A stretch of 64,000 bases of DNA from assembly GCA_031277805.1 (NCBI GenBank), contig JAITLR010000022.1, positions 62,001 to 126,000 on the forward strand, given 5' to 3'. Origin of the DNA: Comamonas sp. (GTDB lineage Bacteria; Pseudomonadota; Gammaproteobacteria; Burkholderiales; Burkholderiaceae_C). This document shows positions 1 to 64,000 of the stretch, in pieces. Position 1 is the stretch's first letter. Each line of letters opens with the position of its first letter. The translations under genes and the position numbers were made by a program. The notes below the pieces were generated by a model. It did no database searches, was not told the origin of the DNA, and was given only the letters and a program-made list of their open reading frames with translations.

Positions 1-958
1 AGTAGAGAAAGGCCATGCCGAAGACCAGCACCAGCACCGTGCTGCCAATGCCGACGAACTGCCACAGCTGATGCTGGCTGCGCTGCTTGACATAGAGCTC
101 TATAAGGTCGCGTTCGCCTTTTTCATGTTTGGTGACCGACAGCGAGACATCCATGGCTGCCAGATAGCGGTCAAATGCCTGCACGATGCGCTGGTTTTGC
201 TCAGTGGGGCTGAAGTAGAAGCGATATTCACGCGGATCGTCGAGCAGGGTGTGTATGGCTTCCAGATCGAAATATTCGTGGGTATAGCGCTTTTCCTCGA
301 AGATGCTCTGACTGAAGACGGCGGCATCCAGAGTTCCGTCCTGCAAGGCCTTGAACAGGCCGTCACTGTTGGCCTGGTCGAAGCGTTGCAGGCGACCGGG
401 AGGGAGCAGGGATTGAAGCCGGGCGTCCAGCGCCACTCCCTTGACAACACCTACCTGAAAGGATTTCAGATCGTCGATATTGTCTATGGACAGCTGCCTG
501 TCCTTGCGGGTAATGACGGCGTAGAAGCTTTGGTAGTAAGGCTCGGTGAAGATGCCGAGCCTGGCCCTCTGCGGCAGCAGGCTCAAGGGCATGAAAACAT
601 CTGCGCGGCCTTGCTGTACCTGCTCTATCTTGTTGGCAACGGTCTGGGACAGGTCGCGGCCCGAATCTATTTCATAGCGCAGGCCCAGCTTGTCCGTGAT
701 GAAGCACCAGGTATCAACGGCAACGCCGGCATAGCTGTCGCGCCTTTTGTCATAGCGGGACATGGGCGGGGCATCGACCGCGAGCACGCGCAGCGGGGGC
801 ATGGAGTGAAATTCGGCCAGCTCCTCGGGGCTGATTTCCACGGGATGGAGCAGGCGGATATTCTGTGCGCCATTGCAGGCCTGGGTGCCTCCCCAGGCGG
901 TTCCGCACCAGACCGCATAGAGCAGGCCACGCAGCATCGCTGTTGATCCACGTCTCAT
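1..958 (-). CDS. Periplasmic solute-binding-domain sensor protein, partial
   Basis: The gene runs off the left edge, so only its N-terminal ~319 residues are visible. They show a hydrophobic signal-type start (MLRGLLYAVW), then a domain of about 230 residues resembling family 3 periplasmic amino-acid-binding proteins (segments like PLRVLAVDAPPMSRYD, VQQGRADVFMP and LKSFQVGVVKG), then a basic linker and a membrane helix (IGSTVLVLVFGMAFLY) at the edge. Binding domain plus membrane helix is typical of sensor kinases and diguanylate cyclases that read an extracellular ligand; the output domain lies outside the window. The start at 958 was chosen; an in-frame ATG at 979 adds seven residues and is equally possible. 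It follows the acetoacetyl-CoA synthetase gene on the same strand, 92 bases beyond that gene's stop. Confidence 0.7.
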   Translation of the reverse strand, partial: MRRGSTAMLRGLLYAVWCGTAWGGTQACNGAQNIRLLHPVEISPEELAEFHSMPPLRVLAVDAPPMSRYDKRRDSYAGVAVDTWCFITDKLGLRYEIDSGRDLSQTVANKIEQVQQGRADVFMPLSLLPQRARLGIFTEPYYQSFYAVITRKDRQLSIDNIDDLKSFQVGVVKGVALDARLQSLLPPGRLQRFDQANSDGLFKALQDGTLDAAVFSQSIFEEKRYTHEYFDLEAIHTLLDDPREYRFYFSPTEQNQRIVQAFDRYLAAMDVSLSVTKHEKGERDLIELYVKQRSQHQLWQFVGIGSTVLVLVFGMAFLY

Positions 959-1050
959 GAAATTGCCGTTGGCCCTCATGCAAACATTTTGCAACATCAA
1001 GATGCAGATTGTGGCGCTGCATGCTTTTTAGTACGTAAACAGTTGCCTCT

Positions 1051-3132
1051 TCAGCCGGTCGTTCCCGTACGCGCCAGATGCTGGTGCGCAAAGCCCTCGT
1101 ACCAGTCCAGACAGCCGGGGTTGGCCATGGCGTCCTTGTTGACCACCTTGGCCAGGGGCTGGCCCAGCAGCAGCTTCTTGATGGGCAGCTCCTGCTTTTT
1201 GCCGCTGAGCGTGCGCGGTATCTCGGCCACGGCAAAGATATCGTCGGGTACAAAGCGTGGCGACAGCGCCGAGCGGATGGCCTTGTTGATGCGCTCGCGC
1301 AGGGCTGCATCCAGTTCCACGCCGGGGCGCAGGGCGACAAACAGCGGCATATAGCTGTCCTTGCCCAGATACTCCAGGTCCACCACCATGCTGTCCAGCA
1401 CCTCGGGCAGGGCCTCGACGGCGCTGTAGATCTCGCTGGTGCCCATGCGCAGGCCGTGGCGGTTGATGGTGGCGTCGCTGCGGCCGTAGATGATGCAGCC
1501 GCCCTCGCCGAGCAGCCTGATCCAGTCGCCATGACGCCAGACCGGCCCCATCGCTGCCGGGCCGTCACCGCCGCCGGGTTGGCGCCCATGACCTGCGGGG
1601 TACATGTCGAAGTAGCTACTCAGATAGCGCTTGCCGTCCGCGTCTCCCCACAGGAACAGCGGCATGGATGGAATGGGCTGGGTGCAGACCAGCTCGCCGA
1701 CCTCGTCCATCACGGGCTGGCCCTCTTCGTTCCAGGCCTCGACGGCAGCGCCCAGCTGACGGCATTGCATGACTCCGGGCACCAGCGGCAGATCGCGGTT
1801 GCCACCGATAAAGGCCCCCGCGAAGTCGGTGCCGCCCGACAGGTTGTTCCACCAGATGTTGGCATGGCCGAGTTTGGCGAACTGCTCCGTGCCCCACTGC
1901 TGGACCTCGGCAGACAGTGGTGAGCCCGTACTGCCCAGCCCGCGTATGCGTGACAGATCGCCGCAGGCGGACAGATCGACACCGGCCTTCATGCAGTTGG
2001 CGTAGAAGGCCGCACCCGAGCCAAAGCTGGTCACGCCGGTTTCGGCTGCAAAACGCCACAGCGTGCCCCAGTCGGGCTTGTCCTTGCTGCCGCCGGGGCT
2101 GCCGTCGAAGATCACGCAGGTCGTGCCGCCCAGCAGGCCCGAGACCTGGGCATTCCACATCACCCAGCCCGTGGAGCTGTACCAGTGATAGCGTTCGCCC
2201 CAGCTGTTGGGCTCGTAGCTGCAGCCGATGTCGTTGTGCAGACCCTTGAGCTGCAGGGCCACCAGCACCATGCCGCCATGACCGTGGACTATGGGCTTGG
2301 GCAGGCCCGTGGTGCCGCTGGAGTAGACGATCCACAGTGGGTGATCAAAGGGCAGCCACTCTGGTGTGAAGGCTGCCGTCTCCGCATCATTTCGCGAGGT
2401 AACGCTTATGTAGTCTGCGGTGTCAGCTATCTTTATCGATGTATTCAGATTGGGCACCAGCACCACGTGTTGCACGCTGGGCAGGCCGCTGCGCAGCTCC
2501 TGCAGGACCTCGCGCCGGTCTATGTCCTTGCCTGCGTAATGCACGCCGTCCACGGCGATCAGCGCCTTGGGCGCTATCTGCTTGAAGCGGTCGAGCACGG
2601 CATGGGTGCCCATGTCGGGTGCGCAGATGCTCCAGATGGCGCCCAGGCTGGCGCAGGCCAGAAAGGCGACCATGGCCTCGGGAATATTGGGCAGATAGGC
2701 CGCGATGCGGTCGCCCTTGGCGACGCCCTGGGCACGCAGATGCAGGGCCAGGGCCGCCACCTGACGCTGCAGCTCGGGCCAGCTCAGCTCGCGCTGCAGG
2801 CCCTGCTCGTTGCGGCTGATGACGGCCGGCATGCCGGCGGCATGGGCCGGCTGGACATGGCGCAGCACCTGCTGCACATAGTTCACCTGCGCCCCCGGAA
2901 ACCACTGCGCGCCGGGCATGGTGTTGCGGGCCAGAACGGCGCTGTGCGGCGTGGGCGACTGCAGGTCGAAATAATCCCAGATGCTTTGCCAGAAGGCATC
3001 GAGATTGCTGGTCGACCAGCGCCACAGCGCGTCGTAGTCGGCGAAGCTCAGGCCGCGCGTCTCACGCAGCCAGTTCTGGTACAGCCGGATCTGGGGAATA
3101 TGGGGGGCGGTGTTGGGGGAGGCACAGGACAT
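1051..3132 (-). CDS. Acetoacetyl-CoA synthetase (acetoacetate-CoA ligase)
   Basis: This 693-residue protein is a full-length member of the acyl-adenylate-forming superfamily. It activates acetoacetate with ATP and CoA to acetoacetyl-CoA, letting the cell use ketone bodies or recycle acetoacetate from polyhydroxybutyrate breakdown. The N-terminus (NWLRETRGLSFADYDALWRW) is the ACS-type N-terminal domain. The AMP-binding signature YSSGTTGLPKP lies near residues 270-280, and a GWVMWN stretch typical of this subfamily follows. The C-terminal lysine sits in a TLSGKKQELPIKKLL context, where acetoacetyl-CoA synthetases differ from acetyl-CoA synthetases. The start is the ATG at 3132. A divergent gene begins at 3275, leaving 142 bases for both promoters. 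Function is firm at family level. Confidence 0.92.
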   Translation of the reverse strand: MSCASPNTAPHIPQIRLYQNWLRETRGLSFADYDALWRWSTSNLDAFWQSIWDYFDLQSPTPHSAVLARNTMPGAQWFPGAQVNYVQQVLRHVQPAHAAGMPAVISRNEQGLQRELSWPELQRQVAALALHLRAQGVAKGDRIAAYLPNIPEAMVAFLACASLGAIWSICAPDMGTHAVLDRFKQIAPKALIAVDGVHYAGKDIDRREVLQELRSGLPSVQHVVLVPNLNTSIKIADTADYISVTSRNDAETAAFTPEWLPFDHPLWIVYSSGTTGLPKPIVHGHGGMVLVALQLKGLHNDIGCSYEPNSWGERYHWYSSTGWVMWNAQVSGLLGGTTCVIFDGSPGGSKDKPDWGTLWRFAAETGVTSFGSGAAFYANCMKAGVDLSACGDLSRIRGLGSTGSPLSAEVQQWGTEQFAKLGHANIWWNNLSGGTDFAGAFIGGNRDLPLVPGVMQCRQLGAAVEAWNEEGQPVMDEVGELVCTQPIPSMPLFLWGDADGKRYLSSYFDMYPAGHGRQPGGGDGPAAMGPVWRHGDWIRLLGEGGCIIYGRSDATINRHGLRMGTSEIYSAVEALPEVLDSMVVDLEYLGKDSYMPLFVALRPGVELDAALRERINKAIRSALSPRFVPDDIFAVAEIPRTLSGKKQELPIKKLLLGQPLAKVVNKDAMANPGCLDWYEGFAHQHLARTGTTG

Positions 3133-3274
3133 GGCCTCAGCCTAGCGCTGCAGTCCGCGCAAGTCATTGGTGGTGGCCCCCGCAGATGTCACCTGTGCAG
3201 CACGGATGCGCGGTCAAACCGATAATCGGGGCCTGTCTACACCGTCAACGGCGCATGCCGGCGACCCGCACCCC

Positions 3275-5194
3275 ATGTCCGCTTTGCCCACCCGCGTGCT
3301 GGCCGTCATTCCGCCGATGACGCAGCTCAACACTCCCTACCCCTCCACGGCCTATCTGACCGGCTTTCTGCGCTCGCGCGGCATCACCGCCATGCAGGAA
3401 GACCTGGCGCTGGCCCTGGTACTGCAGCTGCTCTCGCCCGATGGCCTGCGCGCCGTGGCCGAGCGCATCCGGAGCCTGCCTGCCAAGCAGCACACGCCTG
3501 CCGTCCAGTCCTTTGTCGCGCAGCAGGAGCGATACCAGGCCACGATCGCGCCCACCATTGCGTTTTTGCAGGGGCGAGACTCCACGCTGGCCCACCGCAT
3601 CGTGGGGCGCCACTTTCTGCCCGAAGGCCCGCGCTTTTCCACGCTCGATGTGTATGAGGACGAGGAAGGCGGCGATCCGCTGGGCTGGGCCTTCGGCGCC
3701 CTGGGCCTGCACGACAAGGCCAAGCATCTGGCCACGCTGTACCTCAACGATCTGGCCGATGTGCTGCGCGATGCCGTGGACGAGCGCTTCGAGTTCGTGC
3801 GCTATGCCGAGTCGCTGGCCGGCAGCCAGCCCACCTTCGATCCGCTGGCCGACGCACTGGCTGCAGAGCCCAATCTGGTGGACGAGGTGCTGGAGCGCCT
3901 GACGCTGGAGGCCGTGGAGCGCCACCAGCCCACGGTGGTGCTGCTGTCCGTGCCCTTTCCGGGCTCGGCCTATGCGGCGTTTCGCATTGCCCAGACCATC
4001 AAGCGGCGCTTCCCGCAGATTGCCACCGTGCTGGGCGGCGGCTTTGTCAACACCGAGCTGCGCGAGCTGGCCGAGCCGCGCGTGTTCGACTACTTCGACT
4101 TCGTGACGCTGGATGCGGGCGAACGCCCGCTGCTGGCGTTGCTCGAGCACCTGCGCGGCGAGCGCGGCAGATCGCGCCTGGTGCGCACCTTTGTGCGCGG
4201 CAGTGATGACGAAGGTGGCAAGGTCCAGTACATCAACATGATGGAATCCGACATCGCGTTTGCCGAGGTCGGAACGCCCACCTGGGACGGCCTGCCGCTG
4301 GACAGATACCTGTCGCTGCTGGACATGCTCAACCCCATGCACCGTCTGTGGAGCGACGGGCGCTGGAACAAGCTCACCGTGGCCCATGGCTGCTATTGGA
4401 AGAAATGCAGCTTCTGCGATGTGAGCCTGGACTATATCGGCCGCTACGAGGGCGCCAGCGCCGCCGTGCTGGCCGACCGCATAGCAGCCATCGTCGCCGA
4501 GACCGGCCAGACCGGCTTTCACTTTGTCGATGAGGCCGCGCCGCCCAAGGCGCTCAAGGCGCTGTCTCAGGAGCTGATTGCGCGCAACGCCGGCATCTCC
4601 TGGTGGGGCAATGTGCGCTTCGAGAAGACCTTCACACCCGAGCTGGCCGAGCTGATGGCCGACAGCGGCTGCATCGCCATCTCCGGCGGTCTGGAAGTGG
4701 CATCCGACCGGCTGCTGGCGCTGATGAAAAAAGGCGTGACCGTGGACCAGGTGGCACGCGTGACCAAGGCGTTCTCGGAAGCCGGCATCCTGGTCCATGC
4801 CTATCTGATGTACGGCTTTCCCACGCAGACCGTGCAGGACACGGTGGACGCGCTCGAGTATGTGCGCCAGCTGTTTCTCAACGGCTGCATTCAAAGCGGC
4901 TTCTTTCACCGCTTCAGCTGCACCGTGCACTCGCCCGTGGGCCTCAACCCCGAGGAATACGGCATCGAGCTGCCACCGCTGCCCGAGGGCAACTTTGCCA
5001 AGAACGACCGCCCCTTCATCGACCCCACGGGCGTGGACCACGACGCACTGGGCGCGGCGCTCAAGAAGGCCATCTACAACTTCATGCACGGCATCGGGCT
5101 GGAGGAGGATGTGCGCATGTGGTTCCCGTTCAAGGTGCCCAAGCCCACGGTCAAGCGCGACCGCATTGCGCGTGCGCTGCAGCAGAAGCAATGA
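3275..5194 (+). CDS. B12-binding-domain radical SAM protein
   Basis: A 639-residue protein with an N-terminal Rossmann-like half (VLAVIPPMTQLNTPYPSTAY at the start; VVLLSVPFPGSAYAAF and VLGGGFVNTELRE later) matching cobalamin-binding regions of radical SAM enzymes, but I see no DxHxxG cobalamin-ligand motif. The iron-sulfur cysteines are C373, C378 and C381, a CX4CX2C spacing instead of the usual CX3CX2C. A TIM-barrel-like second half follows (FHFVDEAAPPKALKAL, WWGNVRFEKTF, ISGGLEVASDRLLALM, HAYLMYGFPTQT). The open frame extends upstream to 3167, but those 36 residues look like non-coding sequence, and MSALPTRVLAVIPP is a convincing start. Substrate unknown; neighbours on either side give no clue. 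Confidence 0.8.
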   Translation: MSALPTRVLAVIPPMTQLNTPYPSTAYLTGFLRSRGITAMQEDLALALVLQLLSPDGLRAVAERIRSLPAKQHTPAVQSFVAQQERYQATIAPTIAFLQGRDSTLAHRIVGRHFLPEGPRFSTLDVYEDEEGGDPLGWAFGALGLHDKAKHLATLYLNDLADVLRDAVDERFEFVRYAESLAGSQPTFDPLADALAAEPNLVDEVLERLTLEAVERHQPTVVLLSVPFPGSAYAAFRIAQTIKRRFPQIATVLGGGFVNTELRELAEPRVFDYFDFVTLDAGERPLLALLEHLRGERGRSRLVRTFVRGSDDEGGKVQYINMMESDIAFAEVGTPTWDGLPLDRYLSLLDMLNPMHRLWSDGRWNKLTVAHGCYWKKCSFCDVSLDYIGRYEGASAAVLADRIAAIVAETGQTGFHFVDEAAPPKALKALSQELIARNAGISWWGNVRFEKTFTPELAELMADSGCIAISGGLEVASDRLLALMKKGVTVDQVARVTKAFSEAGILVHAYLMYGFPTQTVQDTVDALEYVRQLFLNGCIQSGFFHRFSCTVHSPVGLNPEEYGIELPPLPEGNFAKNDRPFIDPTGVDHDALGAALKKAIYNFMHGIGLEEDVRMWFPFKVPKPTVKRDRIARALQQKQ

Positions 5195-5297
5195 ATTTGA
5201 TAGCTGCTTGCGCTGGTCAAACCTGAAAATATCGGTGGTTTGAGCTCAAAAGCAGGCATGGATCAGCGGCAACAGCTTCGCTTTTGATAGCTGCCCG
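5195..5297. repeat. Dispersed TTTGATAGCTGC repeat (family A), paired
   Basis: One copy, TTTGATAGCTGCTTGCGCT, starts just after the radical SAM stop codon. A second GATAGCTGC follows near 5287. The interval between them contains GGTTTGAGCTC. This is the same element seen after or between many other genes in this window. Confidence 0.65.
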
Positions 5298-5401
5298 AAG
5301 CGGCGCCCCTGGTGCCAGTCGCTGCAAGCTGCCACTGGCTGTTCACGGAAAGCAAGGGCTTGCCATAATCTGCCCCGTTTAATAACTCCAGGAGTGACGG
5401 G

Positions 5402-6718
5402 ATGGGAATATTTCAATGGCAGGAGCGCTCGGCCGCGACCCTGCAGGCCGGGGGCGTGATCGGCCCCGATGAGCGTCTGCCATGGCCGCAGACCGGATTG
5501 ATGGGCGTGCAGCACGTGATCGCCATGTTTGGCTCCACGGTGCTGGCGCCCATTCTCATGGGCTTCGATCCGAATCTGGCCGTGTTCATGAGCGGCATTG
5601 GCACGCTGATCTTCTTCATCATCACCGGCGGCAAGGTGCCCAGCTATCTGGGCTCGTCCTTTGCCTTCATCAGCGTGGTGGGGGCGGTCACCGGATACAG
5701 CGGCCAGGGCGCCAATCCCAATATCGGGCTGGCGCTGGGCGGCATCATCGCCTGCGGTCTGGTCTATATGCTGGTCGGCTTTCTGGTGCAGATCATCGGC
5801 ACGCGCTGGATCGAACGCATGATGCCGCCTGTGGTCACCGGCGCCGTGGTGGCCGTGATCGGCCTGAACCTGGCGTCGATTCCCGTCAAGAACATGGCCT
5901 CCAACAACTTCGAGGCCTGGATGCAGGCGCTGACCTTTGTCAGCGTGGGCCTGGTTGCGGTGTTCACGCGCGGCATGGTGCAGCGCCTGTTGATTCTGGT
6001 CGGCCTGATCGTGGCCAGCCTGCTCTACGGCCTGTTCACGAATGTGCTGGGCTGGGGCAAGCCGGTGGACCTGTCGGGCGTGATCAACGCCGCCTGGTTC
6101 GGTGTGCCGCATTTCCATGCACCCGTGTTCACGGCACACGCCATGGTGCTCATCGTGCCCGTGGTCATCATTCTGGTGGCTGAGAACCTGGGCCACATCA
6201 AGGCCGTGACGGCCATGACCGGCAAGGACATGGACCAGTACATGGGCCGCGCCTTCATCGGCGACGGCGTGGCCACCATGGTCAGTGCCAGCGTCGGCGG
6301 CACGGGCGTGACCACCTATTCCGAGAACATCGGCGTGATGGCGGCAACGCGCATCTACTCCACTGCCGTGTTCTTCGTGGCAGCCCTGCTGGCCGTGCTG
6401 CTGGGCTTCTCGCCCAAGTTCGGTGCGCTGATCCAGGCCATTCCGCTGCCCGTGATGGGCGGTGTGTCCATCGTGGTCTTCGGCCTGATCGCCATTGCCG
6501 GCGCCAAGATCTGGGTGGACAACAAGGTGGACTTCTCGCAGAACAAGAACATCATCGTGGCGGCCATCACCCTGATCCTGGGCACGGGCAACTTCACGCT
6601 GCTGTTCGGCGAATTCAAGCTCGAAGGCATCGGTACCGCCACCTTTGGCGCCATCATCCTGTATGCGCTGCTGAACCTGCGCGAGCGCAGTGATGAAACT
6701 CAGGAAACACGCAAGTGA
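5402..6718 (+). CDS. RutG/UraA-like pyrimidine permease (NCS2 family)
   Basis: A 438-residue polytopic inner-membrane protein of the nucleobase:cation symporter-2 family, expected to import uracil or a related pyrimidine with protons. It follows E. coli RutG almost block by block: PDERLPWPQTGLMGVQH near the start, then GTLIFFIITGGKVPSYLGSS, the family signature QLLE-type region here as VAENLGHIKAVTAMTG, and GGTGVTTYSENIGVMA. About 12-14 hydrophobic segments are visible. A good ribosome site (AGGAG at 5390-5394) supports the start. None of the other rut genes is nearby, so the gene probably serves pyrimidine salvage and not a Rut pathway. A strong terminator follows about 110 bases downstream. 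Confidence 0.9.
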   Translation: MGIFQWQERSAATLQAGGVIGPDERLPWPQTGLMGVQHVIAMFGSTVLAPILMGFDPNLAVFMSGIGTLIFFIITGGKVPSYLGSSFAFISVVGAVTGYSGQGANPNIGLALGGIIACGLVYMLVGFLVQIIGTRWIERMMPPVVTGAVVAVIGLNLASIPVKNMASNNFEAWMQALTFVSVGLVAVFTRGMVQRLLILVGLIVASLLYGLFTNVLGWGKPVDLSGVINAAWFGVPHFHAPVFTAHAMVLIVPVVIILVAENLGHIKAVTAMTGKDMDQYMGRAFIGDGVATMVSASVGGTGVTTYSENIGVMAATRIYSTAVFFVAALLAVLLGFSPKFGALIQAIPLPVMGGVSIVVFGLIAIAGAKIWVDNKVDFSQNKNIIVAAITLILGTGNFTLLFGEFKLEGIGTATFGAIILYALLNLRERSDETQETRK

Positions 6719-6826
6719 GTGCCAACCTGTAACCGGGGAAACATGCCCCTGACAACAGCGCGGGGCCTTTGCGGGTTAACCCGAAATTCATGTTCCGCGC
6801 TGGTAACATTTCTCGCTGGAGATATG

Positions 6827-6851
6827 CCGCCCTACCCGGGCGGTTTTTTTT
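6827..6851 (+). terminator. Intrinsic terminator, or attenuator of the CoA-transferase leader
   Basis: A six-pair GC stem (CCGCCC/GGGCGG) with a five-base loop is followed by eight T residues. It lies 108 bases after the permease stop and 104 bases before the CoA-transferase start, so it can end the permease transcript or sit inside the leader of the next gene. Confidence 0.85.
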
Positions 6852-6954
6852 AGGGGTGCCAGCCGCGCGCTGAGCATGGGCCGCAAAAATGCCATCGCGC
6901 TTGCGCTGGTCAGGCTCGCGTGCCGGGCCGGGGCCTCTGAGTTTGGAGCCAATA

Positions 6955-8469
6955 ATGTCCATCGCAGATCGCGTACGTTACCCAGAATTCCTCTCGCGCG
7001 TCATGACGGCCGAAGAGGCAGCCGCCATGATTCCCCACGGCGTCAATGTCGGTATGAGCGGCTTTACCGGAGCCGGTTACCCCAAGGCTCTGCCCCTGGC
7101 CATCGCGGCCCGAGCCAAGGCCGAGCATGCTGCTGGCAAGCCCTACAAGATCAATGTCTGGACCGGTGCATCCACCGCTGCCGAGTGCGACGGCGTGATG
7201 GCCGAAGCCCATGCTCTGGGCCAGCGCCTGCCCTTCAACACCGACCCCATCGCGCGCAAGGCCGTCAACGCGGGCGAGATCGACTTCATCGACATGCACC
7301 TGTCCCATGTGGCACAGCACGCATGGTTCGGCTTTCTGGGCCAGATGAACATCGCCGTGATCGAGGTGCTGGGCGTGACCGCCGACGGTCTGCTGATTCC
7401 ATCGACGGCCGTAGGCAATAACAAGACCTGGCTGGAAATCGCCGACAAGGTGATTCTGGAAGTCAACACCAAGCCGCCCGCCAAGATGGAAGGCATGCAC
7501 GACATCTACTACGGCACGGCCATCCCGCCGCGCCGCATGCCCATCAGCATGACCCATGCCGATGACCGCATCGGCGAGGCCTATCTGAAGGTGGACCCCG
7601 CCAAGGTGATCGCCGTGGTCGAGACCCACAAGGGCGATCGCGACAATGTGTTCGCAGTGCCCGACGAGAACTCTCAGAAGATCGCCGGCTACATCATCGA
7701 CTTCCTCGTTCACGAGATGAAGATGGGCCGCCTGCCCAAGGAAATGCTGCCCATCCAGTCGGGCGTGGGCAATGTGGCCAACGCCGTGCTGGCCGGCCTG
7801 CTGACCGGCCCGTTCGAGAACCTGCTGGGCTTTACCGAAGTGCTGCAGGACGGCATGCTGGATCTGCTGCGCGCCGGCAAGATGAGCAAGGCCTCGGCCA
7901 CTTCCATCTCGCTGTCTGCGGCTGCCTACAAGGACTTCGAGGACAACATCGACTTCTATCGCGAGCGCATCATCCTGCGCCCGCAGGAAATCTCCAACCA
8001 TCCCGAACTGGTGCGCCGCCTGGGCATCATCGCCATGAACTCGATGATCGAGGCCGACATCTACGGCAACATCAACTCCACCCACGTCATGGGCACGGGA
8101 ATGATGAACGGCATCGGCGGCTCGGGTGACTTTGCGCGCAACGGCTACCTGTCCTTCTTCGTCACGCCTTCCGTGGCCAAGAACGGCAAGATCAGCTGCA
8201 TCGTGCCCATGTGCTCGCATGTCGATCACACCGAGCATGACACCCAGATCATCGTCACCGAGCAAGGTCTGGCCGATCTGCGCGGCCTGTCGCCCAAGCA
8301 GCGCGCGCAGGTCATCATCGATAACTGCGCCCATCCCGACTATCGCGATCAGCTGCAGGACTACTTCGACCGCGCACGTCTGAAGGGGGCGCAGCACACG
8401 CCGCATATCCTGCGCGAGGCCTTGAGCTGGCACGAGCGTTTCACCGAAACCGGTGACATGCGCGTTTAA
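6955..8469 (+). CDS. Succinate/acetyl-CoA transferase (acetyl-CoA hydrolase family)
   Basis: A 504-residue protein of the acetyl-CoA hydrolase/transferase family, the usual length for succinyl-CoA:acetate CoA-transferases. These enzymes move CoA between acetate and succinate or propionate through a covalent glutamyl-CoA thioester. The glycine-rich segment SGVGNVANAV is followed by the catalytic-glutamate motif FTEVLQDG, and a second family block, GTGMMNGIGGSGDFARNGYLS, lies further on. The C-terminal EQGLADLRGLSPKQRA block is also conserved. The start MSIADRVRYPEF was chosen over an upstream in-frame codon at 6889 because it matches family N-termini and has a TTGGAG-like ribosome site just upstream. 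The gene stands alone, between a terminator-like hairpin at 6827-6851 and a 12-base-pair terminator stem at 8603-8633. Confidence 0.88.
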   Translation: MSIADRVRYPEFLSRVMTAEEAAAMIPHGVNVGMSGFTGAGYPKALPLAIAARAKAEHAAGKPYKINVWTGASTAAECDGVMAEAHALGQRLPFNTDPIARKAVNAGEIDFIDMHLSHVAQHAWFGFLGQMNIAVIEVLGVTADGLLIPSTAVGNNKTWLEIADKVILEVNTKPPAKMEGMHDIYYGTAIPPRRMPISMTHADDRIGEAYLKVDPAKVIAVVETHKGDRDNVFAVPDENSQKIAGYIIDFLVHEMKMGRLPKEMLPIQSGVGNVANAVLAGLLTGPFENLLGFTEVLQDGMLDLLRAGKMSKASATSISLSAAAYKDFEDNIDFYRERIILRPQEISNHPELVRRLGIIAMNSMIEADIYGNINSTHVMGTGMMNGIGGSGDFARNGYLSFFVTPSVAKNGKISCIVPMCSHVDHTEHDTQIIVTEQGLADLRGLSPKQRAQVIIDNCAHPDYRDQLQDYFDRARLKGAQHTPHILREALSWHERFTETGDMRV

Positions 8470-8474
8470 TTGTT

Positions 8475-8560
8475 TATCCCCTGTGCCGCGGCGCGGCTTC
8501 CCCCAGGGGATGACACCATCGCGGCGGGGCCGCCTAGGCCCTTGCTCGGTGTCTCTGACG
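8475..8560. repeat. GC-rich dispersed repeat (family B), copy 1
   Basis: The stretch includes CCGCGGCGCGGCTTCCCCCA, GCGGGGCCGCC and TTGCTCGGTGTCTCTG. The same blocks recur at 24761-24846 in this orientation and at 10786-10880 and 39942-40042 in the other. Confidence 0.65.
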
Positions 8561-8602
8561 AGGCAGCGTTAGCTAAGCGAAACTCGTTTATCCAGTAGCA
8601 TC

Positions 8603-8633
8603 AAGGACGGTCTGTTTCAGACCGTCCTTTTTT
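8603..8633 (+). terminator. Strong intrinsic terminator after the CoA-transferase gene
   Basis: A perfect 12-base-pair stem (AAGGACGGTCTG/CAGACCGTCCTT) with a three-base loop is followed by a T run. It ends the CoA-transferase transcript. Confidence 0.93.
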
Positions 8634-8738
8634 CATCGCCGGGCCGCCCAAGATGAAAAGCCCCTCTTGGAGGGGCTGCGAACCACACGCAGTGGGGAGC
8701 ATGGGGTGTTTTTTTCATGCTGCAACCCGTTTCGCGCC

Positions 8739-9200
8739 ATGCATATTCATCAGACCTCGGAGAGCTCCACGGCCATCACCACAGGTTCCTGTCTGTGCGG
8801 ACAGGTGAGGTTTGCGATTCACGGTGAACTGGCCGGAATTCAGGTTTGTCACTGCAGCCAGTGCCGCAAGGCCCAGGGCGGACCGCTGGCCACCAATATT
8901 CCGGTGAATCAGGAACAGATCCGCTGGATTGCGGGGCGCGATCAACTGCGCCACTTCGAATCCTCGCCAGGCAAGCTGCGCGCCTTCTGCCCGCAATGCG
9001 GCTCGCCGGTCTACAGCCAGCGCAGCAGCCTGGCCGGCGTACTGCGGATACGCGCCGGTCTGCTCGATGAGCAGGTCAAGACCTCGCTGGACAGTCACCA
9101 GTATGTGGCCTCGCATGCCTCATGGTGGCCTGTCCCCGACGATGGTTTGCCTCGGCATGAAGAAGCAATCGTTCCTGCCTCTGCGCAGGCCCCTCATTGA
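8739..9200 (+). CDS. GFA-family zinc protein
   Basis: A 153-residue protein of the GFA (glutathione-dependent formaldehyde-activating enzyme-like, CENP-V) fold. The zinc-binding cysteines are in family order: SCLCG (C18, C20), CHCSQC (C37, C39, C42) and CPQC (C84, C87). Most members have no proven activity, and the glutathione-formaldehyde role is disputed, so no substrate is assigned. The ATG at 8739 was chosen because the 24 preceding in-frame codons overlap a hairpin and look non-coding. A thioesterase gene starts 21 bases after the stop, so the two are probably co-transcribed. Confidence 0.82.
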   Translation: MHIHQTSESSTAITTGSCLCGQVRFAIHGELAGIQVCHCSQCRKAQGGPLATNIPVNQEQIRWIAGRDQLRHFESSPGKLRAFCPQCGSPVYSQRSSLAGVLRIRAGLLDEQVKTSLDSHQYVASHASWWPVPDDGLPRHEEAIVPASAQAPH

Positions 9201-9221
9201 TTAACAGAACACAGGATTGAT

Positions 9222-9695
9222 ATGGCTATCTGGACACGCGAGCTGGACCTCAAGACGCTAAACGCAGGCAGCGCAAACACCGCAATTTCCCATCTGGGCA
9301 TTGAGTTCACCGAATACGGCGATGACTATGTGCGTGCCCGCATTCATGTGGATGAGCGCACCTGCCAGCCCTACGGCATTCTGCACGGCGGCGTCAGTGT
9401 GGTGCTGGCCGAGACGCTGGGGTCGATGGCTGCGGCCTGCAGCATCCCTGAAGGCTATCGCTGCGTGGGTTTGGGCGTGACTGCCAACCATGTGCGCGCA
9501 GGCCGCAAGGGCAGCTGGATCACTGCCACGGCGCGGCCTACGCACCTGGGGCGCACCACGCATGTGTGGGCAGTGGAGCTGCGCGATGAAGAAGGAAAGC
9601 TGACCTGCAACTGCAGTCTGACGATGGCAATTCTGCCGCCTGAGGCCGCAAAGAATGTGCGACTGGATGCGGCTTCGTTGGGTGGGGCTCAGTAG
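9222..9695 (+). CDS. Hotdog-fold acyl-CoA thioesterase (MenI/YdiI-like)
   Basis: A 157-residue PaaI-type hotdog thioesterase. The catalytic region GILHGGVSVVLAETLGS carries the HGG turn and the active-site glutamate; GVTANHVRAGRKG and HLGRTTHVW follow as in E. coli YdiI (1,4-dihydroxy-2-naphthoyl-CoA hydrolase). Betaproteobacteria of this group normally use ubiquinone, so a menaquinone role is unlikely, and hydrolysis of an aromatic or acyl-CoA is a safer guess. The nearby benzoyl-CoA genes make an aromatic CoA substrate conceivable, but that is inference from position only. Confidence 0.85.
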   Translation: MAIWTRELDLKTLNAGSANTAISHLGIEFTEYGDDYVRARIHVDERTCQPYGILHGGVSVVLAETLGSMAAACSIPEGYRCVGLGVTANHVRAGRKGSWITATARPTHLGRTTHVWAVELRDEEGKLTCNCSLTMAILPPEAAKNVRLDAASLGGAQ

Positions 9696-9709
9696 GTTTT
9701 TTGAGGGAA

Positions 9710-10009
9710 GAGGCCGGGATTTCACCCCGGCAGGCGACCTACTTTCTTGTGCAAGAAAGTAGGCAAAGAGCCGGCCCCCACTGCCCACGTCCCTCCGGCT
9801 TCGCCTGCGGGATGTGGGCACAAGGGGCAATACCGGATGCGGGAAGCTTCTTTGAAAATTGATAGCTGCTTCCGTAATTTGGACAAGAGCTAGAAGCCAA
9901 TTTCGTCATACATTTCGCAGGGACGCAGACACTCGGGACGCATTCTTTGGGTTACGTTTCTTGTGCGAGCAAGAAACGTAACTCGCCTGCCGGGGCGAGA
10001 CCCGGCCTC
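9710..10009. repeat. 300-base composite inverted repeat (MITE- or REP-doublet-like)
   Basis: The ends are inverted copies of each other: GAGGCCGGGATTTCACCCCG... at 9710-9737 and its near complement at 9983-10009. Inside each end is a palindrome: CTACTTTCTTG/CAAGAAAGTAG at 9739-9762 and GTTACGTTTCTTG/CAAGAAACGTAAC at 9951-9982. The core contains GGATGTGGGC and a family A repeat copy (9853-9902). No protein gene fits. This accounts for nearly all of the 344-base gap between the thioesterase and livF. Confidence 0.7.
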
Positions 10010-10039
10010 TGTCCTAAGCAGAACAGCGGTGCTGAAAAA

Positions 10040-10891
10040 TCAAACCCCCAACAACGCCGACAACTTCTCGGGTTGCAGCAACAAGTCCGCAGACTCCGCC
10101 TGCAAGGCAAGCCGCCCCTTCTCCATCACCGCCGCATAGTCGGTATGCGTCAGCACCTTCTTGTAATCACGGTCCACGATCAGCGTGGAGATGCCGGTCT
10201 CGCGAATCTGGGCGATCACGCGCCAGATCTCGGTCACCACCAGCGGGGCCAGGCCTTCGGTGGCTTCGTCCAGAATCATCAGGCGCGGGTTGGTCATCAG
10301 CGCGCGGCCGATGGAGACCATTTGCTGCTCGCCGCCCGAGAGCTGATCGCCGCCGTTGGACAGGCGCTCTTTGAGGCGCGGAAAGGTCTCCAGCACGCGT
10401 TCATAGGTCCAGTCCCTCTGGCCGCCCAGGCCAGGGCGTGCACTCATCAGCAGGTTTTCCTTGACCGAGAGATTGGGGAACACGCCGCGTCCTTCGGGCA
10501 CATAGCCAATGCCCAGGCGTGCCATTTTTTCGGGGGCGGAATTCGTCACTTCACGACCATCGGCAAACACCTTGCCCTGGCGAGCAGGCACATAGCCCAT
10601 CAGCGTGCGGATCAGCGTGGTCTTGCCCATGCCGTTGCGGCCCAGCAAGCCCACGGCGCTGCCTTGTGGCAAGTCCAGCGAGACGCCATGCAGGATATGG
10701 CTGTCGCCGTAAAAAGTGTGAACCTCCCGCACGCTGAACATGGCATGGTTCGAAGGCCCGGAAACTGGGCGTGTGCCTGTGCCAGAGGCACCAAGCAAGG
10801 GCCGCCCCGCAGCGATGGTGCCGTCCCCCTCCCGCGTAGCGAGAGAGGGGGAAGCGGCAGAGCCGCTCAGGGGGTGCCTTGTTTCAAGCAT
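10040..10891 (-). CDS. livF: Branched-chain amino acid-type ABC transporter ATPase LivF
   Basis: One of two cytoplasmic ATPases of the HAAT-type importer encoded here. The conserved domain starts at MFSVREVHTFYGD (codon at 10741) and has Walker A GRNGMGKTT, signature LSGGEQQ and Walker B/E region LMILDEATEGLAP. From 10741 the protein would be 233 residues, the normal LivF length. I extend it to the ATG at 10891 because that codon overlaps the livG stop (ATGCTTGA) and has a good purine-rich ribosome site, while no such site precedes 10741. The extra 50 residues are encoded by a dispersed family B repeat inserted at the gene junction and are probably not functional sequence. Substrate is likely benzoate or a related aromatic acid, by neighbourhood with benzoate-CoA ligase. 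Confidence 0.85.
   Translation of the reverse strand: MLETRHPLSGSAASPSLATREGDGTIAAGRPLLGASGTGTRPVSGPSNHAMFSVREVHTFYGDSHILHGVSLDLPQGSAVGLLGRNGMGKTTLIRTLMGYVPARQGKVFADGREVTNSAPEKMARLGIGYVPEGRGVFPNLSVKENLLMSARPGLGGQRDWTYERVLETFPRLKERLSNGGDQLSGGEQQMVSIGRALMTNPRLMILDEATEGLAPLVVTEIWRVIAQIRETGISTLIVDRDYKKVLTHTDYAAVMEKGRLALQAESADLLLQPEKLSALLGV
10786..10880. repeat. GC-rich dispersed repeat (family B), copy 2, inside the livG-livF junction
   Basis: Contains AAGGGCCGCCCCGCAGCGAT, CCCCCTCCCGCGTAGCG and AGCCGCTCAGGGGGTGC, shared with the copy at 39942-40042. It lies in the livF frame without a stop codon. Confidence 0.75.
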
Positions 10892-11654
10892 GCTCTTCTT
10901 CTCCGAGATAGGCGGTACGCACGACCGGGTCGTTGCGGATCTGATCGGGTGTACCTGTGGCCACCACCGTGCCGTTGACCATGACAGTGATGCGATCGGC
11001 GATGCGAAACACGGCATCCATATCGTGTTCGACCAGCAGCACGGCATGGCCTGTTTTCAGCTCCTGAAGAAGGTCCAGCATGCGCTCGGTTTCTTCAGCT
11101 CCCATGCCGGCCAGCGGCTCGTCCAGCAGCAGCACGCGGGGCTCGGTGGCCAGGCACATGGCCACCTCCAGCTGGCGCTTGGCACCGTGGCTCAGGCTGC
11201 CTGCAATGCGCTGCGCATGGGGCGTGAGACCCGCGCGGGCCAGCGCCGATTGCGCGCGCTGCAGGCTGCGTGCGCAATGCTGGGCGTTTTCCCAGATGCG
11301 CCAGGGGCTGGCACTGGCCTGGGCTTGCGCGGTCAGACGGCAGTTTTCCTGCACCGTGAATTCCGGGAAGATGGTGGTGCGCTGGTAGCTGCGACCCACT
11401 CCGGCCTTGGCGCGTTGGGGTTGGGGCATGGCGGTCACATCATGGCCTTCGAGTGTGATGCTGCCGCTGCTGGCCGCTATCTCGCCCGAGAGCATATTGA
11501 TCAGCGTGGACTTGCCCGCACCATTGGTGCCGATGACGGCATGGACCTCGCCTTCGTGCAGATCGATGTCCACATTGTTGACGGCCACCAAGCCGCCAAA
11601 GCGCCGCGTCAGGCCGCGCACGGACATCTTGGGTGAGCGTGTTGCATCAACCAT
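10884..11654 (-). CDS. livG: Branched-chain amino acid-type ABC transporter ATPase LivG
   Basis: A 256-residue ABC ATPase, the LivG partner of LivF. Walker A is GTNGAGKST, the signature is LSHGAKRQ and Walker B is LLLDEPLAGM. The start MVDATRSPKM at 11654 has an AAGGAG ribosome site seven bases upstream and overlaps the livM stop codon by eight bases, a sign of translational coupling. The open frame continues further upstream into livM but that part is out of frame with livM and not coding. The gene is fourth in a leftward livK-livH-livM-livG-livF row. Confidence 0.93.
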   Translation of the reverse strand: MVDATRSPKMSVRGLTRRFGGLVAVNNVDIDLHEGEVHAVIGTNGAGKSTLINMLSGEIAASSGSITLEGHDVTAMPQPQRAKAGVGRSYQRTTIFPEFTVQENCRLTAQAQASASPWRIWENAQHCARSLQRAQSALARAGLTPHAQRIAGSLSHGAKRQLEVAMCLATEPRVLLLDEPLAGMGAEETERMLDLLQELKTGHAVLLVEHDMDAVFRIADRITVMVNGTVVATGTPDQIRNDPVVRTAYLGEEEHA

Positions 11655-12741
11655 GGCTTGCTCCTTGATCGATAGCTGTTTGCGCTTTTCCCTTCTGCGC
11701 TGCAGCCTTTTTTTGCCAATGATCATTGATGCCAACCAGGCCCTTGGGCAGCAGGGCAACAAGCGCGATGATGGCCATGCCCAGTGTCAGCTGCCAGTGA
11801 TCTGCTGCGTTGCCCACAATGGCATGCGTGCTCAGCAACTCCTTGAGCAGCACAAAGGTGATGGTGCCCAGCACGGCGCCGCGCAGCGAACCCACGCCGC
11901 CCAGAATCAGCATCAGCAGCACCTCGCCCGAATGGTGCCAGGCCAGCAGCTCGGGGTTCACAACAGCGTCACGCGCGGCGAGCAAAAAGCCCGCCAGACC
12001 TGCGAGTGCACCGGCAATCACAAAGCCCGCCAGCTTGTAGCCATAGGTGGTGAAACCGGCGGCGCGCATGCGCTGCTCGTTGACGCGGATACCTGCCAGC
12101 ACATGGCCGAAGCGTGAGTGGCGCAGCACGGCCACAAAACCATAGACCAGCACCAGCGCCGCCAGCACCACGTAGTACTGGGTGCTGCTGCTCTCCATGT
12201 CCAGTGCGCCAATGGCGGGGCGCTGCATGAGGTAGATGCCATCGCTGCCGCCGAAGTAGCCCACGTCATGCACGACGAAGAAAGCCAGCTGCGCAAAGGC
12301 CAGTGTGACCATGATGAAGTACACGCCTTTGGTGCGCAGACTCAGGGCACCCACGACCAGCGCATACAGGCCGGATGCCAGCACGGCAGCACCCAGCATG
12401 ACCAGGAAATTGCTGCTGTCGGGGCCCGCGGCCTTCACTGCTGCATAGGCGCCCAGACCGAAGTAGGCGGCGTGGCCCAGGCTGACCAGCCCCGTGCCGC
12501 CGACCAGAATATGCAGGCTCAGCGCAAAGATGGACAGGATCATGATCTTGACCACCAGATCGGACAGATAGCCCGACCAGAACGGCTGGGCCACGGCCAG
12601 CAGCAAGGCCGCGGCCAGCGGCAACACCGTGCTCACCCAGGGATTTTTGGAGCGTATGGGGCGGCTCTGGCTGGTGACTGCAGGCGCCTCGGCATAGGCC
12701 TGGTTGGTATTGGGCAAGGGAGTGGAGGATGTGTTGCTCAT
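11647..12741 (-). CDS. livM: Branched-chain amino acid-type ABC transporter permease LivM
   Basis: A 364-residue inner-membrane permease with about ten hydrophobic segments. The family motif HILVGGTGLVSLGHAAYFGLGAY (here spanning about residues 77-99) identifies LivM. It forms the import channel with LivH. The N-terminus is a polar Ser/Thr/Pro-rich stretch of about 35 residues. The last 15 or so codons (near 11660-11700) contain GATAGCTG-TTTGCGCTTTT, which resembles the family A intergenic repeat, so the lysine-rich C-terminal tail may partly derive from it. The stop overlaps the livG start. Confidence 0.93.
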   Translation of the reverse strand: MSNTSSTPLPNTNQAYAEAPAVTSQSRPIRSKNPWVSTVLPLAAALLLAVAQPFWSGYLSDLVVKIMILSIFALSLHILVGGTGLVSLGHAAYFGLGAYAAVKAAGPDSSNFLVMLGAAVLASGLYALVVGALSLRTKGVYFIMVTLAFAQLAFFVVHDVGYFGGSDGIYLMQRPAIGALDMESSSTQYYVVLAALVLVYGFVAVLRHSRFGHVLAGIRVNEQRMRAAGFTTYGYKLAGFVIAGALAGLAGFLLAARDAVVNPELLAWHHSGEVLLMLILGGVGSLRGAVLGTITFVLLKELLSTHAIVGNAADHWQLTLGMAIIALVALLPKGLVGINDHWQKKAAAQKGKAQTAIDQGASHG

Positions 12742-12743
12742 GT

Positions 12744-13616
12744 TCAGCTCCGTTTTCCGAGCAAACCCTCAGGCCGCCATACGAGGATCACGGCCATCAG
12801 CAGATAGATGCTCATGCCGCTCAGCTCCTGGAAAAACACCTTGCCGAAGGTGTCGACAAAGCCCACCAGCAGCGATGCAATCAGCGCGCCGGTGATCGAG
12901 CCAATGCCGCCGATGACGACGACCACAAAGCAGATGATGAGCACGCTGGAACCCATGTTCGGGTAGACCGAATTCATGGGCGCGGCAATCATGCCTGCCA
13001 GCGCCGCCAGGGCCACGCCCACGGCAAACACGATGCGGTAAAGGCGTTTGATATTGATGCCCAGGCCGCGCACCATGTCGCGGTTGCTGGCGCCGGCGCG
13101 GATCATCATGCCTAAGCGCGTGCGGTTGACGGTGTAGTACATCAGCAGCGCCACGACCAGGCAGGCCACGGCAGCGAACACGTTGTACCAGGGGTACTGC
13201 ATCATGCCCATGAGCGGAAAGCTGCCCGCCAGCCAGGCCGGCTTTTCCACGCCATGCACATCGTTGTCCACAAGGATGGCACGCAGGCCTTCAAACACCA
13301 GAATCAGGCCGTAAGTCATCAGCACCTGCTGCAGGTGATCGCGTTCGTAGAGAAAGCTGAAAAAGGCCCATTCCAGGAAATAGCCCAGCACCACGGCGAT
13401 CAGCACGCCGAGCAGCAGCATGGTGATGAAATGCTGGCCCAGGTAAGGCGCCAGCGAGAACGCCACATAGGCCCCGATCATGTAGAAGCTGCCATGGGCG
13501 AGATTGATCACGCCCATGATGCCGAAGATCAGGGTCAGGCCGGAGGCCAGCAGAAACAGCAGCAGTCCGTACTGAATCGAGTTCAGACACTGCACCAGAA
13601 AGGTCGCGAGATCCAC
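12744..13616 (-). CDS. livH: Branched-chain amino acid-type ABC transporter permease LivH
   Basis: A 290-residue polytopic permease. GLTLIFGIMGVINLAHGSFYM is the typical LivH signature and VIGGIGSITGAL lies near the C-terminus. I place the start at the GTG at 13616 because AAGGA lies five bases upstream and MDLATFLVQCLNSIQYG then matches family N-termini; a TTG at 13643 would add nine residues. It precedes livM by two bases, so both are in one transcript. It pairs with LivM in the membrane. Confidence 0.92.
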   Translation of the reverse strand: MDLATFLVQCLNSIQYGLLLFLLASGLTLIFGIMGVINLAHGSFYMIGAYVAFSLAPYLGQHFITMLLLGVLIAVVLGYFLEWAFFSFLYERDHLQQVLMTYGLILVFEGLRAILVDNDVHGVEKPAWLAGSFPLMGMMQYPWYNVFAAVACLVVALLMYYTVNRTRLGMMIRAGASNRDMVRGLGINIKRLYRIVFAVGVALAALAGMIAAPMNSVYPNMGSSVLIICFVVVVIGGIGSITGALIASLLVGFVDTFGKVFFQELSGMSIYLLMAVILVWRPEGLLGKRS

Positions 13617-13692
13617 GGCAGTCCTTGTCCAAGAAAGAGGCAATCGCGCTGCGCGTCACAGCCTCGCGGCAGAGACCGTGACGCGCATGGCT

Positions 13693-14853
13693 TTACATGC
13701 GGCAGCCGCGTGCAGGGTCGGCCAGCGCCTTGACGGCAATGCCGATCTTCTTGTTTTCCTTGCCTTCGACCTTGCGCAGATAGATGTCCTGCACGGGGTT
13801 GTGCGCCTTGCTCAAGGTGAAGTCACCGCGTGGGCTGGCAATCGTGGCCTTTTCAATTGCCGTACGGAAGGCATCCTTCTTGCCGATGTCGCCGCCTGCG
13901 GCCTTCAGGCCGACGGTCAGCATCTGCGCTGCGTCATAGCCTTGCACGGCATAGACGTCGGGCTGCAGCTTGTAGTTCTTGGCGTAGTTCACACGGAAGG
14001 CCTTGTCGCGCTCCGTGCCCAGCTCGTCCGCGTAATGCAGCGTGGTCAGCATGCCTTGTGCGGCTTCGCCCTGGGCTTCCAGCGTGCCGTCGGTCAGGAA
14101 GCCGGGGCCGTACAGCGGGATGGTCTTGGACAGACCCGAGGCGTGATAGTCCTTGACGAACTTCACGGCGCCTGCACCCGCAAAGAAGGAGAACACCGCA
14201 TCGGGCTTGGCTGCTGCAATCTCGGTCAGCAGCGCCTGAAATTCCACGTTGGGGAAGGGCAGGGTCAGCTGCTTGCTGACCTTGCCGCCGCTCTTTTCAA
14301 AACCTTCCTTGAAGCCGTTGACGGCTTCCTCACCAGCCGCGTACTTCCAGGTAATGGTCATGGCGTTCTTCTTGCCTTCCTTGGCCGCGACCACGCCCAT
14401 GGGATAGGCGGTCTGCCAGTTGGTGAAAGAGCTGCGGAAGATATTGGGCGCGCACATGGGGCCGGTCACGGCGTCGGCACCTGCATTGGGAACGATGAGC
14501 ACGGTGCCGCTTTCCTTGGCGGCCTTGGCCATGGCCATGGCGACGCCGGAGTGCACGGTACCGACAATCACGTCCACCTTGTCGCGCTTGATCAGGCGGT
14601 TGACGTTGTCGGTAGCCTTGGCGGGATCGGACTCGTCATCGACCTTGAAGAACTCGATCTCGCGCCCGCCCAGCTTGCCGCCTTGCTCACCCACATACAT
14701 GCGAAAGCCATTCTCGATGGCATTGCCCAGCGCCGCGTAGGTGCCGCTATAGGGCAGCATGAAGCCGACCTTGATCTTGTCCTGCGCCATGGCGCTGCAG
14801 CTGGCGGCAGCTGCCAGTGCGATTGCGCTCCACTTTGCCCATTGCTTGCTCAT
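13693..14853 (-). CDS. ABC transporter substrate-binding protein (LivK-like, aromatic acid type)
   Basis: A 386-residue periplasmic protein of the type I (Leu/Ile/Val) binding-protein fold. It has a clear signal peptide, MSKQWAKWSAIALAAAASCSAMAQ, with cleavage expected before DKIKVGFMLP. Segments ALGNAIENGFRMYVGEQGG and GREIEFFKVDDESDP are typical. GAGGAG upstream of the ATG at 14853 supports the start. It leads the livHMGF genes and follows the benzoate-CoA ligase gene by 181 bases. Binding proteins next to benzoyl-CoA pathway genes are thought to deliver benzoate or a derivative, so that is the likely ligand; no binding residues were checked. Confidence 0.9.
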   Translation of the reverse strand: MSKQWAKWSAIALAAAASCSAMAQDKIKVGFMLPYSGTYAALGNAIENGFRMYVGEQGGKLGGREIEFFKVDDESDPAKATDNVNRLIKRDKVDVIVGTVHSGVAMAMAKAAKESGTVLIVPNAGADAVTGPMCAPNIFRSSFTNWQTAYPMGVVAAKEGKKNAMTITWKYAAGEEAVNGFKEGFEKSGGKVSKQLTLPFPNVEFQALLTEIAAAKPDAVFSFFAGAGAVKFVKDYHASGLSKTIPLYGPGFLTDGTLEAQGEAAQGMLTTLHYADELGTERDKAFRVNYAKNYKLQPDVYAVQGYDAAQMLTVGLKAAGGDIGKKDAFRTAIEKATIASPRGDFTLSKAHNPVQDIYLRKVEGKENKKIGIAVKALADPARGCRM

Positions 14854-14992
14854 GCTTGTCTCCTCGTGGTTGGTCTGTAATTGCCTGGGTTGAATCACTG
14901 GTGCTGACAGGGGCTTGTGGGCCATATGCGCACACGAGCGCACTCTAACAACTTTAGGTTTAAAGCAATACCGGCGATTGCCCTAGTCGGTA

Positions 14993-15050
14993 AGCTTCTC
15001 TTTTGGTAGCTGATGGCGCTTTATTGACAATGCTCTAACTGGGTTTTGAC
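14993..15050. repeat. Dispersed TTTGATAGCTGC repeat (family A)
   Basis: A degenerate copy, TTTTGGTAGCTGATGGCGCT, followed by TTATTGACAATGCTCTAACT. It overlaps the end of the benzoate-CoA ligase gene at 15035 and may act as its terminator. Confidence 0.5.
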
Positions 15051-16621
15051 TCTAATTCGCGTAGACGGAAGCGTTGAATTTTTCCGGTCGCAGTTTTGGG
15101 CAGCTCATCGACAAATTCGATGAAACGCGGATATTTGTAGGCTGCCAGGCGCGACTTCACAAAGGCCTTGAGCTCATCTTCGGTGGTACTTTGTCCAGGC
15201 TTGCACACCACATAGGACTTGGTCTTGACCAAACCCTGTTCATCGGTCACGCCAATGACCGCGGCCTCCAGGACTGCGGGGTGCAGCTGCAGTGTGGATT
15301 CGACCTCGAACGGCGAGACATAGATGCCGCTGACTTTGAGCATGTCGTCGCTGCGACCTGCATAGGTGTAGTAGCCATCGACATCGCGCACATATTTGTC
15401 GCCGCTCTTGAGCCAGGCGCCCTGAAAGGTGTCACGTGTCTTGTCACGGTTGCACCAGTACATCAGCGCGGTGCTGGGGCCTTTGATGTAGAGGTCGCCA
15501 ATTTCGCCGTCGCCCACGGGCTTGCCGTCCTCGCCGCGCAGCTCCACTTCATAGCCGGGAACGGGCTTGCCCGTGCTGCCATAGCGTATGTCTTCGGGCC
15601 GGTTGGAGATGAAGATGTGCAGCATCTCCGTGGAGCCTATGCCGTCCACAATATCGGCGCCAAAGTGCGCCTTGAAACGCTGGGCAATCTCGGCGGGCAG
15701 GGCTTCACCTGCCGATGAGCACATGCGCAGGCTGACCCGGTCACGTGTCGGCAGGGCAGGGTGGGCCAGCATGCCGGCAAAGCCTGTGGGCGCTCCGAAA
15801 AACACCGTGGGCCGGTGCTCGGTCCAGCGCTTGAAAGTGGCTTCCGGAGTAGGGCGTTCGGCCATCAGAACCACGCTGGCACCCACGCTCAAGGGGAAGG
15901 TCAGGGCGTTGCCCAGGCCATAGGCAAAGTAGAGCTTGGCGGCGGAAAAGCAGACATCGCTTTCCGTCAGGCCCAGCACGGGTTTGCCGTACAGCTCTGC
16001 CGTCCAGTAAGGGTTGGCGTGGGTGTGGACGGCGCCCTTGGGTTTGCCGGTGGAACCTGAGGAATACAGCCAGAAGCCGGGGTCATCGCCCTTGGTCTTG
16101 GCCGCATGTGGCAGGGGCGCGAGCCTGTCCAGCCAGGGCTGCATGGGCTCGAAGACCGGCGGCAGTCCCTGGGCAGCATCTTCGGGGTGCGCCACCCAGA
16201 TATGGTTGACCTCATGCTGGGCCTGGTTCAAGGCCTGCTGCACCACGGGCACCAGTGCGCCGTTGGTCAGAATGGCCTGGGCGCGGCTGTGCTCCAGCAT
16301 ATAAGCGTAGTCGTCGACGGTCAGCAAGGTATTGATGGCAACCGGCACCACGCCTGCGTACATGGCTCCCAAAAACGAGATCGCCCATTCGCGCATATCG
16401 TGCATGACCAGCAGCACGCGCTCCTCGCGGTGAATGCCGGCCGCTGTCAGGCCTTGCGCCAGACGGCGGGCCTGTTCCTCCAGCTCGGCATAGCTGAGGC
16501 TGCCATGGTCGTCGATATAGGCGGTCTTGTGACCCCGAGAGCGGTTGATTTCGAACAGATGCTGGGCAAAGTTGAAGGGCTGGGTGAAATCGACGCTGGT
16601 GTTGATCGTGGTGTCGTTCAT
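15035..16621 (-). CDS. bclA: Benzoate-CoA ligase
   Basis: A 528-residue AMP-forming ligase that converts benzoate, ATP and CoA to benzoyl-CoA, the entry step of the aerobic benzoyl-CoA epoxidase (box) pathway. The phosphate-binding signature YSSGSTGKPKG is at residues 186-196, the adenylate motif YTYAGRSDDMLKVSG is present, and the C-terminal catalytic lysine is in PKTATGKIQR. The phrases DFTQPFNFAQHLFE and GSTEMLHIFISNRP are characteristic of benzoate-CoA ligases. The start MNDTTINTS was preferred over a codon six residues upstream. It lies four bases downstream of the dehydrogenase gene and is in the BoxR-linked leftward operon. Confidence 0.92.
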   Translation of the reverse strand: MNDTTINTSVDFTQPFNFAQHLFEINRSRGHKTAYIDDHGSLSYAELEEQARRLAQGLTAAGIHREERVLLVMHDMREWAISFLGAMYAGVVPVAINTLLTVDDYAYMLEHSRAQAILTNGALVPVVQQALNQAQHEVNHIWVAHPEDAAQGLPPVFEPMQPWLDRLAPLPHAAKTKGDDPGFWLYSSGSTGKPKGAVHTHANPYWTAELYGKPVLGLTESDVCFSAAKLYFAYGLGNALTFPLSVGASVVLMAERPTPEATFKRWTEHRPTVFFGAPTGFAGMLAHPALPTRDRVSLRMCSSAGEALPAEIAQRFKAHFGADIVDGIGSTEMLHIFISNRPEDIRYGSTGKPVPGYEVELRGEDGKPVGDGEIGDLYIKGPSTALMYWCNRDKTRDTFQGAWLKSGDKYVRDVDGYYTYAGRSDDMLKVSGIYVSPFEVESTLQLHPAVLEAAVIGVTDEQGLVKTKSYVVCKPGQSTTEDELKAFVKSRLAAYKYPRFIEFVDELPKTATGKIQRFRLRELESKPS

Positions 16622-16625
16622 GGCC

Positions 16626-18188
16626 TTATGCCTCCGCACTCTGGTTCAGGGCCTGCAGTACCCGGGGCGCGGCTTGAATGGCGCTCTTGCGGTGGTAGAA
16701 ATCCAGTGCCCGCAGGCCGCCCAGTTCTGCACCACCGCCGGCACGGCCCGGGCCGCCGTGCTGGGATTGGGGCATGACGTTGCCATGGCCGGAATGCAGT
16801 TTGGCGACATCGGGGCTGACGATGTGTACACGCCCATGGCTGGCCGCCAGATCATTGGCAGCGGTGGCCAGTGCGCTGGCATCGTCTCCATAGATGGAGC
16901 AGACCAGAGACCCCTGGCCGCGGTGAGCCAGTGTCAGGCCGTGTTCAAGGTCACGATAGGGCATGAGGGTTGCCACGGGGCCAAAGACCTCTATATCGTG
17001 GACCAGGGCATGGCCGTCGGGGTCTTGCGTACCCAGCAGTACGGGTTGGGCGCAGGCTGCAATCGCAGGGTCGGCATCGATGAGTGCGTTGGCTCTGCCG
17101 TCATGCAGCGCGCTGGTCTGAGTGAGCAACTGACGCAGACCTTGCTGCACGCTGTCGTACTGCGCGCGACTGACCAGCGAGCCCATGCGCACGGCTTCGT
17201 TGCGCGGGTTGCCCACCGTGGTTTTGGCCAGCTGAGCGCCAATGGCCTGGGCTACGCTGTCATACAGTGCCTGTGGCACCAGCACGCGGCGTATGGCCGT
17301 GCATTTCTGGCCGGATTTGACGGTCATCTCGCGCGCCACTTCGCGGGCCAGCAGGGCCACGGCGTCGCTGTCTGCGGCATGACCGGGCAGCAGCAAGGCG
17401 CAATTGACACTGTCGGCCTCGATATTGCTGCGTACCGAGTGGCGGGTGATGGCCGTATGCGAGCGGATCGTGGCCGCCGTATCGGCCGAGCCGGTGAAGG
17501 ACACCACGTCCATGGGCTGGAGCTGATCCATCAACCCGGCCGAGCTGCCGCAGATGATGGACAGCGCGCCTGGTGGCAGCACGCCAGCGTCGATGACATC
17601 CTTGACCATGCGCTGCGTGAGCCAGGCCGTGGCCGTGGCAGGCTTGACGATGACGGGCACGCCCGAGAGCAGGGCTGGAGCCGCTTTTTCCCACAGACCC
17701 CAGCTGGGGAAGTTGAAGGCGTTGATGAACAGCGCCACGCCGCGTGTGGGAACCTGGATATGTTGGGACTGAAAGGCGCCGTCCTTGGCCAGCACCACGG
17801 CGGAGCCATCGATCAGATGCCTGTCATTGCCCAGGGCCGCACCCCATTTGGCGTATTGACTCAGGGTGTAGATGCCGCCATCGACATCGACGGCCGTATC
17901 GTTCTTCACGGTGCCGCTGTTGGCGGTGGAAATTGCGTAATACGCGTCGCGGTTGGCCTGAAGCACGGCGGCGACATCGGCCAGCAGCTTGGCGCGCTGG
18001 GCATGGCTCAGTGCGCGCAAGGCCTTGCCGCCGGTTTCGCGGGCAAAGGCAAAGGCGGCCGGCAGATCCAGGCCCGTGGCATCGACACGGACCAATGGAG
18101 CACCCAGCACGGGATCCAGCAATGTGCTGCCCGGGCCCTGGCCGGTTTGCCAGCGGCCAGCAACATGATTGGCAAGTAGCTCTGTCAT
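16626..18188 (-). CDS. 3,4-dehydroadipyl-CoA semialdehyde dehydrogenase (box pathway)
   Basis: A 520-residue aldehyde dehydrogenase, called BoxD or BoxZ in different species. It oxidises 3,4-dehydroadipyl-CoA semialdehyde with NADP after ring opening of benzoyl-CoA epoxide. Family features are FINAFNFPSWGLWEKAAPAL near the cofactor site, SFTGSADTA, the catalytic-glutamate region RSNIEADSVN and the catalytic cysteine in VKSGQKCTAIRR; MPQSQHGGPGRAGGG near the end is shared with PaaZ-type enzymes. The ATG at 18188 starts MTELLANHVAGRW, a typical N-terminus. It sits between the DUF4863 gene and bclA with very short gaps, so these are one operon. Confidence 0.9.
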   Translation of the reverse strand: MTELLANHVAGRWQTGQGPGSTLLDPVLGAPLVRVDATGLDLPAAFAFARETGGKALRALSHAQRAKLLADVAAVLQANRDAYYAISTANSGTVKNDTAVDVDGGIYTLSQYAKWGAALGNDRHLIDGSAVVLAKDGAFQSQHIQVPTRGVALFINAFNFPSWGLWEKAAPALLSGVPVIVKPATATAWLTQRMVKDVIDAGVLPPGALSIICGSSAGLMDQLQPMDVVSFTGSADTAATIRSHTAITRHSVRSNIEADSVNCALLLPGHAADSDAVALLAREVAREMTVKSGQKCTAIRRVLVPQALYDSVAQAIGAQLAKTTVGNPRNEAVRMGSLVSRAQYDSVQQGLRQLLTQTSALHDGRANALIDADPAIAACAQPVLLGTQDPDGHALVHDIEVFGPVATLMPYRDLEHGLTLAHRGQGSLVCSIYGDDASALATAANDLAASHGRVHIVSPDVAKLHSGHGNVMPQSQHGGPGRAGGGAELGGLRALDFYHRKSAIQAAPRVLQALNQSAEA

Positions 18189-18229
18189 GACTTCAACCTT
18201 GATGAATGAATGCGTGCAGCTAGAGGCCT

Positions 18230-18724
18230 TCAAGCTGCACGTCGTGTGAACTGGATCTGCCCTTGCGGCAGCAGATAAAGCACCCAGGCTTCGCCCTGGC
18301 TGACCGTGGGGTTGTGGGCGCTTCCCGGCCCGTAGACGCACCAGCCAGCGCCATGGCCGTCAAACAAGGCGTCTGGCGTGATAGGCAGAATGAGATCGAT
18401 CTCGCCCAGAGGGTGGCTATGGTGTGGGCCAGCTATGTCTTTCATCTGCACGACATCGACCGAGAAGCCACCCAGTTCGGCGCTGGCTTCGAACACGCGG
18501 CCCCAGCGTATGCCGCCGTTTTCGCGCTGGCAGAGCCAGCCTTGCTCCACGCCGCAGGCGCAGGCCTCCATCATCTGCTGGTACCAGTCACTGTCTGCAC
18601 CATAGTGCGCGTTGAGCCATTCCTGCAGGCCGTTATCCAAAGCGCGTCCATGCAGCTGCTGGGCGACAGTTGCGACCAACTGCTGGAATGTCTCAAGTGA
18701 GTGCGTGGTGCTGGGGGCGACCAT
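18230..18724 (-). CDS. DUF4863 family protein (4-hydroxylaminobenzoate lyase-like), box-linked
   Basis: A 164-residue protein with a cupin-like C-terminal half: HHSHPLGEIDLILPI, then GWCVYGPGSAHNPTV and GEAWVLYLLPQGQIQF, with histidines that could bind metal. I place it in the DUF4863 family, which includes the 4-hydroxylaminobenzoate lyase PnbB of nitrobenzoate degraders and is often found with box genes. Its role in benzoate breakdown is not established. The start at 18724 has AGGAGA just upstream; an in-frame ATG at 18799 lies inside the regulatory region. It is the first gene of the leftward operon, divergent from boxR. Confidence 0.75.
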   Translation of the reverse strand: MVAPSTTHSLETFQQLVATVAQQLHGRALDNGLQEWLNAHYGADSDWYQQMMEACACGVEQGWLCQRENGGIRWGRVFEASAELGGFSVDVVQMKDIAGPHHSHPLGEIDLILPITPDALFDGHGAGWCVYGPGSAHNPTVSQGEAWVLYLLPQGQIQFTRRAA

Positions 18725-18775
18725 GATGTCTCCTGATGAGCTGCTCTGAGCAGCATCAAATTCTTTGCTGAAACA

Positions 18776-18840
18776 TGCAATATTGTGCGTGTATTTCAAA
18801 GATAGATAGGTGACAATGCAGTGTCAAGCAATATATTGCA
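18776..18840. promoter_or_regulatory. Candidate BoxR operator between the divergent box genes
   Basis: The 166-base gap between the DUF4863 gene and boxR holds TGCAATATTGT at 18776-18786 and the perfect palindrome GCAATATATTGC at 18828-18839, with a further TGCA at 18817-18820. BoxR and its relative BzdR are known to bind repeated TGCA-containing sites, so this is a likely operator; the exact boundaries are inferred. Confidence 0.5.
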
Positions 18841-18890
18841 TGACTGGCGTTAACCCCACTGTTTATCATTCACGCCCTCTGGGGAGTTTT

Positions 18891-19793
18891 ATGGATCAGT
18901 TAGACATGGCAGCCGCGGTGGTTGCAGACATGGACGAAGCGGGTAAAAGTCCGCTGCTTCAGGCCTTGGGTGAGCGGGTGCGCAATCTGCGGGCTCGCCG
19001 TGGGTTGACGCGGCGCAGCCTGGCATCGGCGGCTCAGGTGTCCGAGCGGCATCTGGCCAATCTGGAATACGGCACGGGCAATGTCTCCATCCTGGTGCTG
19101 CACCAGATCTCTCTGGCTTTGCAGTGCAGCATGGCCGAGTTGCTGGGGGATGTCAGTACCTCCAGCGCGGAATGGCTGTTGCTCAGGGAGATGCTGGAAG
19201 GGCGCAGCGAAGATGACCTGCATCGCGTGCGCATGGCCGCGGCCGAGCTGCTGGGTGCGGCACCTGGCGCCGATCTGCATCGCGGCTCACGCATTGCCCT
19301 GATTGGTTTGCGCGGCGCGGGAAAATCCACGCTGGGGCGCGTGCTGGCAGAGCAGCTCGATGTGCCGTTCCTGGAACTCAACCAGGAGATTGAGCGTGTA
19401 GCAGGCTGCAGCGTGCGCGAGATCTATGACCTGTATGGTGCCGGTGCCTATCGCCGCTATGAACGTCGGGCGCTGGAAGAGGCAGTGCAGATCTACAGCG
19501 ACGTGGTGATTGCGACCCCGGGCGGCATTGTTTCCGATCCCGCGACTTTCAACGTGCTGCTGAGCCACTGCACCACGGTCTGGCTGCAGGCCAAGCCGGA
19601 GGAACATATGGGCCGTGTAGTGGCGCAGGGCGATACGCGTCCCATGGCGGCCAACCCTGAAGCCATGGATGATCTGCGCCGCATTTTGGATGGGCGCACG
19701 GCCTTTTACTCAAAGGCCGATCATTTGCTGGACACCAGCGGCAAAAGTCTGCAGCAAAGCGCCGACGAGCTGCGTGCGCTGGTGGCCAGCTAG
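18891..19793 (+). CDS. boxR: BoxR, benzoyl-CoA-responsive transcriptional regulator
   Basis: A 300-residue two-domain regulator. Residues ~22-85 are an XRE-type helix-turn-helix (ALGERVRNLRARRGLTRRSL, VSERHLANLEYG). Residues ~130-300 resemble shikimate kinase, with P-loop GLRGAGKST at 139-147, and serve as the benzoyl-CoA sensor in BoxR and BzdR. The ATG at 18891 has GGGGAG upstream; an in-frame codon at 18810 lies in the operator region and was rejected. It is divergent from the DUF4863-dehydrogenase-ligase-transporter operon, which it most likely represses until benzoyl-CoA forms. Confidence 0.92.
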   Translation: MDQLDMAAAVVADMDEAGKSPLLQALGERVRNLRARRGLTRRSLASAAQVSERHLANLEYGTGNVSILVLHQISLALQCSMAELLGDVSTSSAEWLLLREMLEGRSEDDLHRVRMAAAELLGAAPGADLHRGSRIALIGLRGAGKSTLGRVLAEQLDVPFLELNQEIERVAGCSVREIYDLYGAGAYRRYERRALEEAVQIYSDVVIATPGGIVSDPATFNVLLSHCTTVWLQAKPEEHMGRVVAQGDTRPMAANPEAMDDLRRILDGRTAFYSKADHLLDTSGKSLQQSADELRALVAS

Positions 19794-19798
19794 GCCAT

Positions 19799-19864
19799 GA
19801 CTTACGCACATCAGGTTCGGGTAACAAGATAGCAGCCCTTGGCTCATCCTTGTTTGCGTAAGTC
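19799..19864. repeat. GACTTACGCA inverted repeat (family C), copy 1
   Basis: Ends GACTTACGCA and TGCGTAAGTC are exact complements; the inside includes ATCCTTGTTTGCG. A longer relative sits at 51430-51506. It begins inside the 3' end of the boxR intergenic gap and may end transcripts of boxR and the protease gene. Confidence 0.7.
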
Positions 19865-19873
19865 CTGCAGGTA

Positions 19874-20719
19874 TTACCGGCGGCGAGCCTGCTCGTACAG
19901 CGACATGACGCGCGGCACATTGCTCTCCAGCTGACGGATGCGGTCAGGCCCCGTGGGGTGGGTGGAGAGAAAGCCTATGCCGCTCGCACCCGTGGCTTCG
20001 CCCATCTTGCGCCACAGGCTGACGGCCGCCTGCGGGTTGTAGCCGGCACGGGCAGCCAGTTCCAGCCCGACCAGATCGGCTTCGCTTTCGTCATTGCGGC
20101 TGAACTTGAGGCTTAGCAACTGGCCGCCAAACCGCGCGGCCGCGCTGCTGATATCCCCGAGGCCCAGCAACTGGGCACCCAGAGAAATACCCAGGCTGGT
20201 GGCCTGATTCTTGGCCAGCTGTTCACGCGAATGCTCGCGCAGCGCATGGGCCATTTCGTGGCCCATGATCATGGCGATCTCATCATCGCTGAGCTTGAGC
20301 TGATCGATGATGCCGGTAAAGAAGGCAATCTTGCCGCCAGGCATGCAGAAGGCATTGATCTGCTTGCTGCCGATCAGGTTTACTTCCCAGCGCCACTGGC
20401 GGGCACGGTCGTTCCATTGAGCGGTATGGGGAATCAGGCGCTGGGCAATCGTGCGCAGGCGCTGCAACTGGGCGTTGTCGCTGCCTGCCAGAGCGCCCTG
20501 GGCCTTGGCTTGCTGCAGCAGTTTCTGGTATTCGTCAGCAGAGGAGGTTTCCAGTGTCTCGGCGGGGATCAGGCGGCGCAGATAGGACGCATTGCCCACA
20601 TCCACCTGTGCCAGTGCAGCCCCCTGAGGCAGTGCCGTGCAGGCCAGCACCAGCAGCAGCGGTGCAGAGGCCCGGCGCAAGGGCAAAATCAGGCGCTGAA
20701 GTGAAGGCTGGGCAGGCAT
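19874..20719 (-). CDS. M48 family zinc metalloprotease, exported
   Basis: A 281-residue exported protease. After a signal sequence (hydrophobic stretch at about 19-37, ending ALA before QVDVG) the zinc site HEMAH is at 154-158, with the third ligand in the NDESEADLVGLE segment. GSKQINAFCMPGGKIAFFTG and STHPTGPDRIRQLE are typical of the periplasmic M48 group that includes BepA and LoiP. A cysteine at residue 27 might be a lipidation site, but the lipobox is poor. Likely role is outer-membrane protein quality control. The gene stands alone, facing boxR. Confidence 0.87.
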   Translation of the reverse strand: MPAQPSLQRLILPLRRASAPLLLVLACTALPQGAALAQVDVGNASYLRRLIPAETLETSSADEYQKLLQQAKAQGALAGSDNAQLQRLRTIAQRLIPHTAQWNDRARQWRWEVNLIGSKQINAFCMPGGKIAFFTGIIDQLKLSDDEIAMIMGHEMAHALREHSREQLAKNQATSLGISLGAQLLGLGDISSAAARFGGQLLSLKFSRNDESEADLVGLELAARAGYNPQAAVSLWRKMGEATGASGIGFLSTHPTGPDRIRQLESNVPRVMSLYEQARRR

Positions 20720-20728
20720 GGCGCCAGT

Positions 20729-21664
20729 CTATTGCAGCGCCGTATCCCCTTGGCTTTTGATATCGCTTCTTTCGGCCTGCACGACCAGCCAGAGGCCGGC
20801 AATGACGGCCAGAAGACCGAACACGGACCACCATGCGGGGCGCTCTCCGACCACCAGCAAAGATAGTGCGAAAGCCGTGATGGGCTCGGCCTTGCTCAGT
20901 GCCACGCCGGTGGCCGCAGACATGCCGCGCAGCCCTACAGAGAACAGCAGGTACGCCAGACCCGTGGCCACTATCCCCAGATAGACGACCACAGCCCAGC
21001 CACTGGAGCTGGCCTGCAGTGGCCCGCCCAGCCAGGCTGCAATTGGAAGAGAAAGCATTGCCGAGCAGGCAAATACCCGTGCATTGACCGAGGCGACCCT
21101 GGCCTGTATCACCAGCGCCTGGTTGACCAGCGCATAGGCTGCGTAGGCCATGCCGGCCAGCAGGCACAAAGCCATGCCGCCCCAAGGCAGGTGCTGCTGG
21201 TTGTTGGCGGCCAGTGCCATGACAATACCGCCGGTAACGCCAGTGCATGTTCCCAGCCACCACTGCGTCCCTGGCATGCGCTGCTGCACCACGGCCTGCA
21301 TCAGCCCGGCCCAGATGGGGCCGCTGCCAATGGCCAGTGCCGTGCCCAGCGCAACGCCGCTGGCCTTGACGCCCGCGAAAAAGCTGAGGTTGTAGACCGC
21401 CATGCATGCGCCGCAAAACAGAATGCGACCATGGTGCACGGGCTGTCTGGCCTGGCCTCTGTCCATGACAAGCGCCAGCACAACAAAGAACAGTGCTGCC
21501 ATGACCATGCGCAGCGCACCGATCCAGTAGGGCGAGAACTGTGCGGGCGCAAAGTGCTGCGCCGTGCCCGTGGTACCCCAGAGCATGGCGGCAGCCAGCA
21601 CCAGGCCAACAGGGCCTATGGCTGTGCGGGTGGGCAGGGGCGAAGACAGAGAGTGGCTGGACAT
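20729..21664 (-). CDS. EamA/DMT-superfamily exporter
   Basis: A membrane protein of about 311 residues with ten hydrophobic segments in two repeated EamA halves. Family marks are AAAMLWGTTGTAQH near the start, VKASGVALGTALAIGSGPIW, and SKAEPITAFALSLLVVGERP in the second half. Substrate is unknown; relatives export amino acids, metabolites or drugs. Two ATG codons at 21676 and 21679 are alternative starts and no ribosome site decides between them. It ends nine bases before the protease start, so the AraC gene, this gene and the protease may be one transcript. Confidence 0.82.
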   Translation of the reverse strand: MSSHSLSSPLPTRTAIGPVGLVLAAAMLWGTTGTAQHFAPAQFSPYWIGALRMVMAALFFVVLALVMDRGQARQPVHHGRILFCGACMAVYNLSFFAGVKASGVALGTALAIGSGPIWAGLMQAVVQQRMPGTQWWLGTCTGVTGGIVMALAANNQQHLPWGGMALCLLAGMAYAAYALVNQALVIQARVASVNARVFACSAMLSLPIAAWLGGPLQASSSGWAVVVYLGIVATGLAYLLFSVGLRGMSAATGVALSKAEPITAFALSLLVVGERPAWWSVFGLLAVIAGLWLVVQAERSDIKSQGDTALQ

Positions 21665-21728
21665 GATGGCTGTCATCATGCGCGGAGGCAGCGGCGGAAC
21701 TATCGAGAAACGCTTGAGCTGAGGCGAA

Positions 21729-22427
21729 TCAGCGACCGGCCTTGAGTTGGCGTGAGCTGAGGCCGCGATCGCGGCGCAGCGCATAAGCCAGTGCACTGGC
21801 CGAGGCATAGCCGCAGCGCAAGGCCGTGGCCTCCAGTGCTGCGCCCTGGCGCAGCTGCTGGCAGGCGGCATCCAGGCGCAGGCTGCGCAACCAGTCCTGC
21901 GGTGTGCTGCCGGTCAGCTCCACAAAACGGGCATGGAATTGGGCCACACTCAGATGCACCAGTGCGGCCATCCTCGCCGTGGGCCAGCTTTCATGCAGGG
22001 TGGCTTGTACCTGCTGCTGCAACAACTGCAGATTCAGTGCCCTGCGTTGCAGCAGCGACGGGGCTTGAAGCACCAGTGCCATCTGTGCTGCCGCAGACAG
22101 GCTGGAGACGGGAAAGCGCAACGACGGCGGCACGGCAAAGCGGCGCAGCTTGTCCAGGCCCGAGCCCATGGGCGCGTCGATCACGAACACCTGGGTCTGT
22201 GGCTGGGCCAGATAGCCATGATCGGTCCCGGCGGGGATGACCATGCCGCAGACGCTGTCCACGAAACTGGACTGGCCGGCGATTTCCAGCTCCATGCGGC
22301 CTTGCAGCGCAAACAGAATCTGGGCGTGCTCATGGGCATGGGCCTGATGCTCGCCGCTATAGCTGCGCACCGATGCCTGTGCCTGCTCAAGCGCTGGGTG
22401 GGCGGTGGAGGTCTTGCGGCGTTGCAT
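21729..22427 (-). CDS. AraC-family transcriptional regulator
   Basis: A 232-residue regulator with an N-terminal cupin sensor (HAHEHAQILFALQGRMELEI, CGMVIPAGTDHGYLAQ) and a C-terminal pair of helix-turn-helix motifs (LSVAQFHARFVELTGSTPQDWLRSLRLDAACQQL, GYASASALAYALRRDRGLS). The DNA-binding end is typical of the family, with the terminal segment close to the stop. The start at MQRRKTSTAH was chosen; an in-frame codon at 22487 is possible. It is adjacent to and in the same direction as the DMT exporter gene and divergent from the AmpG-like permease gene, so either may be its target. Confidence 0.83.
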   Translation of the reverse strand: MQRRKTSTAHPALEQAQASVRSYSGEHQAHAHEHAQILFALQGRMELEIAGQSSFVDSVCGMVIPAGTDHGYLAQPQTQVFVIDAPMGSGLDKLRRFAVPPSLRFPVSSLSAAAQMALVLQAPSLLQRRALNLQLLQQQVQATLHESWPTARMAALVHLSVAQFHARFVELTGSTPQDWLRSLRLDAACQQLRQGAALEATALRCGYASASALAYALRRDRGLSSRQLKAGR

Positions 22428-22531
22428 GGATGGGGCGGACGGAACGCGGTGGTCAGTGAGGGCACGCCATGGTAGTGCGAGGGCCAATGCCTGTGCAACC
22501 GATAATGCTCCGTGCCTTCAAGAGCCAGACC

Positions 22532-23887
22532 ATGACCGAGTCCTCCAAATCCAACAACACCGCTTTCAACGCAGAAGACGCCGCACCCAAGACCAGCTGG
22601 GCCCAGGCATTGAAGATCTATCTACAGCCCACCAGCTTGCGCATGCTGGCGCTGGGCTTCTCGGCGGGCCTGCCGCCGCTGCTGGTACTGGGCACCTTGA
22701 GCTTCTGGCTACGCGAGGCCGATATTGATCGCACAACGATTGGCTTTCTGAGCTGGGTGGGTCTGGCCTATGCTTTCAAGTGGGTGTGGTCGCCGCTGGT
22801 GGACCGTCTGCCTTTGCCGGTCATGAGTCGTCTGCTGGGGCGACGACGCAGCTGGCTGCTGCTTGCGCAACTGGTGATTGCCGCGGGCCTGCTGGGCATG
22901 TCCTTCATGGATCCCAAGCAGTCGCTGCAGGCGCTGGTCATCTGCGCCGTGGTCGTGGCCTTTGGCTCGGCCACGCAGGACATTGCGCTCGATGCCTACC
23001 GTATCGAGTCGGCCAAGCTCGACGATCAGGCGGCCCTGGCCGCGTCCTACCAGAGCGGTTATCGCTTGGCCATGATCTGGGCCGGGGCCGGTGTGTTGTG
23101 GGTGGCTTCCAAGGTGCAGGGTGGCGGTGCGGGTTACGTTCTGCACGCCTGGCATGTGGCCTATACCGTCATGGCTGCCAGCATGCTGGTAGGCATGTGC
23201 ACGGTGCTGCTTTCGCCTGAACCGTTGGCGCAGCCCATGGCCCCGGCCCGCAATGCACAGGAATGGATCAAGGGCGCGCTGATTGCCCCGTTTGCCGACT
23301 TCATCCGTCGCTACCGCTGGCAGGCCTTGCTGCTGCTGGCGCTGATCGGTCTGTATCGGGTCAGCGATGTGGTCATGGGCATCATGGCCAATCCGTTCTA
23401 TGTGGACATGGGCTACACCAAGGATGAGGTGGCCGCAGTGTCCAAGGTGTTTGGCGTGATCATGACGCTGCTGGGCGCCTTTGTGGGCGGCACCATGGCG
23501 GCGCGCTGGGGTGTGATGCGCATTCTGATGCTGGGCGCCGTGCTGTCGGCCTGCACCAATGTGCTGTTTGCCTGGCTGGCCACGCGTGGGCATGACCTGA
23601 CCGCACTGGTCTGGGTCATCAGCGCAGACAATCTGGCGGGCGGTATTGCATCGGCGGCCTTCATCGCCTATTTGTCCGGCCTGACCAATGTGCAGTACTC
23701 GGCCACGCAATATGCGCTGTTCAGCTCCATGATGAACCTGGCACCCAAGTGGCTGGCGGGCTTTTCTGGCGCATTTGTGGACAGCTATGGTTACCAGGCT
23801 TTTTTCCACACCACGGCAATGATGGGTGTGCCGGTATTGCTGCTGATCTATCTGGTTTCAAGAGTAAAAATGGGTTCCAGCGCTTGA
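22532..23887 (+). CDS. AmpG-like muropeptide permease (MFS)
   Basis: A 451-residue inner-membrane MFS transporter with about 12 hydrophobic helices. YLQPTSLRMLALGFSAGLPP, WSPLVDRLPLPVMSRLLGRRRSW and ATQDIALDAYRIE match AmpG, the permease that returns anhydromuropeptides to the cytoplasm for cell-wall recycling and, in some bacteria, signals beta-lactamase induction. The ATG at 22532 begins MTESSKSNN; an earlier ATG at 22505 adds nine residues. No ampD or ampC gene is nearby. Confidence 0.87.
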   Translation: MTESSKSNNTAFNAEDAAPKTSWAQALKIYLQPTSLRMLALGFSAGLPPLLVLGTLSFWLREADIDRTTIGFLSWVGLAYAFKWVWSPLVDRLPLPVMSRLLGRRRSWLLLAQLVIAAGLLGMSFMDPKQSLQALVICAVVVAFGSATQDIALDAYRIESAKLDDQAALAASYQSGYRLAMIWAGAGVLWVASKVQGGGAGYVLHAWHVAYTVMAASMLVGMCTVLLSPEPLAQPMAPARNAQEWIKGALIAPFADFIRRYRWQALLLLALIGLYRVSDVVMGIMANPFYVDMGYTKDEVAAVSKVFGVIMTLLGAFVGGTMAARWGVMRILMLGAVLSACTNVLFAWLATRGHDLTALVWVISADNLAGGIASAAFIAYLSGLTNVQYSATQYALFSSMMNLAPKWLAGFSGAFVDSYGYQAFFHTTAMMGVPVLLLIYLVSRVKMGSSA

Positions 23888-23895
23888 TGGTTCAG

Positions 23896-23938
23896 CGTGA
23901 ATAGCTATTGTTTTTGCTGGATGTAAAGCGTTTACCCA
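23896..23938. repeat. Degenerate family A repeat
   Basis: GTGAATAGCTATTGTTTTTGCTGGATGTAAAGCG resembles the family A element but is diverged. It lies in the 126 bases between the permease gene and the response regulator gene. Confidence 0.35.
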
Positions 23939-24013
23939 ACTTTACGCAGCAGACAAGCGCAACTCACGCGCGTGTTTCAGCATCTAGGCATGAACCAACC
24001 GCAAGGCGCGAGC

Positions 24014-24760
24014 ATGACTACACTGCCTTCTATGAGCACGCACCAACTTCTGATGATTGAGGACGACGTTCGCCTGGCCCAAATGGTGAGCGACTATCTG
24101 GGCAATAACGGCCTGGAGGTCAACCACAAGGCCGATGGGAAAAGCGGTCTGGAGCAACTGCAGCCTGCTGACGGTTCAAATGCGGAGCCGCCGGATCTGG
24201 TCATCCTGGACCTGATGCTGCCCGACATGGATGGCCTGGAGGTCTGCCGCCGCATCCGCTCCATGAGTGGAGCTACGGCTCAGGTACCTGTGCTGATGCT
24301 GACTGCCAAGGGCGACCCCATGGACCGCATCATCGGCCTGGAACTGGGGGCTGACGACTACCTGCCCAAGCCTTTTGAACCGCGTGAACTGCTGGCCCGC
24401 ATCCGCGCCATCCTGCGACGCAAGGGCAGTGATGGCCCCGCACCATCGGCTTCCGTGATGCGCTTTGGCAGCCTGGAAATCGACCGGGATGCGCGCACCG
24501 TGGCCGTGGGCGAGCAGCCTGCCGATCTGACTTCCTATCAGTTCGACCTGCTGGTGGCGCTGGCCGAGCGCGCGGGCCGCGTACTGACGCGCGACCAGAT
24601 CATGGAGGCCGTGCGCGGTCGCGAGCTGGAGGCCTTTGACCGCTCCATCGACGTACACATGGGCCGCATACGTGCGGCCATCGAGGCCGATCCCAAGAAC
24701 CCCAAGCGCATCCTCACGGTGCGCGGCGTGGGTTATGTTTTTGCCAAGCAACAGGATTGA
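24014..24760 (+). CDS. OmpR-family response regulator
   Basis: A 248-residue two-component regulator. The receiver domain has the acidic pair ED at residues 16-17, the phospho-acceptor D66 in VILDLMLPD, and the conserved lysine in DDYLPKPFEP. The winged-helix DNA-binding domain follows, with LTSYQFDLLVALAERAGRVLTRDQIM and RSIDVHMGRIRAAIE. It most resembles the RstA/CpxR group but the signal is unknown. Starts at 23972 and 23990 are also possible; MTTLPSMSTHQLLMIEDD fits the family best. The kinase gene follows after a repeat-filled gap of 112 bases. Confidence 0.88.
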   Translation: MTTLPSMSTHQLLMIEDDVRLAQMVSDYLGNNGLEVNHKADGKSGLEQLQPADGSNAEPPDLVILDLMLPDMDGLEVCRRIRSMSGATAQVPVLMLTAKGDPMDRIIGLELGADDYLPKPFEPRELLARIRAILRRKGSDGPAPSASVMRFGSLEIDRDARTVAVGEQPADLTSYQFDLLVALAERAGRVLTRDQIMEAVRGRELEAFDRSIDVHMGRIRAAIEADPKNPKRILTVRGVGYVFAKQQD

Positions 24761-24846
24761 CCCCCCTGAGCCGCTGCGCGGCTTCCCCCAAGGGGGACGA
24801 CGCCTTCGCCGCGAGGCGGCTCTTGCTCGGCGTCTCTGGCTGGGTG
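24761..24846. repeat. GC-rich dispersed repeat (family B), copy 3, between regulator and kinase genes
   Basis: CCCCCCTGAGCCGCTGCGCGG, GACGACGCCTTCGCCGCG and TTGCTCGGCGTCTCTG match the copy at 8475-8560. It begins directly after the response regulator stop codon. Confidence 0.7.
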
Positions 24847-24872
24847 TGTGCCATAACGACGAAGATGAGTGA

Positions 24873-26093
24873 ATGAAACTGCTACATGTTTTTTCGCAGC
24901 GCCTGTATCTGCGCATCTGGCTGGCCGTCGTGGTGGGTGTGGCGGTGCTGACGCTGTGCGTGGCCTGGGCCTGGAAGATTGCCGAGGAACAGCGCGCTCA
25001 GAACAGCACCACGCCACCGTCGCGTGAAATGGTGATGCGTGGGCCGGACGGCAATGTGCTGGTAGAAGGCCGTGGAACGCGTGTGCCGGGCTCGCCTGGC
25101 GATGGGGTGAGCTTCGAGATTGCCGGCGCCGATGGCAAGGCCTATGAGCTGTGGCTGGCTCCGCGTGAATGGCGCGAAGGCCGTCCCCCGCCGCGTGATG
25201 GTGTGGTGGCCTTCTGGCTGCGTCCGCCTTTCGGTTTCTTGTGGATGCTGGGCCTGGTGGGGATTGCGGTGATTGTGGGTGTGTTTCCAATCATTCGCCG
25301 ACTGCTCAAGCGTCTGGAGAACCTGCAGCGTGGTGTGAAGCGCTTCGGTGAAGGGGATCTGTCGGTGCGCGTGCCGGAACTTGGGCACGACGAAGTGGCA
25401 GACCTGGCCCATCAGTTCAATGCGGCAGCAGCCCGTATCGAGACGCTGATGACATCTCACAAATCCTTGCTGGCCAATGCCTCGCATGAACTGCGCTCAC
25501 CGTTGACACGCATTCGCATGGGTCTGGAATTCATGGGCAACGATCCGGCCAGTGCACGCGCCAAGGCCGAGATACAGCGCAATATTTCCGAGCTCGATCA
25601 GCTGGTGGATGAAATTCTGCTGGCCAGTCGTCTCGATACCCGCGAGGTTGATGTCGGCACGGTGGAGTCCATTGACTTGATCGGACTGGCAGCCGAGGAG
25701 TGCGCGCGCATTGAGGCCGAGCTGGATGTGCGGACGGACGGGCCGCTGGATGTGCAAGGTATTTCCAAACTGCTGCGTCGGGCGGTGCGCAATCTGCTGG
25801 AAAACGCACGTCGCTATAGCCAAGGTGAAATCATGCTGACGCTGGAGAAAAAGGACCATGCGGTAGAAATCCGTGTGGAAGACCATGGCCCTGGCGTTCC
25901 CCGAGAGCAGCGCGAGCGTATCTTCGAAAAGTTCTACCGGCTGCCGGGTGCCAGCGAGCGTTCTGGCGGCGTAGGTCTGGGGCTGTCTCTGGTCCGCTCG
26001 ATTGCTGAGCGGCATGGTGGTACCGTGCGCTGCGAAGATCGCCGGGATGGGCGAAGCGGTGCCAGCTTTGTGATCAAGCTACCGCTGGCCTGA
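24873..26093 (+). CDS. Sensor histidine kinase
   Basis: A 406-residue membrane kinase that partners the response regulator. Two membrane helices at about 14-36 and 120-141 enclose a periplasmic sensor of about 85 residues. A HAMP linker (RLENLQRGVKRFGEGDLSVRV) follows, then the phospho-acceptor H205 in NASHELRSPLTR, and the ATPase N box (LLENARRY), G1 (EDHGPGVP), F box and G2 (SGGVGLGLSL). The signal cannot be read from sequence, though the RstB-like architecture suggests an envelope cue. A strong terminator follows within 20 bases. Confidence 0.9.
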   Translation: MKLLHVFSQRLYLRIWLAVVVGVAVLTLCVAWAWKIAEEQRAQNSTTPPSREMVMRGPDGNVLVEGRGTRVPGSPGDGVSFEIAGADGKAYELWLAPREWREGRPPPRDGVVAFWLRPPFGFLWMLGLVGIAVIVGVFPIIRRLLKRLENLQRGVKRFGEGDLSVRVPELGHDEVADLAHQFNAAAARIETLMTSHKSLLANASHELRSPLTRIRMGLEFMGNDPASARAKAEIQRNISELDQLVDEILLASRLDTREVDVGTVESIDLIGLAAEECARIEAELDVRTDGPLDVQGISKLLRRAVRNLLENARRYSQGEIMLTLEKKDHAVEIRVEDHGPGVPREQRERIFEKFYRLPGASERSGGVGLGLSLVRSIAERHGGTVRCEDRRDGRSGASFVIKLPLA

Positions 26094-26110
26094 ATGAAGC
26101 GGTTCATTGA

Positions 26111-26146
26111 AAAGCCCCGTCAGCTGTAGCTGCCGGGGCTTTTTTA
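26111..26146 (+). terminator. Strong intrinsic terminator between the kinase and ugd genes
   Basis: Stem AAAGCCCCG/CGGGGCTTT with an inner CAGC/GCTG extension and a T run on the plus strand. A four-T tract on the other side means it may also serve the convergent ugd gene. Confidence 0.92.
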
Positions 26147-26211
26147 TTGCCGCCTTGCCACCCCAAGGCAGTAGGCAGCCTTCTAGGGTGCTGGCAAGCG
26201 TCGGGGCTGTG

Positions 26212-27549
26212 TCAGTCTGGCAACCGTGGAGGGCGCCCGATGGAAACATAGCCCAGGCCATGGCTGGCGGGCACTGCGGGTTCATAGAGGTTGCGGCCAT
26301 CAAAGACCATTTTGTCGGCCAGTGTCTGGGCCAACAGATCGAAATCCGGTGCGCGGAAGATTTGCCACTCGGTCACGATGGCCAGGCAGTCCGCACCTTG
26401 CACGGCAGCCAATGGACTGTCCACCAGCTCAAGGGCTGCCCGCTCGCCATAAATGCGGCGTGCTTCCTTCATCGCCACGGGATCGTAGGCTTTGACCTTG
26501 GCACCAACAGCCCAGAGTGATTCCAGCAGGTTGCGGCTTGGAGCTTCGCGCATGTCGTCGGTGTTGGGTTTGAAAGCCAGACCCCAGACCGCGATGGTCT
26601 TGCCTTCGAGATCGCCGTTGTAGAACGCATGGATGCGCTCAAACAGCACGTTGCGCTGCGCGTGGTTGCGATCTTCCACAGCGTTGAGCAGCAGGGGCTC
26701 GAAATCCACTTCCTTGGCCGTGTGGATCAAGGCCTTCACATCCTTGGGGAAGCAGCTGCCGCCATAGCCCACACCTGGGTAGATGAAGTGGTAGCCGATG
26801 CGTGGATCGCTGCCGATGCCACGGCGCACGGCCTCCACGTTGGCGCCCAGCTTCTCTGCCAGGTTGGCGATTTCGTTCATGAAGCTGATCTTGGTCGCCA
26901 GCATGGCGTTGGCAGCGTATTTGGTCAGCTCGGCGCTTCGGACATCCATCACCACGATCTTGTCGTGATTACGGTTGAACGGAGCATAAAGCTCGCGCAG
27001 CTTGGACTCGGAAGCAGGGTTGCTGGTGCCGATGATGATGCGGTCCGGGCGCTGGCAGTCGCCTACCGCAGCCCCTTCCTTGAGGAACTCGGGGTTGGAG
27101 ACCACATCGAATGGATGCTGAACGTCACGCTGTGCAAGACCTTCGGCGATTACCGCCGAGACCTTGTCCGCCGTCCCCACGGGCACCGTCGATTTGTTGA
27201 TGACGATGCGCGTTCCATCCATGTGCTTGGCAATGGTACGGGCCACGGCCAGCACATACTGCAGATCGGCGCTACCGTCTTCATCGGGTGGCGTGCCCAC
27301 GGCCAGAAATATCAGCTCGCTGTGTGCGACGCCTTCTGCGGCATTGGTGGTGAATTGCAAACGGCCCAGTTGCTGGTTGGTGATGACGAGCGCATCGAGG
27401 CCTGGCTCATGGATGGGAATCTGACCGGCCTTGAGTGCCGCGACCTTTTTTTCATCCACATCCACGCACAGTACCTGGTGGCCGACGTCGGCCAGCACGG
27501 CACCTTGCACCAGACCGACATAGCCGGTTCCAAAAACAGTGACTTTCAT
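26212..27549 (-). CDS. ugd: UDP-glucose 6-dehydrogenase
   Basis: A 445-residue NAD-dependent dehydrogenase that oxidises UDP-glucose twice to UDP-glucuronate in the cytoplasm. The N-terminal dinucleotide fold is [18 protein letters not shown] at residues 7-24; the catalytic cysteine is C266 in [26 protein letters not shown] marks the C-terminal domain. The ATG at 27549 gives [12 protein letters not shown], the standard start. It overlaps the epimerase stop by four bases (ATGA), so the two enzymes are coupled and would make UDP-galacturonate in two steps for the surface polysaccharide. Confidence 0.95.
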
Positions 27550-28556
27550 ACGCGATAAAAAGAACGGTACCAATCTACAAAACGCTGCACGCCCGTTGTC
27601 ACGGACATGGCTGGCGCAAATCCTACCCAGGCTTGCAGTGCCCGGGTGTCGGCCGATGTGCTGTGCATATCGCCCGGCTGTATGGGCAGCATGCGCTTTT
27701 GCGCCGTGGTGCCGATGGCGGCCTCGATGGCCGCGATGTAGTCCATCAGCACGGTGGGAGAGTTGTTGCCGATATTGAAGATTCGATAGGGTGCGGTGCT
27801 GGTGCCCGGGTTGGGGTTCTGGCTGTCGTAGCTGGCGTCGGGAGTGGCGGGCTTGTTCAGCACGCGCATAATGCCTTCGACGATATCGTCGATATAGGTG
27901 AAGTCGCGCACCAGCTTGCCTTCGCCATACACGTCGATGCTCTCATCAGCGAGGATGGCTTTGGTGAACTTGAACAGGGCCATATCGGGTCGGCCCCAGG
28001 GTCCATATACCGTGAAGAAGCGCAGACCGGTGGTGGGGATACCGTACAGGTGCGAATAGGTGTGCGCCATCAGCTCGTTGGCCTTCTTGGTGGCCGCGTA
28101 ATAGCTGATAGGGTGGTCCACCGCATCGCTTTCGGCAAACGGCATCCTGGTATTGCCGCCGTAGACACTGGAGCTGCTGGCATAGACCAGGTGCTCGACT
28201 TGGTGCTTGCGGCAGCCCTGCAAGATGTTGCCAAACCCCAGCAGGTTGGAGTCCGTGTAGTCGTCGGGCTGGTCGATGGAGTAACGCACGCCTGCCTGGG
28301 CCGCCAGATGCAGAACCTTGCCTGGAACTACTTCAGCAAACAGTTCGGCCATGCCTTGGCGGTCGGCCACATCCAGTTCGATGAAACGGAAGTGGGCATG
28401 TGGGCGCAGCTGATCCAGACGCGCATGCTTGAGCGCCACGTCGTAGTAGCTGTTGAGGTTGTCGACGCCAACCACGGGAACGCCTTGCTCCAGCAGGCGC
28501 TTGGCGCAATGCATGCCGATAAAGCCGGCGCAGCCGGTGATCAAGACAGGATTCAT
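27546..28556 (-). CDS. UDP-glucuronate 4-epimerase-like short-chain epimerase
   Basis: A 336-residue extended short-chain dehydrogenase/reductase. The nucleotide-binding motif GCAGFIGMH is at 8-16, the catalytic YxxxK is Y153/K157, and [15 protein letters not shown] matches enzymes that interconvert UDP-glucuronate and UDP-galacturonate. The next gene encodes UDP-glucose dehydrogenase, which makes the substrate, supporting the call. It overlaps both neighbours by four bases, so three genes are translationally coupled. A role in lipopolysaccharide or capsule synthesis is inferred from context. Confidence 0.88.
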
Positions 28557-30055
28557 GGGGTGGTGATCCGGAGATATTGATATTGGGCAGGTGTTGCACT
28601 GGCGGGCATTTTCTCGAAAGGAATGCTCAGTGCCTGGGGGGCGGCTTGTGACTGCAGCACGGCGCGGACTTCATCAAACCAGTCGGGAGCAGGCTTGTCT
28701 GCTCGTGTGATCAGCAACAGCGGTTTCCCTGCAGGCGCATGGGCCTGGGCCAGACACTGCAGCAGCAGATGGCCATCTGTGCAGCCCAGTGCATAGCTGG
28801 CAGGGAATTGTGAGTGCAGCATGGCAGCGATCATGTGATCCGAGCCAACAATCACGCCCTGGCCGTCATAGCCGGCGCTACGCAGTTGCTCTGCCAGCTC
28901 TTTGACGGGGTGGTTCAGTTCATCGGGGTCATTCTTGCGTCCGCCCTGCCATGGGCGCAATGTGGCCATCAGCAGAAAAATCAGGGCAAAGACCAGGACC
29001 AGACTGGTGAATACCTTGCCCGTTCCGAGCTCTAGTAGTGCAGGGCGCCAGACATAGAGGGCCAATGGTGCAATTGCCACGAGCGGCAACATCCAGCGTT
29101 GCTTGAAGTCGGTCACGTCTGCCAGCAACACCATGCCGAGCAGGCACGCGATGACAAGCAGCAGATAGCGCTGCAGCAAGGCAAGAGCCCAACTGCGCTC
29201 AGGCAGAGGCAACGACGAAGCAGTGCTCCAGAGCTTGGAGCGATAGCCCAGCCCAACAGCGATCAGCCACAGGCCCAGAGTCGAAACCAGGGCTTTGCCC
29301 AAATTTCCCAGGCCTTTGAGGTGTGAAACCTCCGCAGAAATGGACATTTTCTGCACGGTTTCCGTGGTCGCCATGCCCCAATGCAAGGCCAGCCACCATG
29401 TGTGGGGGGCAACCAGCAGCAGACCCACTAGGGGAGCCAGCCACCAGCCTTTGGCAAAAAGGGCGGACCTGACCTGGCCCACGGACATGGAGGCGACAAA
29501 CAGCGCAGCGATCAGCATGGCATAGCTGTATTTGGACAACATGCCCAGGGCGCAAAAAATGCCAATCAATACGAAATTGATGGGCTGAGGGCGGTGAACC
29601 TGCCGCAATACTGCCCACCACAGGCCCATGGTCATGGCCGTCACCATTACGGTATGGGTCTGATCGCGCAGCGAGTCCCAGCCAAACGGCGGCATCAGCA
29701 GCAAGCCAGCCGCCACCCACCAGGCGCCTTTGGCATTGAGCAGCTGTCTGCCTGCGAGCCAGGCCAGGCAATAAGTTAGCGCAATCAAGGCGTGCTTGAG
29801 CACTGCCAGGGCAAGCACCGATGGTCCCAGAACCTGGCAGACCGCCCATTGCAGCCATGTGTAGAGCGGGGGCTGGGGACCATAGCCCAGCGATAAAGTC
29901 TGGGCCCACAGAATCTGTTCGGATTCGTCCCATTTCATGCCGGAAGAGATGGCAACACGGGAAAGAATATGTGCGCAGGCCAATAAGAGAAGGCAAATCC
30001 AGGGCTTCGCAAACAGCTTCTGTTGCCAGTCCTGATAGTTGGTTGGGGAGGTCAT
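28553..30055 (-). CDS. GT39-type (ArnT-like) membrane glycosyltransferase
   Basis: A 500-residue polytopic protein with the early DE motif of the protein-mannosyltransferase/ArnT superfamily (SGMKWDESEQILWAQ, residues ~38-52) and the following YGPQPPLYTW segment. These enzymes transfer a sugar from a polyprenyl-phosphate carrier on the periplasmic side. About 10-11 hydrophobic helices and a C-terminal soluble part of about 130 residues are present. With the divergent GT2 that makes polyprenyl-phosphate sugars, it could modify lipid A, core or another surface glycan. The acceptor is unknown. Confidence 0.82.
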   Translation of the reverse strand: MTSPTNYQDWQQKLFAKPWICLLLLACAHILSRVAISSGMKWDESEQILWAQTLSLGYGPQPPLYTWLQWAVCQVLGPSVLALAVLKHALIALTYCLAWLAGRQLLNAKGAWWVAAGLLLMPPFGWDSLRDQTHTVMVTAMTMGLWWAVLRQVHRPQPINFVLIGIFCALGMLSKYSYAMLIAALFVASMSVGQVRSALFAKGWWLAPLVGLLLVAPHTWWLALHWGMATTETVQKMSISAEVSHLKGLGNLGKALVSTLGLWLIAVGLGYRSKLWSTASSLPLPERSWALALLQRYLLLVIACLLGMVLLADVTDFKQRWMLPLVAIAPLALYVWRPALLELGTGKVFTSLVLVFALIFLLMATLRPWQGGRKNDPDELNHPVKELAEQLRSAGYDGQGVIVGSDHMIAAMLHSQFPASYALGCTDGHLLLQCLAQAHAPAGKPLLLITRADKPAPDWFDEVRAVLQSQAAPQALSIPFEKMPASATPAQYQYLRITTP

Positions 30056-30152
30056 GAAGCCACTGTACTTGGGCTGGGAAGCAAGGCCGGAATGGCTCTT
30101 GGCGAGAATCGCATCTAGGGTATTCAGTTAGTATAGGCGGACTGTTATTCCT

Positions 30153-31178
30153 ATGCTGAGCATGACGTCCGTGCACGATTCCAAGCCTGAAGTTTCCATC
30201 GTTGTCCCTGTCTATAACGAGTTCGATAATCTGCCCGATCTGGTCGCTCGCATTGACGAGGCCATGCGTCAGCAGCCGCTCAGCTATGAACTCATTGCCG
30301 TGGACGATGGATCTACCGATGGCAGTGCCAGGCGGCTGAAGGAGCTGGCGGAACAGCACCCTTGGGTGCGAGCCGTATGCCTGGTACGCAACTATGGCCA
30401 ATCCAGCGCATTGCAGGCAGGTTTCGATAGGGTGCGTGGTCGTTATGTGGTGACGCTGGATGCAGACTTGCAGAACGAGCCTGGTGATATCCCGTTGCTG
30501 CTGGAGCGCCTGGAAAACGATCCCGATGTGGATATGGTTTCTGGCTGGCGCAAAAATCGCCAGGACAAGGCGCTGTCGCGCCGTCTGCCCTCGGTACTGG
30601 CCAACCGTCTCATCTCCAGCTCCACAAATGTCAAGCTGCATGACTATGGCTGTGCCTTGAAGGCCTATCGCCGCGAGATCATCGACCGCATTCGCCTGTA
30701 TGGCGAATTGCACCGCTTCATCCCCTCGCTGGCGCGTGATGCGGGAGCCCGTATTGCTGAAGTGCCCGTGCGCCACCATGCGCGTACACGCGGCGTTTCC
30801 AAGTACGGTATTGATCGGACATTCCGGGTGATTCTGGATCTGATCTTCATCGTCTTCTTCATGCGTTTTCGCCAGCGTCCGCTGCATGCGTTTGGCGGGC
30901 TTGGTCTGTGGCTGGCGACGCCAGGCATATTGATTCTGCTGTGGCTGTTGGGCGAGAAGATCATGGGCGAAGCCATTGGCGGGCGCCCCTTGCTGATGGC
31001 CGGCGTCATGCTGGTGCTCATGGGCATGCAGTTCATTGCTGCCGGTCTGATCGGCGAGCTGCTGACCCGCATCTACTACGAGTCAGGCAGCGGATTGCAG
31101 TACTACGCCAAGGAGTACGGTGCAGTGGAAACGATGTCTGACTCGAAAGCTACGGAAGCAGCTCCCAGCGCATCGTGA
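30153..31178 (+). CDS. Polyprenyl-phosphate glycosyltransferase (GT2, GtrB/ArnC-like)
   Basis: A 341-residue family 2 glycosyltransferase that loads a sugar onto undecaprenyl phosphate. The N-terminal domain has VSIVVPVYNEFDNLP, DDGSTDGS and the DAD metal motif at 103-105; KYGIDRTFRVILDLI follows the catalytic domain, then two membrane helices (LGLWLATPGILILLWLL, LLMAGVMLVLMGMQF). An ATG three codons later is an alternative start. It overlaps the next gene by four bases (GTGA). It is divergent from the GT39 gene, for which it may supply donor. Confidence 0.88.
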   Translation: MLSMTSVHDSKPEVSIVVPVYNEFDNLPDLVARIDEAMRQQPLSYELIAVDDGSTDGSARRLKELAEQHPWVRAVCLVRNYGQSSALQAGFDRVRGRYVVTLDADLQNEPGDIPLLLERLENDPDVDMVSGWRKNRQDKALSRRLPSVLANRLISSSTNVKLHDYGCALKAYRREIIDRIRLYGELHRFIPSLARDAGARIAEVPVRHHARTRGVSKYGIDRTFRVILDLIFIVFFMRFRQRPLHAFGGLGLWLATPGILILLWLLGEKIMGEAIGGRPLLMAGVMLVLMGMQFIAAGLIGELLTRIYYESGSGLQYYAKEYGAVETMSDSKATEAAPSAS

Positions 31179-32113
31179 ACAAGGGCCGCAAAGCGTTTGC
31201 CAAGGGCCTGCTGGGCTTGGCCTTGCTGGGCGCAGTCATCTATTTCGCGAATCCTTTGCAGCTCTGGGGACGCTTGCAGCAGGCCAATCCCTGGTGGCTG
31301 CTGGCGGGTTTTGGTGTTTCCATCGTGTCCAACATCGTATCGGCCTGGCGCTGGAGGGCCATGGCTGCCTGGCTGGGGGCTGAGATGTCGGTGACCTCAG
31401 CCATGCGCTGGTATTTCCAGGCCATTGGTCTGAATGTGCTGCTGCCTGGGGCCGTAGTCGGTGGCGATGTTTACCGGGCCTTGGCGTTGCAAAAGACGGG
31501 ACAGTCCAAATCGATCAGCAGTCTGTCGGTGATTCTGGATAGGCTCAGTGGGCTCTGGATGCTGTGCGCCATTGGCGGTCTGGGCGCCGTGGCTTGTGCC
31601 GCCACATTGGCGCCATGGCTGCATCTGAACGTGACGCTTTTCAGCACGGCCTTGCTGCTGGTGACCGTGTTGTGGCTGCTGCTGCCATGGGGTCTGTTGA
31701 AGGCCGTGCATCGGAAATGGATCAGGCTGCCAGGAGCCTGGCTGGCGCCTTTGCAGGACGCAGTGCAATGGGCCGACTTCATACCCCAGTTATGGCTGCA
31801 GGGCCTGAGCTCTGCCATGGTGCAGCTGCTGTCGGCTGCTGCACTGGCCTGTGGAGCGCTGGCTCTGGGGTTGTGGCAGCCTTTGTCCGTGTGGGCGTTT
31901 GCGATTGCCCCGATTTTTCTGATGGCGGCACTGCCGGTCAGCGTCGGTGGTTGGGGAACGCGGGAAACAGCAGCGGTTGCCGCGCTGGCTCCGTTTGGCG
32001 TCCCTGCCACCCTGGCCGTTGGTGTGGGCCTGCTCTATGGCGTTTTTGCCTTGGCTCAGGGCGCGCTGGGTGCGTTGGCCCTTGGACTTCCTGCCAAGTC
32101 CATGAATCAATAA
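31175..32113 (+). CDS. YbhN/LPG-synthase-like membrane protein (flippase-related)
   Basis: A 312-residue membrane protein with a GTG start overlapping the GT2 stop. The pattern WWLLAGFGVSIVSNIVSAWRWRAM, RWYFQAIGLNVLLPGAVVGGDVYRAL and LPVSVGGWGTRETAAV matches the lysylphosphatidylglycerol synthase transmembrane family (UPF0104). About eight helices are visible and no soluble synthase domain is present. In glycan clusters such proteins are thought to help flip lipid-linked sugars; that is inference from context. Confidence 0.82.
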   Translation: MNKGRKAFAKGLLGLALLGAVIYFANPLQLWGRLQQANPWWLLAGFGVSIVSNIVSAWRWRAMAAWLGAEMSVTSAMRWYFQAIGLNVLLPGAVVGGDVYRALALQKTGQSKSISSLSVILDRLSGLWMLCAIGGLGAVACAATLAPWLHLNVTLFSTALLLVTVLWLLLPWGLLKAVHRKWIRLPGAWLAPLQDAVQWADFIPQLWLQGLSSAMVQLLSAAALACGALALGLWQPLSVWAFAIAPIFLMAALPVSVGGWGTRETAAVAALAPFGVPATLAVGVGLLYGVFALAQGALGALALGLPAKSMNQ

Positions 32114-32150
32114 TAAAGACTGACTTCCGTCGTATTACTAAGGTTCAAAT

Positions 32151-33101
32151 ATGCTGCATATAATTACCGATGAAGATAATACCTTGGCTGGATTTATTTT
32201 AAAACCTTTGCATGAAATAAATGGAGTTAATATAATTCAATTTTCAAAGAAGAAAAAAAGTTTCTTTGAGAAAGTAATTAGATATTTTGAGGCCAAGTTT
32301 TTTTTGCTGGGTCAAGGCATAAGTCTTTCAAAAGAAACAAGAAAATCAATCGAAAGAATCTCAAAAAATGACAGTGTTTTACTCTTTGACATTGATTATA
32401 TTAGAGATCTTCAGGTAATTTCAAAAACCTTGCCGCCTGTAAAAAGGAAAAGCATTTTCTTGTGGAATCCATTGAAAACGCATGATGGCAAGGATTGGAA
32501 GGTCCAACGAAATTTAAATATCCTGAGAAATCTCTTCGACGACGTTTTTACGTTCGACTCATCGGATGCTAAAAATAATTCATTACGGTACGCTGTGCAG
32601 CCGTTTGTGGACCTAAATATCTCAAGTTCTGAAAAGGATATTGATATTTATTTTATTGGGTCCGATAAAGGTCGTTTAAAACAATTGATTGAAATTAAGA
32701 AGCGTGCTGAGAATGAAGGGTTGATTTGTCATTTCCATGTCACTCCGAGCAAGAGGATTAATTATTCTCAGGAAGAGTCTGAATATTTAAGCTATCATGA
32801 AATATCGTATGAAGAGAATATAAAAAAAGCTGCACGGTCCAAGTGTCTGGTGGAAATTGTTCAAAATAACCAAACTGGACCTACGATGAGATCGATGGAG
32901 GCAGCTTTTTTGGGGTGTAAATTGATTACCAACAGGACGTCTGCTAAGAATGATATTTTTTATCATTCCAATAATGTATTGATATTCGAAGATGTCAAAG
33001 AGATGCAGCTTACGTCTTTTTTGAATTCAGAGATGCGTGATTTCAATAAAGAGGTTAATGCTGCGCACGAAGTCAGAAACTGGTGGAAACAGTTTTTATG
33101 A
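32151..33101 (+). CDS. Unrecognised AT-rich surface-polysaccharide protein, transferase-like
   Basis: A 316-residue protein I cannot assign to a named family. The base composition is far lower in GC than the flanks and it is lysine- and asparagine-rich. The second half looks like a GT-B fold: YFIGSDKGRLKQLIEIKKRA, then SYEENIKKAARSKCLVEIVQ and GPTMRSMEAAFLGCKLITN, which resembles the acceptor-side EX7E region of CgeB-like and lipopolysaccharide-core glycosyltransferases. It has no signal peptide or membrane segment. It converges with the O-antigen ligase gene, overlapping its stop by six bases. Glycosyltransferase activity is an inference. Confidence 0.6.
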   Translation: MLHIITDEDNTLAGFILKPLHEINGVNIIQFSKKKKSFFEKVIRYFEAKFFLLGQGISLSKETRKSIERISKNDSVLLFDIDYIRDLQVISKTLPPVKRKSIFLWNPLKTHDGKDWKVQRNLNILRNLFDDVFTFDSSDAKNNSLRYAVQPFVDLNISSSEKDIDIYFIGSDKGRLKQLIEIKKRAENEGLICHFHVTPSKRINYSQEESEYLSYHEISYEENIKKAARSKCLVEIVQNNQTGPTMRSMEAAFLGCKLITNRTSAKNDIFYHSNNVLIFEDVKEMQLTSFLNSEMRDFNKEVNAAHEVRNWWKQFL

Positions 33102-34352
33102 AATGGTAGATTTTTTTGTTTTTATTTTTGGCATGACAAATGAGTACATTAATGGGATGCAAAGAAGAAAGAACTGATATTCTCGCCTTACATATAAAGG
33201 TGAATTAATAAAACTATCTATAAATAGTATGGCAACTAGGGAGATTAGTGTTCCTCCGTGTTTTTTGTCTTTCATCCCTGTGCGAGATAGATAAAACATG
33301 ATTGCCAGGAATAAAATAACTCCAGGAAATCCAAGCTCTATCCAGAACATCAAATATTGATTGTGAGGGTGGTACTTTGCAGTTTCATTGCACCATACTT
33401 CAGGAACTGTGGTGCACCAGCGCTGTGGGTAGCTCCCAATACCCCATCCAAATATTGGCTTCTGAGAAACAATATTTAAACTTTGGTCCCACATATAAAT
33501 TCTGGCACCAATGCTGGTGAGGTCAGGAACCTTGTCGTTTTTGATGGAGTCCACAGCATTGGTTGCCTCTGTCATGGCTAACTGCACGCGCTGTGATGCA
33601 TGATCGGAGCTATAGATTGCCAGTGAGACTACTCCTGCTAATCCGATGAGCACAAGCCATTTCAGCTTCGATTGAATAGCCCATAGTGCATAGACCCCAA
33701 GAGATGCAGTGAGAAGCACGTATCCTGTTCTGCCAATGGATAAGAATAGAATCGCATGTACTCCTAACAGTGCAGCAATTATAAAAAATATTTTTTGATA
33801 TTTTTTTGTACTCTTTATAAATGAATCTATTGCTAATATAACAAAAAGACAGGTGAAAAGGTTTTGTGTGATGTAGTCTCCAACTACAGTCTGGTCATTA
33901 CCCCATCCTTTGGTGGTTGTATTCGACCACGGTAAATTCCAGAAAATATTCAAATGCATTGATACTATAATTAATAGTACTGAGATGAAAAACGCACGTA
34001 GGGAGCAATTTCTTAATCTGGTATCCATCATTGCTCCGACTGCAAGAACTGAAAAGAAATATTTATAGTATCGGCTAATGGAGTCTGCTACACTGATAGA
34101 TCCGTTTTCAGGAATTTCTCTGATTTGTAAAATGCAAAGACTTAAAAACAATAAAATTAAAATTACCAGTGGATCTTTGATTAAAAATCTTAAATCTGGA
34201 TTTTTGAAATTAATTGTCAACCATAGTAAAAGACCCATGCCAATCAGTGCAATGCCTTGATTAAGTTTCCAAGGGAATAGAAAATATCCTGATATTATTA
34301 ATAGTAGATATGTATTCTCTATACTCTTTAGGGTAAAATTTCTTATATGCAT
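33096..34352 (-). CDS. O-antigen ligase family protein (WaaL-like)
   Basis: A 418-residue AT-rich membrane protein with about 11 hydrophobic helices. The Wzy/WaaL signature appears in the periplasmic loop and after it: SIGRTGYVLLTASL, GARIYMWDQSLNIVSQKPIFGWG and the histidine-containing YHPHNQYLMFWIELGF. It should join undecaprenyl-linked O-antigen, or another glycan, to lipid A-core in the periplasm. The start at 34352 avoids overlapping the divergent GT25 start at 34380; an in-frame codon at 34385 is less likely. It is in the low-GC island. Confidence 0.85.
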   Translation of the reverse strand: MHIRNFTLKSIENTYLLLIISGYFLFPWKLNQGIALIGMGLLLWLTINFKNPDLRFLIKDPLVILILLFLSLCILQIREIPENGSISVADSISRYYKYFFSVLAVGAMMDTRLRNCSLRAFFISVLLIIVSMHLNIFWNLPWSNTTTKGWGNDQTVVGDYITQNLFTCLFVILAIDSFIKSTKKYQKIFFIIAALLGVHAILFLSIGRTGYVLLTASLGVYALWAIQSKLKWLVLIGLAGVVSLAIYSSDHASQRVQLAMTEATNAVDSIKNDKVPDLTSIGARIYMWDQSLNIVSQKPIFGWGIGSYPQRWCTTVPEVWCNETAKYHPHNQYLMFWIELGFPGVILFLAIMFYLSRTGMKDKKHGGTLISLVAILFIDSFINSPLYVRREYQFFLLCIPLMYSFVMPKIKTKKSTIS

Positions 34353-34379
34353 TGCTCTGTCTTTTATTGAGGATTGTTT

Positions 34380-35108
34380 ATGCAAGAAAAACCAATTTTA
34401 TATATTAATTTGTCAAAGGATAAACTAAGGCGAGCTAACATGGAAGCCGAATTTCTTCGGCTGAACCTGAAGGCCCAACGACTGGAGGCTGTATGGTGGG
34501 CGGATCTTTCTGCTGAAAAAATGCGAGATTTGTATAGCATAGCACTGAACAAAAAACAGTACTACAAGCCTCTCTCCAATGGGGAGAAGGGGTGCTATGG
34601 CAGTCATATCGAGGCATGGAAGATGTTGCTTGCAAGCGAGGCTCAAGCGCTTGTGGTATTGGAAGATGATATTTGCCTGAAAGATGATTTCTCGAAAGTT
34701 TTGACAGCGATAGATTCTGTTGATCTCGAGTGGGATATGATTAAATTGATAGGAAGAGAAGGTAATGAAAAGATCACTAGTTCTATTTATTTAACTGATG
34801 GCTATGAAATAATTGATTATAAAAAGGTTCCAAGCTGTACAACAGGGTATATCATTAGTAGAACTGGTGCAGAGAAATTGATCCGCTCCAGAATCCCTTT
34901 CGGTCGGCCTGTTGATATAGATTTGAGATTCTGGTGGGAAAATGATTTGAAAATATTTGGAGTTCATCCTGCTGCAATCATTTTGGCGGAGTCAAGTGCT
35001 GATAGCAGTATTTGGACTGTCAGAAATAAAAATACTTGGATTGAAAGAATTAAAAAATTCAGAATGAAATTTCATTTGGAATTGAAAAGTTTCTTCAAAA
35101 AATTATGA
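34380..35108 (+). CDS. Glycosyltransferase family 25 protein
   Basis: A 242-residue AT-rich protein of the LgtB/Lex2B-type GT25 family, which adds hexoses to lipooligosaccharide. ILYINLSKDKLRRANMEAEF is the typical N-terminus; GCYGSHIEAWKML and the metal motif LEDD (94-97) follow, and later TGYIISRTGAEKLI. GAGGA seven bases upstream supports the ATG at 34380. It belongs to the same low-GC block as the ligase and the unassigned transferase-like gene. No signal peptide; cytoplasmic. Confidence 0.87.
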   Translation: MQEKPILYINLSKDKLRRANMEAEFLRLNLKAQRLEAVWWADLSAEKMRDLYSIALNKKQYYKPLSNGEKGCYGSHIEAWKMLLASEAQALVVLEDDICLKDDFSKVLTAIDSVDLEWDMIKLIGREGNEKITSSIYLTDGYEIIDYKKVPSCTTGYIISRTGAEKLIRSRIPFGRPVDIDLRFWWENDLKIFGVHPAAIILAESSADSSIWTVRNKNTWIERIKKFRMKFHLELKSFFKKL

Positions 35109-35186
35109 TAACTCTTTTAGAGTTGCACGCGTGTTGATTTTGTTTTTTGCTTTTTCAATGGTTTTGTGAAATCCATTCTTCCAGCA

Positions 35187-36266
35187 TTAGCTTCGTAATA
35201 ATCCTTGATATTGCTGCCACATATGCTCACGTCCATAGTGATTCAGTGCATGGTCGCGTGCAGTCTGACCGAGATTTTGTGCAAGCTCAGGATGGTCCAG
35301 TAGCTTCTTCAAAGCCTGTGCCAGGGCCGCGGGGTCGGACTCAGGTACGCGCAGACCATTGATTTCGGGGGTGATGACCTCTCGCGCGCCAATCACATCC
35401 GATACGACACAGGCACATCCTGCCGCCATGCCTTCCACCAGGGCCAGAGGCATGCCTTCCCAATGTGTGGCAAGCACAAAGATCTGGGTTTGAGAGAGGC
35501 GCAGGGGAAGATCGGAAACGTTGCCAAGAAAACGGACCTGCTGTGTCAGGCCCAGCTCCGATACCAGTCGTTCGGCCTTGGCTTTGAGAGAGCTTTTGCC
35601 GCCGCCAGCGAGGTAGAGGGTGGGTGTGTACCCTTGGAGCTTGAGTATGCCTAGAGCCTTGATCAGGCTTGCATGGTCTTTCTGGCGCGCGAAGCGTGAG
35701 GCCATGTAAATGGCCGGTTCGCGGTCTTGCCAGAGCAAGGGCTGCGCTGACTGTGGGAAGCGCTCCAGGTCGATGCCGTTGCAAATTGCAATGCATTTCT
35801 CGGCGGGAAAACCTCGTTCGAGGAGACTGGTCTTGACGCCCTCCGAGACGCCGATATGGGCCTGTGTGAATGGCTCGAGCGCAAGGGCCTGCTGCAGCCT
35901 GCGAGGGGTGTAACGCTCGCGCGAGTTGTGCTCCACATGAAAGATATGCGGCACATGTTCTGCTGCGGCCGCGCGCCGCCCCCAGATATGGTCGCTGAAT
36001 CCATGGGCAAAGACCGCATCGGGCTTGAAGCTGCGAATGACTTTGCGCAATTCCCAGACGGTGATGGCGTGCATCCAGTTGGAGACAACGTGCACCTGCA
36101 GACCCTGCTGGCGCAGTTTCTCTATTCTTGCTTCATCAGTGCTGGGCTTTCGTCTCAGCACCAGCATGACTTCGTATCCCGGCGTGTGCAAAGCCGCCAG
36201 GCTGAGGTCGATGGCAACCTGGGTCGCTCCGGAAAAACCTCCGGTGACAAAATGCAGAATACGCAT
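35187..36266 (-). CDS. Glycosyltransferase family 4 protein
   Basis: A 359-residue GT-B glycosyltransferase, high in GC again. The N-terminal domain starts MRILHFVTGGFSGATQVAID; the donor-side region has YMASRFARQKDHASLIKAL, YLAGGGKS and the EX7E motif in THWEGMPLALVEGMAAG. A GTG two codons upstream could also start it. It closes the polysaccharide region, and the donor and acceptor sugars are unknown. Confidence 0.87.
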   Translation of the reverse strand: MRILHFVTGGFSGATQVAIDLSLAALHTPGYEVMLVLRRKPSTDEARIEKLRQQGLQVHVVSNWMHAITVWELRKVIRSFKPDAVFAHGFSDHIWGRRAAAAEHVPHIFHVEHNSRERYTPRRLQQALALEPFTQAHIGVSEGVKTSLLERGFPAEKCIAICNGIDLERFPQSAQPLLWQDREPAIYMASRFARQKDHASLIKALGILKLQGYTPTLYLAGGGKSSLKAKAERLVSELGLTQQVRFLGNVSDLPLRLSQTQIFVLATHWEGMPLALVEGMAAGCACVVSDVIGAREVITPEINGLRVPESDPAALAQALKKLLDHPELAQNLGQTARDHALNHYGREHMWQQYQGLLRS

Positions 36267-36371
36267 GGGCACAAGTGATGCAGAAATGAAAATGGCTACC
36301 CACGCTTTCCATTCGCGTGTGATCGCAGCCCCTCCAAGTAGGAATTTTTCATCTTGGGGCGGCCTGGCAAT

Positions 36372-36410
36372 GAAAAAGCACCTGGAAGCTTATCGAAACC
36401 GCCAGGTGCT
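36372..36410 (-). terminator. Intrinsic terminator of the zinc-finger/ilvE genes
   Basis: Read on the minus strand, GCACCTGG and CCAGGTGC flank a 16-base loop and are followed by five T residues. It lies just after the zinc-finger gene stop. Confidence 0.85.
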
Positions 36411-36427
36411 CGAGAGTTGAGACCGGA

Positions 36428-36637
36428 TCAATGCCCGCCCGCAAACACCTCGCCAGCCTTCAGACGATAGGCGGTGCCGCAGTAAGGGCACTTGGCTTCG
36501 CCGGTCTTGGCCACGTCCAGATAGACCTTGGGGTGGCTGTTCCACAGCTTCATATCGGCCTTGGGGCTAGGGCAGAACACGCCACCCTGGGCATTGAGGT
36601 CTTTGGCGGCCAGTTCGACGACGGCGTTCGTGGTCAT
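36428..36637 (-). CDS. Small zinc-finger domain protein (NDUFS6/zf-CHCC type)
   Basis: A 69-residue protein with the zinc ligands C22, H35, C50 and C53 in the CPSP...H...CPYC order. It is the bacterial relative of the mitochondrial complex I accessory subunit NDUFS6. These small proteins are common in proteobacteria and usually not near the nuo genes. The MTTNAVVELAAKDL start at 36637 follows a GAGA stretch; 15 extra in-frame codons upstream are unlikely. It lies 84 bases downstream of ilvE, in the same direction. Confidence 0.87.
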   Translation of the reverse strand: MTTNAVVELAAKDLNAQGGVFCPSPKADMKLWNSHPKVYLDVAKTGEAKCPYCGTAYRLKAGEVFAGGH

Positions 36638-36721
36638 TTCTCGTGTCTTTCTCTTGATTTTGATGAAGCGGCTTCGACGCACTGCCGGAAGCAGCGGTCA
36701 AACCGCTCAGGGGTGTGATTT

Positions 36722-37507
36722 TTACACCAAGGTCAGCCAGTGGGCGTACTTGGGATTACGGCCGTTGACGATGTCAAAGTAGGCCGTCTGGATTTTCTTG
36801 GTAATCGGGCCGCGGCGGCCTTCGCCGATCTGCACGCGGTCCACTTCACGGATGGGGGTGACTTCGGCGGCTGTGCCGGTGAAAAACAGCTCGTCCGAGA
36901 TATACAACTCATCACGGGTGATGCGTTTTTGCACCACTTCCAGGCCCAGGTCCTTGCAGATGTGCAGCACGGTATCGCGGGTGATGCCGTTGAGGGCGCC
37001 TGCGGACAGATCGGGGGTGTAGACCGCGCCATCCTTGATGACGAAGATGTTCTCGCCCGAGCCTTCGGACACAAAGCCCGATGCATCCAGCAGGATGGCT
37101 TCGTCATAGCCGTCGTCCAGCGCTTCGGTATTGGCCAGGATGGAGTTGGTGTAGTTGCTCACCGCCTTGGCCTGGCTCATGGTGATGTTCACATGGTGGC
37201 GGGTGTAGCTGGAAATCTTGGTGCGGATACCGCGCTGCATGCCTTCCTCGCCCAGATAGGCGCCCCAGGCCCAGGCTGCCACCATCAGATTCTTGGCACT
37301 GTTGAACAGACGCTTGGTATGGTCCTGCAGACGGAAGATGGCCGTACCCTTGCCGGTCTCATATGCACGTACGCCTTCAAAGGCGCCACAACCGTAGTGC
37401 AGCGTGTGGGTCAGCACATGGATCTTGGCATCGCGCCATTCCACCAGTTGGCCATCCATCCAGATCTTGCCGTCACGGTCGGACATCGAGGGAACTACAG
37501 GACTCAT
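36722..37507 (-). CDS. ilvE: Branched-chain amino acid aminotransferase, internally deleted
   Basis: A PLP fold-type IV aminotransferase that would make Leu, Ile and Val from their keto acids. It is only 261 residues; the family is about 305-313. Sequence on both sides is highly conserved: [10 protein letters not shown], the catalytic lysine K114 in [19 protein letters not shown] and [13 protein letters not shown]. At K72/N73 it jumps from RLFNSAK straight to [13 protein letters not shown], so about 50 residues are missing, including the YIRPL block that carries a substrate-binding Tyr/Arg pair in E. coli IlvE. The reading frame is kept. It may be inactive or altered, a sequencing or assembly error, or one of two ilvE genes. 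AAGGATG precedes the start. Confidence 0.85.
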
Positions 37508-37590
37508 AAAACCATCCTTTTGGATCTGTGTAATCGGCGGCCGCCAGCGCGCGGGTTCAATGCTGGCGTTTGTCTCCTGAGTTCGCCATT

Positions 37591-38049
37591 TTAGGGGGCA
37601 GTGGTGTCCGATGGTGCGGCTATTGTTTCCGGTTCAGGCAGGCTGGCGCTGCTGTCCGGGGCGTCGGGGCGCTTGAGCGTCCACTTCATGAGACGGCCTT
37701 TGACAAATTCGCAGGTCACATGCGAGTCGGTACCGTCCGTCCAGCGGTAGATCTCGGGGTCCTGTCCCTCTTCAGACAGGCGCTGACCCAAAGAGCGGGT
37801 CATGGCGACGACATGCACCAGCGGAACCTTGGGCTTGAGTTTCGCATTGAGCATCACGGCGCTGTCGACATAGCCGATGGGGCGGTTTGAGGCCTTCTTC
37901 ATGACGGACATCAGGCGGGTGAAATGCAGCAGCGCCCACATGATGATGCCGCCGACGACCGCAGCCACGCCGGGCCAGCCTGCTGAGCGGTGTGCAGCGA
38001 TGACCAGCACGATCAGGCCCAGGGGGACCAAAATATTGCGTAAATTCAT
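37591..38049 (-). CDS. Conserved hypothetical membrane protein
   Basis: A 152-residue protein with two N-terminal hydrophobic helices ([15 protein letters not shown] and [17 protein letters not shown]) and a soluble tail of about 110 residues: [19 protein letters not shown] and [15 protein letters not shown] recognise it as a Comamonadaceae-type conserved protein without a known role; the names some relatives carry, such as glycerate kinase, are not supported by any kinase motif here. It lies upstream of ilvE in the same direction with an 83-base gap. Confidence 0.7.
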
Positions 38050-38139
38050 GAGCTTAATTGTCTTACGTAGGCCGCTCCTGTTGCCTGCGGGCAGTGCGTA
38101 TGCCCCAGGCGTTTGCAGGACAAGGTGACTCTCAAAACA

Positions 38140-38226
38140 GTAGCTGGTAGCGCCTGCTGTTCATAGAAATCAGACATATTTTCGTTTTAATCTCAGGAAA
38201 TACATGCGCTGACAGCTATCAAATTA
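38140..38226. repeat. Dispersed family A repeat (inverse orientation)
   Basis: TAGCTGGTAGCGCCTG and, on the opposite strand, TTTGATAGCTGTCAGCGCA face each other. This pair lies at the end of radA and may fold into a hairpin. Confidence 0.6.
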
Positions 38227-39609
38227 GCCGATGCCGCGCACAATATTCATGGCCTCGTCCACGCGTTCCACGGCATGGATGGTCAGGCCGGGAATGGCTT
38301 TCTTGGGTGCATTGGCCTTGGGAACAATGGCAATGGTGAATCCCAACTTCGAAGCTTCCTTGAGGCGCTCCTGGCCGCGGGGGGCGGGGCGCACCTCGCC
38401 GGCCAGGCCAACTTCGCCAAAAGCGATAAAGCCCTTGGGCAGTGCCTTGCCACGCAGGCTGGAAGTAATCGCCAACATCACGGCCAAGTCAGCAGCGGGC
38501 TCGTTGATGCGCACGCCGCCCACGGCGTTGACGAACACGTCCTGGTCGGCGCAGGCCACGCCTGCATGACGGTTGAGCACGGCCAGCAGCATGGCCAGAC
38601 GGTCCTTGTCCAGACCCACGGACAGGCGCCGCGCCGCAGGGCCGCCCTGGTCCACCAGCGCCTGAATCTCCACCAGCATGGGCCGCGTGCCTTCCAGCGT
38701 CACCAGCACGCAGCTGCCGGGCACGGGCTCGCTGTGCTGACTCAGAAAGATGGCACTGGGGTTGGTTACGCCCTTGAGTCCTTTTTCCGTCATGGCGAAG
38801 ACGCCGATTTCGTTGACGGCGCCAAAACGGTTCTTGATGGCACGCACCAGGCGGAAGTTGCTGTGCGTATCGCCTTCGAAGTAGAGCACCGTGTCCACCA
38901 TATGCTCCAGCACGCGCGGACCGGCCAGCGCACCATCCTTGGTCACATGGCCCACCAGGATGATGGTGATGCCCGTAGTCTTGGCCGCACGCGTCAGATG
39001 GGCCGCGCATTCGCGGACCTGGGCGACAGAGCCGGGTGCGGATGACAGCTGGTCCGAATACACGGTCTGAATCGAGTCGATGACCACCACGGCGGGCTGG
39101 GTCGCCTCCACGGTGGCCAGGATTTTCTCGAGTTGGATCTCGGCCAGCACATTGACCTGGCTATTGTCCAGCCCCAGGCGGCGCGAACGCAGCGCCACCT
39201 GGGCACCGCTTTCCTCGCCGGTCACATAAAGTGTAGGCAGACCTATGCGATGCAAGGCATCCATGGCTTGCAAAAGAAGTGTGGACTTACCTATACCGGG
39301 GTCTCCGCCGATCAGCACCACCCCGCCTTCGACCACGCCGCCGCCCAGTACCCGGTCCAGTTCCTCGATGCCGCTGGGCGTACGCGCCACATCCTGGGCC
39401 TCGATGGCCGACAGCGGGGTGACGGGCTGAGCATTGGCCAGACCTGCATAGCCTTGAGGCTGGCTCAGGCGGTTCTTGCCGCCCGATGCCGAGTCGGCCA
39501 CGGTCTCGACCAGAGTGTTCCAGGCGCCGCAGCTGGGGCATTTGCCCAGCCAGCGTGGGCTGGTGCCGCCACAGGCATTGCAGGTATAGGTGGTTTTGTC
39601 TTTGGCCAT
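38224..39609 (-). CDS. radA: DNA repair protein RadA
   Basis: A 461-residue RecA-like ATPase that helps process recombination intermediates, acting as a branch-migration helicase. The N-terminal zinc finger has C10, C13, C24 and C27 (CX2CX10CX2C); Walker A GGDPGIGKST is at 101-110; the RadA-specific KNRFG motif is in RAIKNRFGAVNE; and the C-terminal Lon-like domain (AGLAGEVRPAPRGQERLKEA) is complete. The ATG at 39609 gives MAKDKTTYTC. It is a single gene between the hypothetical membrane protein and the tRNA. Confidence 0.96.
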   Translation of the reverse strand: MAKDKTTYTCNACGGTSPRWLGKCPSCGAWNTLVETVADSASGGKNRLSQPQGYAGLANAQPVTPLSAIEAQDVARTPSGIEELDRVLGGGVVEGGVVLIGGDPGIGKSTLLLQAMDALHRIGLPTLYVTGEESGAQVALRSRRLGLDNSQVNVLAEIQLEKILATVEATQPAVVVIDSIQTVYSDQLSSAPGSVAQVRECAAHLTRAAKTTGITIILVGHVTKDGALAGPRVLEHMVDTVLYFEGDTHSNFRLVRAIKNRFGAVNEIGVFAMTEKGLKGVTNPSAIFLSQHSEPVPGSCVLVTLEGTRPMLVEIQALVDQGGPAARRLSVGLDKDRLAMLLAVLNRHAGVACADQDVFVNAVGGVRINEPAADLAVMLAITSSLRGKALPKGFIAFGEVGLAGEVRPAPRGQERLKEASKLGFTIAIVPKANAPKKAIPGLTIHAVERVDEAMNIVRGIG

Positions 39610-39791
39610 GGGCGGCAACTATACCGACTGGCATTTGGGAACAAATGCCGTGTGCCAAAGCGACTGGGCGACAAATCTCAGAGCGAATAACCACAAAAAA
39701 CGAGCATTTATATAACTGCTCCGCATGACGAACCAATATGCGCTACAATTCATCTTATCGACACAGCAACTGTGTAGAGAAACAAATTACC

Positions 39792-39868
<77 letters not shown>

Positions 39869-39870
39869 CA

Positions 39871-39902
39871 AAAAAGCCTTCTGGAAACAGAAGGCTTTTT
39901 TC
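39871..39902 (+). terminator. Intrinsic terminator of tRNA-fMet
   Basis: Stem AAAAAAGCCTTCT/AGAAGGCTTTTTT with a six-base loop directly after the tRNA CCA. Confidence 0.93.
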
Positions 39903-39941
39903 GTTCTGGAGCAAAACAAGTAGCTGCTCCAACAAAGAGAC

Positions 39942-40042
39942 AGCAAGCAAGGGCCGCCCCGCAGCGATGCTGTCGTCCCCCTCCCGTAGCGCGAAGCGCG
40001 CGCGTAGAGAGAGGGGAAGCGGCAAAGCCGCTCAGGGGGTGC
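39942..40042. repeat. GC-rich dispersed repeat (family B), copy 4, at the 3' end of gdhA
   Basis: Contains AAGGGCCGCCCCGCAGCGAT, GTCCCCCTCCCG and AGCCGCTCAGGGGGTGC as in the copy at 10786-10880. It abuts the gdhA stop codon. Confidence 0.75.
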
Positions 40043-41326
40043 TTATGGATACAAACCGCGCATTTCGCGGGCATGCAGAATGCGCTTGCAAGCCACGATA
40101 AAGGTCGCGGTGCGCAGCGTCACCTTGTGCTCCTGGGCCACGGCCCAGATGCCGGCAAAGGCCTCCTGCATGATGCGCACCAGGCGGGCATTGATCTCGT
40201 CCTCGCTCCAGAAGAAGCTGGAAAAGTCCTGCACCCATTCAAAGTAGCTGACCGTCACGCCGCCGGCGTTGGCGATCACGTCGGGCAGTACCAGCACGCC
40301 CTTGTCGTTGAGGATGTCATCGGCCTCGGGGGTGGTGGGGCCGTTGGCGCCTTCGATCACCAGCTTGGCCTTGATCTGGCCGGCGTTGTCCTTGGTGATC
40401 TGACTTTCCAGAGCCGCAGGGATCAGGATGTCGCAGTCCACAGCCCAGAAGTCTGCGTTGTCCATGGCTTCGGAGCCGGCAAAGCCGCCCACGCCACCGG
40501 TGTTGCCCACATGCTCGAGCAGGGCTGGCACGTCCAGCCCATTGTTGTTGAAGATGGTGCCGGTATGGTCCTGCACGGCCACTACCTTGGAGCCAGCTTC
40601 GGCGAACAGCTTGCCTGCCGTGCCGCCCACATTGCCGAAGCCCTGCACGGCCACGCGGGCGCCTTGCAGGCTCAGGCCTGTCAGCTTGGCGGCTTCCACG
40701 CCCACGGTGAATACGCCGCGGCCGGTTGCTTCCACCCGGCCCAGGGAGCCGCCCAGATCAATCGGTTTGCCAGTGACCACGCCGGTGGCGGTGGCGCCGG
40801 TGTTCATGGAGTAGGTATCCATCATCCAGGCCATGACCTGTCCGTTGGTATTCACGTCCGGCGCCGGGATGTCCTTGGAAGGGCCGATGAACAGGCCGAT
40901 TTCGCTGGTGTAGCGGCGGGTCAGGCGCTCCAGCTCCCCGGTCGACAGCTTCTTGGGATCGACGCGGATGCCGCCCTTGGCACCGCCATAGGGCACGTTC
41001 ACGGCGGCATTCTTGATGCTCATCCAGGCCGACAGGGCCATCACTTCGGACAGGGTCACGTCCTGGTGGAAGCGCACGCCGCCCTTGCCGGGGCCGCGGC
41101 TCAGGTTGTGCTGGACGCGGTAGCCTTCAAAGTGGGCGATGGTGCCGTTGTCCATCTCGATAGGCACGTCGACGATCAACATGCGCTTGGGGCGCTTGAG
41201 GGTCTCCACCCAACGGGCCAGGGAACCCAGATAGGGGGTGACACGATCCACCTGTTGCAGATAGTTGCCCCAGGGGCCGAGGTGATCGGGGTTCAGGTAG
41301 GAAGGCAGCGCATGGGCTTGAGACAT
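40043..41326 (-). CDS. gdhA: Glutamate dehydrogenase
   Basis: A 427-residue Glu/Leu/Phe/Val dehydrogenase that interconverts glutamate and 2-oxoglutarate plus ammonia. [21 protein letters not shown] and the catalytic lysine region [14 protein letters not shown] are conserved, followed by [14 protein letters not shown] and the Rossmann motif [13 protein letters not shown]. Length and C-terminus (MREMRGLYP-like end) match the NAD-type hexameric enzymes. The coenzyme cannot be fixed from sequence alone. It stands alone; a family B repeat follows its stop. Confidence 0.93.
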
Positions 41327-41511
41327 GATGGATGCTTGGTTGACTGATGTGCAGCGGCGCGAAATCTCGCGGGTCGCCGTCCGGAATCTCAGTGTGCGCG
41401 CACTGATGAAGGCTGTCCAAGGCTAGTTGTTTGCAGGGTTATGCGTTTGGCGCATAAAGCCTTTTCCGCGCTGGCTGACGCGGTGAGGTGAAATTTGCCA
41501 TCATCCCTTCC

Positions 41512-42435
41512 ATGGCTGAAAACAAAGATTGTTCAACTGGCTGGTGCGGCCCGGCACCGTTTGCCAATACTCCCCCCATAGGACTGGCTCCCGAGCTGCA
41601 AAAGCAGGAAGACGTGTTGCCCGACTGGAAGCAGATTGCCCCCGATCTGCCCGAGGATGCCTACGCCACGGCCGATGCGCTGTGGTGGTCACGCAAGCTG
41701 GGCGCCCCCCAGGCCTTGGGCGCGGATCTGGCACCACTGCTGACAGGGGAGGATGATGCCCGCGCAGTGCAGCGCGCTTTGGCCAGAACCTGGGACTGGT
41801 GGCCTGCCGACCGCGCACCGCGCTACTGGAAATCCGGTGGCGCGAACCGCGATGCGGCCTTGCTGCATGTGCCGCTGCCCGAAAACGGTATCCATCTGGG
41901 TCTGGCAACGGTAGCTGCGCCCCAGACCGTCTTCAATCTGCGCGGTGTCGAAGCCGAGATCGCCCTGCGCATAGGCCAGGACGTAAGTGCCGAGCAGGCC
42001 GCTGCGCTCGATGATGCGGGCGCACTGGCGCTGGTGGACGGCGTGACCGTGACCATCGAATGGGTGGACGTGCGCTGGCGTGACGGCCTCAAGGCGCCGG
42101 CCCTGGCGCTGCTGGCCGACGGCCAATGCCATGGCGGGCTGGCACTGGGCGACTGGCTGCCTGCTTCCAGCATTGCAGGGCGCGATTGGTCGCAACAACG
42201 ATGCACCGTGACCGTCAATGGCGGCGAGGCCCGGTTGTTTACCGGCACGCACAGCCTGGGTGATCCGGCCTGGCTGCTGCGTGACTGGCTGCAGCATGTG
42301 GCCCGTGAATACGGCAGCGTGCCTGCGGGTACGGTGGTGACCACGGGCACCTGGTGCGGCTGCATGCCGCTGCAGGCGGGCGATGCTTTCGAGATGGAGT
42401 TTGAAGGACTGGGCCGTCTGGGCTGGCAGCTTTGA
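41512..42435 (+). CDS. Fumarylacetoacetate hydrolase family protein
   Basis: A 307-residue FAH-family protein. The metal-binding motif appears as GVEAEIALRIGQDVS, and later VVTTGTWCGCMPLQAGDAFEMEFEGLGRL is the typical C-terminal block with the TTGT region. The family includes 2-keto-4-pentenoate hydratases, acylpyruvases and decarboxylases of aromatic meta-cleavage pathways; the substrate is not readable here. A GTG at 41488 with GAGG nearby is an alternative start adding eight residues. It is divergent from gdhA by 185 bases. Confidence 0.8.
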   Translation: MAENKDCSTGWCGPAPFANTPPIGLAPELQKQEDVLPDWKQIAPDLPEDAYATADALWWSRKLGAPQALGADLAPLLTGEDDARAVQRALARTWDWWPADRAPRYWKSGGANRDAALLHVPLPENGIHLGLATVAAPQTVFNLRGVEAEIALRIGQDVSAEQAAALDDAGALALVDGVTVTIEWVDVRWRDGLKAPALALLADGQCHGGLALGDWLPASSIAGRDWSQQRCTVTVNGGEARLFTGTHSLGDPAWLLRDWLQHVAREYGSVPAGTVVTTGTWCGCMPLQAGDAFEMEFEGLGRLGWQL

Positions 42436-42449
42436 ACCTAACAATCAGG

Positions 42450-42528
42450 AGCGGCTGGCGCTTGATGGATATGGACTTCAAAGGGTTTTGCCTTTGAAAC
42501 TCCATCTTCACCTGCGCCAGCCGCTTTT
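42450..42528. terminator. Long bidirectional hairpin terminator built from a family A repeat
   Basis: Outer stem GCGGCTGGCGC at 42451-42461 pairs perfectly with 42514-42524, followed by TTTT. Inner arms GATGGA/TCCATC and TCAAAGG/CCTTTGA lengthen it. It sits between the convergent FAH-family and ppk2 genes. Confidence 0.8.
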
Positions 42529-42547
42529 GTTTTGAGAGCAAGCTTGG

Positions 42548-43696
42548 CTACTTCACCTTGATTTTCTCCAGCGCTGGTGCGCCGGGCGGATATTTCAGAT
42601 CGAGATTGCTCAACACCTCGCGCAGCACGGTGGCAATCATCAGATTGCGGTGGGTCTTGGAATCCGCGGGCACGATGGTCCAGGGGGCCCAGGGGGTGTG
42701 TGTGGCGGCCAGCAGCTGGGCATAGGCCTGCTGGTATTCATTCCACTGGGCGCGTACCTTGAGGTCGCCTTCGTCGAATTTCCAGTGCTTGCACGGATCG
42801 TCCAGGCGCTCCTGCAGGCGCTGGCGCTGCTCGTCCTTGCTGATGTGCAGCATGAACTTGACGATGACCGTGCCTGTTTCGCTGAGCATGCGTTCGAAGT
42901 CGTTGATCTGGGCATAGCGCTGGGCCTGCTGCTCGGGCGTGATCCACTGGTTGACCACGGGCACCAGCACATCTTCGTACTGGCTGCGGTTGAAGACCAC
43001 GATTTCGCCGCTGGCCGGTGTCTGCAGATGGAGACGCCACAGATAGTCGCGCGCCTTCTCTGTCTCGGTAGGGGCTTTCCAGCCCACGGTGCGCACGCCC
43101 AGCGGGGTCATCTGGCTGAACACGCCACGCAGCGTGCCATCCTTGCCAGCTGCATCCATGCCCTGCAGGATCACCAGCAACTTGAAACGCCGGTCGGCGT
43201 AGAACACGTTCTGCAGCGCATCCAGCTCGGTGGCGAGCTTGAACACGGCCTCCTTGTCCTGCTGCTTGCCTTTGTCCAGGGAGAAGGGCTTGGCGGACGG
43301 GTCAAAGGCCGCCAGATCGATCGCGCTCGGCTTGGCCCCGCGTGCGTCGCGGCTGTCCTGCGGTTGGCCGGGCTGCCATTGCTGCCAGAGCTTGCGCAGC
43401 GGCTTGTGCTGGCTGTGAAAGGGGTAGACGTTGATGTCGTTGTCGCCAGGCTTGTGAAGGGGCTCGGCAGCGGCGGTGGCCGAGGCATCTTCGTGCCTGG
43501 GCGGCTTGGCGGGCGCGGATTTGGCTGGCACGGTCTTTACGGCAGGCGTTTTGACTGTGGCTGTCTTGGCTGTCGGCCTGGCGTTTTGAATGGACTCGCT
43601 GGTGGGAAATGGCAGAGTCTTGGCGGCAGCGGCCGGACCTGTTCTGGCGGGCGCGGTTTTGACGGGGGGCTTGGCAGGGGCTGGCGGGCGAGGCAT
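42548..43696 (-). CDS. Polyphosphate kinase 2 family protein with basic N-terminal tail
   Basis: A 382-residue PPK2-type phosphotransferase that uses polyphosphate to phosphorylate nucleotides, or the reverse. Walker A is GMDAAGKDGT at 179-188, the Walker B-type segment is NRSQYEDVLVP, and KHWKFDEGDLKVRAQWNEY is typical of the nucleotide-phosphorylating class. The first ~85 residues are a Lys/Ala/Pro/Thr-rich tail with repeated KT and AK dipeptides (KTATVKTPAVKTVPAKSAPA), resembling histone H1-like tails and absent from many PPK2 enzymes. That tail could bind polyphosphate or nucleic acid; this is speculation. Confidence 0.9.
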   Translation of the reverse strand: MPRPPAPAKPPVKTAPARTGPAAAAKTLPFPTSESIQNARPTAKTATVKTPAVKTVPAKSAPAKPPRHEDASATAAAEPLHKPGDNDINVYPFHSQHKPLRKLWQQWQPGQPQDSRDARGAKPSAIDLAAFDPSAKPFSLDKGKQQDKEAVFKLATELDALQNVFYADRRFKLLVILQGMDAAGKDGTLRGVFSQMTPLGVRTVGWKAPTETEKARDYLWRLHLQTPASGEIVVFNRSQYEDVLVPVVNQWITPEQQAQRYAQINDFERMLSETGTVIVKFMLHISKDEQRQRLQERLDDPCKHWKFDEGDLKVRAQWNEYQQAYAQLLAATHTPWAPWTIVPADSKTHRNLMIATVLREVLSNLDLKYPPGAPALEKIKVK

Positions 43697-43803
43697 GGAT
43701 GAAACTCCTGTGCAGGATCGCAGTTGCTATGGATTGGCGAGCGCAACGCGCTTTTGTCCGCTGCGCTTGACGCTGTTTTGCCACAAAAATTCGGGTTCCA
43801 ACG

Positions 43804-44718
43804 TCAGCCATTGTCTGTTTGCCTTTCGCGCAACAGCTGCAGAAAGCGCCGTGCGGCCAGGCCCATGGGGCGTTCCTTGGACCAGACCCAGTCGACGAAC
43901 AGCGTGGTGCCGTTGCTCAGGCTTTGCACGGGAATCACCATCAGACTGCCGGCAGCGATATGGGGTTCCACCCGGCTCAGCGGCAGCCAGCCCCAGCCCA
44001 GGCCCGCGCTGATGAGGGACAGCGCCGCCTGGTGGCTGTCCGTGCGCCAGCGCTGCTGGGCGAAGACAAAGCGCTCGTCTATCTGTGCCAGGTCACGGCT
44101 GGCCATGAGGATCTGTCGCGCGGCGGCCAGCTGTTCCACGGTCAACTTGGCTTTGGGGCCTTGTTCGGCCATGGCCTGCTGCCAGGGCGCGAAGCTGGGC
44201 GCCATCACGGCGACAAGGGTCTCGCGGCCCATTTCCTGGAAGCCTTCGCGGCCGTCGATGGCGGGGCGCTCGAAGACCAGGGCCAGATGGGCTCGCCCTG
44301 CATGCAATAGTTCAAGTGCATCGTTTTGTGAGGCGGCCAGCACCTCGATGGGCAGGGTCGGGAATTCCTGCACCAGTTGGGCCAGGGTACCGGTCCAGTG
44401 GGTGGACTGCAGCTCGGGCGCGATGGCCAGCGTCAGCCGTTCCTCCAGGCCCTGGTGCAGGGCGCTGGCCTGCCAGTTGAGCTGCTGCAACTGCTCGGCC
44501 AGCAGGCGCGCCTGTGGCTCCAGCGCCCGCGCAGCAGCCGTGGGTACGGGCTCGCGCCCGCTGCGGTCGAAGAGCTGCAGGTCCAGCTCGGCCTCAAGAT
44601 GGGCGATGGCCATGCTGACGGCCGATGGCACGCGCCCGAGCTTGCGCGCAGCGGCGGAAAAAGAGCCTGCATCAAGTACAGCCAGAAACAGGGGGACTTG
44701 GTCTGCGGCAAAGGGCAT
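43804..44718 (-). CDS. LysR-family transcriptional regulator
   Basis: A 304-residue regulator. The winged helix-turn-helix is at the N-terminus (FLAVLDAGSFSAAARKLGRVPSAVSMAIAHLEAELDLQLFDRSG), followed by a two-lobe effector domain. The start at 44718 gives MPFAADQVPLF; a longer open frame continues upstream through the divergent efflux gene and is not real. It is divergent from the PACE efflux gene with 72 bases between them, the usual layout of a LysR regulator and its target. The effector is unknown. Confidence 0.88.
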   Translation of the reverse strand: MPFAADQVPLFLAVLDAGSFSAAARKLGRVPSAVSMAIAHLEAELDLQLFDRSGREPVPTAAARALEPQARLLAEQLQQLNWQASALHQGLEERLTLAIAPELQSTHWTGTLAQLVQEFPTLPIEVLAASQNDALELLHAGRAHLALVFERPAIDGREGFQEMGRETLVAVMAPSFAPWQQAMAEQGPKAKLTVEQLAAARQILMASRDLAQIDERFVFAQQRWRTDSHQAALSLISAGLGWGWLPLSRVEPHIAAGSLMVIPVQSLSNGTTLFVDWVWSKERPMGLAARRFLQLLRERQTDNG

Positions 44719-44730
44719 GGTTCGATCTGT

Positions 44731-44773
44731 CAGAAAAATTGAAAGAAGCTGACTTTTATCTTCAATTTTCAGA
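44731..44773. promoter_or_regulatory. Candidate LysR operator and divergent promoter
   Basis: The gap between the LysR and PACE genes has a long imperfect inverted repeat, CAGAAAAATTGAAAG against CTTCAATTTTCAGA, and is AT-rich compared with the flanks. LysR regulators bind such interrupted dyads between divergent genes; the exact site is inferred. Confidence 0.45.
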
Positions 44774-44790
44774 ACATACACTGCGTAGCT

Positions 44791-45312
44791 ATGTCTCAAC
44801 AAGCCCCTGCGATGGCATCCGCTTCTTCTGCCGCTTCTTCCTCTTCTATTGCCGCCGCTGCTGTTCCCACCAAGGCCACAGGCCTGCAAGGCCCCAAGCG
44901 CCGCATCATCTACGTTGGTCTGTACGAAACCATTGCCATCATCGTCTCCAGCCTGATCTTCATGGCTATTGGCCAGAAAGCCAGCGACTCCGGCGTCATG
45001 GCCGTGGCGGCATCCGTCATCGCCATCTGCTGGAATCTGAGCTTCAACTACCTGTTTGAAAAATGGGAAGCCAGCCAGAGCGTCAAGGGACGCTCGGTGC
45101 TGCGCCGTGTGGTGCATGCCATCGGCTTCGAAGGCGGTATCGCCGCCATGCTGATCCCGCTGATGGCCTGGTGGTTCAACGTCTCGCTGTGGGAAGCTGC
45201 GGTGATGGAGGCCGGCCTGCTGGTGTTCTTCATGGTCTACACCTTTGCCTTCAACTGGGGCTTTGACCGTCTCTTCGGCCTGCCCGCTTCTGCCCAGGCT
45301 CTGACCGAGTGA
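44791..45312 (+). CDS. PACE-family efflux transporter
   Basis: A 173-residue protein of the proteobacterial antimicrobial compound efflux (AceI) family. After a serine/alanine-rich start, four membrane helices make two tandem bacterial transmembrane pair domains: RRIIYVGLYETIAIIVSSLIFM with WNLSFNYLFEKWE, then RRVVHAIGFEGGIAAML with YTFAFNWGFDRLF. The conserved glutamate in YET and histidine/glutamate in HAIGFEG are present. Known relatives export biocides such as chlorhexidine or polyamines. The divergent LysR gene probably controls it. Confidence 0.9.
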   Translation: MSQQAPAMASASSAASSSSIAAAAVPTKATGLQGPKRRIIYVGLYETIAIIVSSLIFMAIGQKASDSGVMAVAASVIAICWNLSFNYLFEKWEASQSVKGRSVLRRVVHAIGFEGGIAAMLIPLMAWWFNVSLWEAAVMEAGLLVFFMVYTFAFNWGFDRLFGLPASAQALTE

Positions 45313-45323
45313 ATATGCATCAA

Positions 45324-45368
45324 GACGGCTGCTGGCGCTTGTGAATAAAGCGCTCTCAGCTATCCATC
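45324..45368. repeat. Dispersed family A repeat
   Basis: GCTGCTGGCGCTTGTGAATAAAGCGCT followed by CAGCTATCCATCAA, just before the terminator of the PACE gene. Confidence 0.6.
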
Positions 45369-45372
45369 AATA

Positions 45373-45406
45373 AAAAAGGGCGGGTCTATGTGACCCGCCC
45401 TTTTTT
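45373..45406. terminator. Bidirectional intrinsic terminator between the PACE and gltS genes
   Basis: Stem AAAAAGGGCGGGTC/GACCCGCCCTTTTT with a five-base loop; T and A runs on both sides serve the two convergent genes. Confidence 0.93.
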
Positions 45407-45425
45407 CATTCGAACGTCTCTGGCA

Positions 45426-46664
45426 TCAGCGCAGCACGCTGATGAAACCCTGCAGCGCAAATGCGTTGATGATGTCGATGAAGAAGGCCCCGACCAGCGG
45501 CACGATCAGAAAGGCCTTGTGCGATGGGCCGTACTGGTTGGTGATGGCCTGCATATTGGCCACGGCCGTGGGTGTGGCACCCATGCCAAAGCCGCAGTGA
45601 CCGGCGGCCAGCACGGCGGCGTCGTAGTTTTTGCCCATGATGCGGAAGGTCACGAAAGCGGCATACAGGGCCATCATCACGGTCTGTGCGGCCAGGATGA
45701 TCATCAGCGGGCCGGCCAGGTCGGTCAGCTCCCACAGCTTGAGCGACAGCAGTGCGATAGCCAGGTAGATGGAGAGTGCCGCATTGCCGAACACATCGAT
45801 GGCGCGGTCAAAGACCTTGATGCCGAAGATATAGTCCAGCGCATTGCGGATCACCACGCCACCGCCCAGTGCCCAGACAAAGGTGGGTAGCTGGATGGCT
45901 GTGCCCTTGGTCACGCCGGTCATGAATTCGGCAAAGGCCAGGCAACCGGCGAACAGGGCCAGTGTTTCCACTGCGGCGTCGGCAGTGATCAGGCGAGGAG
46001 CCTTGCTGGGAGATTCAAAGTTGGCCACCTCATTGCCTTCAGGCACGGTGCTGGCACTGGGGCTCAGCTGTTCGTCTTCGGTGCGGGGCGACGCGAGCTG
46101 ATTCTTGGTGATCAGGCGCTTGGCCAGAGGGCCGCCCAGCAGGCCGCCGATGACCAGGCCGAAGGTGGCGCAGGCGATACCCAAGGTCGTGGCGCCGGTC
46201 AGTCCATATTCGCTCTCCAGCACCGAACCCCAGGCACCGGCCGTGCCATGGCCGCCCACCAGAGTGATGGAACCCGCAACCAGACCGATCAGAGGGTCGA
46301 GGCCCAGAACCTTGGCCAGACCCACGCCGACCGCGTTCTGCACGACGATGAATACGGCAATCACGCCGAGGAAGACGAACAGCGCGGAGCCGCCTTCACG
46401 CAGCTTTGTGAAGTTGGCGCTCAGGCCGATGGAGGAGAAAAACACCAGCATGAAGGCCGACTGCAAGCTGCCTTCAAAGCTCACGGTCAGTCCTGTGATC
46501 TGATGCAGGGCGAAGATGGAGGCGGCAACCACCAGGCCACCGGAGACGGGCTCGGGGATGTTGAAGTCGCGCAGAAAGCGCATGTGTCGCGTCATGAACT
46601 TGCCAAGCAAGAGCACGAGGACGGCCATGATCAAGGTGTAGTACGCGCCAAAGGTCACGTTCAT
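45426..46664 (-). CDS. gltS: Sodium/glutamate symporter GltS
   Basis: A 412-residue inner-membrane symporter that imports glutamate with sodium. NIPEPVSGGLVVA, SLQSAFMLVFFSSIGLSANF and GGHGTAGAWGSVLE are the family blocks, repeated in inverted form in the second half (GHCGFGMGATPTAVANMQAI). The cytoplasmic loop between halves is polar, near residues 205-240. GGAGATT upstream supports the ATG at 46664; a longer frame upstream is non-coding. It may work with glutamate dehydrogenase in glutamate use. Confidence 0.93.
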   Translation of the reverse strand: MNVTFGAYYTLIMAVLVLLLGKFMTRHMRFLRDFNIPEPVSGGLVVAASIFALHQITGLTVSFEGSLQSAFMLVFFSSIGLSANFTKLREGGSALFVFLGVIAVFIVVQNAVGVGLAKVLGLDPLIGLVAGSITLVGGHGTAGAWGSVLESEYGLTGATTLGIACATFGLVIGGLLGGPLAKRLITKNQLASPRTEDEQLSPSASTVPEGNEVANFESPSKAPRLITADAAVETLALFAGCLAFAEFMTGVTKGTAIQLPTFVWALGGGVVIRNALDYIFGIKVFDRAIDVFGNAALSIYLAIALLSLKLWELTDLAGPLMIILAAQTVMMALYAAFVTFRIMGKNYDAAVLAAGHCGFGMGATPTAVANMQAITNQYGPSHKAFLIVPLVGAFFIDIINAFALQGFISVLR

Positions 46665-47083
46665 AAATAATCTCCAAAGGGTTCCAGGCGACGACGGGTG
46701 ATCCGGCCTGCAGCGGGCGGGCCTGTCGTGCGCGGGTGCGTACTGTGCGATGCGGAGGCTGCACCGATGGTGCCAAAGCCCGCAAAAGCGTTGCTGTAGG
46801 TACTTGTCCAGTTGTGGCGACAGCCTGCCGCAGAGAGCAGGCCACAACCAGCCGACCTTGTATGCATGGGGTCATGCAACACAGGCCATAGCGTAAATAT
46901 GCGCGAAATACGATGCCTGCATTCGCTGTTGACGAAATTACCTTGGCGTTTACCCGCATTTTCATAAAGCTGACAAGCGGGGATCTGCTAATAAGCCGTT
47001 CTCAAGGGGCTTGTTGGGCATCTGTTGCAAATCGAAACACGTTACATGTATGCATCACATGTGATGGATGTTAAGGTCAAAAC
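46665..47083. promoter_or_regulatory. Divergent promoter region of gltS and the yjfI-pspA locus, with palindromes
   Basis: This 419-base gap holds no gene I can support. Near its right end are the perfect palindromes TACATGTA at 47043-47050 and CATCACATGTGATG at 47053-47066, about 20-40 bases before the DUF2170 start, suggesting a repressor or activator site for that locus. A run like TTGGGCATCTGTTGCAA at 47014-47030 resembles a sigma-54 promoter but has the wrong spacing. Confidence 0.45.
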
Positions 47084-47722
47084 ATGGAACACAAGACATC
47101 AGCCCATTACCAGAGATTGCATCGGCAAAGACTGCGTGAGCAGGGGCTGGTGAAAAAGGAAGTCTGGATTCTTCCCGAGCACGGGCCGCTGCTGCAGCGG
47201 CTGGAAAAGCAGATGCGCCTGCCACAGGCGCTGCCGGATTCATTGCTGATCGACCACAAGGAGGGCTCTATGGATAGTGCAAGCCATGCGTATTCGAATA
47301 TTCACAGCTTGGCCGACGACCTGCTGCAAAGCGCGCTGGCGCGCGATGGCAAGCTGCATGTCGAGGTGCTCGAAGGCGCCGATGCCAGCGTGCTGGTGAC
47401 CCTGCCGGAGTTCGGTGACCTGCCGGTTCACCTAGCCCTCTCGGGCGAGCAACTGGTGGTGGAGGCCTTTCTGTGGCCTGCCGACCAGGTCAAGGATCGT
47501 GCAGTCCTGAACGAGCAGATCCTGCGTCTGCAAAAGCTTTTTCCCTCCACGACCATGGCGCTGGAGCCACTGGCCCACGGCGGCGAAGGCTATGTGATGT
47601 TCGCGGCCCTGAAGGCATCGAGCAGCTGCGAGGACATCGTCGGCGAAATCCTCACGTTGTCCGACAGCGTGATCCAGGCCACTGAAGCGCTGCAAGCCCA
47701 TTTGTGGCTGGCACAGGCCTGA
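47084..47722 (+). CDS. DUF2170/YjfI family protein
   Basis: A 212-residue cytoplasmic protein with no membrane segment. Its first ~60 residues (HYQRLHRQRLREQGLVKKEVWILPEHGPLLQRLEKQMR) look like a basic DNA- or protein-binding helix region; the rest is the DUF2170 domain (VTLPEFGDLPVHLALSGEQLVVEAFLWP, GGEGYVMFAALKASSS). The family is exemplified by E. coli YjfI, whose gene precedes the PspA paralogue gene yjfJ. The same order is seen here: the PspA gene starts 46 bases after the stop. Function is unknown; association with PspA-like proteins is the only strong hint. Confidence 0.8.
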   Translation: MEHKTSAHYQRLHRQRLREQGLVKKEVWILPEHGPLLQRLEKQMRLPQALPDSLLIDHKEGSMDSASHAYSNIHSLADDLLQSALARDGKLHVEVLEGADASVLVTLPEFGDLPVHLALSGEQLVVEAFLWPADQVKDRAVLNEQILRLQKLFPSTTMALEPLAHGGEGYVMFAALKASSSCEDIVGEILTLSDSVIQATEALQAHLWLAQA

Positions 47723-47768
47723 AGCGCCAGACCCTTTTCCCCATAACCCACAGCCCCAGGAGAACATC

Positions 47769-48476
47769 ATGGCAGTTTGGAACAAGCTGGTGACAGCACT
47801 GCGCGGTGCGGCCCACGAGGCCGGGGAAGCCGTCACCGACAGCCAGGCGCTGCGCATTCTCGACCAGGAAATTCGCGATTCGGACAATGACCTGAACAAG
47901 TCCCGCGAGGCGCTGGCCGAGATCATGTCCAAGCAAAAGCTTGCGGCCAGCAAGCTGCAGACCACGCAGTCCAAGCTTGCCGAATACGAAGGCTATGCCG
48001 TCAAGGCGCTGGATACCGGCGACGAGGCGCTGGCCCTGGAAGTGGCCGGCAAGGTGGCTCTGCTGGAGGCGCAGCAGAGCGAGGAGCAGGAGCAGCTGCA
48101 GGCTTTCACCCTCAGCGTGGAGCAACTGCGTGCGGCCATACAGACGGCGCAGACCAATATCCGTCGGCTCAAGCAGCAGGCCGACACGGTCAAGGCCACT
48201 GAGAGTGTGCAGCGTGCCCAGGCCACGGTGGCGGGCCGCTACACGGGCTCGCAGTCACGCGTGCAGACGGCGCTGGATTCGCTGGAGCGCATCAAGCAAA
48301 AGCAGGCCGAGCGCGGCGCGCGGCTGCAAAGCGCGGCTGAACTGGCACAGGACGGCGCGGAAGATGCGCTGGATGCCAAGCTCAGGGCAGCGGGCATTGC
48401 CCCCCAGGCCGGTGACGCCAGGACCGTGCTGGAGCGCCTGAAGGCCCAGCGAGCGGGCGGCGACAAGCCGGCTTGA
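47769..48476 (+). CDS. PspA/IM30 family membrane-stress protein (YjfJ-like)
   Basis: A 235-residue, almost entirely alpha-helical coiled-coil protein. It is a phage-shock-protein A/Vipp1 homologue and so belongs to the bacterial ESCRT-III superfamily, whose members form rods and coats on damaged or strained membranes. Residues 1-35 form a predicted amphipathic start (MAVWNKLVTALRGAAHEAGE); long heptad-rich helices continue to about 190 (QQADTVKATESVQRAQATVAG). It has no membrane segment. AGGAG upstream supports the start. It lies between the DUF2170 and YqiJ-like genes in one direction. Confidence 0.88.
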   Translation: MAVWNKLVTALRGAAHEAGEAVTDSQALRILDQEIRDSDNDLNKSREALAEIMSKQKLAASKLQTTQSKLAEYEGYAVKALDTGDEALALEVAGKVALLEAQQSEEQEQLQAFTLSVEQLRAAIQTAQTNIRRLKQQADTVKATESVQRAQATVAGRYTGSQSRVQTALDSLERIKQKQAERGARLQSAAELAQDGAEDALDAKLRAAGIAPQAGDARTVLERLKAQRAGGDKPA

Positions 48477-48558
48477 CGTTGGCCCGAACAGGGCGGGGGC
48501 CACAAGAGGCTGCCAGGGCTTGCCTCGGCCACATCACACCGTACGAAAGGAAAACAAT

Positions 48559-49224
48559 ATGAGTGCTTTCTTGCAGTACGCATTCAGCTTTCCCACCTTT
48601 ATCTTTGGTGCGCTGCTGGCGCTCATGCTGCTGTATTGGCTGGTAGCGTTCGCTGGCCTGGTGGAGACCGACGCGATCGACCACTGGGTGCTGTTCGACG
48701 GCAGCGACCATGCGCATGGCGTCGAGCATTCGGCCAGTGCGCTGGCTGGCTTGCTGCTCAAGGTGGGCTTGGGCGGCATTCCTTTGACAGTGATTCTCAC
48801 GGTGCTGTTTCTGCTGGCGTGGCTGTCGTCCTACCTGCTGTGCCATCTGGTGCCCATGCCGCGGGGCTGGGTCTGGGTGAATGTGCTGACCGGCAGCGTG
48901 GTGGCCGTGGCGGCGCTGGTGCTGGGTTTCGTGGCCACCGTGCTGGTGCTGCGCCCGCTGCGTGGTGTCGTCAACAAGATTGCACCGGATGAAGAGCCCA
49001 AGGTGCTGCTGGGTCGCAGCGGCCTGGTGCGCAGCGCCGTGGTCAATGCCACGCAGGGCTATGGCAGCGTGGACGATGGCGGCGGCGGGCTGAACCTGCA
49101 GCTGCGTTCGCCGGACCGCGAGCTGGAGCGCGGTACCGAGGTGGTGCTGATCGAACACCTGCCCGAGCAGGGAGCCTGGCGCGTCGTCAGCAAGGCCGAG
49201 TTCTACGGCGGCGAGGCGGGGTGA
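48559..49224 (+). CDS. YqiJ-like OB-fold membrane protein
   Basis: A 221-residue inner-membrane protein. Three hydrophobic segments (FPTFIFGALLALMLLYWLVAF, ILTVLFLLAWLSSYLLCHL, VNVLTGSVVAVAALVLGFVATVLVL) precede a soluble C-terminal domain with beta-rich pattern (GRSGLVRSAVVNATQGYGSV, EVVLIEHLPEQGAWRVV), the OB-fold/NfeD-like domain of YqiJ. In E. coli yqiJ sits next to the flotillin gene yqiK, as here, and NfeD-type proteins typically pair with flotillins. The ATG at 48559 has AAGGA upstream; an earlier in-frame codon at 48520 is less likely. Confidence 0.85.
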   Translation: MSAFLQYAFSFPTFIFGALLALMLLYWLVAFAGLVETDAIDHWVLFDGSDHAHGVEHSASALAGLLLKVGLGGIPLTVILTVLFLLAWLSSYLLCHLVPMPRGWVWVNVLTGSVVAVAALVLGFVATVLVLRPLRGVVNKIAPDEEPKVLLGRSGLVRSAVVNATQGYGSVDDGGGGLNLQLRSPDRELERGTEVVLIEHLPEQGAWRVVSKAEFYGGEAG

Positions 49225-49314
49225 CACATTGGGATGACGCATGGCGTGTGCATGGAATGCACGCGCCATGTGGACAGCGTTTTCATGATGATTTATTGAC
49301 TGGGGAGATTCGGT

Positions 49315-51396
49315 ATGGGTTTGGACAATATGGAGTGGTACATCGTTGCCGGGGTGGTGATCGGCTCGATCTTCATCATCATCCTGGGCTTGTTTGCGCT
49401 GATCAAAGCCTTCTACATCAAGGTGCCGCAGGGCACGGCGCTGATCATCAACGACACGACATCCCAGCCCAAGGTCAAGTTCACCGGTGGCCTGGTGCTG
49501 CCCGTGATCCACAAGAAGGAGTTCATGCGCATCTCGCTGATCACGCTGGAGATCGACAGGCGTGGCAAGGAAGGTCTGATCTGCAAGGACAATATGCGCG
49601 CCGACATCACGGTGGCCTTCTACCTGCGCGTCAATGAAACGGCGCAGGATGTGCTGAAGGTGGCCAAGGCCATTGGCGTCGATCGCGCCTCCGACAAGGT
49701 GGCGGTCAACGAGCTGTTCAACGCCAAGTTCTCCGAGGCGCTCAAGACCGTGGGCAAGCAGATCGATTTCGTCAAGCTGTTCGAGAACCGCCAGGATTTC
49801 CGCGACCAGATCATCCATGTGATCGGCAACGACTTGAACGGCTATGTGCTGGAAGACGTGGCCATCGACTATCTGGAGCAGACGCCCAAATCGTCGCTGG
49901 ACCCGAACAACATCCTGGACTCCGAAGGCATTCGCAAGATCACCGAACTGACGGCCAACCAGAACATCGTCACCAACGAGCTGGAGCGCAATGCCGAGCT
50001 GGCCGTGACCAAGAAAAACGTCGAAACCAAGGAAGCCATGCTGGCGCTGGAGCGCCAGCAGGCCGATGCGGAGGCCCGCCAGAAGCGCGAGATCGCCACC
50101 ATTCAGGCACGCGAGCAGGCCGAGACGCAGAAGGTGCAGGAAGAAGAGCGCCTGAAGGCCGAGCAGGCCCGCATCCAGACACAGGAGCAGCTCGACATCC
50201 GCGAGGAAAACCGCCAGCGCGAAGTAGCCGTGGCCCAGCAGAACCGCGAGCGTGCCGTCGTGATCGAGGTCGAGAAGGTCACCCGTGCCCGCGACCTGGA
50301 AGTGGTGGCCCGCCAGCGCGAGGTGGAGCTGCAGCGCATCGAGAAGGAAAAGGCCATCGAAGTGGAGAAGGCCAACATCGCCAATGTGGTGCGCGAGCGC
50401 GTCGCGGTCGAGAAAACCGTGGCGCAGGAAGAAGAGCGCATCAAGGAAGTGCGTGCGGTGTCCGAAGCCGAGCGCATGAAGCAGGTGACGGTGCTGACGG
50501 CCGAGGCCTCGGCCCAGGAGGAGCTGGTGCGCCAGGTCAAGAAGGCCGAGGCCGACGAGACTGCATCGCGCCACAAGGCCGTGGAAGTGACCACCATGGC
50601 CCAGGCCGAACTGGAGGCCGCTGGCAAGACCGCCGAGGCGAAGAAAAAGCTGGCCGAAGCCATCGAGGTGGAGCGCGCCGCGCCGGGCCTGGCCGATGCC
50701 AAGGTACGCGAAGTGACCGCCGCCGCCATCGAGAAGGAAGGCATGGCGCAGGCCAAGGTCATCGCTGAAAAGCTGCTGGCCGAGGCCCGGGGCGAGCAGG
50801 AAAAGGGCCTGGCCGAGGTGCGTGTGATCGAAGCCCAGGCCGATGCCAACGAAAAGCTGGGCCTGGCCGATGCCAAGGTCCTGGAGGAACGTCTGCTGGC
50901 CCAGGCCCGTGGCGAGGCTCAGGTGGGCAACACCAAGGCCGTGGTGACGCGCGATGTGGGCCAATCCGAAGCCGATGTGCTGCGTGACAAGCTGTTTGCC
51001 GAGGCCAAGGGCCTGACCGAGAAATTCTCGGCCCTGGGTTCGCTGTCCGACCAGGCGCGCTCGCACGAAGAGTTCCGCATGCAGCTGGAAAAGAACTTCG
51101 AGCAGGCCCTGGCCGCCATCGAGGCGAACAAGACCGTGGCGCAGGAGCAGGCCGAGGTGCTGTCGGCCGCGTTGTCAAAGGCCAATATCGACATCGTCGG
51201 TGGTGGTGGCGACTTCTTCAACAACTTTGCCAAGGCCTTGTCGGTGGGCAAGGCCGTGGAAGGCGTGTCCGCCAAGAGCCCCATCGTGCAGGAGCTGCTG
51301 GGCAAGTTTCTGGGCGGTGGCAAGTCCCCTGCGGATGCGCTGAGCCAATTGCTGGCCGCCCAGCCCAAGGATCAGGGACCGGGTAACGGCGCTTGA
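49315..51396 (+). CDS. Flotillin family protein (YqiK-like)
   Basis: A 693-residue membrane-anchored flotillin. An N-terminal membrane helix (WYIVAGVVIGSIFIIILGLFALI, ~8-30) is followed by the SPFH/band-7 domain (~35-200, KVPQGTALIINDTTSQPKVKFTG, ADITVAFYLRVNE), then more than 300 residues of Glu/Ala/Lys/Arg-rich coiled coil (QREVAVAQQNRERAVVIEVEKV) and a C-terminal oligomerisation region. It should form cytoplasmic-face assemblies that organise membrane microdomains. A good ribosome site (GGGGAG) supports the start. It is fourth in the locus, after the YqiJ-like gene, and the linkage of these two is conserved in E. coli. Confidence 0.9.
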   Translation: MGLDNMEWYIVAGVVIGSIFIIILGLFALIKAFYIKVPQGTALIINDTTSQPKVKFTGGLVLPVIHKKEFMRISLITLEIDRRGKEGLICKDNMRADITVAFYLRVNETAQDVLKVAKAIGVDRASDKVAVNELFNAKFSEALKTVGKQIDFVKLFENRQDFRDQIIHVIGNDLNGYVLEDVAIDYLEQTPKSSLDPNNILDSEGIRKITELTANQNIVTNELERNAELAVTKKNVETKEAMLALERQQADAEARQKREIATIQAREQAETQKVQEEERLKAEQARIQTQEQLDIREENRQREVAVAQQNRERAVVIEVEKVTRARDLEVVARQREVELQRIEKEKAIEVEKANIANVVRERVAVEKTVAQEEERIKEVRAVSEAERMKQVTVLTAEASAQEELVRQVKKAEADETASRHKAVEVTTMAQAELEAAGKTAEAKKKLAEAIEVERAAPGLADAKVREVTAAAIEKEGMAQAKVIAEKLLAEARGEQEKGLAEVRVIEAQADANEKLGLADAKVLEERLLAQARGEAQVGNTKAVVTRDVGQSEADVLRDKLFAEAKGLTEKFSALGSLSDQARSHEEFRMQLEKNFEQALAAIEANKTVAQEQAEVLSAALSKANIDIVGGGGDFFNNFAKALSVGKAVEGVSAKSPIVQELLGKFLGGGKSPADALSQLLAAQPKDQGPGNGA

Positions 51397-51429
51397 GAGA
51401 CCGGAAAACCGGAGAGCCGGGAATAGCAC

Positions 51430-51506
51430 GACTTGCGCAAACCAGATTCAGGCAGGAGCTGCGCCACAAGGCAGCAGTTCTTGGCACATCCTTGTTGGCG
51501 CAAGTC
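51430..51506. repeat. GACTTGCGCA inverted repeat (family C), copy 2
   Basis: Ends GACTTGCGCA and GGCGCAAGTC are complementary at nine of ten positions; ACATCCTTGTTGGCGCAAGTCC matches the inner part of the copy at 19799-19864. It fills much of the 209-base gap after the flotillin gene. Confidence 0.68.
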
Positions 51507-51605
51507 CTCATAAAATTTCCGGCTCTTGCCGCCCTGGCCTGCGTATCCGCACCACGCCATCGGGCGGCCGTTGTTCCCAGTCTGGGACACATCAAGGAGT
51601 TCCCT

Positions 51606-52604
51606 GTGCATTCGACTACCCATAGCCGCCGCGCCTTCATCGCCACGGCCGCTGCCGCATCCCTTCCTCTAGTCTTTACCAACTCGGCCCGCGCGGCCAC
51701 CCAGGAGCTCAAGCTCGGCTACCCGCTGCCGCAGAATTCGCAATTCGGTGCCGCAGCGCGCGCCTTCGGCCAGGAACTGGCTCGGCTCACCGACAACCGT
51801 TTCACGGTCAAGGAGTTTCCGTCGAGCACGCTGGGCGGCGAGCGCGAGATGATCGAGGGCCTGCAACTGGGCAGCCAGGAGCTGGCCATTGTCTCCACCG
51901 GGGCCGTGGGCAACTTCGTGCCCCAGGTCACGATCTTCGACCTGCCCTTTCTGTTCCGTGACTACGCGCATGCCCATGCCGTGCTGGACGGCGCCATCGG
52001 CGCCGAGATGCTGCAGCGTTTTCCCGCGCGCGGCCTGACCGCGCTGGCCTGGGGCGAAGGGGGCTTTCGCCACATCACCAATTACAAGCGGCCCATAGTT
52101 CGGCCCGAAGACCTGCGCGGACTCAAGATCCGCACGCAGGAGAACGCCATGCACATCGCTGCGTTCAAGGGCCTGGGAGCCAGCCCCACACCCATCAACT
52201 GGCCAGAGACCTTCATGGCGCTGCAGCAGCGCACCGTGGACGGCCAGGACAACCCGATCTCGGTGATCGAGGCTTCCAAGCTCTACGAGGTGCAGAAATA
52301 CCTGTCGCTCACCCAGCACCTGTATTCGCCCGCCTTGTTCCTGGCCTCGCCCGCGCTGCTGGGCCGGCTTTCCAAGGCCGACCAGGAGGCTTTCCGCAGC
52401 GCGGCGCGTGCCGGTGCTGCCGCCATGCGCCAGCGCGTCGCGCAGGACGAGCGCTCGGGTGTCAAGAACCTGCGCCAGCACGGCATGGAGGTGGTCGAGC
52501 AGATCGACAAATCCCTTTTCGTGGCCGCACTTGCAGGCAGCTACAAGGATTTCAACCAGAGGTTCGGTGCCGACAACATCGAACGCATCCGACAAGTGAA
52601 GTGA
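51606..52604 (+). CDS. TRAP transporter substrate-binding protein (DctP), orphan
   Basis: A 332-residue periplasmic binding protein of the DctP family. The N-terminus has a twin-arginine (Tat) type signal (SRRAFIATAAAASLPL). Family blocks include ELKLGYPLPQNSQFGAAARAFGQEL, STLGGEREMIEGLQLGSQELAI and KIRTQENAMHIAAFKGLGASPTPINWPETFMALQQRTVDGQDNP, the last being a DctP signature. The GTG start has AAGGAG six bases upstream. The membrane subunits DctQ and DctM are absent from this window, so it is an orphan or works with subunits elsewhere. The next gene starts eight bases after the stop, so they are co-transcribed. Confidence 0.9.
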   Translation: MHSTTHSRRAFIATAAAASLPLVFTNSARAATQELKLGYPLPQNSQFGAAARAFGQELARLTDNRFTVKEFPSSTLGGEREMIEGLQLGSQELAIVSTGAVGNFVPQVTIFDLPFLFRDYAHAHAVLDGAIGAEMLQRFPARGLTALAWGEGGFRHITNYKRPIVRPEDLRGLKIRTQENAMHIAAFKGLGASPTPINWPETFMALQQRTVDGQDNPISVIEASKLYEVQKYLSLTQHLYSPALFLASPALLGRLSKADQEAFRSAARAGAAAMRQRVAQDERSGVKNLRQHGMEVVEQIDKSLFVAALAGSYKDFNQRFGADNIERIRQVK

Positions 52605-52612
52605 AGCCATCC

Positions 52613-53626
52613 ATGCGCTATTCCATCTTTTCCGTCCAGGACCATCACCCCGCGTTGCACCGTTCGGTGGCGCAGCTCTATGAGCAGGTCATAGATGAGG
52701 CCAAGCTTGCCGAGTCGCTGGGCTATGACACTTTCTTCGTGGCCGAGCACCATTTCCACGAATGCGGCTCGGTGCCCAACCCGGCCGTGTTTCTCTCCGC
52801 ACTGGCGCGCGAGACACAAAAAATCCGACTGGGCGTGGCCGTCTCCAACATCACCATCCACAATCCGCTGACCATCGCCGAGGACTACACGATGGTGGAC
52901 ATGCTCTCGGGTGGGCGCCTGACACTGGGCGTGGGATCGGGCTATCTGCGCCACGAGTTCGAAGGCCACCGCATCAGCCCCGAGGAAAAGCGTGAACGCT
53001 TCGACGAAAACCTGCAGGTCATGGTGCAGGCGCTGACCGGCGAGCCCGTCCATTTCCAGGGCAAGTACAACGATCTGCCCGGCGTGGCACTGAACGTGCA
53101 GCCCGTGCAACCGGGCGGCCTGCCCATCCACGTCGCCATCCAGCGCCGCGAGGCGGCCTATCACGTGGGACGCCAGGGCCGCAACATCTTCTCTCTGCCG
53201 TATTCCTGCCTGACCAAGGCCGAGGAGATCCGCGGCCTGATCGAAGACTATCGCCGGGGCTATGGCGAATCGGGCGCGCCGGGCCGGGGCGAGGCCGTAC
53301 TGGCCTTCCACTGCCATGTGGCAGAGAGCGACGCGCAGGCCAAGATCAATGCCGAGCAAGCCTTCAACCTCTACCTGGACACACGCCTGTTCTATGACAC
53401 ACGCCGGACCTACGACACCGTGGTCGGCGGCGGCCTGGGCATGTTCGGCTCGCCCGAGACCGTGGCCCGTCAGCTCGTGGACCTGCACGACATGGGCATA
53501 GACCATGTCATGTTCCTGCAGAACTTCGGTGTGCTCGACTCGGCCTTGGTACGCGACTCCATGCACCGTATTGCCAACGAGGTGATGCCGCTGGTACGTC
53601 AGCGCATTGGCGCGCCGCAGGCGTAG
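52613..53626 (+). CDS. LLM-class flavin-dependent oxidoreductase
   Basis: A 337-residue luciferase-like monooxygenase with a TIM-barrel fold, likely using FMN/FMNH2. The N-terminal region SIFSVQDHHPALHRSVAQLYEQ and the block FFVAEHHFHECG are typical; LTLGVGSGYLRHEFEGH and DLHDMGIDHVMFLQNFG follow. Without a partner reductase gene, the substrate cannot be assigned. A GTG start at 52601 would overlap the DctP stop and is possible. The pairing with a DctP gene suggests uptake and oxidation of one small organic compound, such as a sulfonate or aromatic acid, but that is inference. Confidence 0.85.
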   Translation: MRYSIFSVQDHHPALHRSVAQLYEQVIDEAKLAESLGYDTFFVAEHHFHECGSVPNPAVFLSALARETQKIRLGVAVSNITIHNPLTIAEDYTMVDMLSGGRLTLGVGSGYLRHEFEGHRISPEEKRERFDENLQVMVQALTGEPVHFQGKYNDLPGVALNVQPVQPGGLPIHVAIQRREAAYHVGRQGRNIFSLPYSCLTKAEEIRGLIEDYRRGYGESGAPGRGEAVLAFHCHVAESDAQAKINAEQAFNLYLDTRLFYDTRRTYDTVVGGGLGMFGSPETVARQLVDLHDMGIDHVMFLQNFGVLDSALVRDSMHRIANEVMPLVRQRIGAPQA

Positions 53627-53725
53627 TGAGCTTTCAGGCCAAACCATGCAGGCGCATGGGCCTGTGCATGAGCGGGAGCCGATTTCATCGGAATCCTGCT
53701 CGCCAGGCAACCGCTGGGTTGGTAT

Positions 53726-53782
53726 GAATTTGATAGCTTCTGGCGCCTTCTGCATACGCGCTAGAGCCTTTTTTCTTGAAAT
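53726..53782. repeat. Dispersed family A repeat directly before the AAA-ATPase start codon
   Basis: TTTGATAGCTTCTGGCGCC, then a loop, then GCGCTAGAGCCTTTTTTC. This resembles a small hairpin followed by a six-T run, i.e. a terminator-like form, ending about 12 bases before the ATG at 53786. Confidence 0.65.
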
Positions 53783-53785
53783 GAT

Positions 53786-56700
53786 ATGACCTCTACTCCC
53801 GCGCAAGACTCCGCAGCAGCCCAGCAGACCATAGACAACGCGGTCGCCAGCGGCGGCTCGTATGAAGTTCTGGCCAAGCGGCTCGATGCCCAGGGTCAGG
53901 CGCTGGAAGCCCTGGCGCGCCAGCTCAACGAAGAGCGGCTGGAGGAGTTCGGCCGCAGTCAGATGGAAGTTGTCGGCCGCATGCGTGTGCGCACCGAGAA
54001 CAATTGCCTGGGTCGCGACATCGCCCAGGTCGGTGGCTATCTGCTGTTTGGCTACAACGTCTTCATGGGCCTGAAGCGGGAGACGCGCGTCGAGGACGTG
54101 TTTGCGCTGTACCGCCTGCACGAGGGCGAGCAGGGCTACGAGGTCACGCCGGTGGACCTCAAGGAGAGCTTTCTCGGCATACAGAGCTTTGTGCAGGATT
54201 TCCAGGAGCTCTACGCCTACTACAAGAACACCAAGCTGATGCAGCTGGCCGTGCGCGATGGCAAGCTGCTGGTCAGCTTTCAGATCGGCGAGCGCCTGAC
54301 CGATGTGCGTGTGTTCCGCTGGCAGGTAGCGCCCGATGGCCAGCAGATCCGCTATATCGACAACCGTGGCGAGCGCGACATCGAGCTGCCTGCCCCCCAT
54401 GACTTCGAATGGCAGCGCGCGGGCCGCGAGCAACTGGTGCAGGGGCGCTACCCGCACCTCAACATTCTGGACAAGGTGTTTGTCGAGACGCTGGGCGGCG
54501 ATCTGACCATCAAGGTGGAGAACAACACCAACGACGGCCTGGGCATCTACCGTGAGCCCGTGCAGGAACAGAACCAGTCGCTGGACGATGCGGTGTTCGA
54601 ATACGCGGCCGTGGGCAGCCTGATCCTGCTCAAGATCCTGCCCTACCGCGAGGAGCAGTGGCGCTATCTGGTCTACAACACCTTGTCGCAACAGGTGCTG
54701 CGCATGGACTCCATCGGCTCGGCCTGCATACAGCTGCCCGATGACCACGGCATCATCTTCCCCGGCGGCTATTACCTGCAAAGCGGCGAGCACCGCTCGT
54801 TCGAGCAGAACATGCAGGGCATGCGCTATCGGCGCAGCATCCGCTCGCCCAATGGCGAGGATGTGCTCTACATCTTCTACGAGCCCGAAAGCGGCCGCAT
54901 GGCGCTGTTCAAGTACAACCTTATCGAGCGTGCGCTGCAGCCGCCGCTGGTGGGTCATGGCTATGCGCGGCTGGAGGATGGGCGCATCGTCATCTTCGCG
55001 GCCGAGAGCAACGAGGCCTCGCGCGTACACCCCATGCAGGTCTGGCATACGCCGTTCGCCTCGGAAGACTATGCGGCGCGCCAGCCGCAGAAGGACAGCT
55101 TCCTGGGCCGCATCGGCAATGCCGAGCTGGTCAGCGGTATCTCCGACTTCTTCAGCGTGCGCAAGGAAATCGCCGCGACCGAGGTTTCACTGCCCCGCTA
55201 CGAGCGGCTGATAGACAGCACGCGCCGCCTGTTCGAGCGCTACCACTGGCTGGGCACGCCCACGCTCAAGGCGCTCAACGAAGCGCTGCTGGGCATCGTC
55301 GCCACGGGCGATGCGGTGATCGACGAGTACGAGAAGGTCGAGAGCATCCGCCAGGCCTCGGCGCGTGCCATGGCCGAGGTCTCGGGCCGGCACCAGGTCC
55401 TGCTCAAGCAGCTGCGCAGCTCGGACTGGGAGACGGTGGACGAGCATGTACAGGCGCTGAGCCAGCTGGGTCAGCTGCGCGGTCAGCTGATGTCCACGCG
55501 CGAGTTGCGCTATGTGGATCAGGCCGCCATCGACGCCATGATCGCGGCCGTCAACGAACACCAGGCCGATGTCTCGCAACAGACGGCAGCCTTTATCGCT
55601 ACCGAAGCGGCCCTGCAGCCCTATGTGCAGCAATTGCAGGAGCTGGACCAGGCTGCGCAGGCGGCCACCACGGTGGCGCAGATCGGCGAGCCCATGCAGA
55701 AGATGGCGGACATGGCCGGCGCGCTGGACATGCTCTCCGAGTTGATGAGCAGCCTGCAGATCGCAGATGCCACGCAGCGCACGCAGGTGGTGGACCGCAT
55801 CTCGACCATCTACGCGCGGCTCAACCAGGTGCGTGCACGCGCCCAGCAGCGCAAAAGCACGCTGGGCAGTGCGGAGAATGTGGCCCAGTTCGCCGCGCAA
55901 CTGGCCTTGTTCTCGCAAAGCATCGTCAGCGCGCTGAACCTGGCGCAGACGCCCGAGCGCTGCGACGAGCAACTGGCGCGCCTGCTGGTGCAGCTGGAGG
56001 AAATCGAAGGCCAGTTCGGCGAGCACGAGCAGTTCCTGGGCGACATCGTCGCCAAGCGCGAGGAAGTGCTGGAGACCTTCGAGGCCCACCGGCAGGCGCA
56101 GCAGGATGAGCGCCAGCGCCGCGCCCAGGGCGTGCTGGATGCCGCGCTGCGCATCGTGCAAAGCCTGCCCAAGCGCACGGAAAAGCTGGCTAGCCCCGAT
56201 GCCCTGCATGCCTTCTTCGCGGGCGATCCGCTGATCGCCAAGCTCAAGGAACTGGCGCAGCGCCTGCGCGACGAGCTGCACGATCCCGTCAAGGCCGACG
56301 ATATCGACAGCCGCATCAAGACGCTGCGCGACCAGGCCTTCCGCGCGCTGCAGGATCGTACCGACCTCTACGAAGGTGATGGCAACGTGATCCGGCTGGG
56401 GCGCCACCGCTTCTCCGTGGGCAATCAGGCACTGGAGCTGACTTTGCTGCCTCGTGGCAGGGAATTGTTCCTGCATATCGTGGGCACCGAGTATTTCGAG
56501 CCTGTGAACAACGCCGAGCTGGTGGGCCTGCAGGGCTACTGGGATGCGGCCACGCCGGCCGAGTCGCCCAGCCTCTACCGTGGCGAATACCTGGCGCTGC
56601 AAGTGGTGCAGGCCATGCGCGCGGGCCGCGATGGCTGGAGCCAGAACCGCCTGCGCCAGCTGCTGCCCGATGCCGAGGCGCTGACCCAGGCGATACGCGA

Positions 56701-59389
56701 ATTCGCCGCACCGCGCTACCGCGAAGGCTACGAGCGCGGCATTCACGACCATGATGCAGCCCTGATCCTGCAGGCCCTGGTGCCGCTGGCCGATGCGGCC
56801 GGAGTGCTGCGCCATGCACCCCATGCGCGCAGCCTGGCGGCCCTGTTCTGGAGCCGCAGGGACCGCATACAGCAGCCCCGGCTGGCAGCGGCCATTGCAC
56901 TGTGGCCCGAAAGAGCGCAGCAGGCCCTGGCCATGCAGCAGATGTTTGCCAGCGACGCGCAAAAAAGCCAGTTGCAGGTCGATATGGCCGCGCAGCTGCT
57001 GGTCTTTGCCAGGGAGGAAGAGCTGCTGGATGATTTGCTGGCCAGCGACCCGACTCGTGATGGCACCGGCGTCGATGCGGACGGCGCAGATTCCGAACAG
57101 TCCGCCGAGATTGCCGGCCTGGTGAATGCTGCGGCCGACTACCTGCTGGCCGAGCTGGCGCAGAAGGCCTTGCGTTTCCACGCCTCGGGTGCCAGCCAGA
57201 TGCTGGTGGCCACGCTGCAGACAGCAATGAAGGCCGGCAGCCAGGAGGGTGGGCTGCGCTGGGAAGAACTGCAGGCCTACTGGAGCACACATGGCAGCAC
57301 CAGGGCCGCAGGCCGTGGCAGCGAAGGGGCGCCCCTGGTCGAGCGCTGGCGCAGTGCACTGCACTGGGTGCAGACCGCCTGCAGTGCGCAGGCCGGGGAC
57401 GAGGCGGCCTCGCTTCAGGCATATTGCAGCGAAGCCGCGACCTGGCTGGTCTGCGCCAATGCCCTGCCCAGTGCGGTGAGCAATGTGGACTTGCAGGTAC
57501 AGATTCCAGGCCTGCTGGGCCAGCATGCGCGCATCGTCGACGGCCAGATGCATTTGCAGCTCGATCAGCTGGGCACGCGTGCGGCGCGCCACTACCGGCT
57601 ATTTGTGCCGCAGTGGGAGCGCTATCAGCAGCTGCGCCAGCAGGTGCTGCAGGACTACCGTGGGCGCATACGACTGGAGGAATTCAAGGCGCGGCCCCTG
57701 TCCTCGTTCGTGCGCAACAAGCTCATCAACGAAAGCTACCTGCCCGTCATAGGCGACAACCTGGCCAAGCAGATGGGCGCACAGGGCGAGGCCCGCCGCA
57801 CCGACCAGATGGGCCTGCTGATGATGATTTCGCCGCCCGGCTACGGCAAGACCACGCTGATGGAATATGTGGCCAGTCGCCTGGGCCTGATCTTCATGAA
57901 GATCAACGGCCCGGCGCTGGGCCATTCCGTGCGCTCGCTGGACCCGGCGCAGGCGCCCGATGCCACGGCGGCCAAGGAACTGGAGAAGCTCAACCTGGCG
58001 CTGGAGATGGCCAACAACGTGATGCTGTACGTGGACGACATACAGCACACGCACCCCGAGTTTCTGCAGAAGTTCATCTCGCTGTCCGATGGCACGCGCC
58101 GCATCGAAGGCGTGTGGCAGGGCCAGACCAAGACCTACGACATGCGCGGCAAGCGCTTTTGCGTGGTCATGTCGGGCAACCCGTACACCGAATCGGGCGA
58201 GGTCTTCAAGATCCCCGACATGCTGGCCAACCGTGCCGATATCTACAACCTCGGCGATGTGCTGGGCGGCATGGAGGAGGTGTTCAAGCTCAGCTACATC
58301 GAAAACAGCATGACCAGCAATGCCGTGCTCGCACCCATGGCCACGCGCAGCCTGCAGGACCTGTACCTGCTGCTGGACAAGGCGCAGGGCAAGGAAGTCT
58401 CGGCCAATGCGCTCAGCCACGACTATTCGTCGGCCGAGCTGCGCGAGATCGAAGCCGTGCTCCAGCGCATGCTGCAGGTGCGTGAAGTGGTGTTCCGCAT
58501 CAACCAGCAATACATTCTGAGCGCCGCCCAGGACGACAACTACCGCGCCGAGCCCGCGTTCAGGCTGCAGGGCAGCTACCGCAATATGAACAAGCTGGCC
58601 GAGAAGATCACGCCGGTGATGAATGACCAGGAAATGCAGCAGATGCTCGACGACCACTATCAGGGCGAAGCGCAGATGCTGACCACGGGCGCGGAGGAAA
58701 ACCTGCTCAAGCTCAAGCAACTGCGCGGCCATGCCAGTGCGCAGGAAGGCGCACGCTGGGAGGAAATCCGCGCCCAGTTCCTGCGCCACAAGGCTGCCGG
58801 TGGCGCCAATGCCGATGCCGGCACACGCGTGGCCACGCAGCTGGTCGATCTGGTGGCCGCCACGCGCGAGATGGCGCATGGCATGGCCGATGCCGGCCAG
58901 CAGCAGGCCGAACAGCAGGCCCGGTGGCGCGATGCGGACCAGGGGCGCGATGCGGCCCAGCGCGAGGGCTGGCAGGCGCTGCTGGCGCAGCTGCAGCAAG
59001 CGCAGAGCGCGACCGACCATTCCCTGCAAGGCATACGCGAGGCGCTGGCCCAGGCCACTCAGGCGCGGCAGGCCGAGATGGAGGCACAAGCCCAGGCTGC
59101 TGCCCGCGAGGACGCCCATGGCCGTGAGACCGACCCGCAAAACGGCATGGCCGCGCTGCTGGGCCAGGTGGTGGCGCACTCGCTGCAGCCAGTGGTCGAG
59201 CATCTGGAGCAAAGCCGCAGCCAGCAACTGGGGCTGCACCGCGTGCTCATGCAGGTGGCCACGCGCATGCAGGAGCAGATCGACAGCCAGCGCGCACAGC
59301 TGCAGCGCGCCAGCGCCCAGCCCACGCTGCACGCCGGCGAGATAGACCGAGCCTTCGACCGCATGCAGGAGGGGCGGCAATCGAGGTAG
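53786..59389 (+). CDS. Giant AAA+ ATPase of the flotillin/PspA locus (named 'DNA repair ATPase' in relatives)
   Basis: An 1867-residue cytoplasmic protein. Residues ~1-470 are a beta-containing N-terminal part; ~470-900 are mostly helical and coiled-coil; ~900-1320 mixed. A MoxR-like AAA+ core follows: Walker A PPGYGKTT at 1350-1357, Walker B YVDDIQ with D1417-D1418, sensor-1 asparagine N1465 in VMSGNPYTESG, and arginine-rich helices after that. The last ~250 residues are Gln/Ala-rich coiled coil. Relatives carry the name DNA repair ATPase, for which I see no evidence here. Its place after PspA and flotillin and before a mechanosensitive channel suggests a membrane-associated remodeller. The start has no ribosome site and a repeat sits directly upstream. 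Confidence 0.82.
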   Translation: MTSTPAQDSAAAQQTIDNAVASGGSYEVLAKRLDAQGQALEALARQLNEERLEEFGRSQMEVVGRMRVRTENNCLGRDIAQVGGYLLFGYNVFMGLKRETRVEDVFALYRLHEGEQGYEVTPVDLKESFLGIQSFVQDFQELYAYYKNTKLMQLAVRDGKLLVSFQIGERLTDVRVFRWQVAPDGQQIRYIDNRGERDIELPAPHDFEWQRAGREQLVQGRYPHLNILDKVFVETLGGDLTIKVENNTNDGLGIYREPVQEQNQSLDDAVFEYAAVGSLILLKILPYREEQWRYLVYNTLSQQVLRMDSIGSACIQLPDDHGIIFPGGYYLQSGEHRSFEQNMQGMRYRRSIRSPNGEDVLYIFYEPESGRMALFKYNLIERALQPPLVGHGYARLEDGRIVIFAAESNEASRVHPMQVWHTPFASEDYAARQPQKDSFLGRIGNAELVSGISDFFSVRKEIAATEVSLPRYERLIDSTRRLFERYHWLGTPTLKALNEALLGIVATGDAVIDEYEKVESIRQASARAMAEVSGRHQVLLKQLRSSDWETVDEHVQALSQLGQLRGQLMSTRELRYVDQAAIDAMIAAVNEHQADVSQQTAAFIATEAALQPYVQQLQELDQAAQAATTVAQIGEPMQKMADMAGALDMLSELMSSLQIADATQRTQVVDRISTIYARLNQVRARAQQRKSTLGSAENVAQFAAQLALFSQSIVSALNLAQTPERCDEQLARLLVQLEEIEGQFGEHEQFLGDIVAKREEVLETFEAHRQAQQDERQRRAQGVLDAALRIVQSLPKRTEKLASPDALHAFFAGDPLIAKLKELAQRLRDELHDPVKADDIDSRIKTLRDQAFRALQDRTDLYEGDGNVIRLGRHRFSVGNQALELTLLPRGRELFLHIVGTEYFEPVNNAELVGLQGYWDAATPAESPSLYRGEYLALQVVQAMRAGRDGWSQNRLRQLLPDAEALTQAIREFAAPRYREGYERGIHDHDAALILQALVPLADAAGVLRHAPHARSLAALFWSRRDRIQQPRLAAAIALWPERAQQALAMQQMFASDAQKSQLQVDMAAQLLVFAREEELLDDLLASDPTRDGTGVDADGADSEQSAEIAGLVNAAADYLLAELAQKALRFHASGASQMLVATLQTAMKAGSQEGGLRWEELQAYWSTHGSTRAAGRGSEGAPLVERWRSALHWVQTACSAQAGDEAASLQAYCSEAATWLVCANALPSAVSNVDLQVQIPGLLGQHARIVDGQMHLQLDQLGTRAARHYRLFVPQWERYQQLRQQVLQDYRGRIRLEEFKARPLSSFVRNKLINESYLPVIGDNLAKQMGAQGEARRTDQMGLLMMISPPGYGKTTLMEYVASRLGLIFMKINGPALGHSVRSLDPAQAPDATAAKELEKLNLALEMANNVMLYVDDIQHTHPEFLQKFISLSDGTRRIEGVWQGQTKTYDMRGKRFCVVMSGNPYTESGEVFKIPDMLANRADIYNLGDVLGGMEEVFKLSYIENSMTSNAVLAPMATRSLQDLYLLLDKAQGKEVSANALSHDYSSAELREIEAVLQRMLQVREVVFRINQQYILSAAQDDNYRAEPAFRLQGSYRNMNKLAEKITPVMNDQEMQQMLDDHYQGEAQMLTTGAEENLLKLKQLRGHASAQEGARWEEIRAQFLRHKAAGGANADAGTRVATQLVDLVAATREMAHGMADAGQQQAEQQARWRDADQGRDAAQREGWQALLAQLQQAQSATDHSLQGIREALAQATQARQAEMEAQAQAAAREDAHGRETDPQNGMAALLGQVVAHSLQPVVEHLEQSRSQQLGLHRVLMQVATRMQEQIDSQRAQLQRASAQPTLHAGEIDRAFDRMQEGRQSR

Positions 59390-59465
59390 TGCATATGGGG
59401 CCGGGCCGCCGAGGTGGATGCTCCAAGATGGCCACCCGGGCCTGACTTGCATCAGTCGTTGCATA

Positions 59466-59560
59466 TTTCATAGCTGCCAGCGCTTGCTGTAAGCCAGTTT
59501 TGTATATGAAAGTATCAAGAACTGTTTGTCATCAAGCGCCAGAAGCTCTTGAATACATAG
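59466..59560. repeat. Dispersed family A repeat pair upstream of the channel gene
   Basis: TCATAGCTGCCAGCGCTTG near the left end and, reversed, CAAGCGCCAGAAGCTCTTGA near the right end form an imperfect inverted pair. Confidence 0.6.
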
Positions 59561-59601
59561 CGAAAAGCATCTGGCATCCGGCATGCCGATACACTGCGCC
59601 G

Positions 59602-62600
59602 ATGCGTGTATTCCCTCTGCCCACTCCTGCCGTTTCCGCTTTGTCGCGCAGCACCATATATCGGCTCTGGCTGCTGTATGTGCTGTTGGCGCTGTGGGTG
59701 GTTGTGGGCGGCGTGGCCCAGGCGGCTCCGGCCTCCGCATTGCCAGGGCCTCTGGGCAGTCTGAGCGCTGGCTCGGGCAGCAGCTCGGCTGCGGATGAGG
59801 AGCAGCGCGCGCTCCAGGCCCAGCGGGAAGCTACCGACACCGCCAATCAGGAAGCCGATGCCCTGGCCCAGTCACTGGACCGTTTGCGCGCCAAGGCGCA
59901 GGCCCCGGCACAGACCTTGCCCGCGCCGCTAGGCGACGCGGAGCTGGCCGGGCTTCTGGCGCGCTGGCAGGAGCGCATTCCCGCCAACGCCAGCCAGGAA
60001 GTGCTGGAGCGTCTGCTGGCCGACGAACGTGATGCCATCGCCGCGCTCAAGGCCGGTATCGATAAATCCGCTGCCGAGCAGGCCAATCTGGTGACGCAGA
60101 CCGGTCCGGCGCGGGCCGACCTGTCCACGCTGCAGCAGCGCGTGCAGGACAGCGCCGAGCCCGTGACTGCCGAGCCCGGCGAGCTGCCTGCGCTGACTCA
60201 GGCGCGCCAGCTGCGGCGCAATGCCGAGCACCGCCGCGCCATGCTGGAGCTGGCCTTGCGCCAGGAGGAGCAGTCCACCATCGAAACCCGTCAGCGCCTG
60301 CTGGATGCCCAGTTGCAGGCCCAGCGCCGCGAATTGCTGGAGCGCACGCCGCGCGTGGCCTGGCTGAACCAGCGCATCGCCGAGCGCGGTCGCCAGCAAC
60401 TGGAGCAGCAGGCACGCGAAGCGCGCGCGGCGGAGGACGCCGTCACCAGCGCCTCTCCCGCGATCCGCGAACTGGCGCAGCAGAACGCGGCCCTGGCGGA
60501 TCAGATCCTGGAGCACACCAACCGCCTGGCGCAGGAGCGCATGGAGCTGGCCAGCGATGAATACCGCCAGGGCCAATTGGCGGCCGCACTGCGCGACACC
60601 CAGGCTCGCCTGCGCCTGGGCGGCGGCGCGGCCGTGGGTCAGTGGCTGTGGCAGCAGCGGGTGGCGCTGCCCACGGCAAACACCGTTCAGGCGCGGCGCA
60701 AAACAGCGCAGCGGCAGCTGGCCGAGCTGCGCCTGGCGTTGTTCAATGCCAGCGAACGACGCTTCAGCCTCAACAGCGCGGCAGGCCCCCTGGATGGCGT
60801 GGGCACGGAGACCAGCGCCGAAGCTGCAGCCCGGCGTACGGCGCTATGGGGCCGACAGGCAGCGCTGATCGATCAGCTGCAGCCGCTGCTGCTGCGGCGC
60901 ATCGCCGTGCTGGAGCAGACCGAGGCTGCGCTGCAGGCCACGCAGCGCAGCGGCAGCGAGCTGCGGCAGGTGATGGACAAGGAGCTGCTGTGGTTCCCCA
61001 GCCATCGGGCCATGGACGGTTCCTGGCTGCGCGAATGGCGCACCGTGGCGCAAAGTGCAGGCGGTGATGAGCCAGGGCAGGCCTTCAGCGCTTCCCCGCG
61101 GAACACGGCCCGTGCGCTTGGAACCAGCCTGCTGGCCAACGCCTGGGCCTATCTGGCCATTGGCGCGGGCGTGCTGCTGCTGCTGGGGCTGCGGCGCCAC
61201 GCCTTGCGCAAGCTCGATGCCATAGCGCTGTGCGTGGGCGATTTTTCGCGCGACCATTTCGGGCTGAGTCTGGCCGCGTTGGGCTGGAGCCTGCTGTACG
61301 CGCTGCCCTGGAGCTTTGCCACCGCCGCGCTGGGCGGCCTGCTGCAATCCACCAGCACGCCTGCGGCGCTGGAGCCGCTGGGCCTGACGCTGGAGCAGCT
61401 CAGCAGCTTCATCTTCGTGGCCACGCTGCTGCAGGCGCTGTTCCGTCCAGGCGGGTTGGCGCTGGCCCATTTCGGCTGGCCTCTGGAGCGCGTGCAGACG
61501 CAGCGCCGCATGCTGCGCCAGGCTACCTGGCTGATCGTGCCCGCCGAGCTGCTGGGCGGTCTGGCCTTCTTCAGCCATGACGACCTGGCCATCAGCACCT
61601 GGGGGCGCTTGTGCATTCTGACGCTGGTGCTGGGCCTGGCGTGGGTGTCGGGGCGCTACTTTCACGACAGCCTGCGCAAGAAGGGCCTGAGCTGGCACTG
61701 GGGGCTGATCGTGAGTGCGGCGCTGGTGCTGCTGTTGCTGGGCCTGGCCGTGGGTATCGCGCTGGGCTATGTCTATACGGCCACCGAAGTCATCCAGGCG
61801 CTGCTCAGCGGTTTCGTGTTCCTGGCCTGGGTCGAGGTGCTGATCGGCCTGCTGAGGCGCTGGTTGCTGCTGGGCGAGCGCCGTCTGGCGCTGAACCGGC
61901 TGCGTGCCGCCGCCCTTGCGCAAGCCGCCGCCATGGCCCAGGCTGATGGCCAGGCGGACGCAGGCAAGCCTCCCGTGGACGAGGAACGCCAGATGGCCCT
62001 GGTCACGGTGAGCGCGCAGACGCATCGCCTGCTGGGTCTGCTGCAGCGGATACTGGTCGTGCTGAGCCAGATCTATGTCTGGTCGCCGGTGCTGCCCGCG
62101 CTGCTGCGCTTCAACGGCGTGGTGCTCTGGTATACGACCAACACGGGGGCTGACGGCATCGGCCATCCCGCCCCCGTGAGCCTGATGGATGTGCTGCTCA
62201 CCGTGCTGCTGCTGCTGCTGACCGTCAGCCTGACGCGTAACCTGCCGGGCCTGATGGAAGTGGTGCTGTCGGCGTCGCTGCGTATCAGCAATTCGGCGCG
62301 CTACACGGCCACCACACTGGCACGCTATGTCGTCGTCATTGCGGGCGCCATCACCGCGCTTTCGCTGCTGGGGCTGCGCTGGGGCCAGCTGCAATGGCTG
62401 GCCGCAGCGCTGACCGTGGGCCTGGGCTTTGGCTTGCAGGAGATCTTCGCCAACTTCGTCTCGGGACTGATCCTGCTGGTGGAGCGACCCTTCCGCGTGG
62501 GCGACGTCATCACCATAGACCGGCTGGATGGCACCGTCACACGTATCCGCACGCGTGCCACCACGGTGCTGGATTTCGACAACAAGGAAATCGTCATTCC

Positions 62601-63000
62601 CAACAAGACCTTCATCACCGGGCAGGTGACGAACTGGACCCTGAGCGACGATGTGACGCGTTTGGTCATCGAGGTGGGCGTGGCCCACGGCAGCGATTCC
62701 GCGCGGGTGCGCGAGCTGCTGCTGGCCATTGCCGGCGAACACCCCCAGGTGCTGCGCGAGCCTGAGCCCAATTGCTGGTTCATGGCCCTGGAGGGGCAGG
62801 GCCAGAAGTTCGAGCTGCGAGCCTATGTGGGCGCCGTGGCGGACCGGCTGCCGGTGCGCAACGATTTGAACCGCAGCATCCGGGAGCGGCTGGCCGCCGA
62901 GGGCATTGCCGTGGCCTTCCCGCAGATGGGCGTTCATGTGCGGGAGCTGCCGGGGCAGCCGTGGTCACACGAACCAGCCTCGAATACAGGTAGCAGATAA
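59602..63000 (+). CDS. MscK-like mechanosensitive channel
   Basis: A 1132-residue inner-membrane protein, close to the ~1120 of E. coli MscK (KefA). A signal-type N-terminus (YRLWLLYVLLALWVVVGG, ending at AQA) leads to a periplasmic coiled-coil domain of about 480 residues (QAQRRELLERTPRVAWLNQRI). About ten membrane helices follow, ending in the MscS-like pore: RWGQLQWLAAALTVGLGFGLQEIFANFVSGLILL, then the beta domain GTVTRIRTRATTVLDFDNKEIVIPNK and a C-terminal alpha/beta region. It should open in response to membrane tension. The ATG at 59602 was chosen over a frame start at 59500. Its co-location with PspA and flotillin genes is notable. Confidence 0.92.
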   Translation: MRVFPLPTPAVSALSRSTIYRLWLLYVLLALWVVVGGVAQAAPASALPGPLGSLSAGSGSSSAADEEQRALQAQREATDTANQEADALAQSLDRLRAKAQAPAQTLPAPLGDAELAGLLARWQERIPANASQEVLERLLADERDAIAALKAGIDKSAAEQANLVTQTGPARADLSTLQQRVQDSAEPVTAEPGELPALTQARQLRRNAEHRRAMLELALRQEEQSTIETRQRLLDAQLQAQRRELLERTPRVAWLNQRIAERGRQQLEQQAREARAAEDAVTSASPAIRELAQQNAALADQILEHTNRLAQERMELASDEYRQGQLAAALRDTQARLRLGGGAAVGQWLWQQRVALPTANTVQARRKTAQRQLAELRLALFNASERRFSLNSAAGPLDGVGTETSAEAAARRTALWGRQAALIDQLQPLLLRRIAVLEQTEAALQATQRSGSELRQVMDKELLWFPSHRAMDGSWLREWRTVAQSAGGDEPGQAFSASPRNTARALGTSLLANAWAYLAIGAGVLLLLGLRRHALRKLDAIALCVGDFSRDHFGLSLAALGWSLLYALPWSFATAALGGLLQSTSTPAALEPLGLTLEQLSSFIFVATLLQALFRPGGLALAHFGWPLERVQTQRRMLRQATWLIVPAELLGGLAFFSHDDLAISTWGRLCILTLVLGLAWVSGRYFHDSLRKKGLSWHWGLIVSAALVLLLLGLAVGIALGYVYTATEVIQALLSGFVFLAWVEVLIGLLRRWLLLGERRLALNRLRAAALAQAAAMAQADGQADAGKPPVDEERQMALVTVSAQTHRLLGLLQRILVVLSQIYVWSPVLPALLRFNGVVLWYTTNTGADGIGHPAPVSLMDVLLTVLLLLLTVSLTRNLPGLMEVVLSASLRISNSARYTATTLARYVVVIAGAITALSLLGLRWGQLQWLAAALTVGLGFGLQEIFANFVSGLILLVERPFRVGDVITIDRLDGTVTRIRTRATTVLDFDNKEIVIPNKTFITGQVTNWTLSDDVTRLVIEVGVAHGSDSARVRELLLAIAGEHPQVLREPEPNCWFMALEGQGQKFELRAYVGAVADRLPVRNDLNRSIRERLAAEGIAVAFPQMGVHVRELPGQPWSHEPASNTGSR

Positions 63001-63004
63001 ATTT

Positions 63005-63050
63005 ATCGGATTTGATAGCTGATGGCGACGAGAGGACGGGCGCTGGCGGC
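63005..63050. repeat. Dispersed family A repeat
   Basis: ATTTGATAGCTGATGGCGACG, then GGACGGGCGCTGGCGGCTG, a diverged copy between the channel gene and the metH leader. Confidence 0.55.
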
Positions 63051-63174
63051 TGTTTTCATGCTTGCTCAATAGATGGCAAGCCGTGGCGCGCACCTGATGC
63101 CTCGCTCGATGCCTGTACGGCTATGGCGGCTGGCCTGCAAAGCGTGGCACTAGCGCTTAAAATCCGAGGTTCCG

Positions 63175-63297
63175 CCCCCAAGGAGCGCTGCAGCCAGCCG
63201 GTTGTTCATCACAACCCGCCCGTCAGGCTTGGGGGTGCGCAGATGGTCTTGAAACGTCAATACGTTCTTCTCCTCTGTCTCCATAACGGCGCTCACC
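63175..63297 (+). ncRNA. SAH riboswitch in the metH leader
   Basis: The conserved core AAGGAGCGCTGC is followed by CCCGTCAGGCTTGGGGG and, further on, AACGGCGCTCAC. CCCCCAAG (63175-63182) pairs with CTTGGGGG (63228-63235), and GAGCGC (63183-63188) can pair with GCGCTC (63289-63294) as the pseudoknot. This is the S-adenosylhomocysteine riboswitch that turns on methionine-cycle genes when SAH accumulates. It lies 40 bases before the metH start. Confidence 0.9.
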
Positions 63298-63336
63298 TGT
63301 TCTCGATTCTGTCTGGTTTGTATACAGGTGAGCCCC

Positions 63337-64000
<664 letters not shown>

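What the first reader, a model, noticed from the sequence alone, without database searches (positions are those of the whole stretch)
47084..63000. Candidate membrane-remodelling locus: DUF2170, PspA, YqiJ, flotillin, giant AAA+ ATPase and MscK-like channel
Six proteins that each concern the inner membrane or its stress are encoded in one direction: a PspA/IM30 protein (ESCRT-III superfamily), a YqiJ OB-fold membrane protein, a flotillin, an 1867-residue AAA+ protein, a tension-gated channel and a DUF2170 protein. PspA-DUF2170 and YqiJ-YqiK pairs are known in E. coli, but the addition of the giant ATPase and MscK-like channel suggests a larger module. By analogy with ESCRT-III and Vps4, the AAA+ protein might disassemble or recycle PspA or flotillin polymers. 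That mechanism is inference; the gene order is seen directly.
Basis: partly seen in the sequence, partly recalled or inferred. Interest (0 to 1): 0.85.

Follow-up and report, generated by a model that had tools for sequence, protein, structure and literature searches.

The report
PspA–flotillin–AAA+ stress operon with operator
This is a Comamonas copy of an already described bacterial membrane-stress operon (the bac or PspA–flotillin–AAA+ type); the ion channel beside it looks like a mere neighbour, and a conserved DNA palindrome suggests that the operon's first protein switches its own genes off.

Summary
The six genes are real, but two were missed: a TRAP solute-binding protein and a luciferase-like oxidoreductase lie between flotillin and the ATPase, an insertion seen only in this genome. 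The core DUF2170–PspA–NfeD/YqiJ-like–flotillin–AAA+ is a published operon type (Ravi et al. 2024; P. aeruginosa bac operon). In named loci with enough flank, NfeD-like plus flotillin precede the ATPase in 71 of 71, DUF2170–PspA in 45 of 69; the MscK-like channel follows in 1 of 68. In the genus it is adjacent in 8 genomes and apart in 5; two genomes without the ATPase show an empty site with mscK in place. The AAA+ fold resembles MoxR/NorQ/CbbQ more than Vps4. New here: the DUF2170 protein has a conserved N-terminal module of about 60 residues (weakly MazE-like), and a palindrome, ATYACATGTRAT, precedes its gene in 48 of 51 loci with the module, 0 of 18 without, and 1 of 1987 control windows; short-form loci carry another palindrome (18 of 19). 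I propose that BacA is an autorepressor whose chaperone domain reads PspA. DNA binding was not tested.

The parts
47054..47065 (.). Perfect palindrome ATCACATGTGAT, candidate operator, starting 30 bp before the DUF2170 start codon
   Evidence: Only exact ATYACATGTRAT site in the 4.16-Mb assembly; site upstream in 48 of 51 module-bearing loci, 0 of 18 short-form loci, 1 of 1987 control windows
47042..47053 (.). Possible second, degenerate copy of the operator (TTACATGTATGC)
   Evidence: Seen in sequence; 23 of the 51 module-bearing loci have two sites, 18 of them 21-24 bp apart
47084..47722 (+). BacA/YjfI-like protein: N-terminal module (residues about 1-60), then DUF2170/CesT-like domain (72-207)
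   Evidence: Pfam DUF2170 6.6e-43; NCBIfam BacA 241 bits, below its cut-off of 300; PDB 8q8o matches 72-207 only; N-module weakly MazE-like, PF11455 E 0.13
47769..48476 (+). PspA/IM30 family protein (BacB-like); the only PspA found in this 86%-complete assembly
   Evidence: Pfam PF04012 1.7e-46; own-genome search with this protein
48559..49224 (+). NfeD/YqiJ-like membrane protein (BacC-like)
   Evidence: hhalign to E. coli YqiJ E 7e-7; no Pfam hit at E 0.01
49315..51396 (+). Flotillin/SPFH protein of the YqiK kind (BacD-like)
   Evidence: BLASTP 2e-39 and hhalign 3.3e-33 to E. coli YqiK
51606..52604 (+). Insertion, part 1: DctP-type TRAP solute-binding protein; not part of the operon type
   Evidence: Pfam 3.4e-81; absent from the closest relative
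52601..53626 (+). Insertion, part 2: luciferase-like monooxygenase; not part of the operon type
   Evidence: Pfam 5.7e-57; the two-gene stretch lies elsewhere in 3 of the other 52 genus genomes at 82-84%
53786..59389 (+). Giant ATPase: WD40-like beta-propeller (DUF3686, residues about 60-422), long helices (445-860), AAA+ domain of MoxR-like fold (about 1290-1650)
   Evidence: Pfam; models m1aad4b63d12c and m366dc9e0effc; structural matches
59602..63000 (+). MscK-like mechanosensitive channel, neighbour with its own conserved upstream block
   Evidence: NCBIfam MscK 8.8e-178

Best explanation
The locus is a Comamonas copy of the known bac-type envelope-stress operon (DUF2170–PspA–NfeD/YqiJ-like–flotillin–AAA+), here split by a two-gene insertion and lying next to a resident mscK. 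Shown by sequence: gene content, conserved linkage, empty site, operator-like palindrome. Inferred: BacA is a two-part autorepressor. Its N-terminal module binds ATYACATGTRAT and holds the operon off. Its CesT-like domain binds PspA and so couples repression to how much PspA is free or on damaged membrane. NfeD-like protein and flotillin build a membrane platform to which PspA is recruited. The ATPase docks through its propeller and helices and uses a MoxR-type ring to remodel that platform rather than to strip ESCRT-III-like PspA filaments as Vps4 would.
Against: Module-bearing and short-form loci are also two operon lineages and many of the 51 are close relatives, so the operator–module tie is partly phylogenetic. 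The MazE-like match is below Pfam's cut-off (E 0.05-0.13) and a profile search of the PDB gave no RHH protein. Of three separate small proteins of short-form loci scanned, one had a weak FitA-like RHH hit (E 0.21); the other two had unrelated weak hits, the best E 0.005. In the genus 7 of 18 exact palindromes lie away from any DUF2170 gene; one match with up to one mismatch in 64 kb is not rare by itself (21 of 100 shuffles). Four of 13 loci of the divergent group lack the site. By sequence the ATPase's best Pfam AAA hit is the general AAA family and its best PDB hits, at the Walker A region only, are p97-like proteins and RuvB. The direction of the PspA effect on BacA is a guess.
Confidence: 0.5

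Rival explanations
1. One reading: the AAA+ protein is a Vps4-like recycler of PspA (or flotillin) polymers, with the tension-gated channel as part of the same module.
For: PspA is an ESCRT-III relative (established; family hit); Ravi et al. also suggest ESCRT-like ATP-dependent remodelling; AAA+ active-site residues are invariant in 79 of 79 aligned sequences; best sequence hits to solved AAA+ proteins are p97-like, at the Walker A region.
Against: The model has a beta-hairpin just before the sensor-1 strand and its ten best structural matches are MoxR proteins; DUF2170–PspA is not linked on the same strand in 24 of 69 loci (in 2 of these it is divergent); the channel is not conserved.
Confidence: 0.2
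2. The channel is a clade-specific functional member in Comamonas: the operon gained a tension sensor.
For: Adjacent, same strand, in 8 of 15 ATPase-bearing genus genomes, 2 changes on the ATPase tree against a shuffled mean of 6.5, a single origin not ruled out; operon and mscK stay together although their flanks are arranged differently in the window and G432.
Against: mscK sits at the same site without the ATPase operon in G429 and G430; both kinds share the block CCGATACACTGYGCCGATG that ends at its ATG, which suggests its own promoter; 5 genomes keep both genes apart.
Confidence: 0.15
3. The palindrome is the site of another regulator; the BacA N-module does something else, such as binding a protein partner.
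For: No confident fold for the N-module; 7 of 18 exact genus sites are elsewhere.
Against: Presence follows the module in two divergent groups of DUF2170 genes and is missing in the two loci where the module is decayed or absent; a different palindrome goes with the short form.
Confidence: 0.3
4. A sigma-54, PspF-like control as in the classical psp system.
For: A sigma-54 site is proposed upstream of P. aeruginosa bacA.
Against: No match of 10 of 12 or better to the sigma-54 consensus (GG and G kept) in about 400 bp upstream in 71 loci, none known to be P. aeruginosa; shuffled copies gave 1.25 on average. Consensus matching can miss weak sites.
Confidence: 0.1

Closest known systems
CesT/Tir(DUF2170)–PspA–flotillin–AAA+ operon of Ravi et al. 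2024 (PMC11237479, passages seen)
   Same: All five protein kinds, including the AAA+ ATPase with beta-propeller and coiled coil; PLD gene in some relatives
   Different: Here a TRAP-binding protein and a monooxygenase are inserted before the ATPase and mscK follows; the paper's main text has no occurrence of mechanosensitive, MscS, MscK, rhomboid, palindrom or operator
Pseudomonas aeruginosa bacABCDEF operon (PMC2587700, PMC10948618, PMC13086221; passages, and section 3.6 of the second)
   Same: DUF2170 (BacA), PspA (BacB), short NfeD (BacC), SPFH protein PaFlo3 (BacD) in this order
   Different: Crystallised BacA lacks the N-module; which of bacE and bacF is the ATPase was not checked by sequence here; PA3728 is listed as 'ATPase' in another paper (PMC8190622, passage)
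E. coli yqiJ–yqiK
   Same: NfeD/YqiJ-like plus flotillin pair
   Different: No PspA, DUF2170 or ATPase within the 12 kb looked at
B. subtilis PspA with YdjG, YdjH and the SPFH protein YdjI
   Same: SPFH protein working with PspA (PMC8581546, abstract)
   Different: Other membrane partners; no giant ATPase named in the abstract
MoxR-class AAA+ (NorQ, CbbQ)
   Different: Fused to a propeller and helical part of about 1290 residues; no VWA partner was noticed among the recurrent neighbours, not specifically searched

Membership tests
bac-type / CesT–PspA–flotillin–AAA+ operon | DUF2170 gene followed by PspA | tested here: met
bac-type / CesT–PspA–flotillin–AAA+ operon | SPFH/flotillin protein with coiled coil, preceded by a YqiJ/YuaF/NfeD-like membrane protein | tested here: met
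   Flotillin by YqiK similarity; YqiJ-like by profile comparison only
bac-type / CesT–PspA–flotillin–AAA+ operon | AAA+ ATPase with N-terminal beta-propeller and coiled coil | tested here: met
bac-type / CesT–PspA–flotillin–AAA+ operon | Genes adjacent and co-transcribed | tested here: inconclusive
   Same strand and adjacent except for the two-gene insertion; transcripts not testable
Vps4-type classical AAA | N-terminal MIT domain | tested here: not met
   No MIT hit at E up to 10 in Pfam; N-part is DUF3686/propeller
Vps4-type classical AAA | No beta-hairpin before sensor 1 (recalled criterion) | tested here: not met
   Strands at model residues 740-745 and 748-753 before the sensor-1 strand 759-763 (protein residues 1439-1452 and 1458-1462)
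MoxR-class AAA+ | Presensor-1 beta-hairpin (recalled criterion) and MoxR-like fold | tested here: met
MoxR-class AAA+ | Helix-2 insert and VWA-domain partner (recalled criteria) | tested here: inconclusive
   No strands in the helix-2 region of the model; VWA partner not specifically searched
Classical Psp response (PspF, sigma-54) | Sigma-54 promoter upstream | tested here: inconclusive
   0 of 71 upstream regions reach 10 of 12; a consensus scan can miss sites
MazE-like / ribbon-helix-helix regulator (BacA N-module) | Significant match to the family | tested here: inconclusive
   PF11455 was the one Pfam hit in 3 of 3 N-modules scanned, E 0.048-0.13, below cut-off; no RHH in PDB profile search
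Known anti-phage defence systems | Hit over most of a PADLOC model | tested here: not met
   PspA alone had hits (best LmuB E 8.3e-5 over about 150 of 1007 positions, coiled-coil-like); none for the other five proteins

The most novel reading that the evidence does not exclude
DUF2170 proteins with the N-module are one-component, PspA-reading autorepressors: a DNA-binding module fused to a CesT-like chaperone domain that takes the place of PspF. In the short-form operons the same job is split between a short DUF2170 protein and a separate small protein with its own operator (GACATNNNATGTC). The operator–module pairing thus defines a second, sigma-54-independent way in which bacteria couple PspA state to gene expression.
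Probability: 0.4. Interest if true: 0.68.

Novelty: new member of a known kind. Interest (0 to 1): 0.5.

Why it matters
PspA is the bacterial ESCRT-III relative, and how PspA systems outside the enterobacteria sense stress and are controlled is open. The locus itself is known in kind, but the palindrome gives a cheap, decisive test of whether BacA is a DNA-binding repressor, which would explain why removing BacA raises the other Bac proteins. It also turns the ATPase question from PspA (Vps4-like) to the flotillin/NfeD platform (MoxR-like), and takes the channel out of the conserved module.

Tried and rejected
Sigma-54 control: two scans gave no excess; not supported for these loci. Sigma-70-like promoter and terminator scans were uninformative (1 promoter-like site, 2.6 expected; 14 terminator-like, 12.4 expected). 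Channel as a conserved module member: rejected; the clade-specific case is kept as a rival. Defence-system reading: no support. Extra exact palindromes in the genus were checked for nearby DUF2170 genes: none at 7 of 7. A first classification of loci failed because its motif was too strict; one search replaces it, and drops loci with identical upstream DNA and L098 (too little upstream DNA). In one search, 7 of 51 module-bearing loci also match GACATNNNATGTC with at most one mismatch; in 6 of the 7 the match is a GACATCACATGT stretch that overlaps the other palindrome, in the seventh (L053) it is a separate place. Vps4 and its kin are not among the 50 rows; this absence proves nothing.
Full report
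1. What is there. The window is part of a 4.16-Mb assembly, 86% complete, in 31 contigs. The flotillin and YqiJ-like assignments rest on comparison with E. coli YqiK and YqiJ, because Pfam gives no fitting family at E 0.01 for 22 and 23 aligned members. The channel probably starts at 59602.

2. Conserved linkage. NfeD-like and flotillin genes are upstream of the ATPase in 30; L064 is the exception. Both DUF2170 and PspA are found in 22; L035 is cut at its edge. The two sets overlap. The ATPase also occurs in 12 records of a plasmid collection, some of chromosome size, from Proteus, Deinococcus, Streptomyces and others.

3. The channel is a neighbour. In the genus, MscK was found at E up to 1e-100 in 16 of 53 genomes and the ATPase in 15; 13 have both; adjacent in 8, apart in 5 (in G462 the MscK match is partial); 3 have MscK only. 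G429 and G430 have no ATPase match; there an enoyl-CoA hydratase gene is followed after about 240 bp by mscK, and in G442, G431, G427, G435, G452 and G433 the operon lies between these same two genes. The block CCGATACACTGYGCCGATG ends at the mscK start codon in the 8 linked genomes and in G429 and G430. Against a purely accidental neighbourhood: in the window and its sister G432 the operon and mscK stay together although the LysR and gltS genes lie on the other side, and adjacency is clustered on the ATPase tree (2 changes, shuffled mean 6.5).

4. The insertion. Window 44001-64000 and G432 are collinear at 90-94%, except for window 51337-53839 against about 240 bp in G432 and smaller breaks in the ATPase–mscK gap. 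The dctP–monooxygenase stretch occurs elsewhere in G454, G446 and G447 (82-84%), so it is a gene pair of the genus that came to lie inside the operon of this genome. None of the other 31 unnamed loci has it at this place. Since the assembly is a draft, a misassembly is not excluded.

6. BacA's extra module and the operator. DUF2170 covers residues 72-207. Before it lies a strongly conserved module (consensus KSSAHYQRLxRQRLREQGLVKKEVWILPE; 13 invariant columns in 26 sequences), absent from short-form loci. The crystallised P. aeruginosa chain (8q8o, 146 residues) aligns only after it. Pfam's one hit for three of three N-modules is MazE-like PF11455, E 0.048-0.13, not significant. Reading the upstream DNA showed a palindrome. 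With at most one mismatch to ATYACATGTRAT in 200 bp: 48 of 51 module-bearing loci (misses L073, L085, L090), 0 of 18 short-form loci, 1 of 1987 random windows of the same loci, 6 of 1987 shuffled upstream regions. Fourteen of the 51 are the window and its genus. Sites lie mostly near -30, near -52 or at both; 23 loci have two. In the window the site is perfect, at 47054-47065, and is the only exact one in the assembly; a match within one mismatch somewhere in 64 kb is not rare in itself (21 of 100 shuffles). Genus-wide there are 18 exact sites in 14 of 53 genomes, 11 of them before bacA; the reversed control pattern gives 2; the other 7 have no DUF2170 gene within about 2 kb.

7. Second test. 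I used the 30 loci that one search returned (97 of 199 genomes of G308's genus, probably Pseudomonas, had a match), with exact ATYACATGTRAT or TCACATGTGA in 200 bp. Bac-type: 14 of 16; the misses are L174 (module present) and L177 (module missing). L176, grouped with the others by identity but with a decayed module, has none. Of the 13 remaining, more divergent DUF2170 loci (46-51% identical to the query, module present; their neighbourhoods were not examined; G881 and G883 hold one copy of each group), 9 have a site such as CTCACATGTGAG; L185, L186, L189 and L190 do not. Control 0 of 519. Short-form operons instead carry GACATNNNATGTC in 18 of 19 loci (control 4 of 1987). In 11 of the 80 named loci there is a separate protein of about 107 residues, in 10 on the operon strand and in L144 with the divergent pair; of three scanned, one has a weak RHH hit (E 0.21), two have unrelated weak hits.

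8. Mechanism. Published: loss of bacA raises BacB-BacD and the products of PA14_16190 and PA14_16200 by 6.1- to 13.5-fold and the six genes are co-transcribed (the 2008 paper had called the cluster monocistronic); PA3731 rises on osmotic shock (PMC2587700, passage); the flotillin mutant has only a slight biofilm defect (PMC13086221, passage). Putting these together I infer repression by BacA at the palindrome and coupling to PspA through the CesT-like domain. Ravi et al. note a separate RHH gene at the end of another PspA operon group; their main text has no hit for operator or palindrom. I found no report of the BacA N-module or of the palindrome in the listings of searches or by term search in PMC10948618; most subscription papers are not covered.

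9. Verdict. A known kind of operon in another host, with an overextended reading of the channel and a plausible, testable new regulatory feature.

Noticed in passing
window 51427-51513: A dispersed repeat of about 80 bp at the left edge of the dctP–monooxygenase insertion: similar copies (73-86%) lie at 4 other places listed for this genome and in many genus relatives; a similar ACTTGCGCAAAC stretch is in the ATPase–mscK gap of G432. It may have helped the insertion.
   Followed up: no
L075, L076, L084, L092, L094, L102, L106, L107, L139 and others, directly after the ATPase gene: A rhomboid-type protease gene (Pfam 4.3e-18 for L075, the one member scanned) forms a cluster in 15 of 80 loci, in 14 right after the ATPase gene on the same strand; 'rhomboid' does not occur in Ravi's main text. 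A PLD-like gene forms a cluster in up to 20 of 80 (one member scanned; at least one looks like a wrong reading frame).
   Followed up: partly
L076:9527-9802, L081, L106, L107 (between flotillin and ATPase), L127 (after the ATPase): A small acidic protein of about 80-115 residues with weak EF-hand-like hits, possibly TerB-like (recalled), in 5 loci.
   Followed up: no
L122:9413-9958, L124, L134, L136 and others: A zinc-ribbon (TFIIB-type) protein between flotillin and ATPase in 4 loci and near the ATPase in others, 9 of 80 loci in all.
   Followed up: no
window 59570-59602 and relatives: A promoter -10-like hexamer (TACACT, TATATT; judged by eye) 6-7 bp before the mscK start codon in several genomes suggests a very short or absent leader.
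   Followed up: partly
L042 (G126): The ATPase gene is split by a stop codon in this genome.
   Followed up: no
plasmid record NC_009444.1, 92416-97305: A 425-kb record listed under Pseudomonas fluorescens SBW25 carries the ATPase, annotated 'DNA repair ATPase'; nothing that I saw supports a DNA repair role.
   Followed up: no
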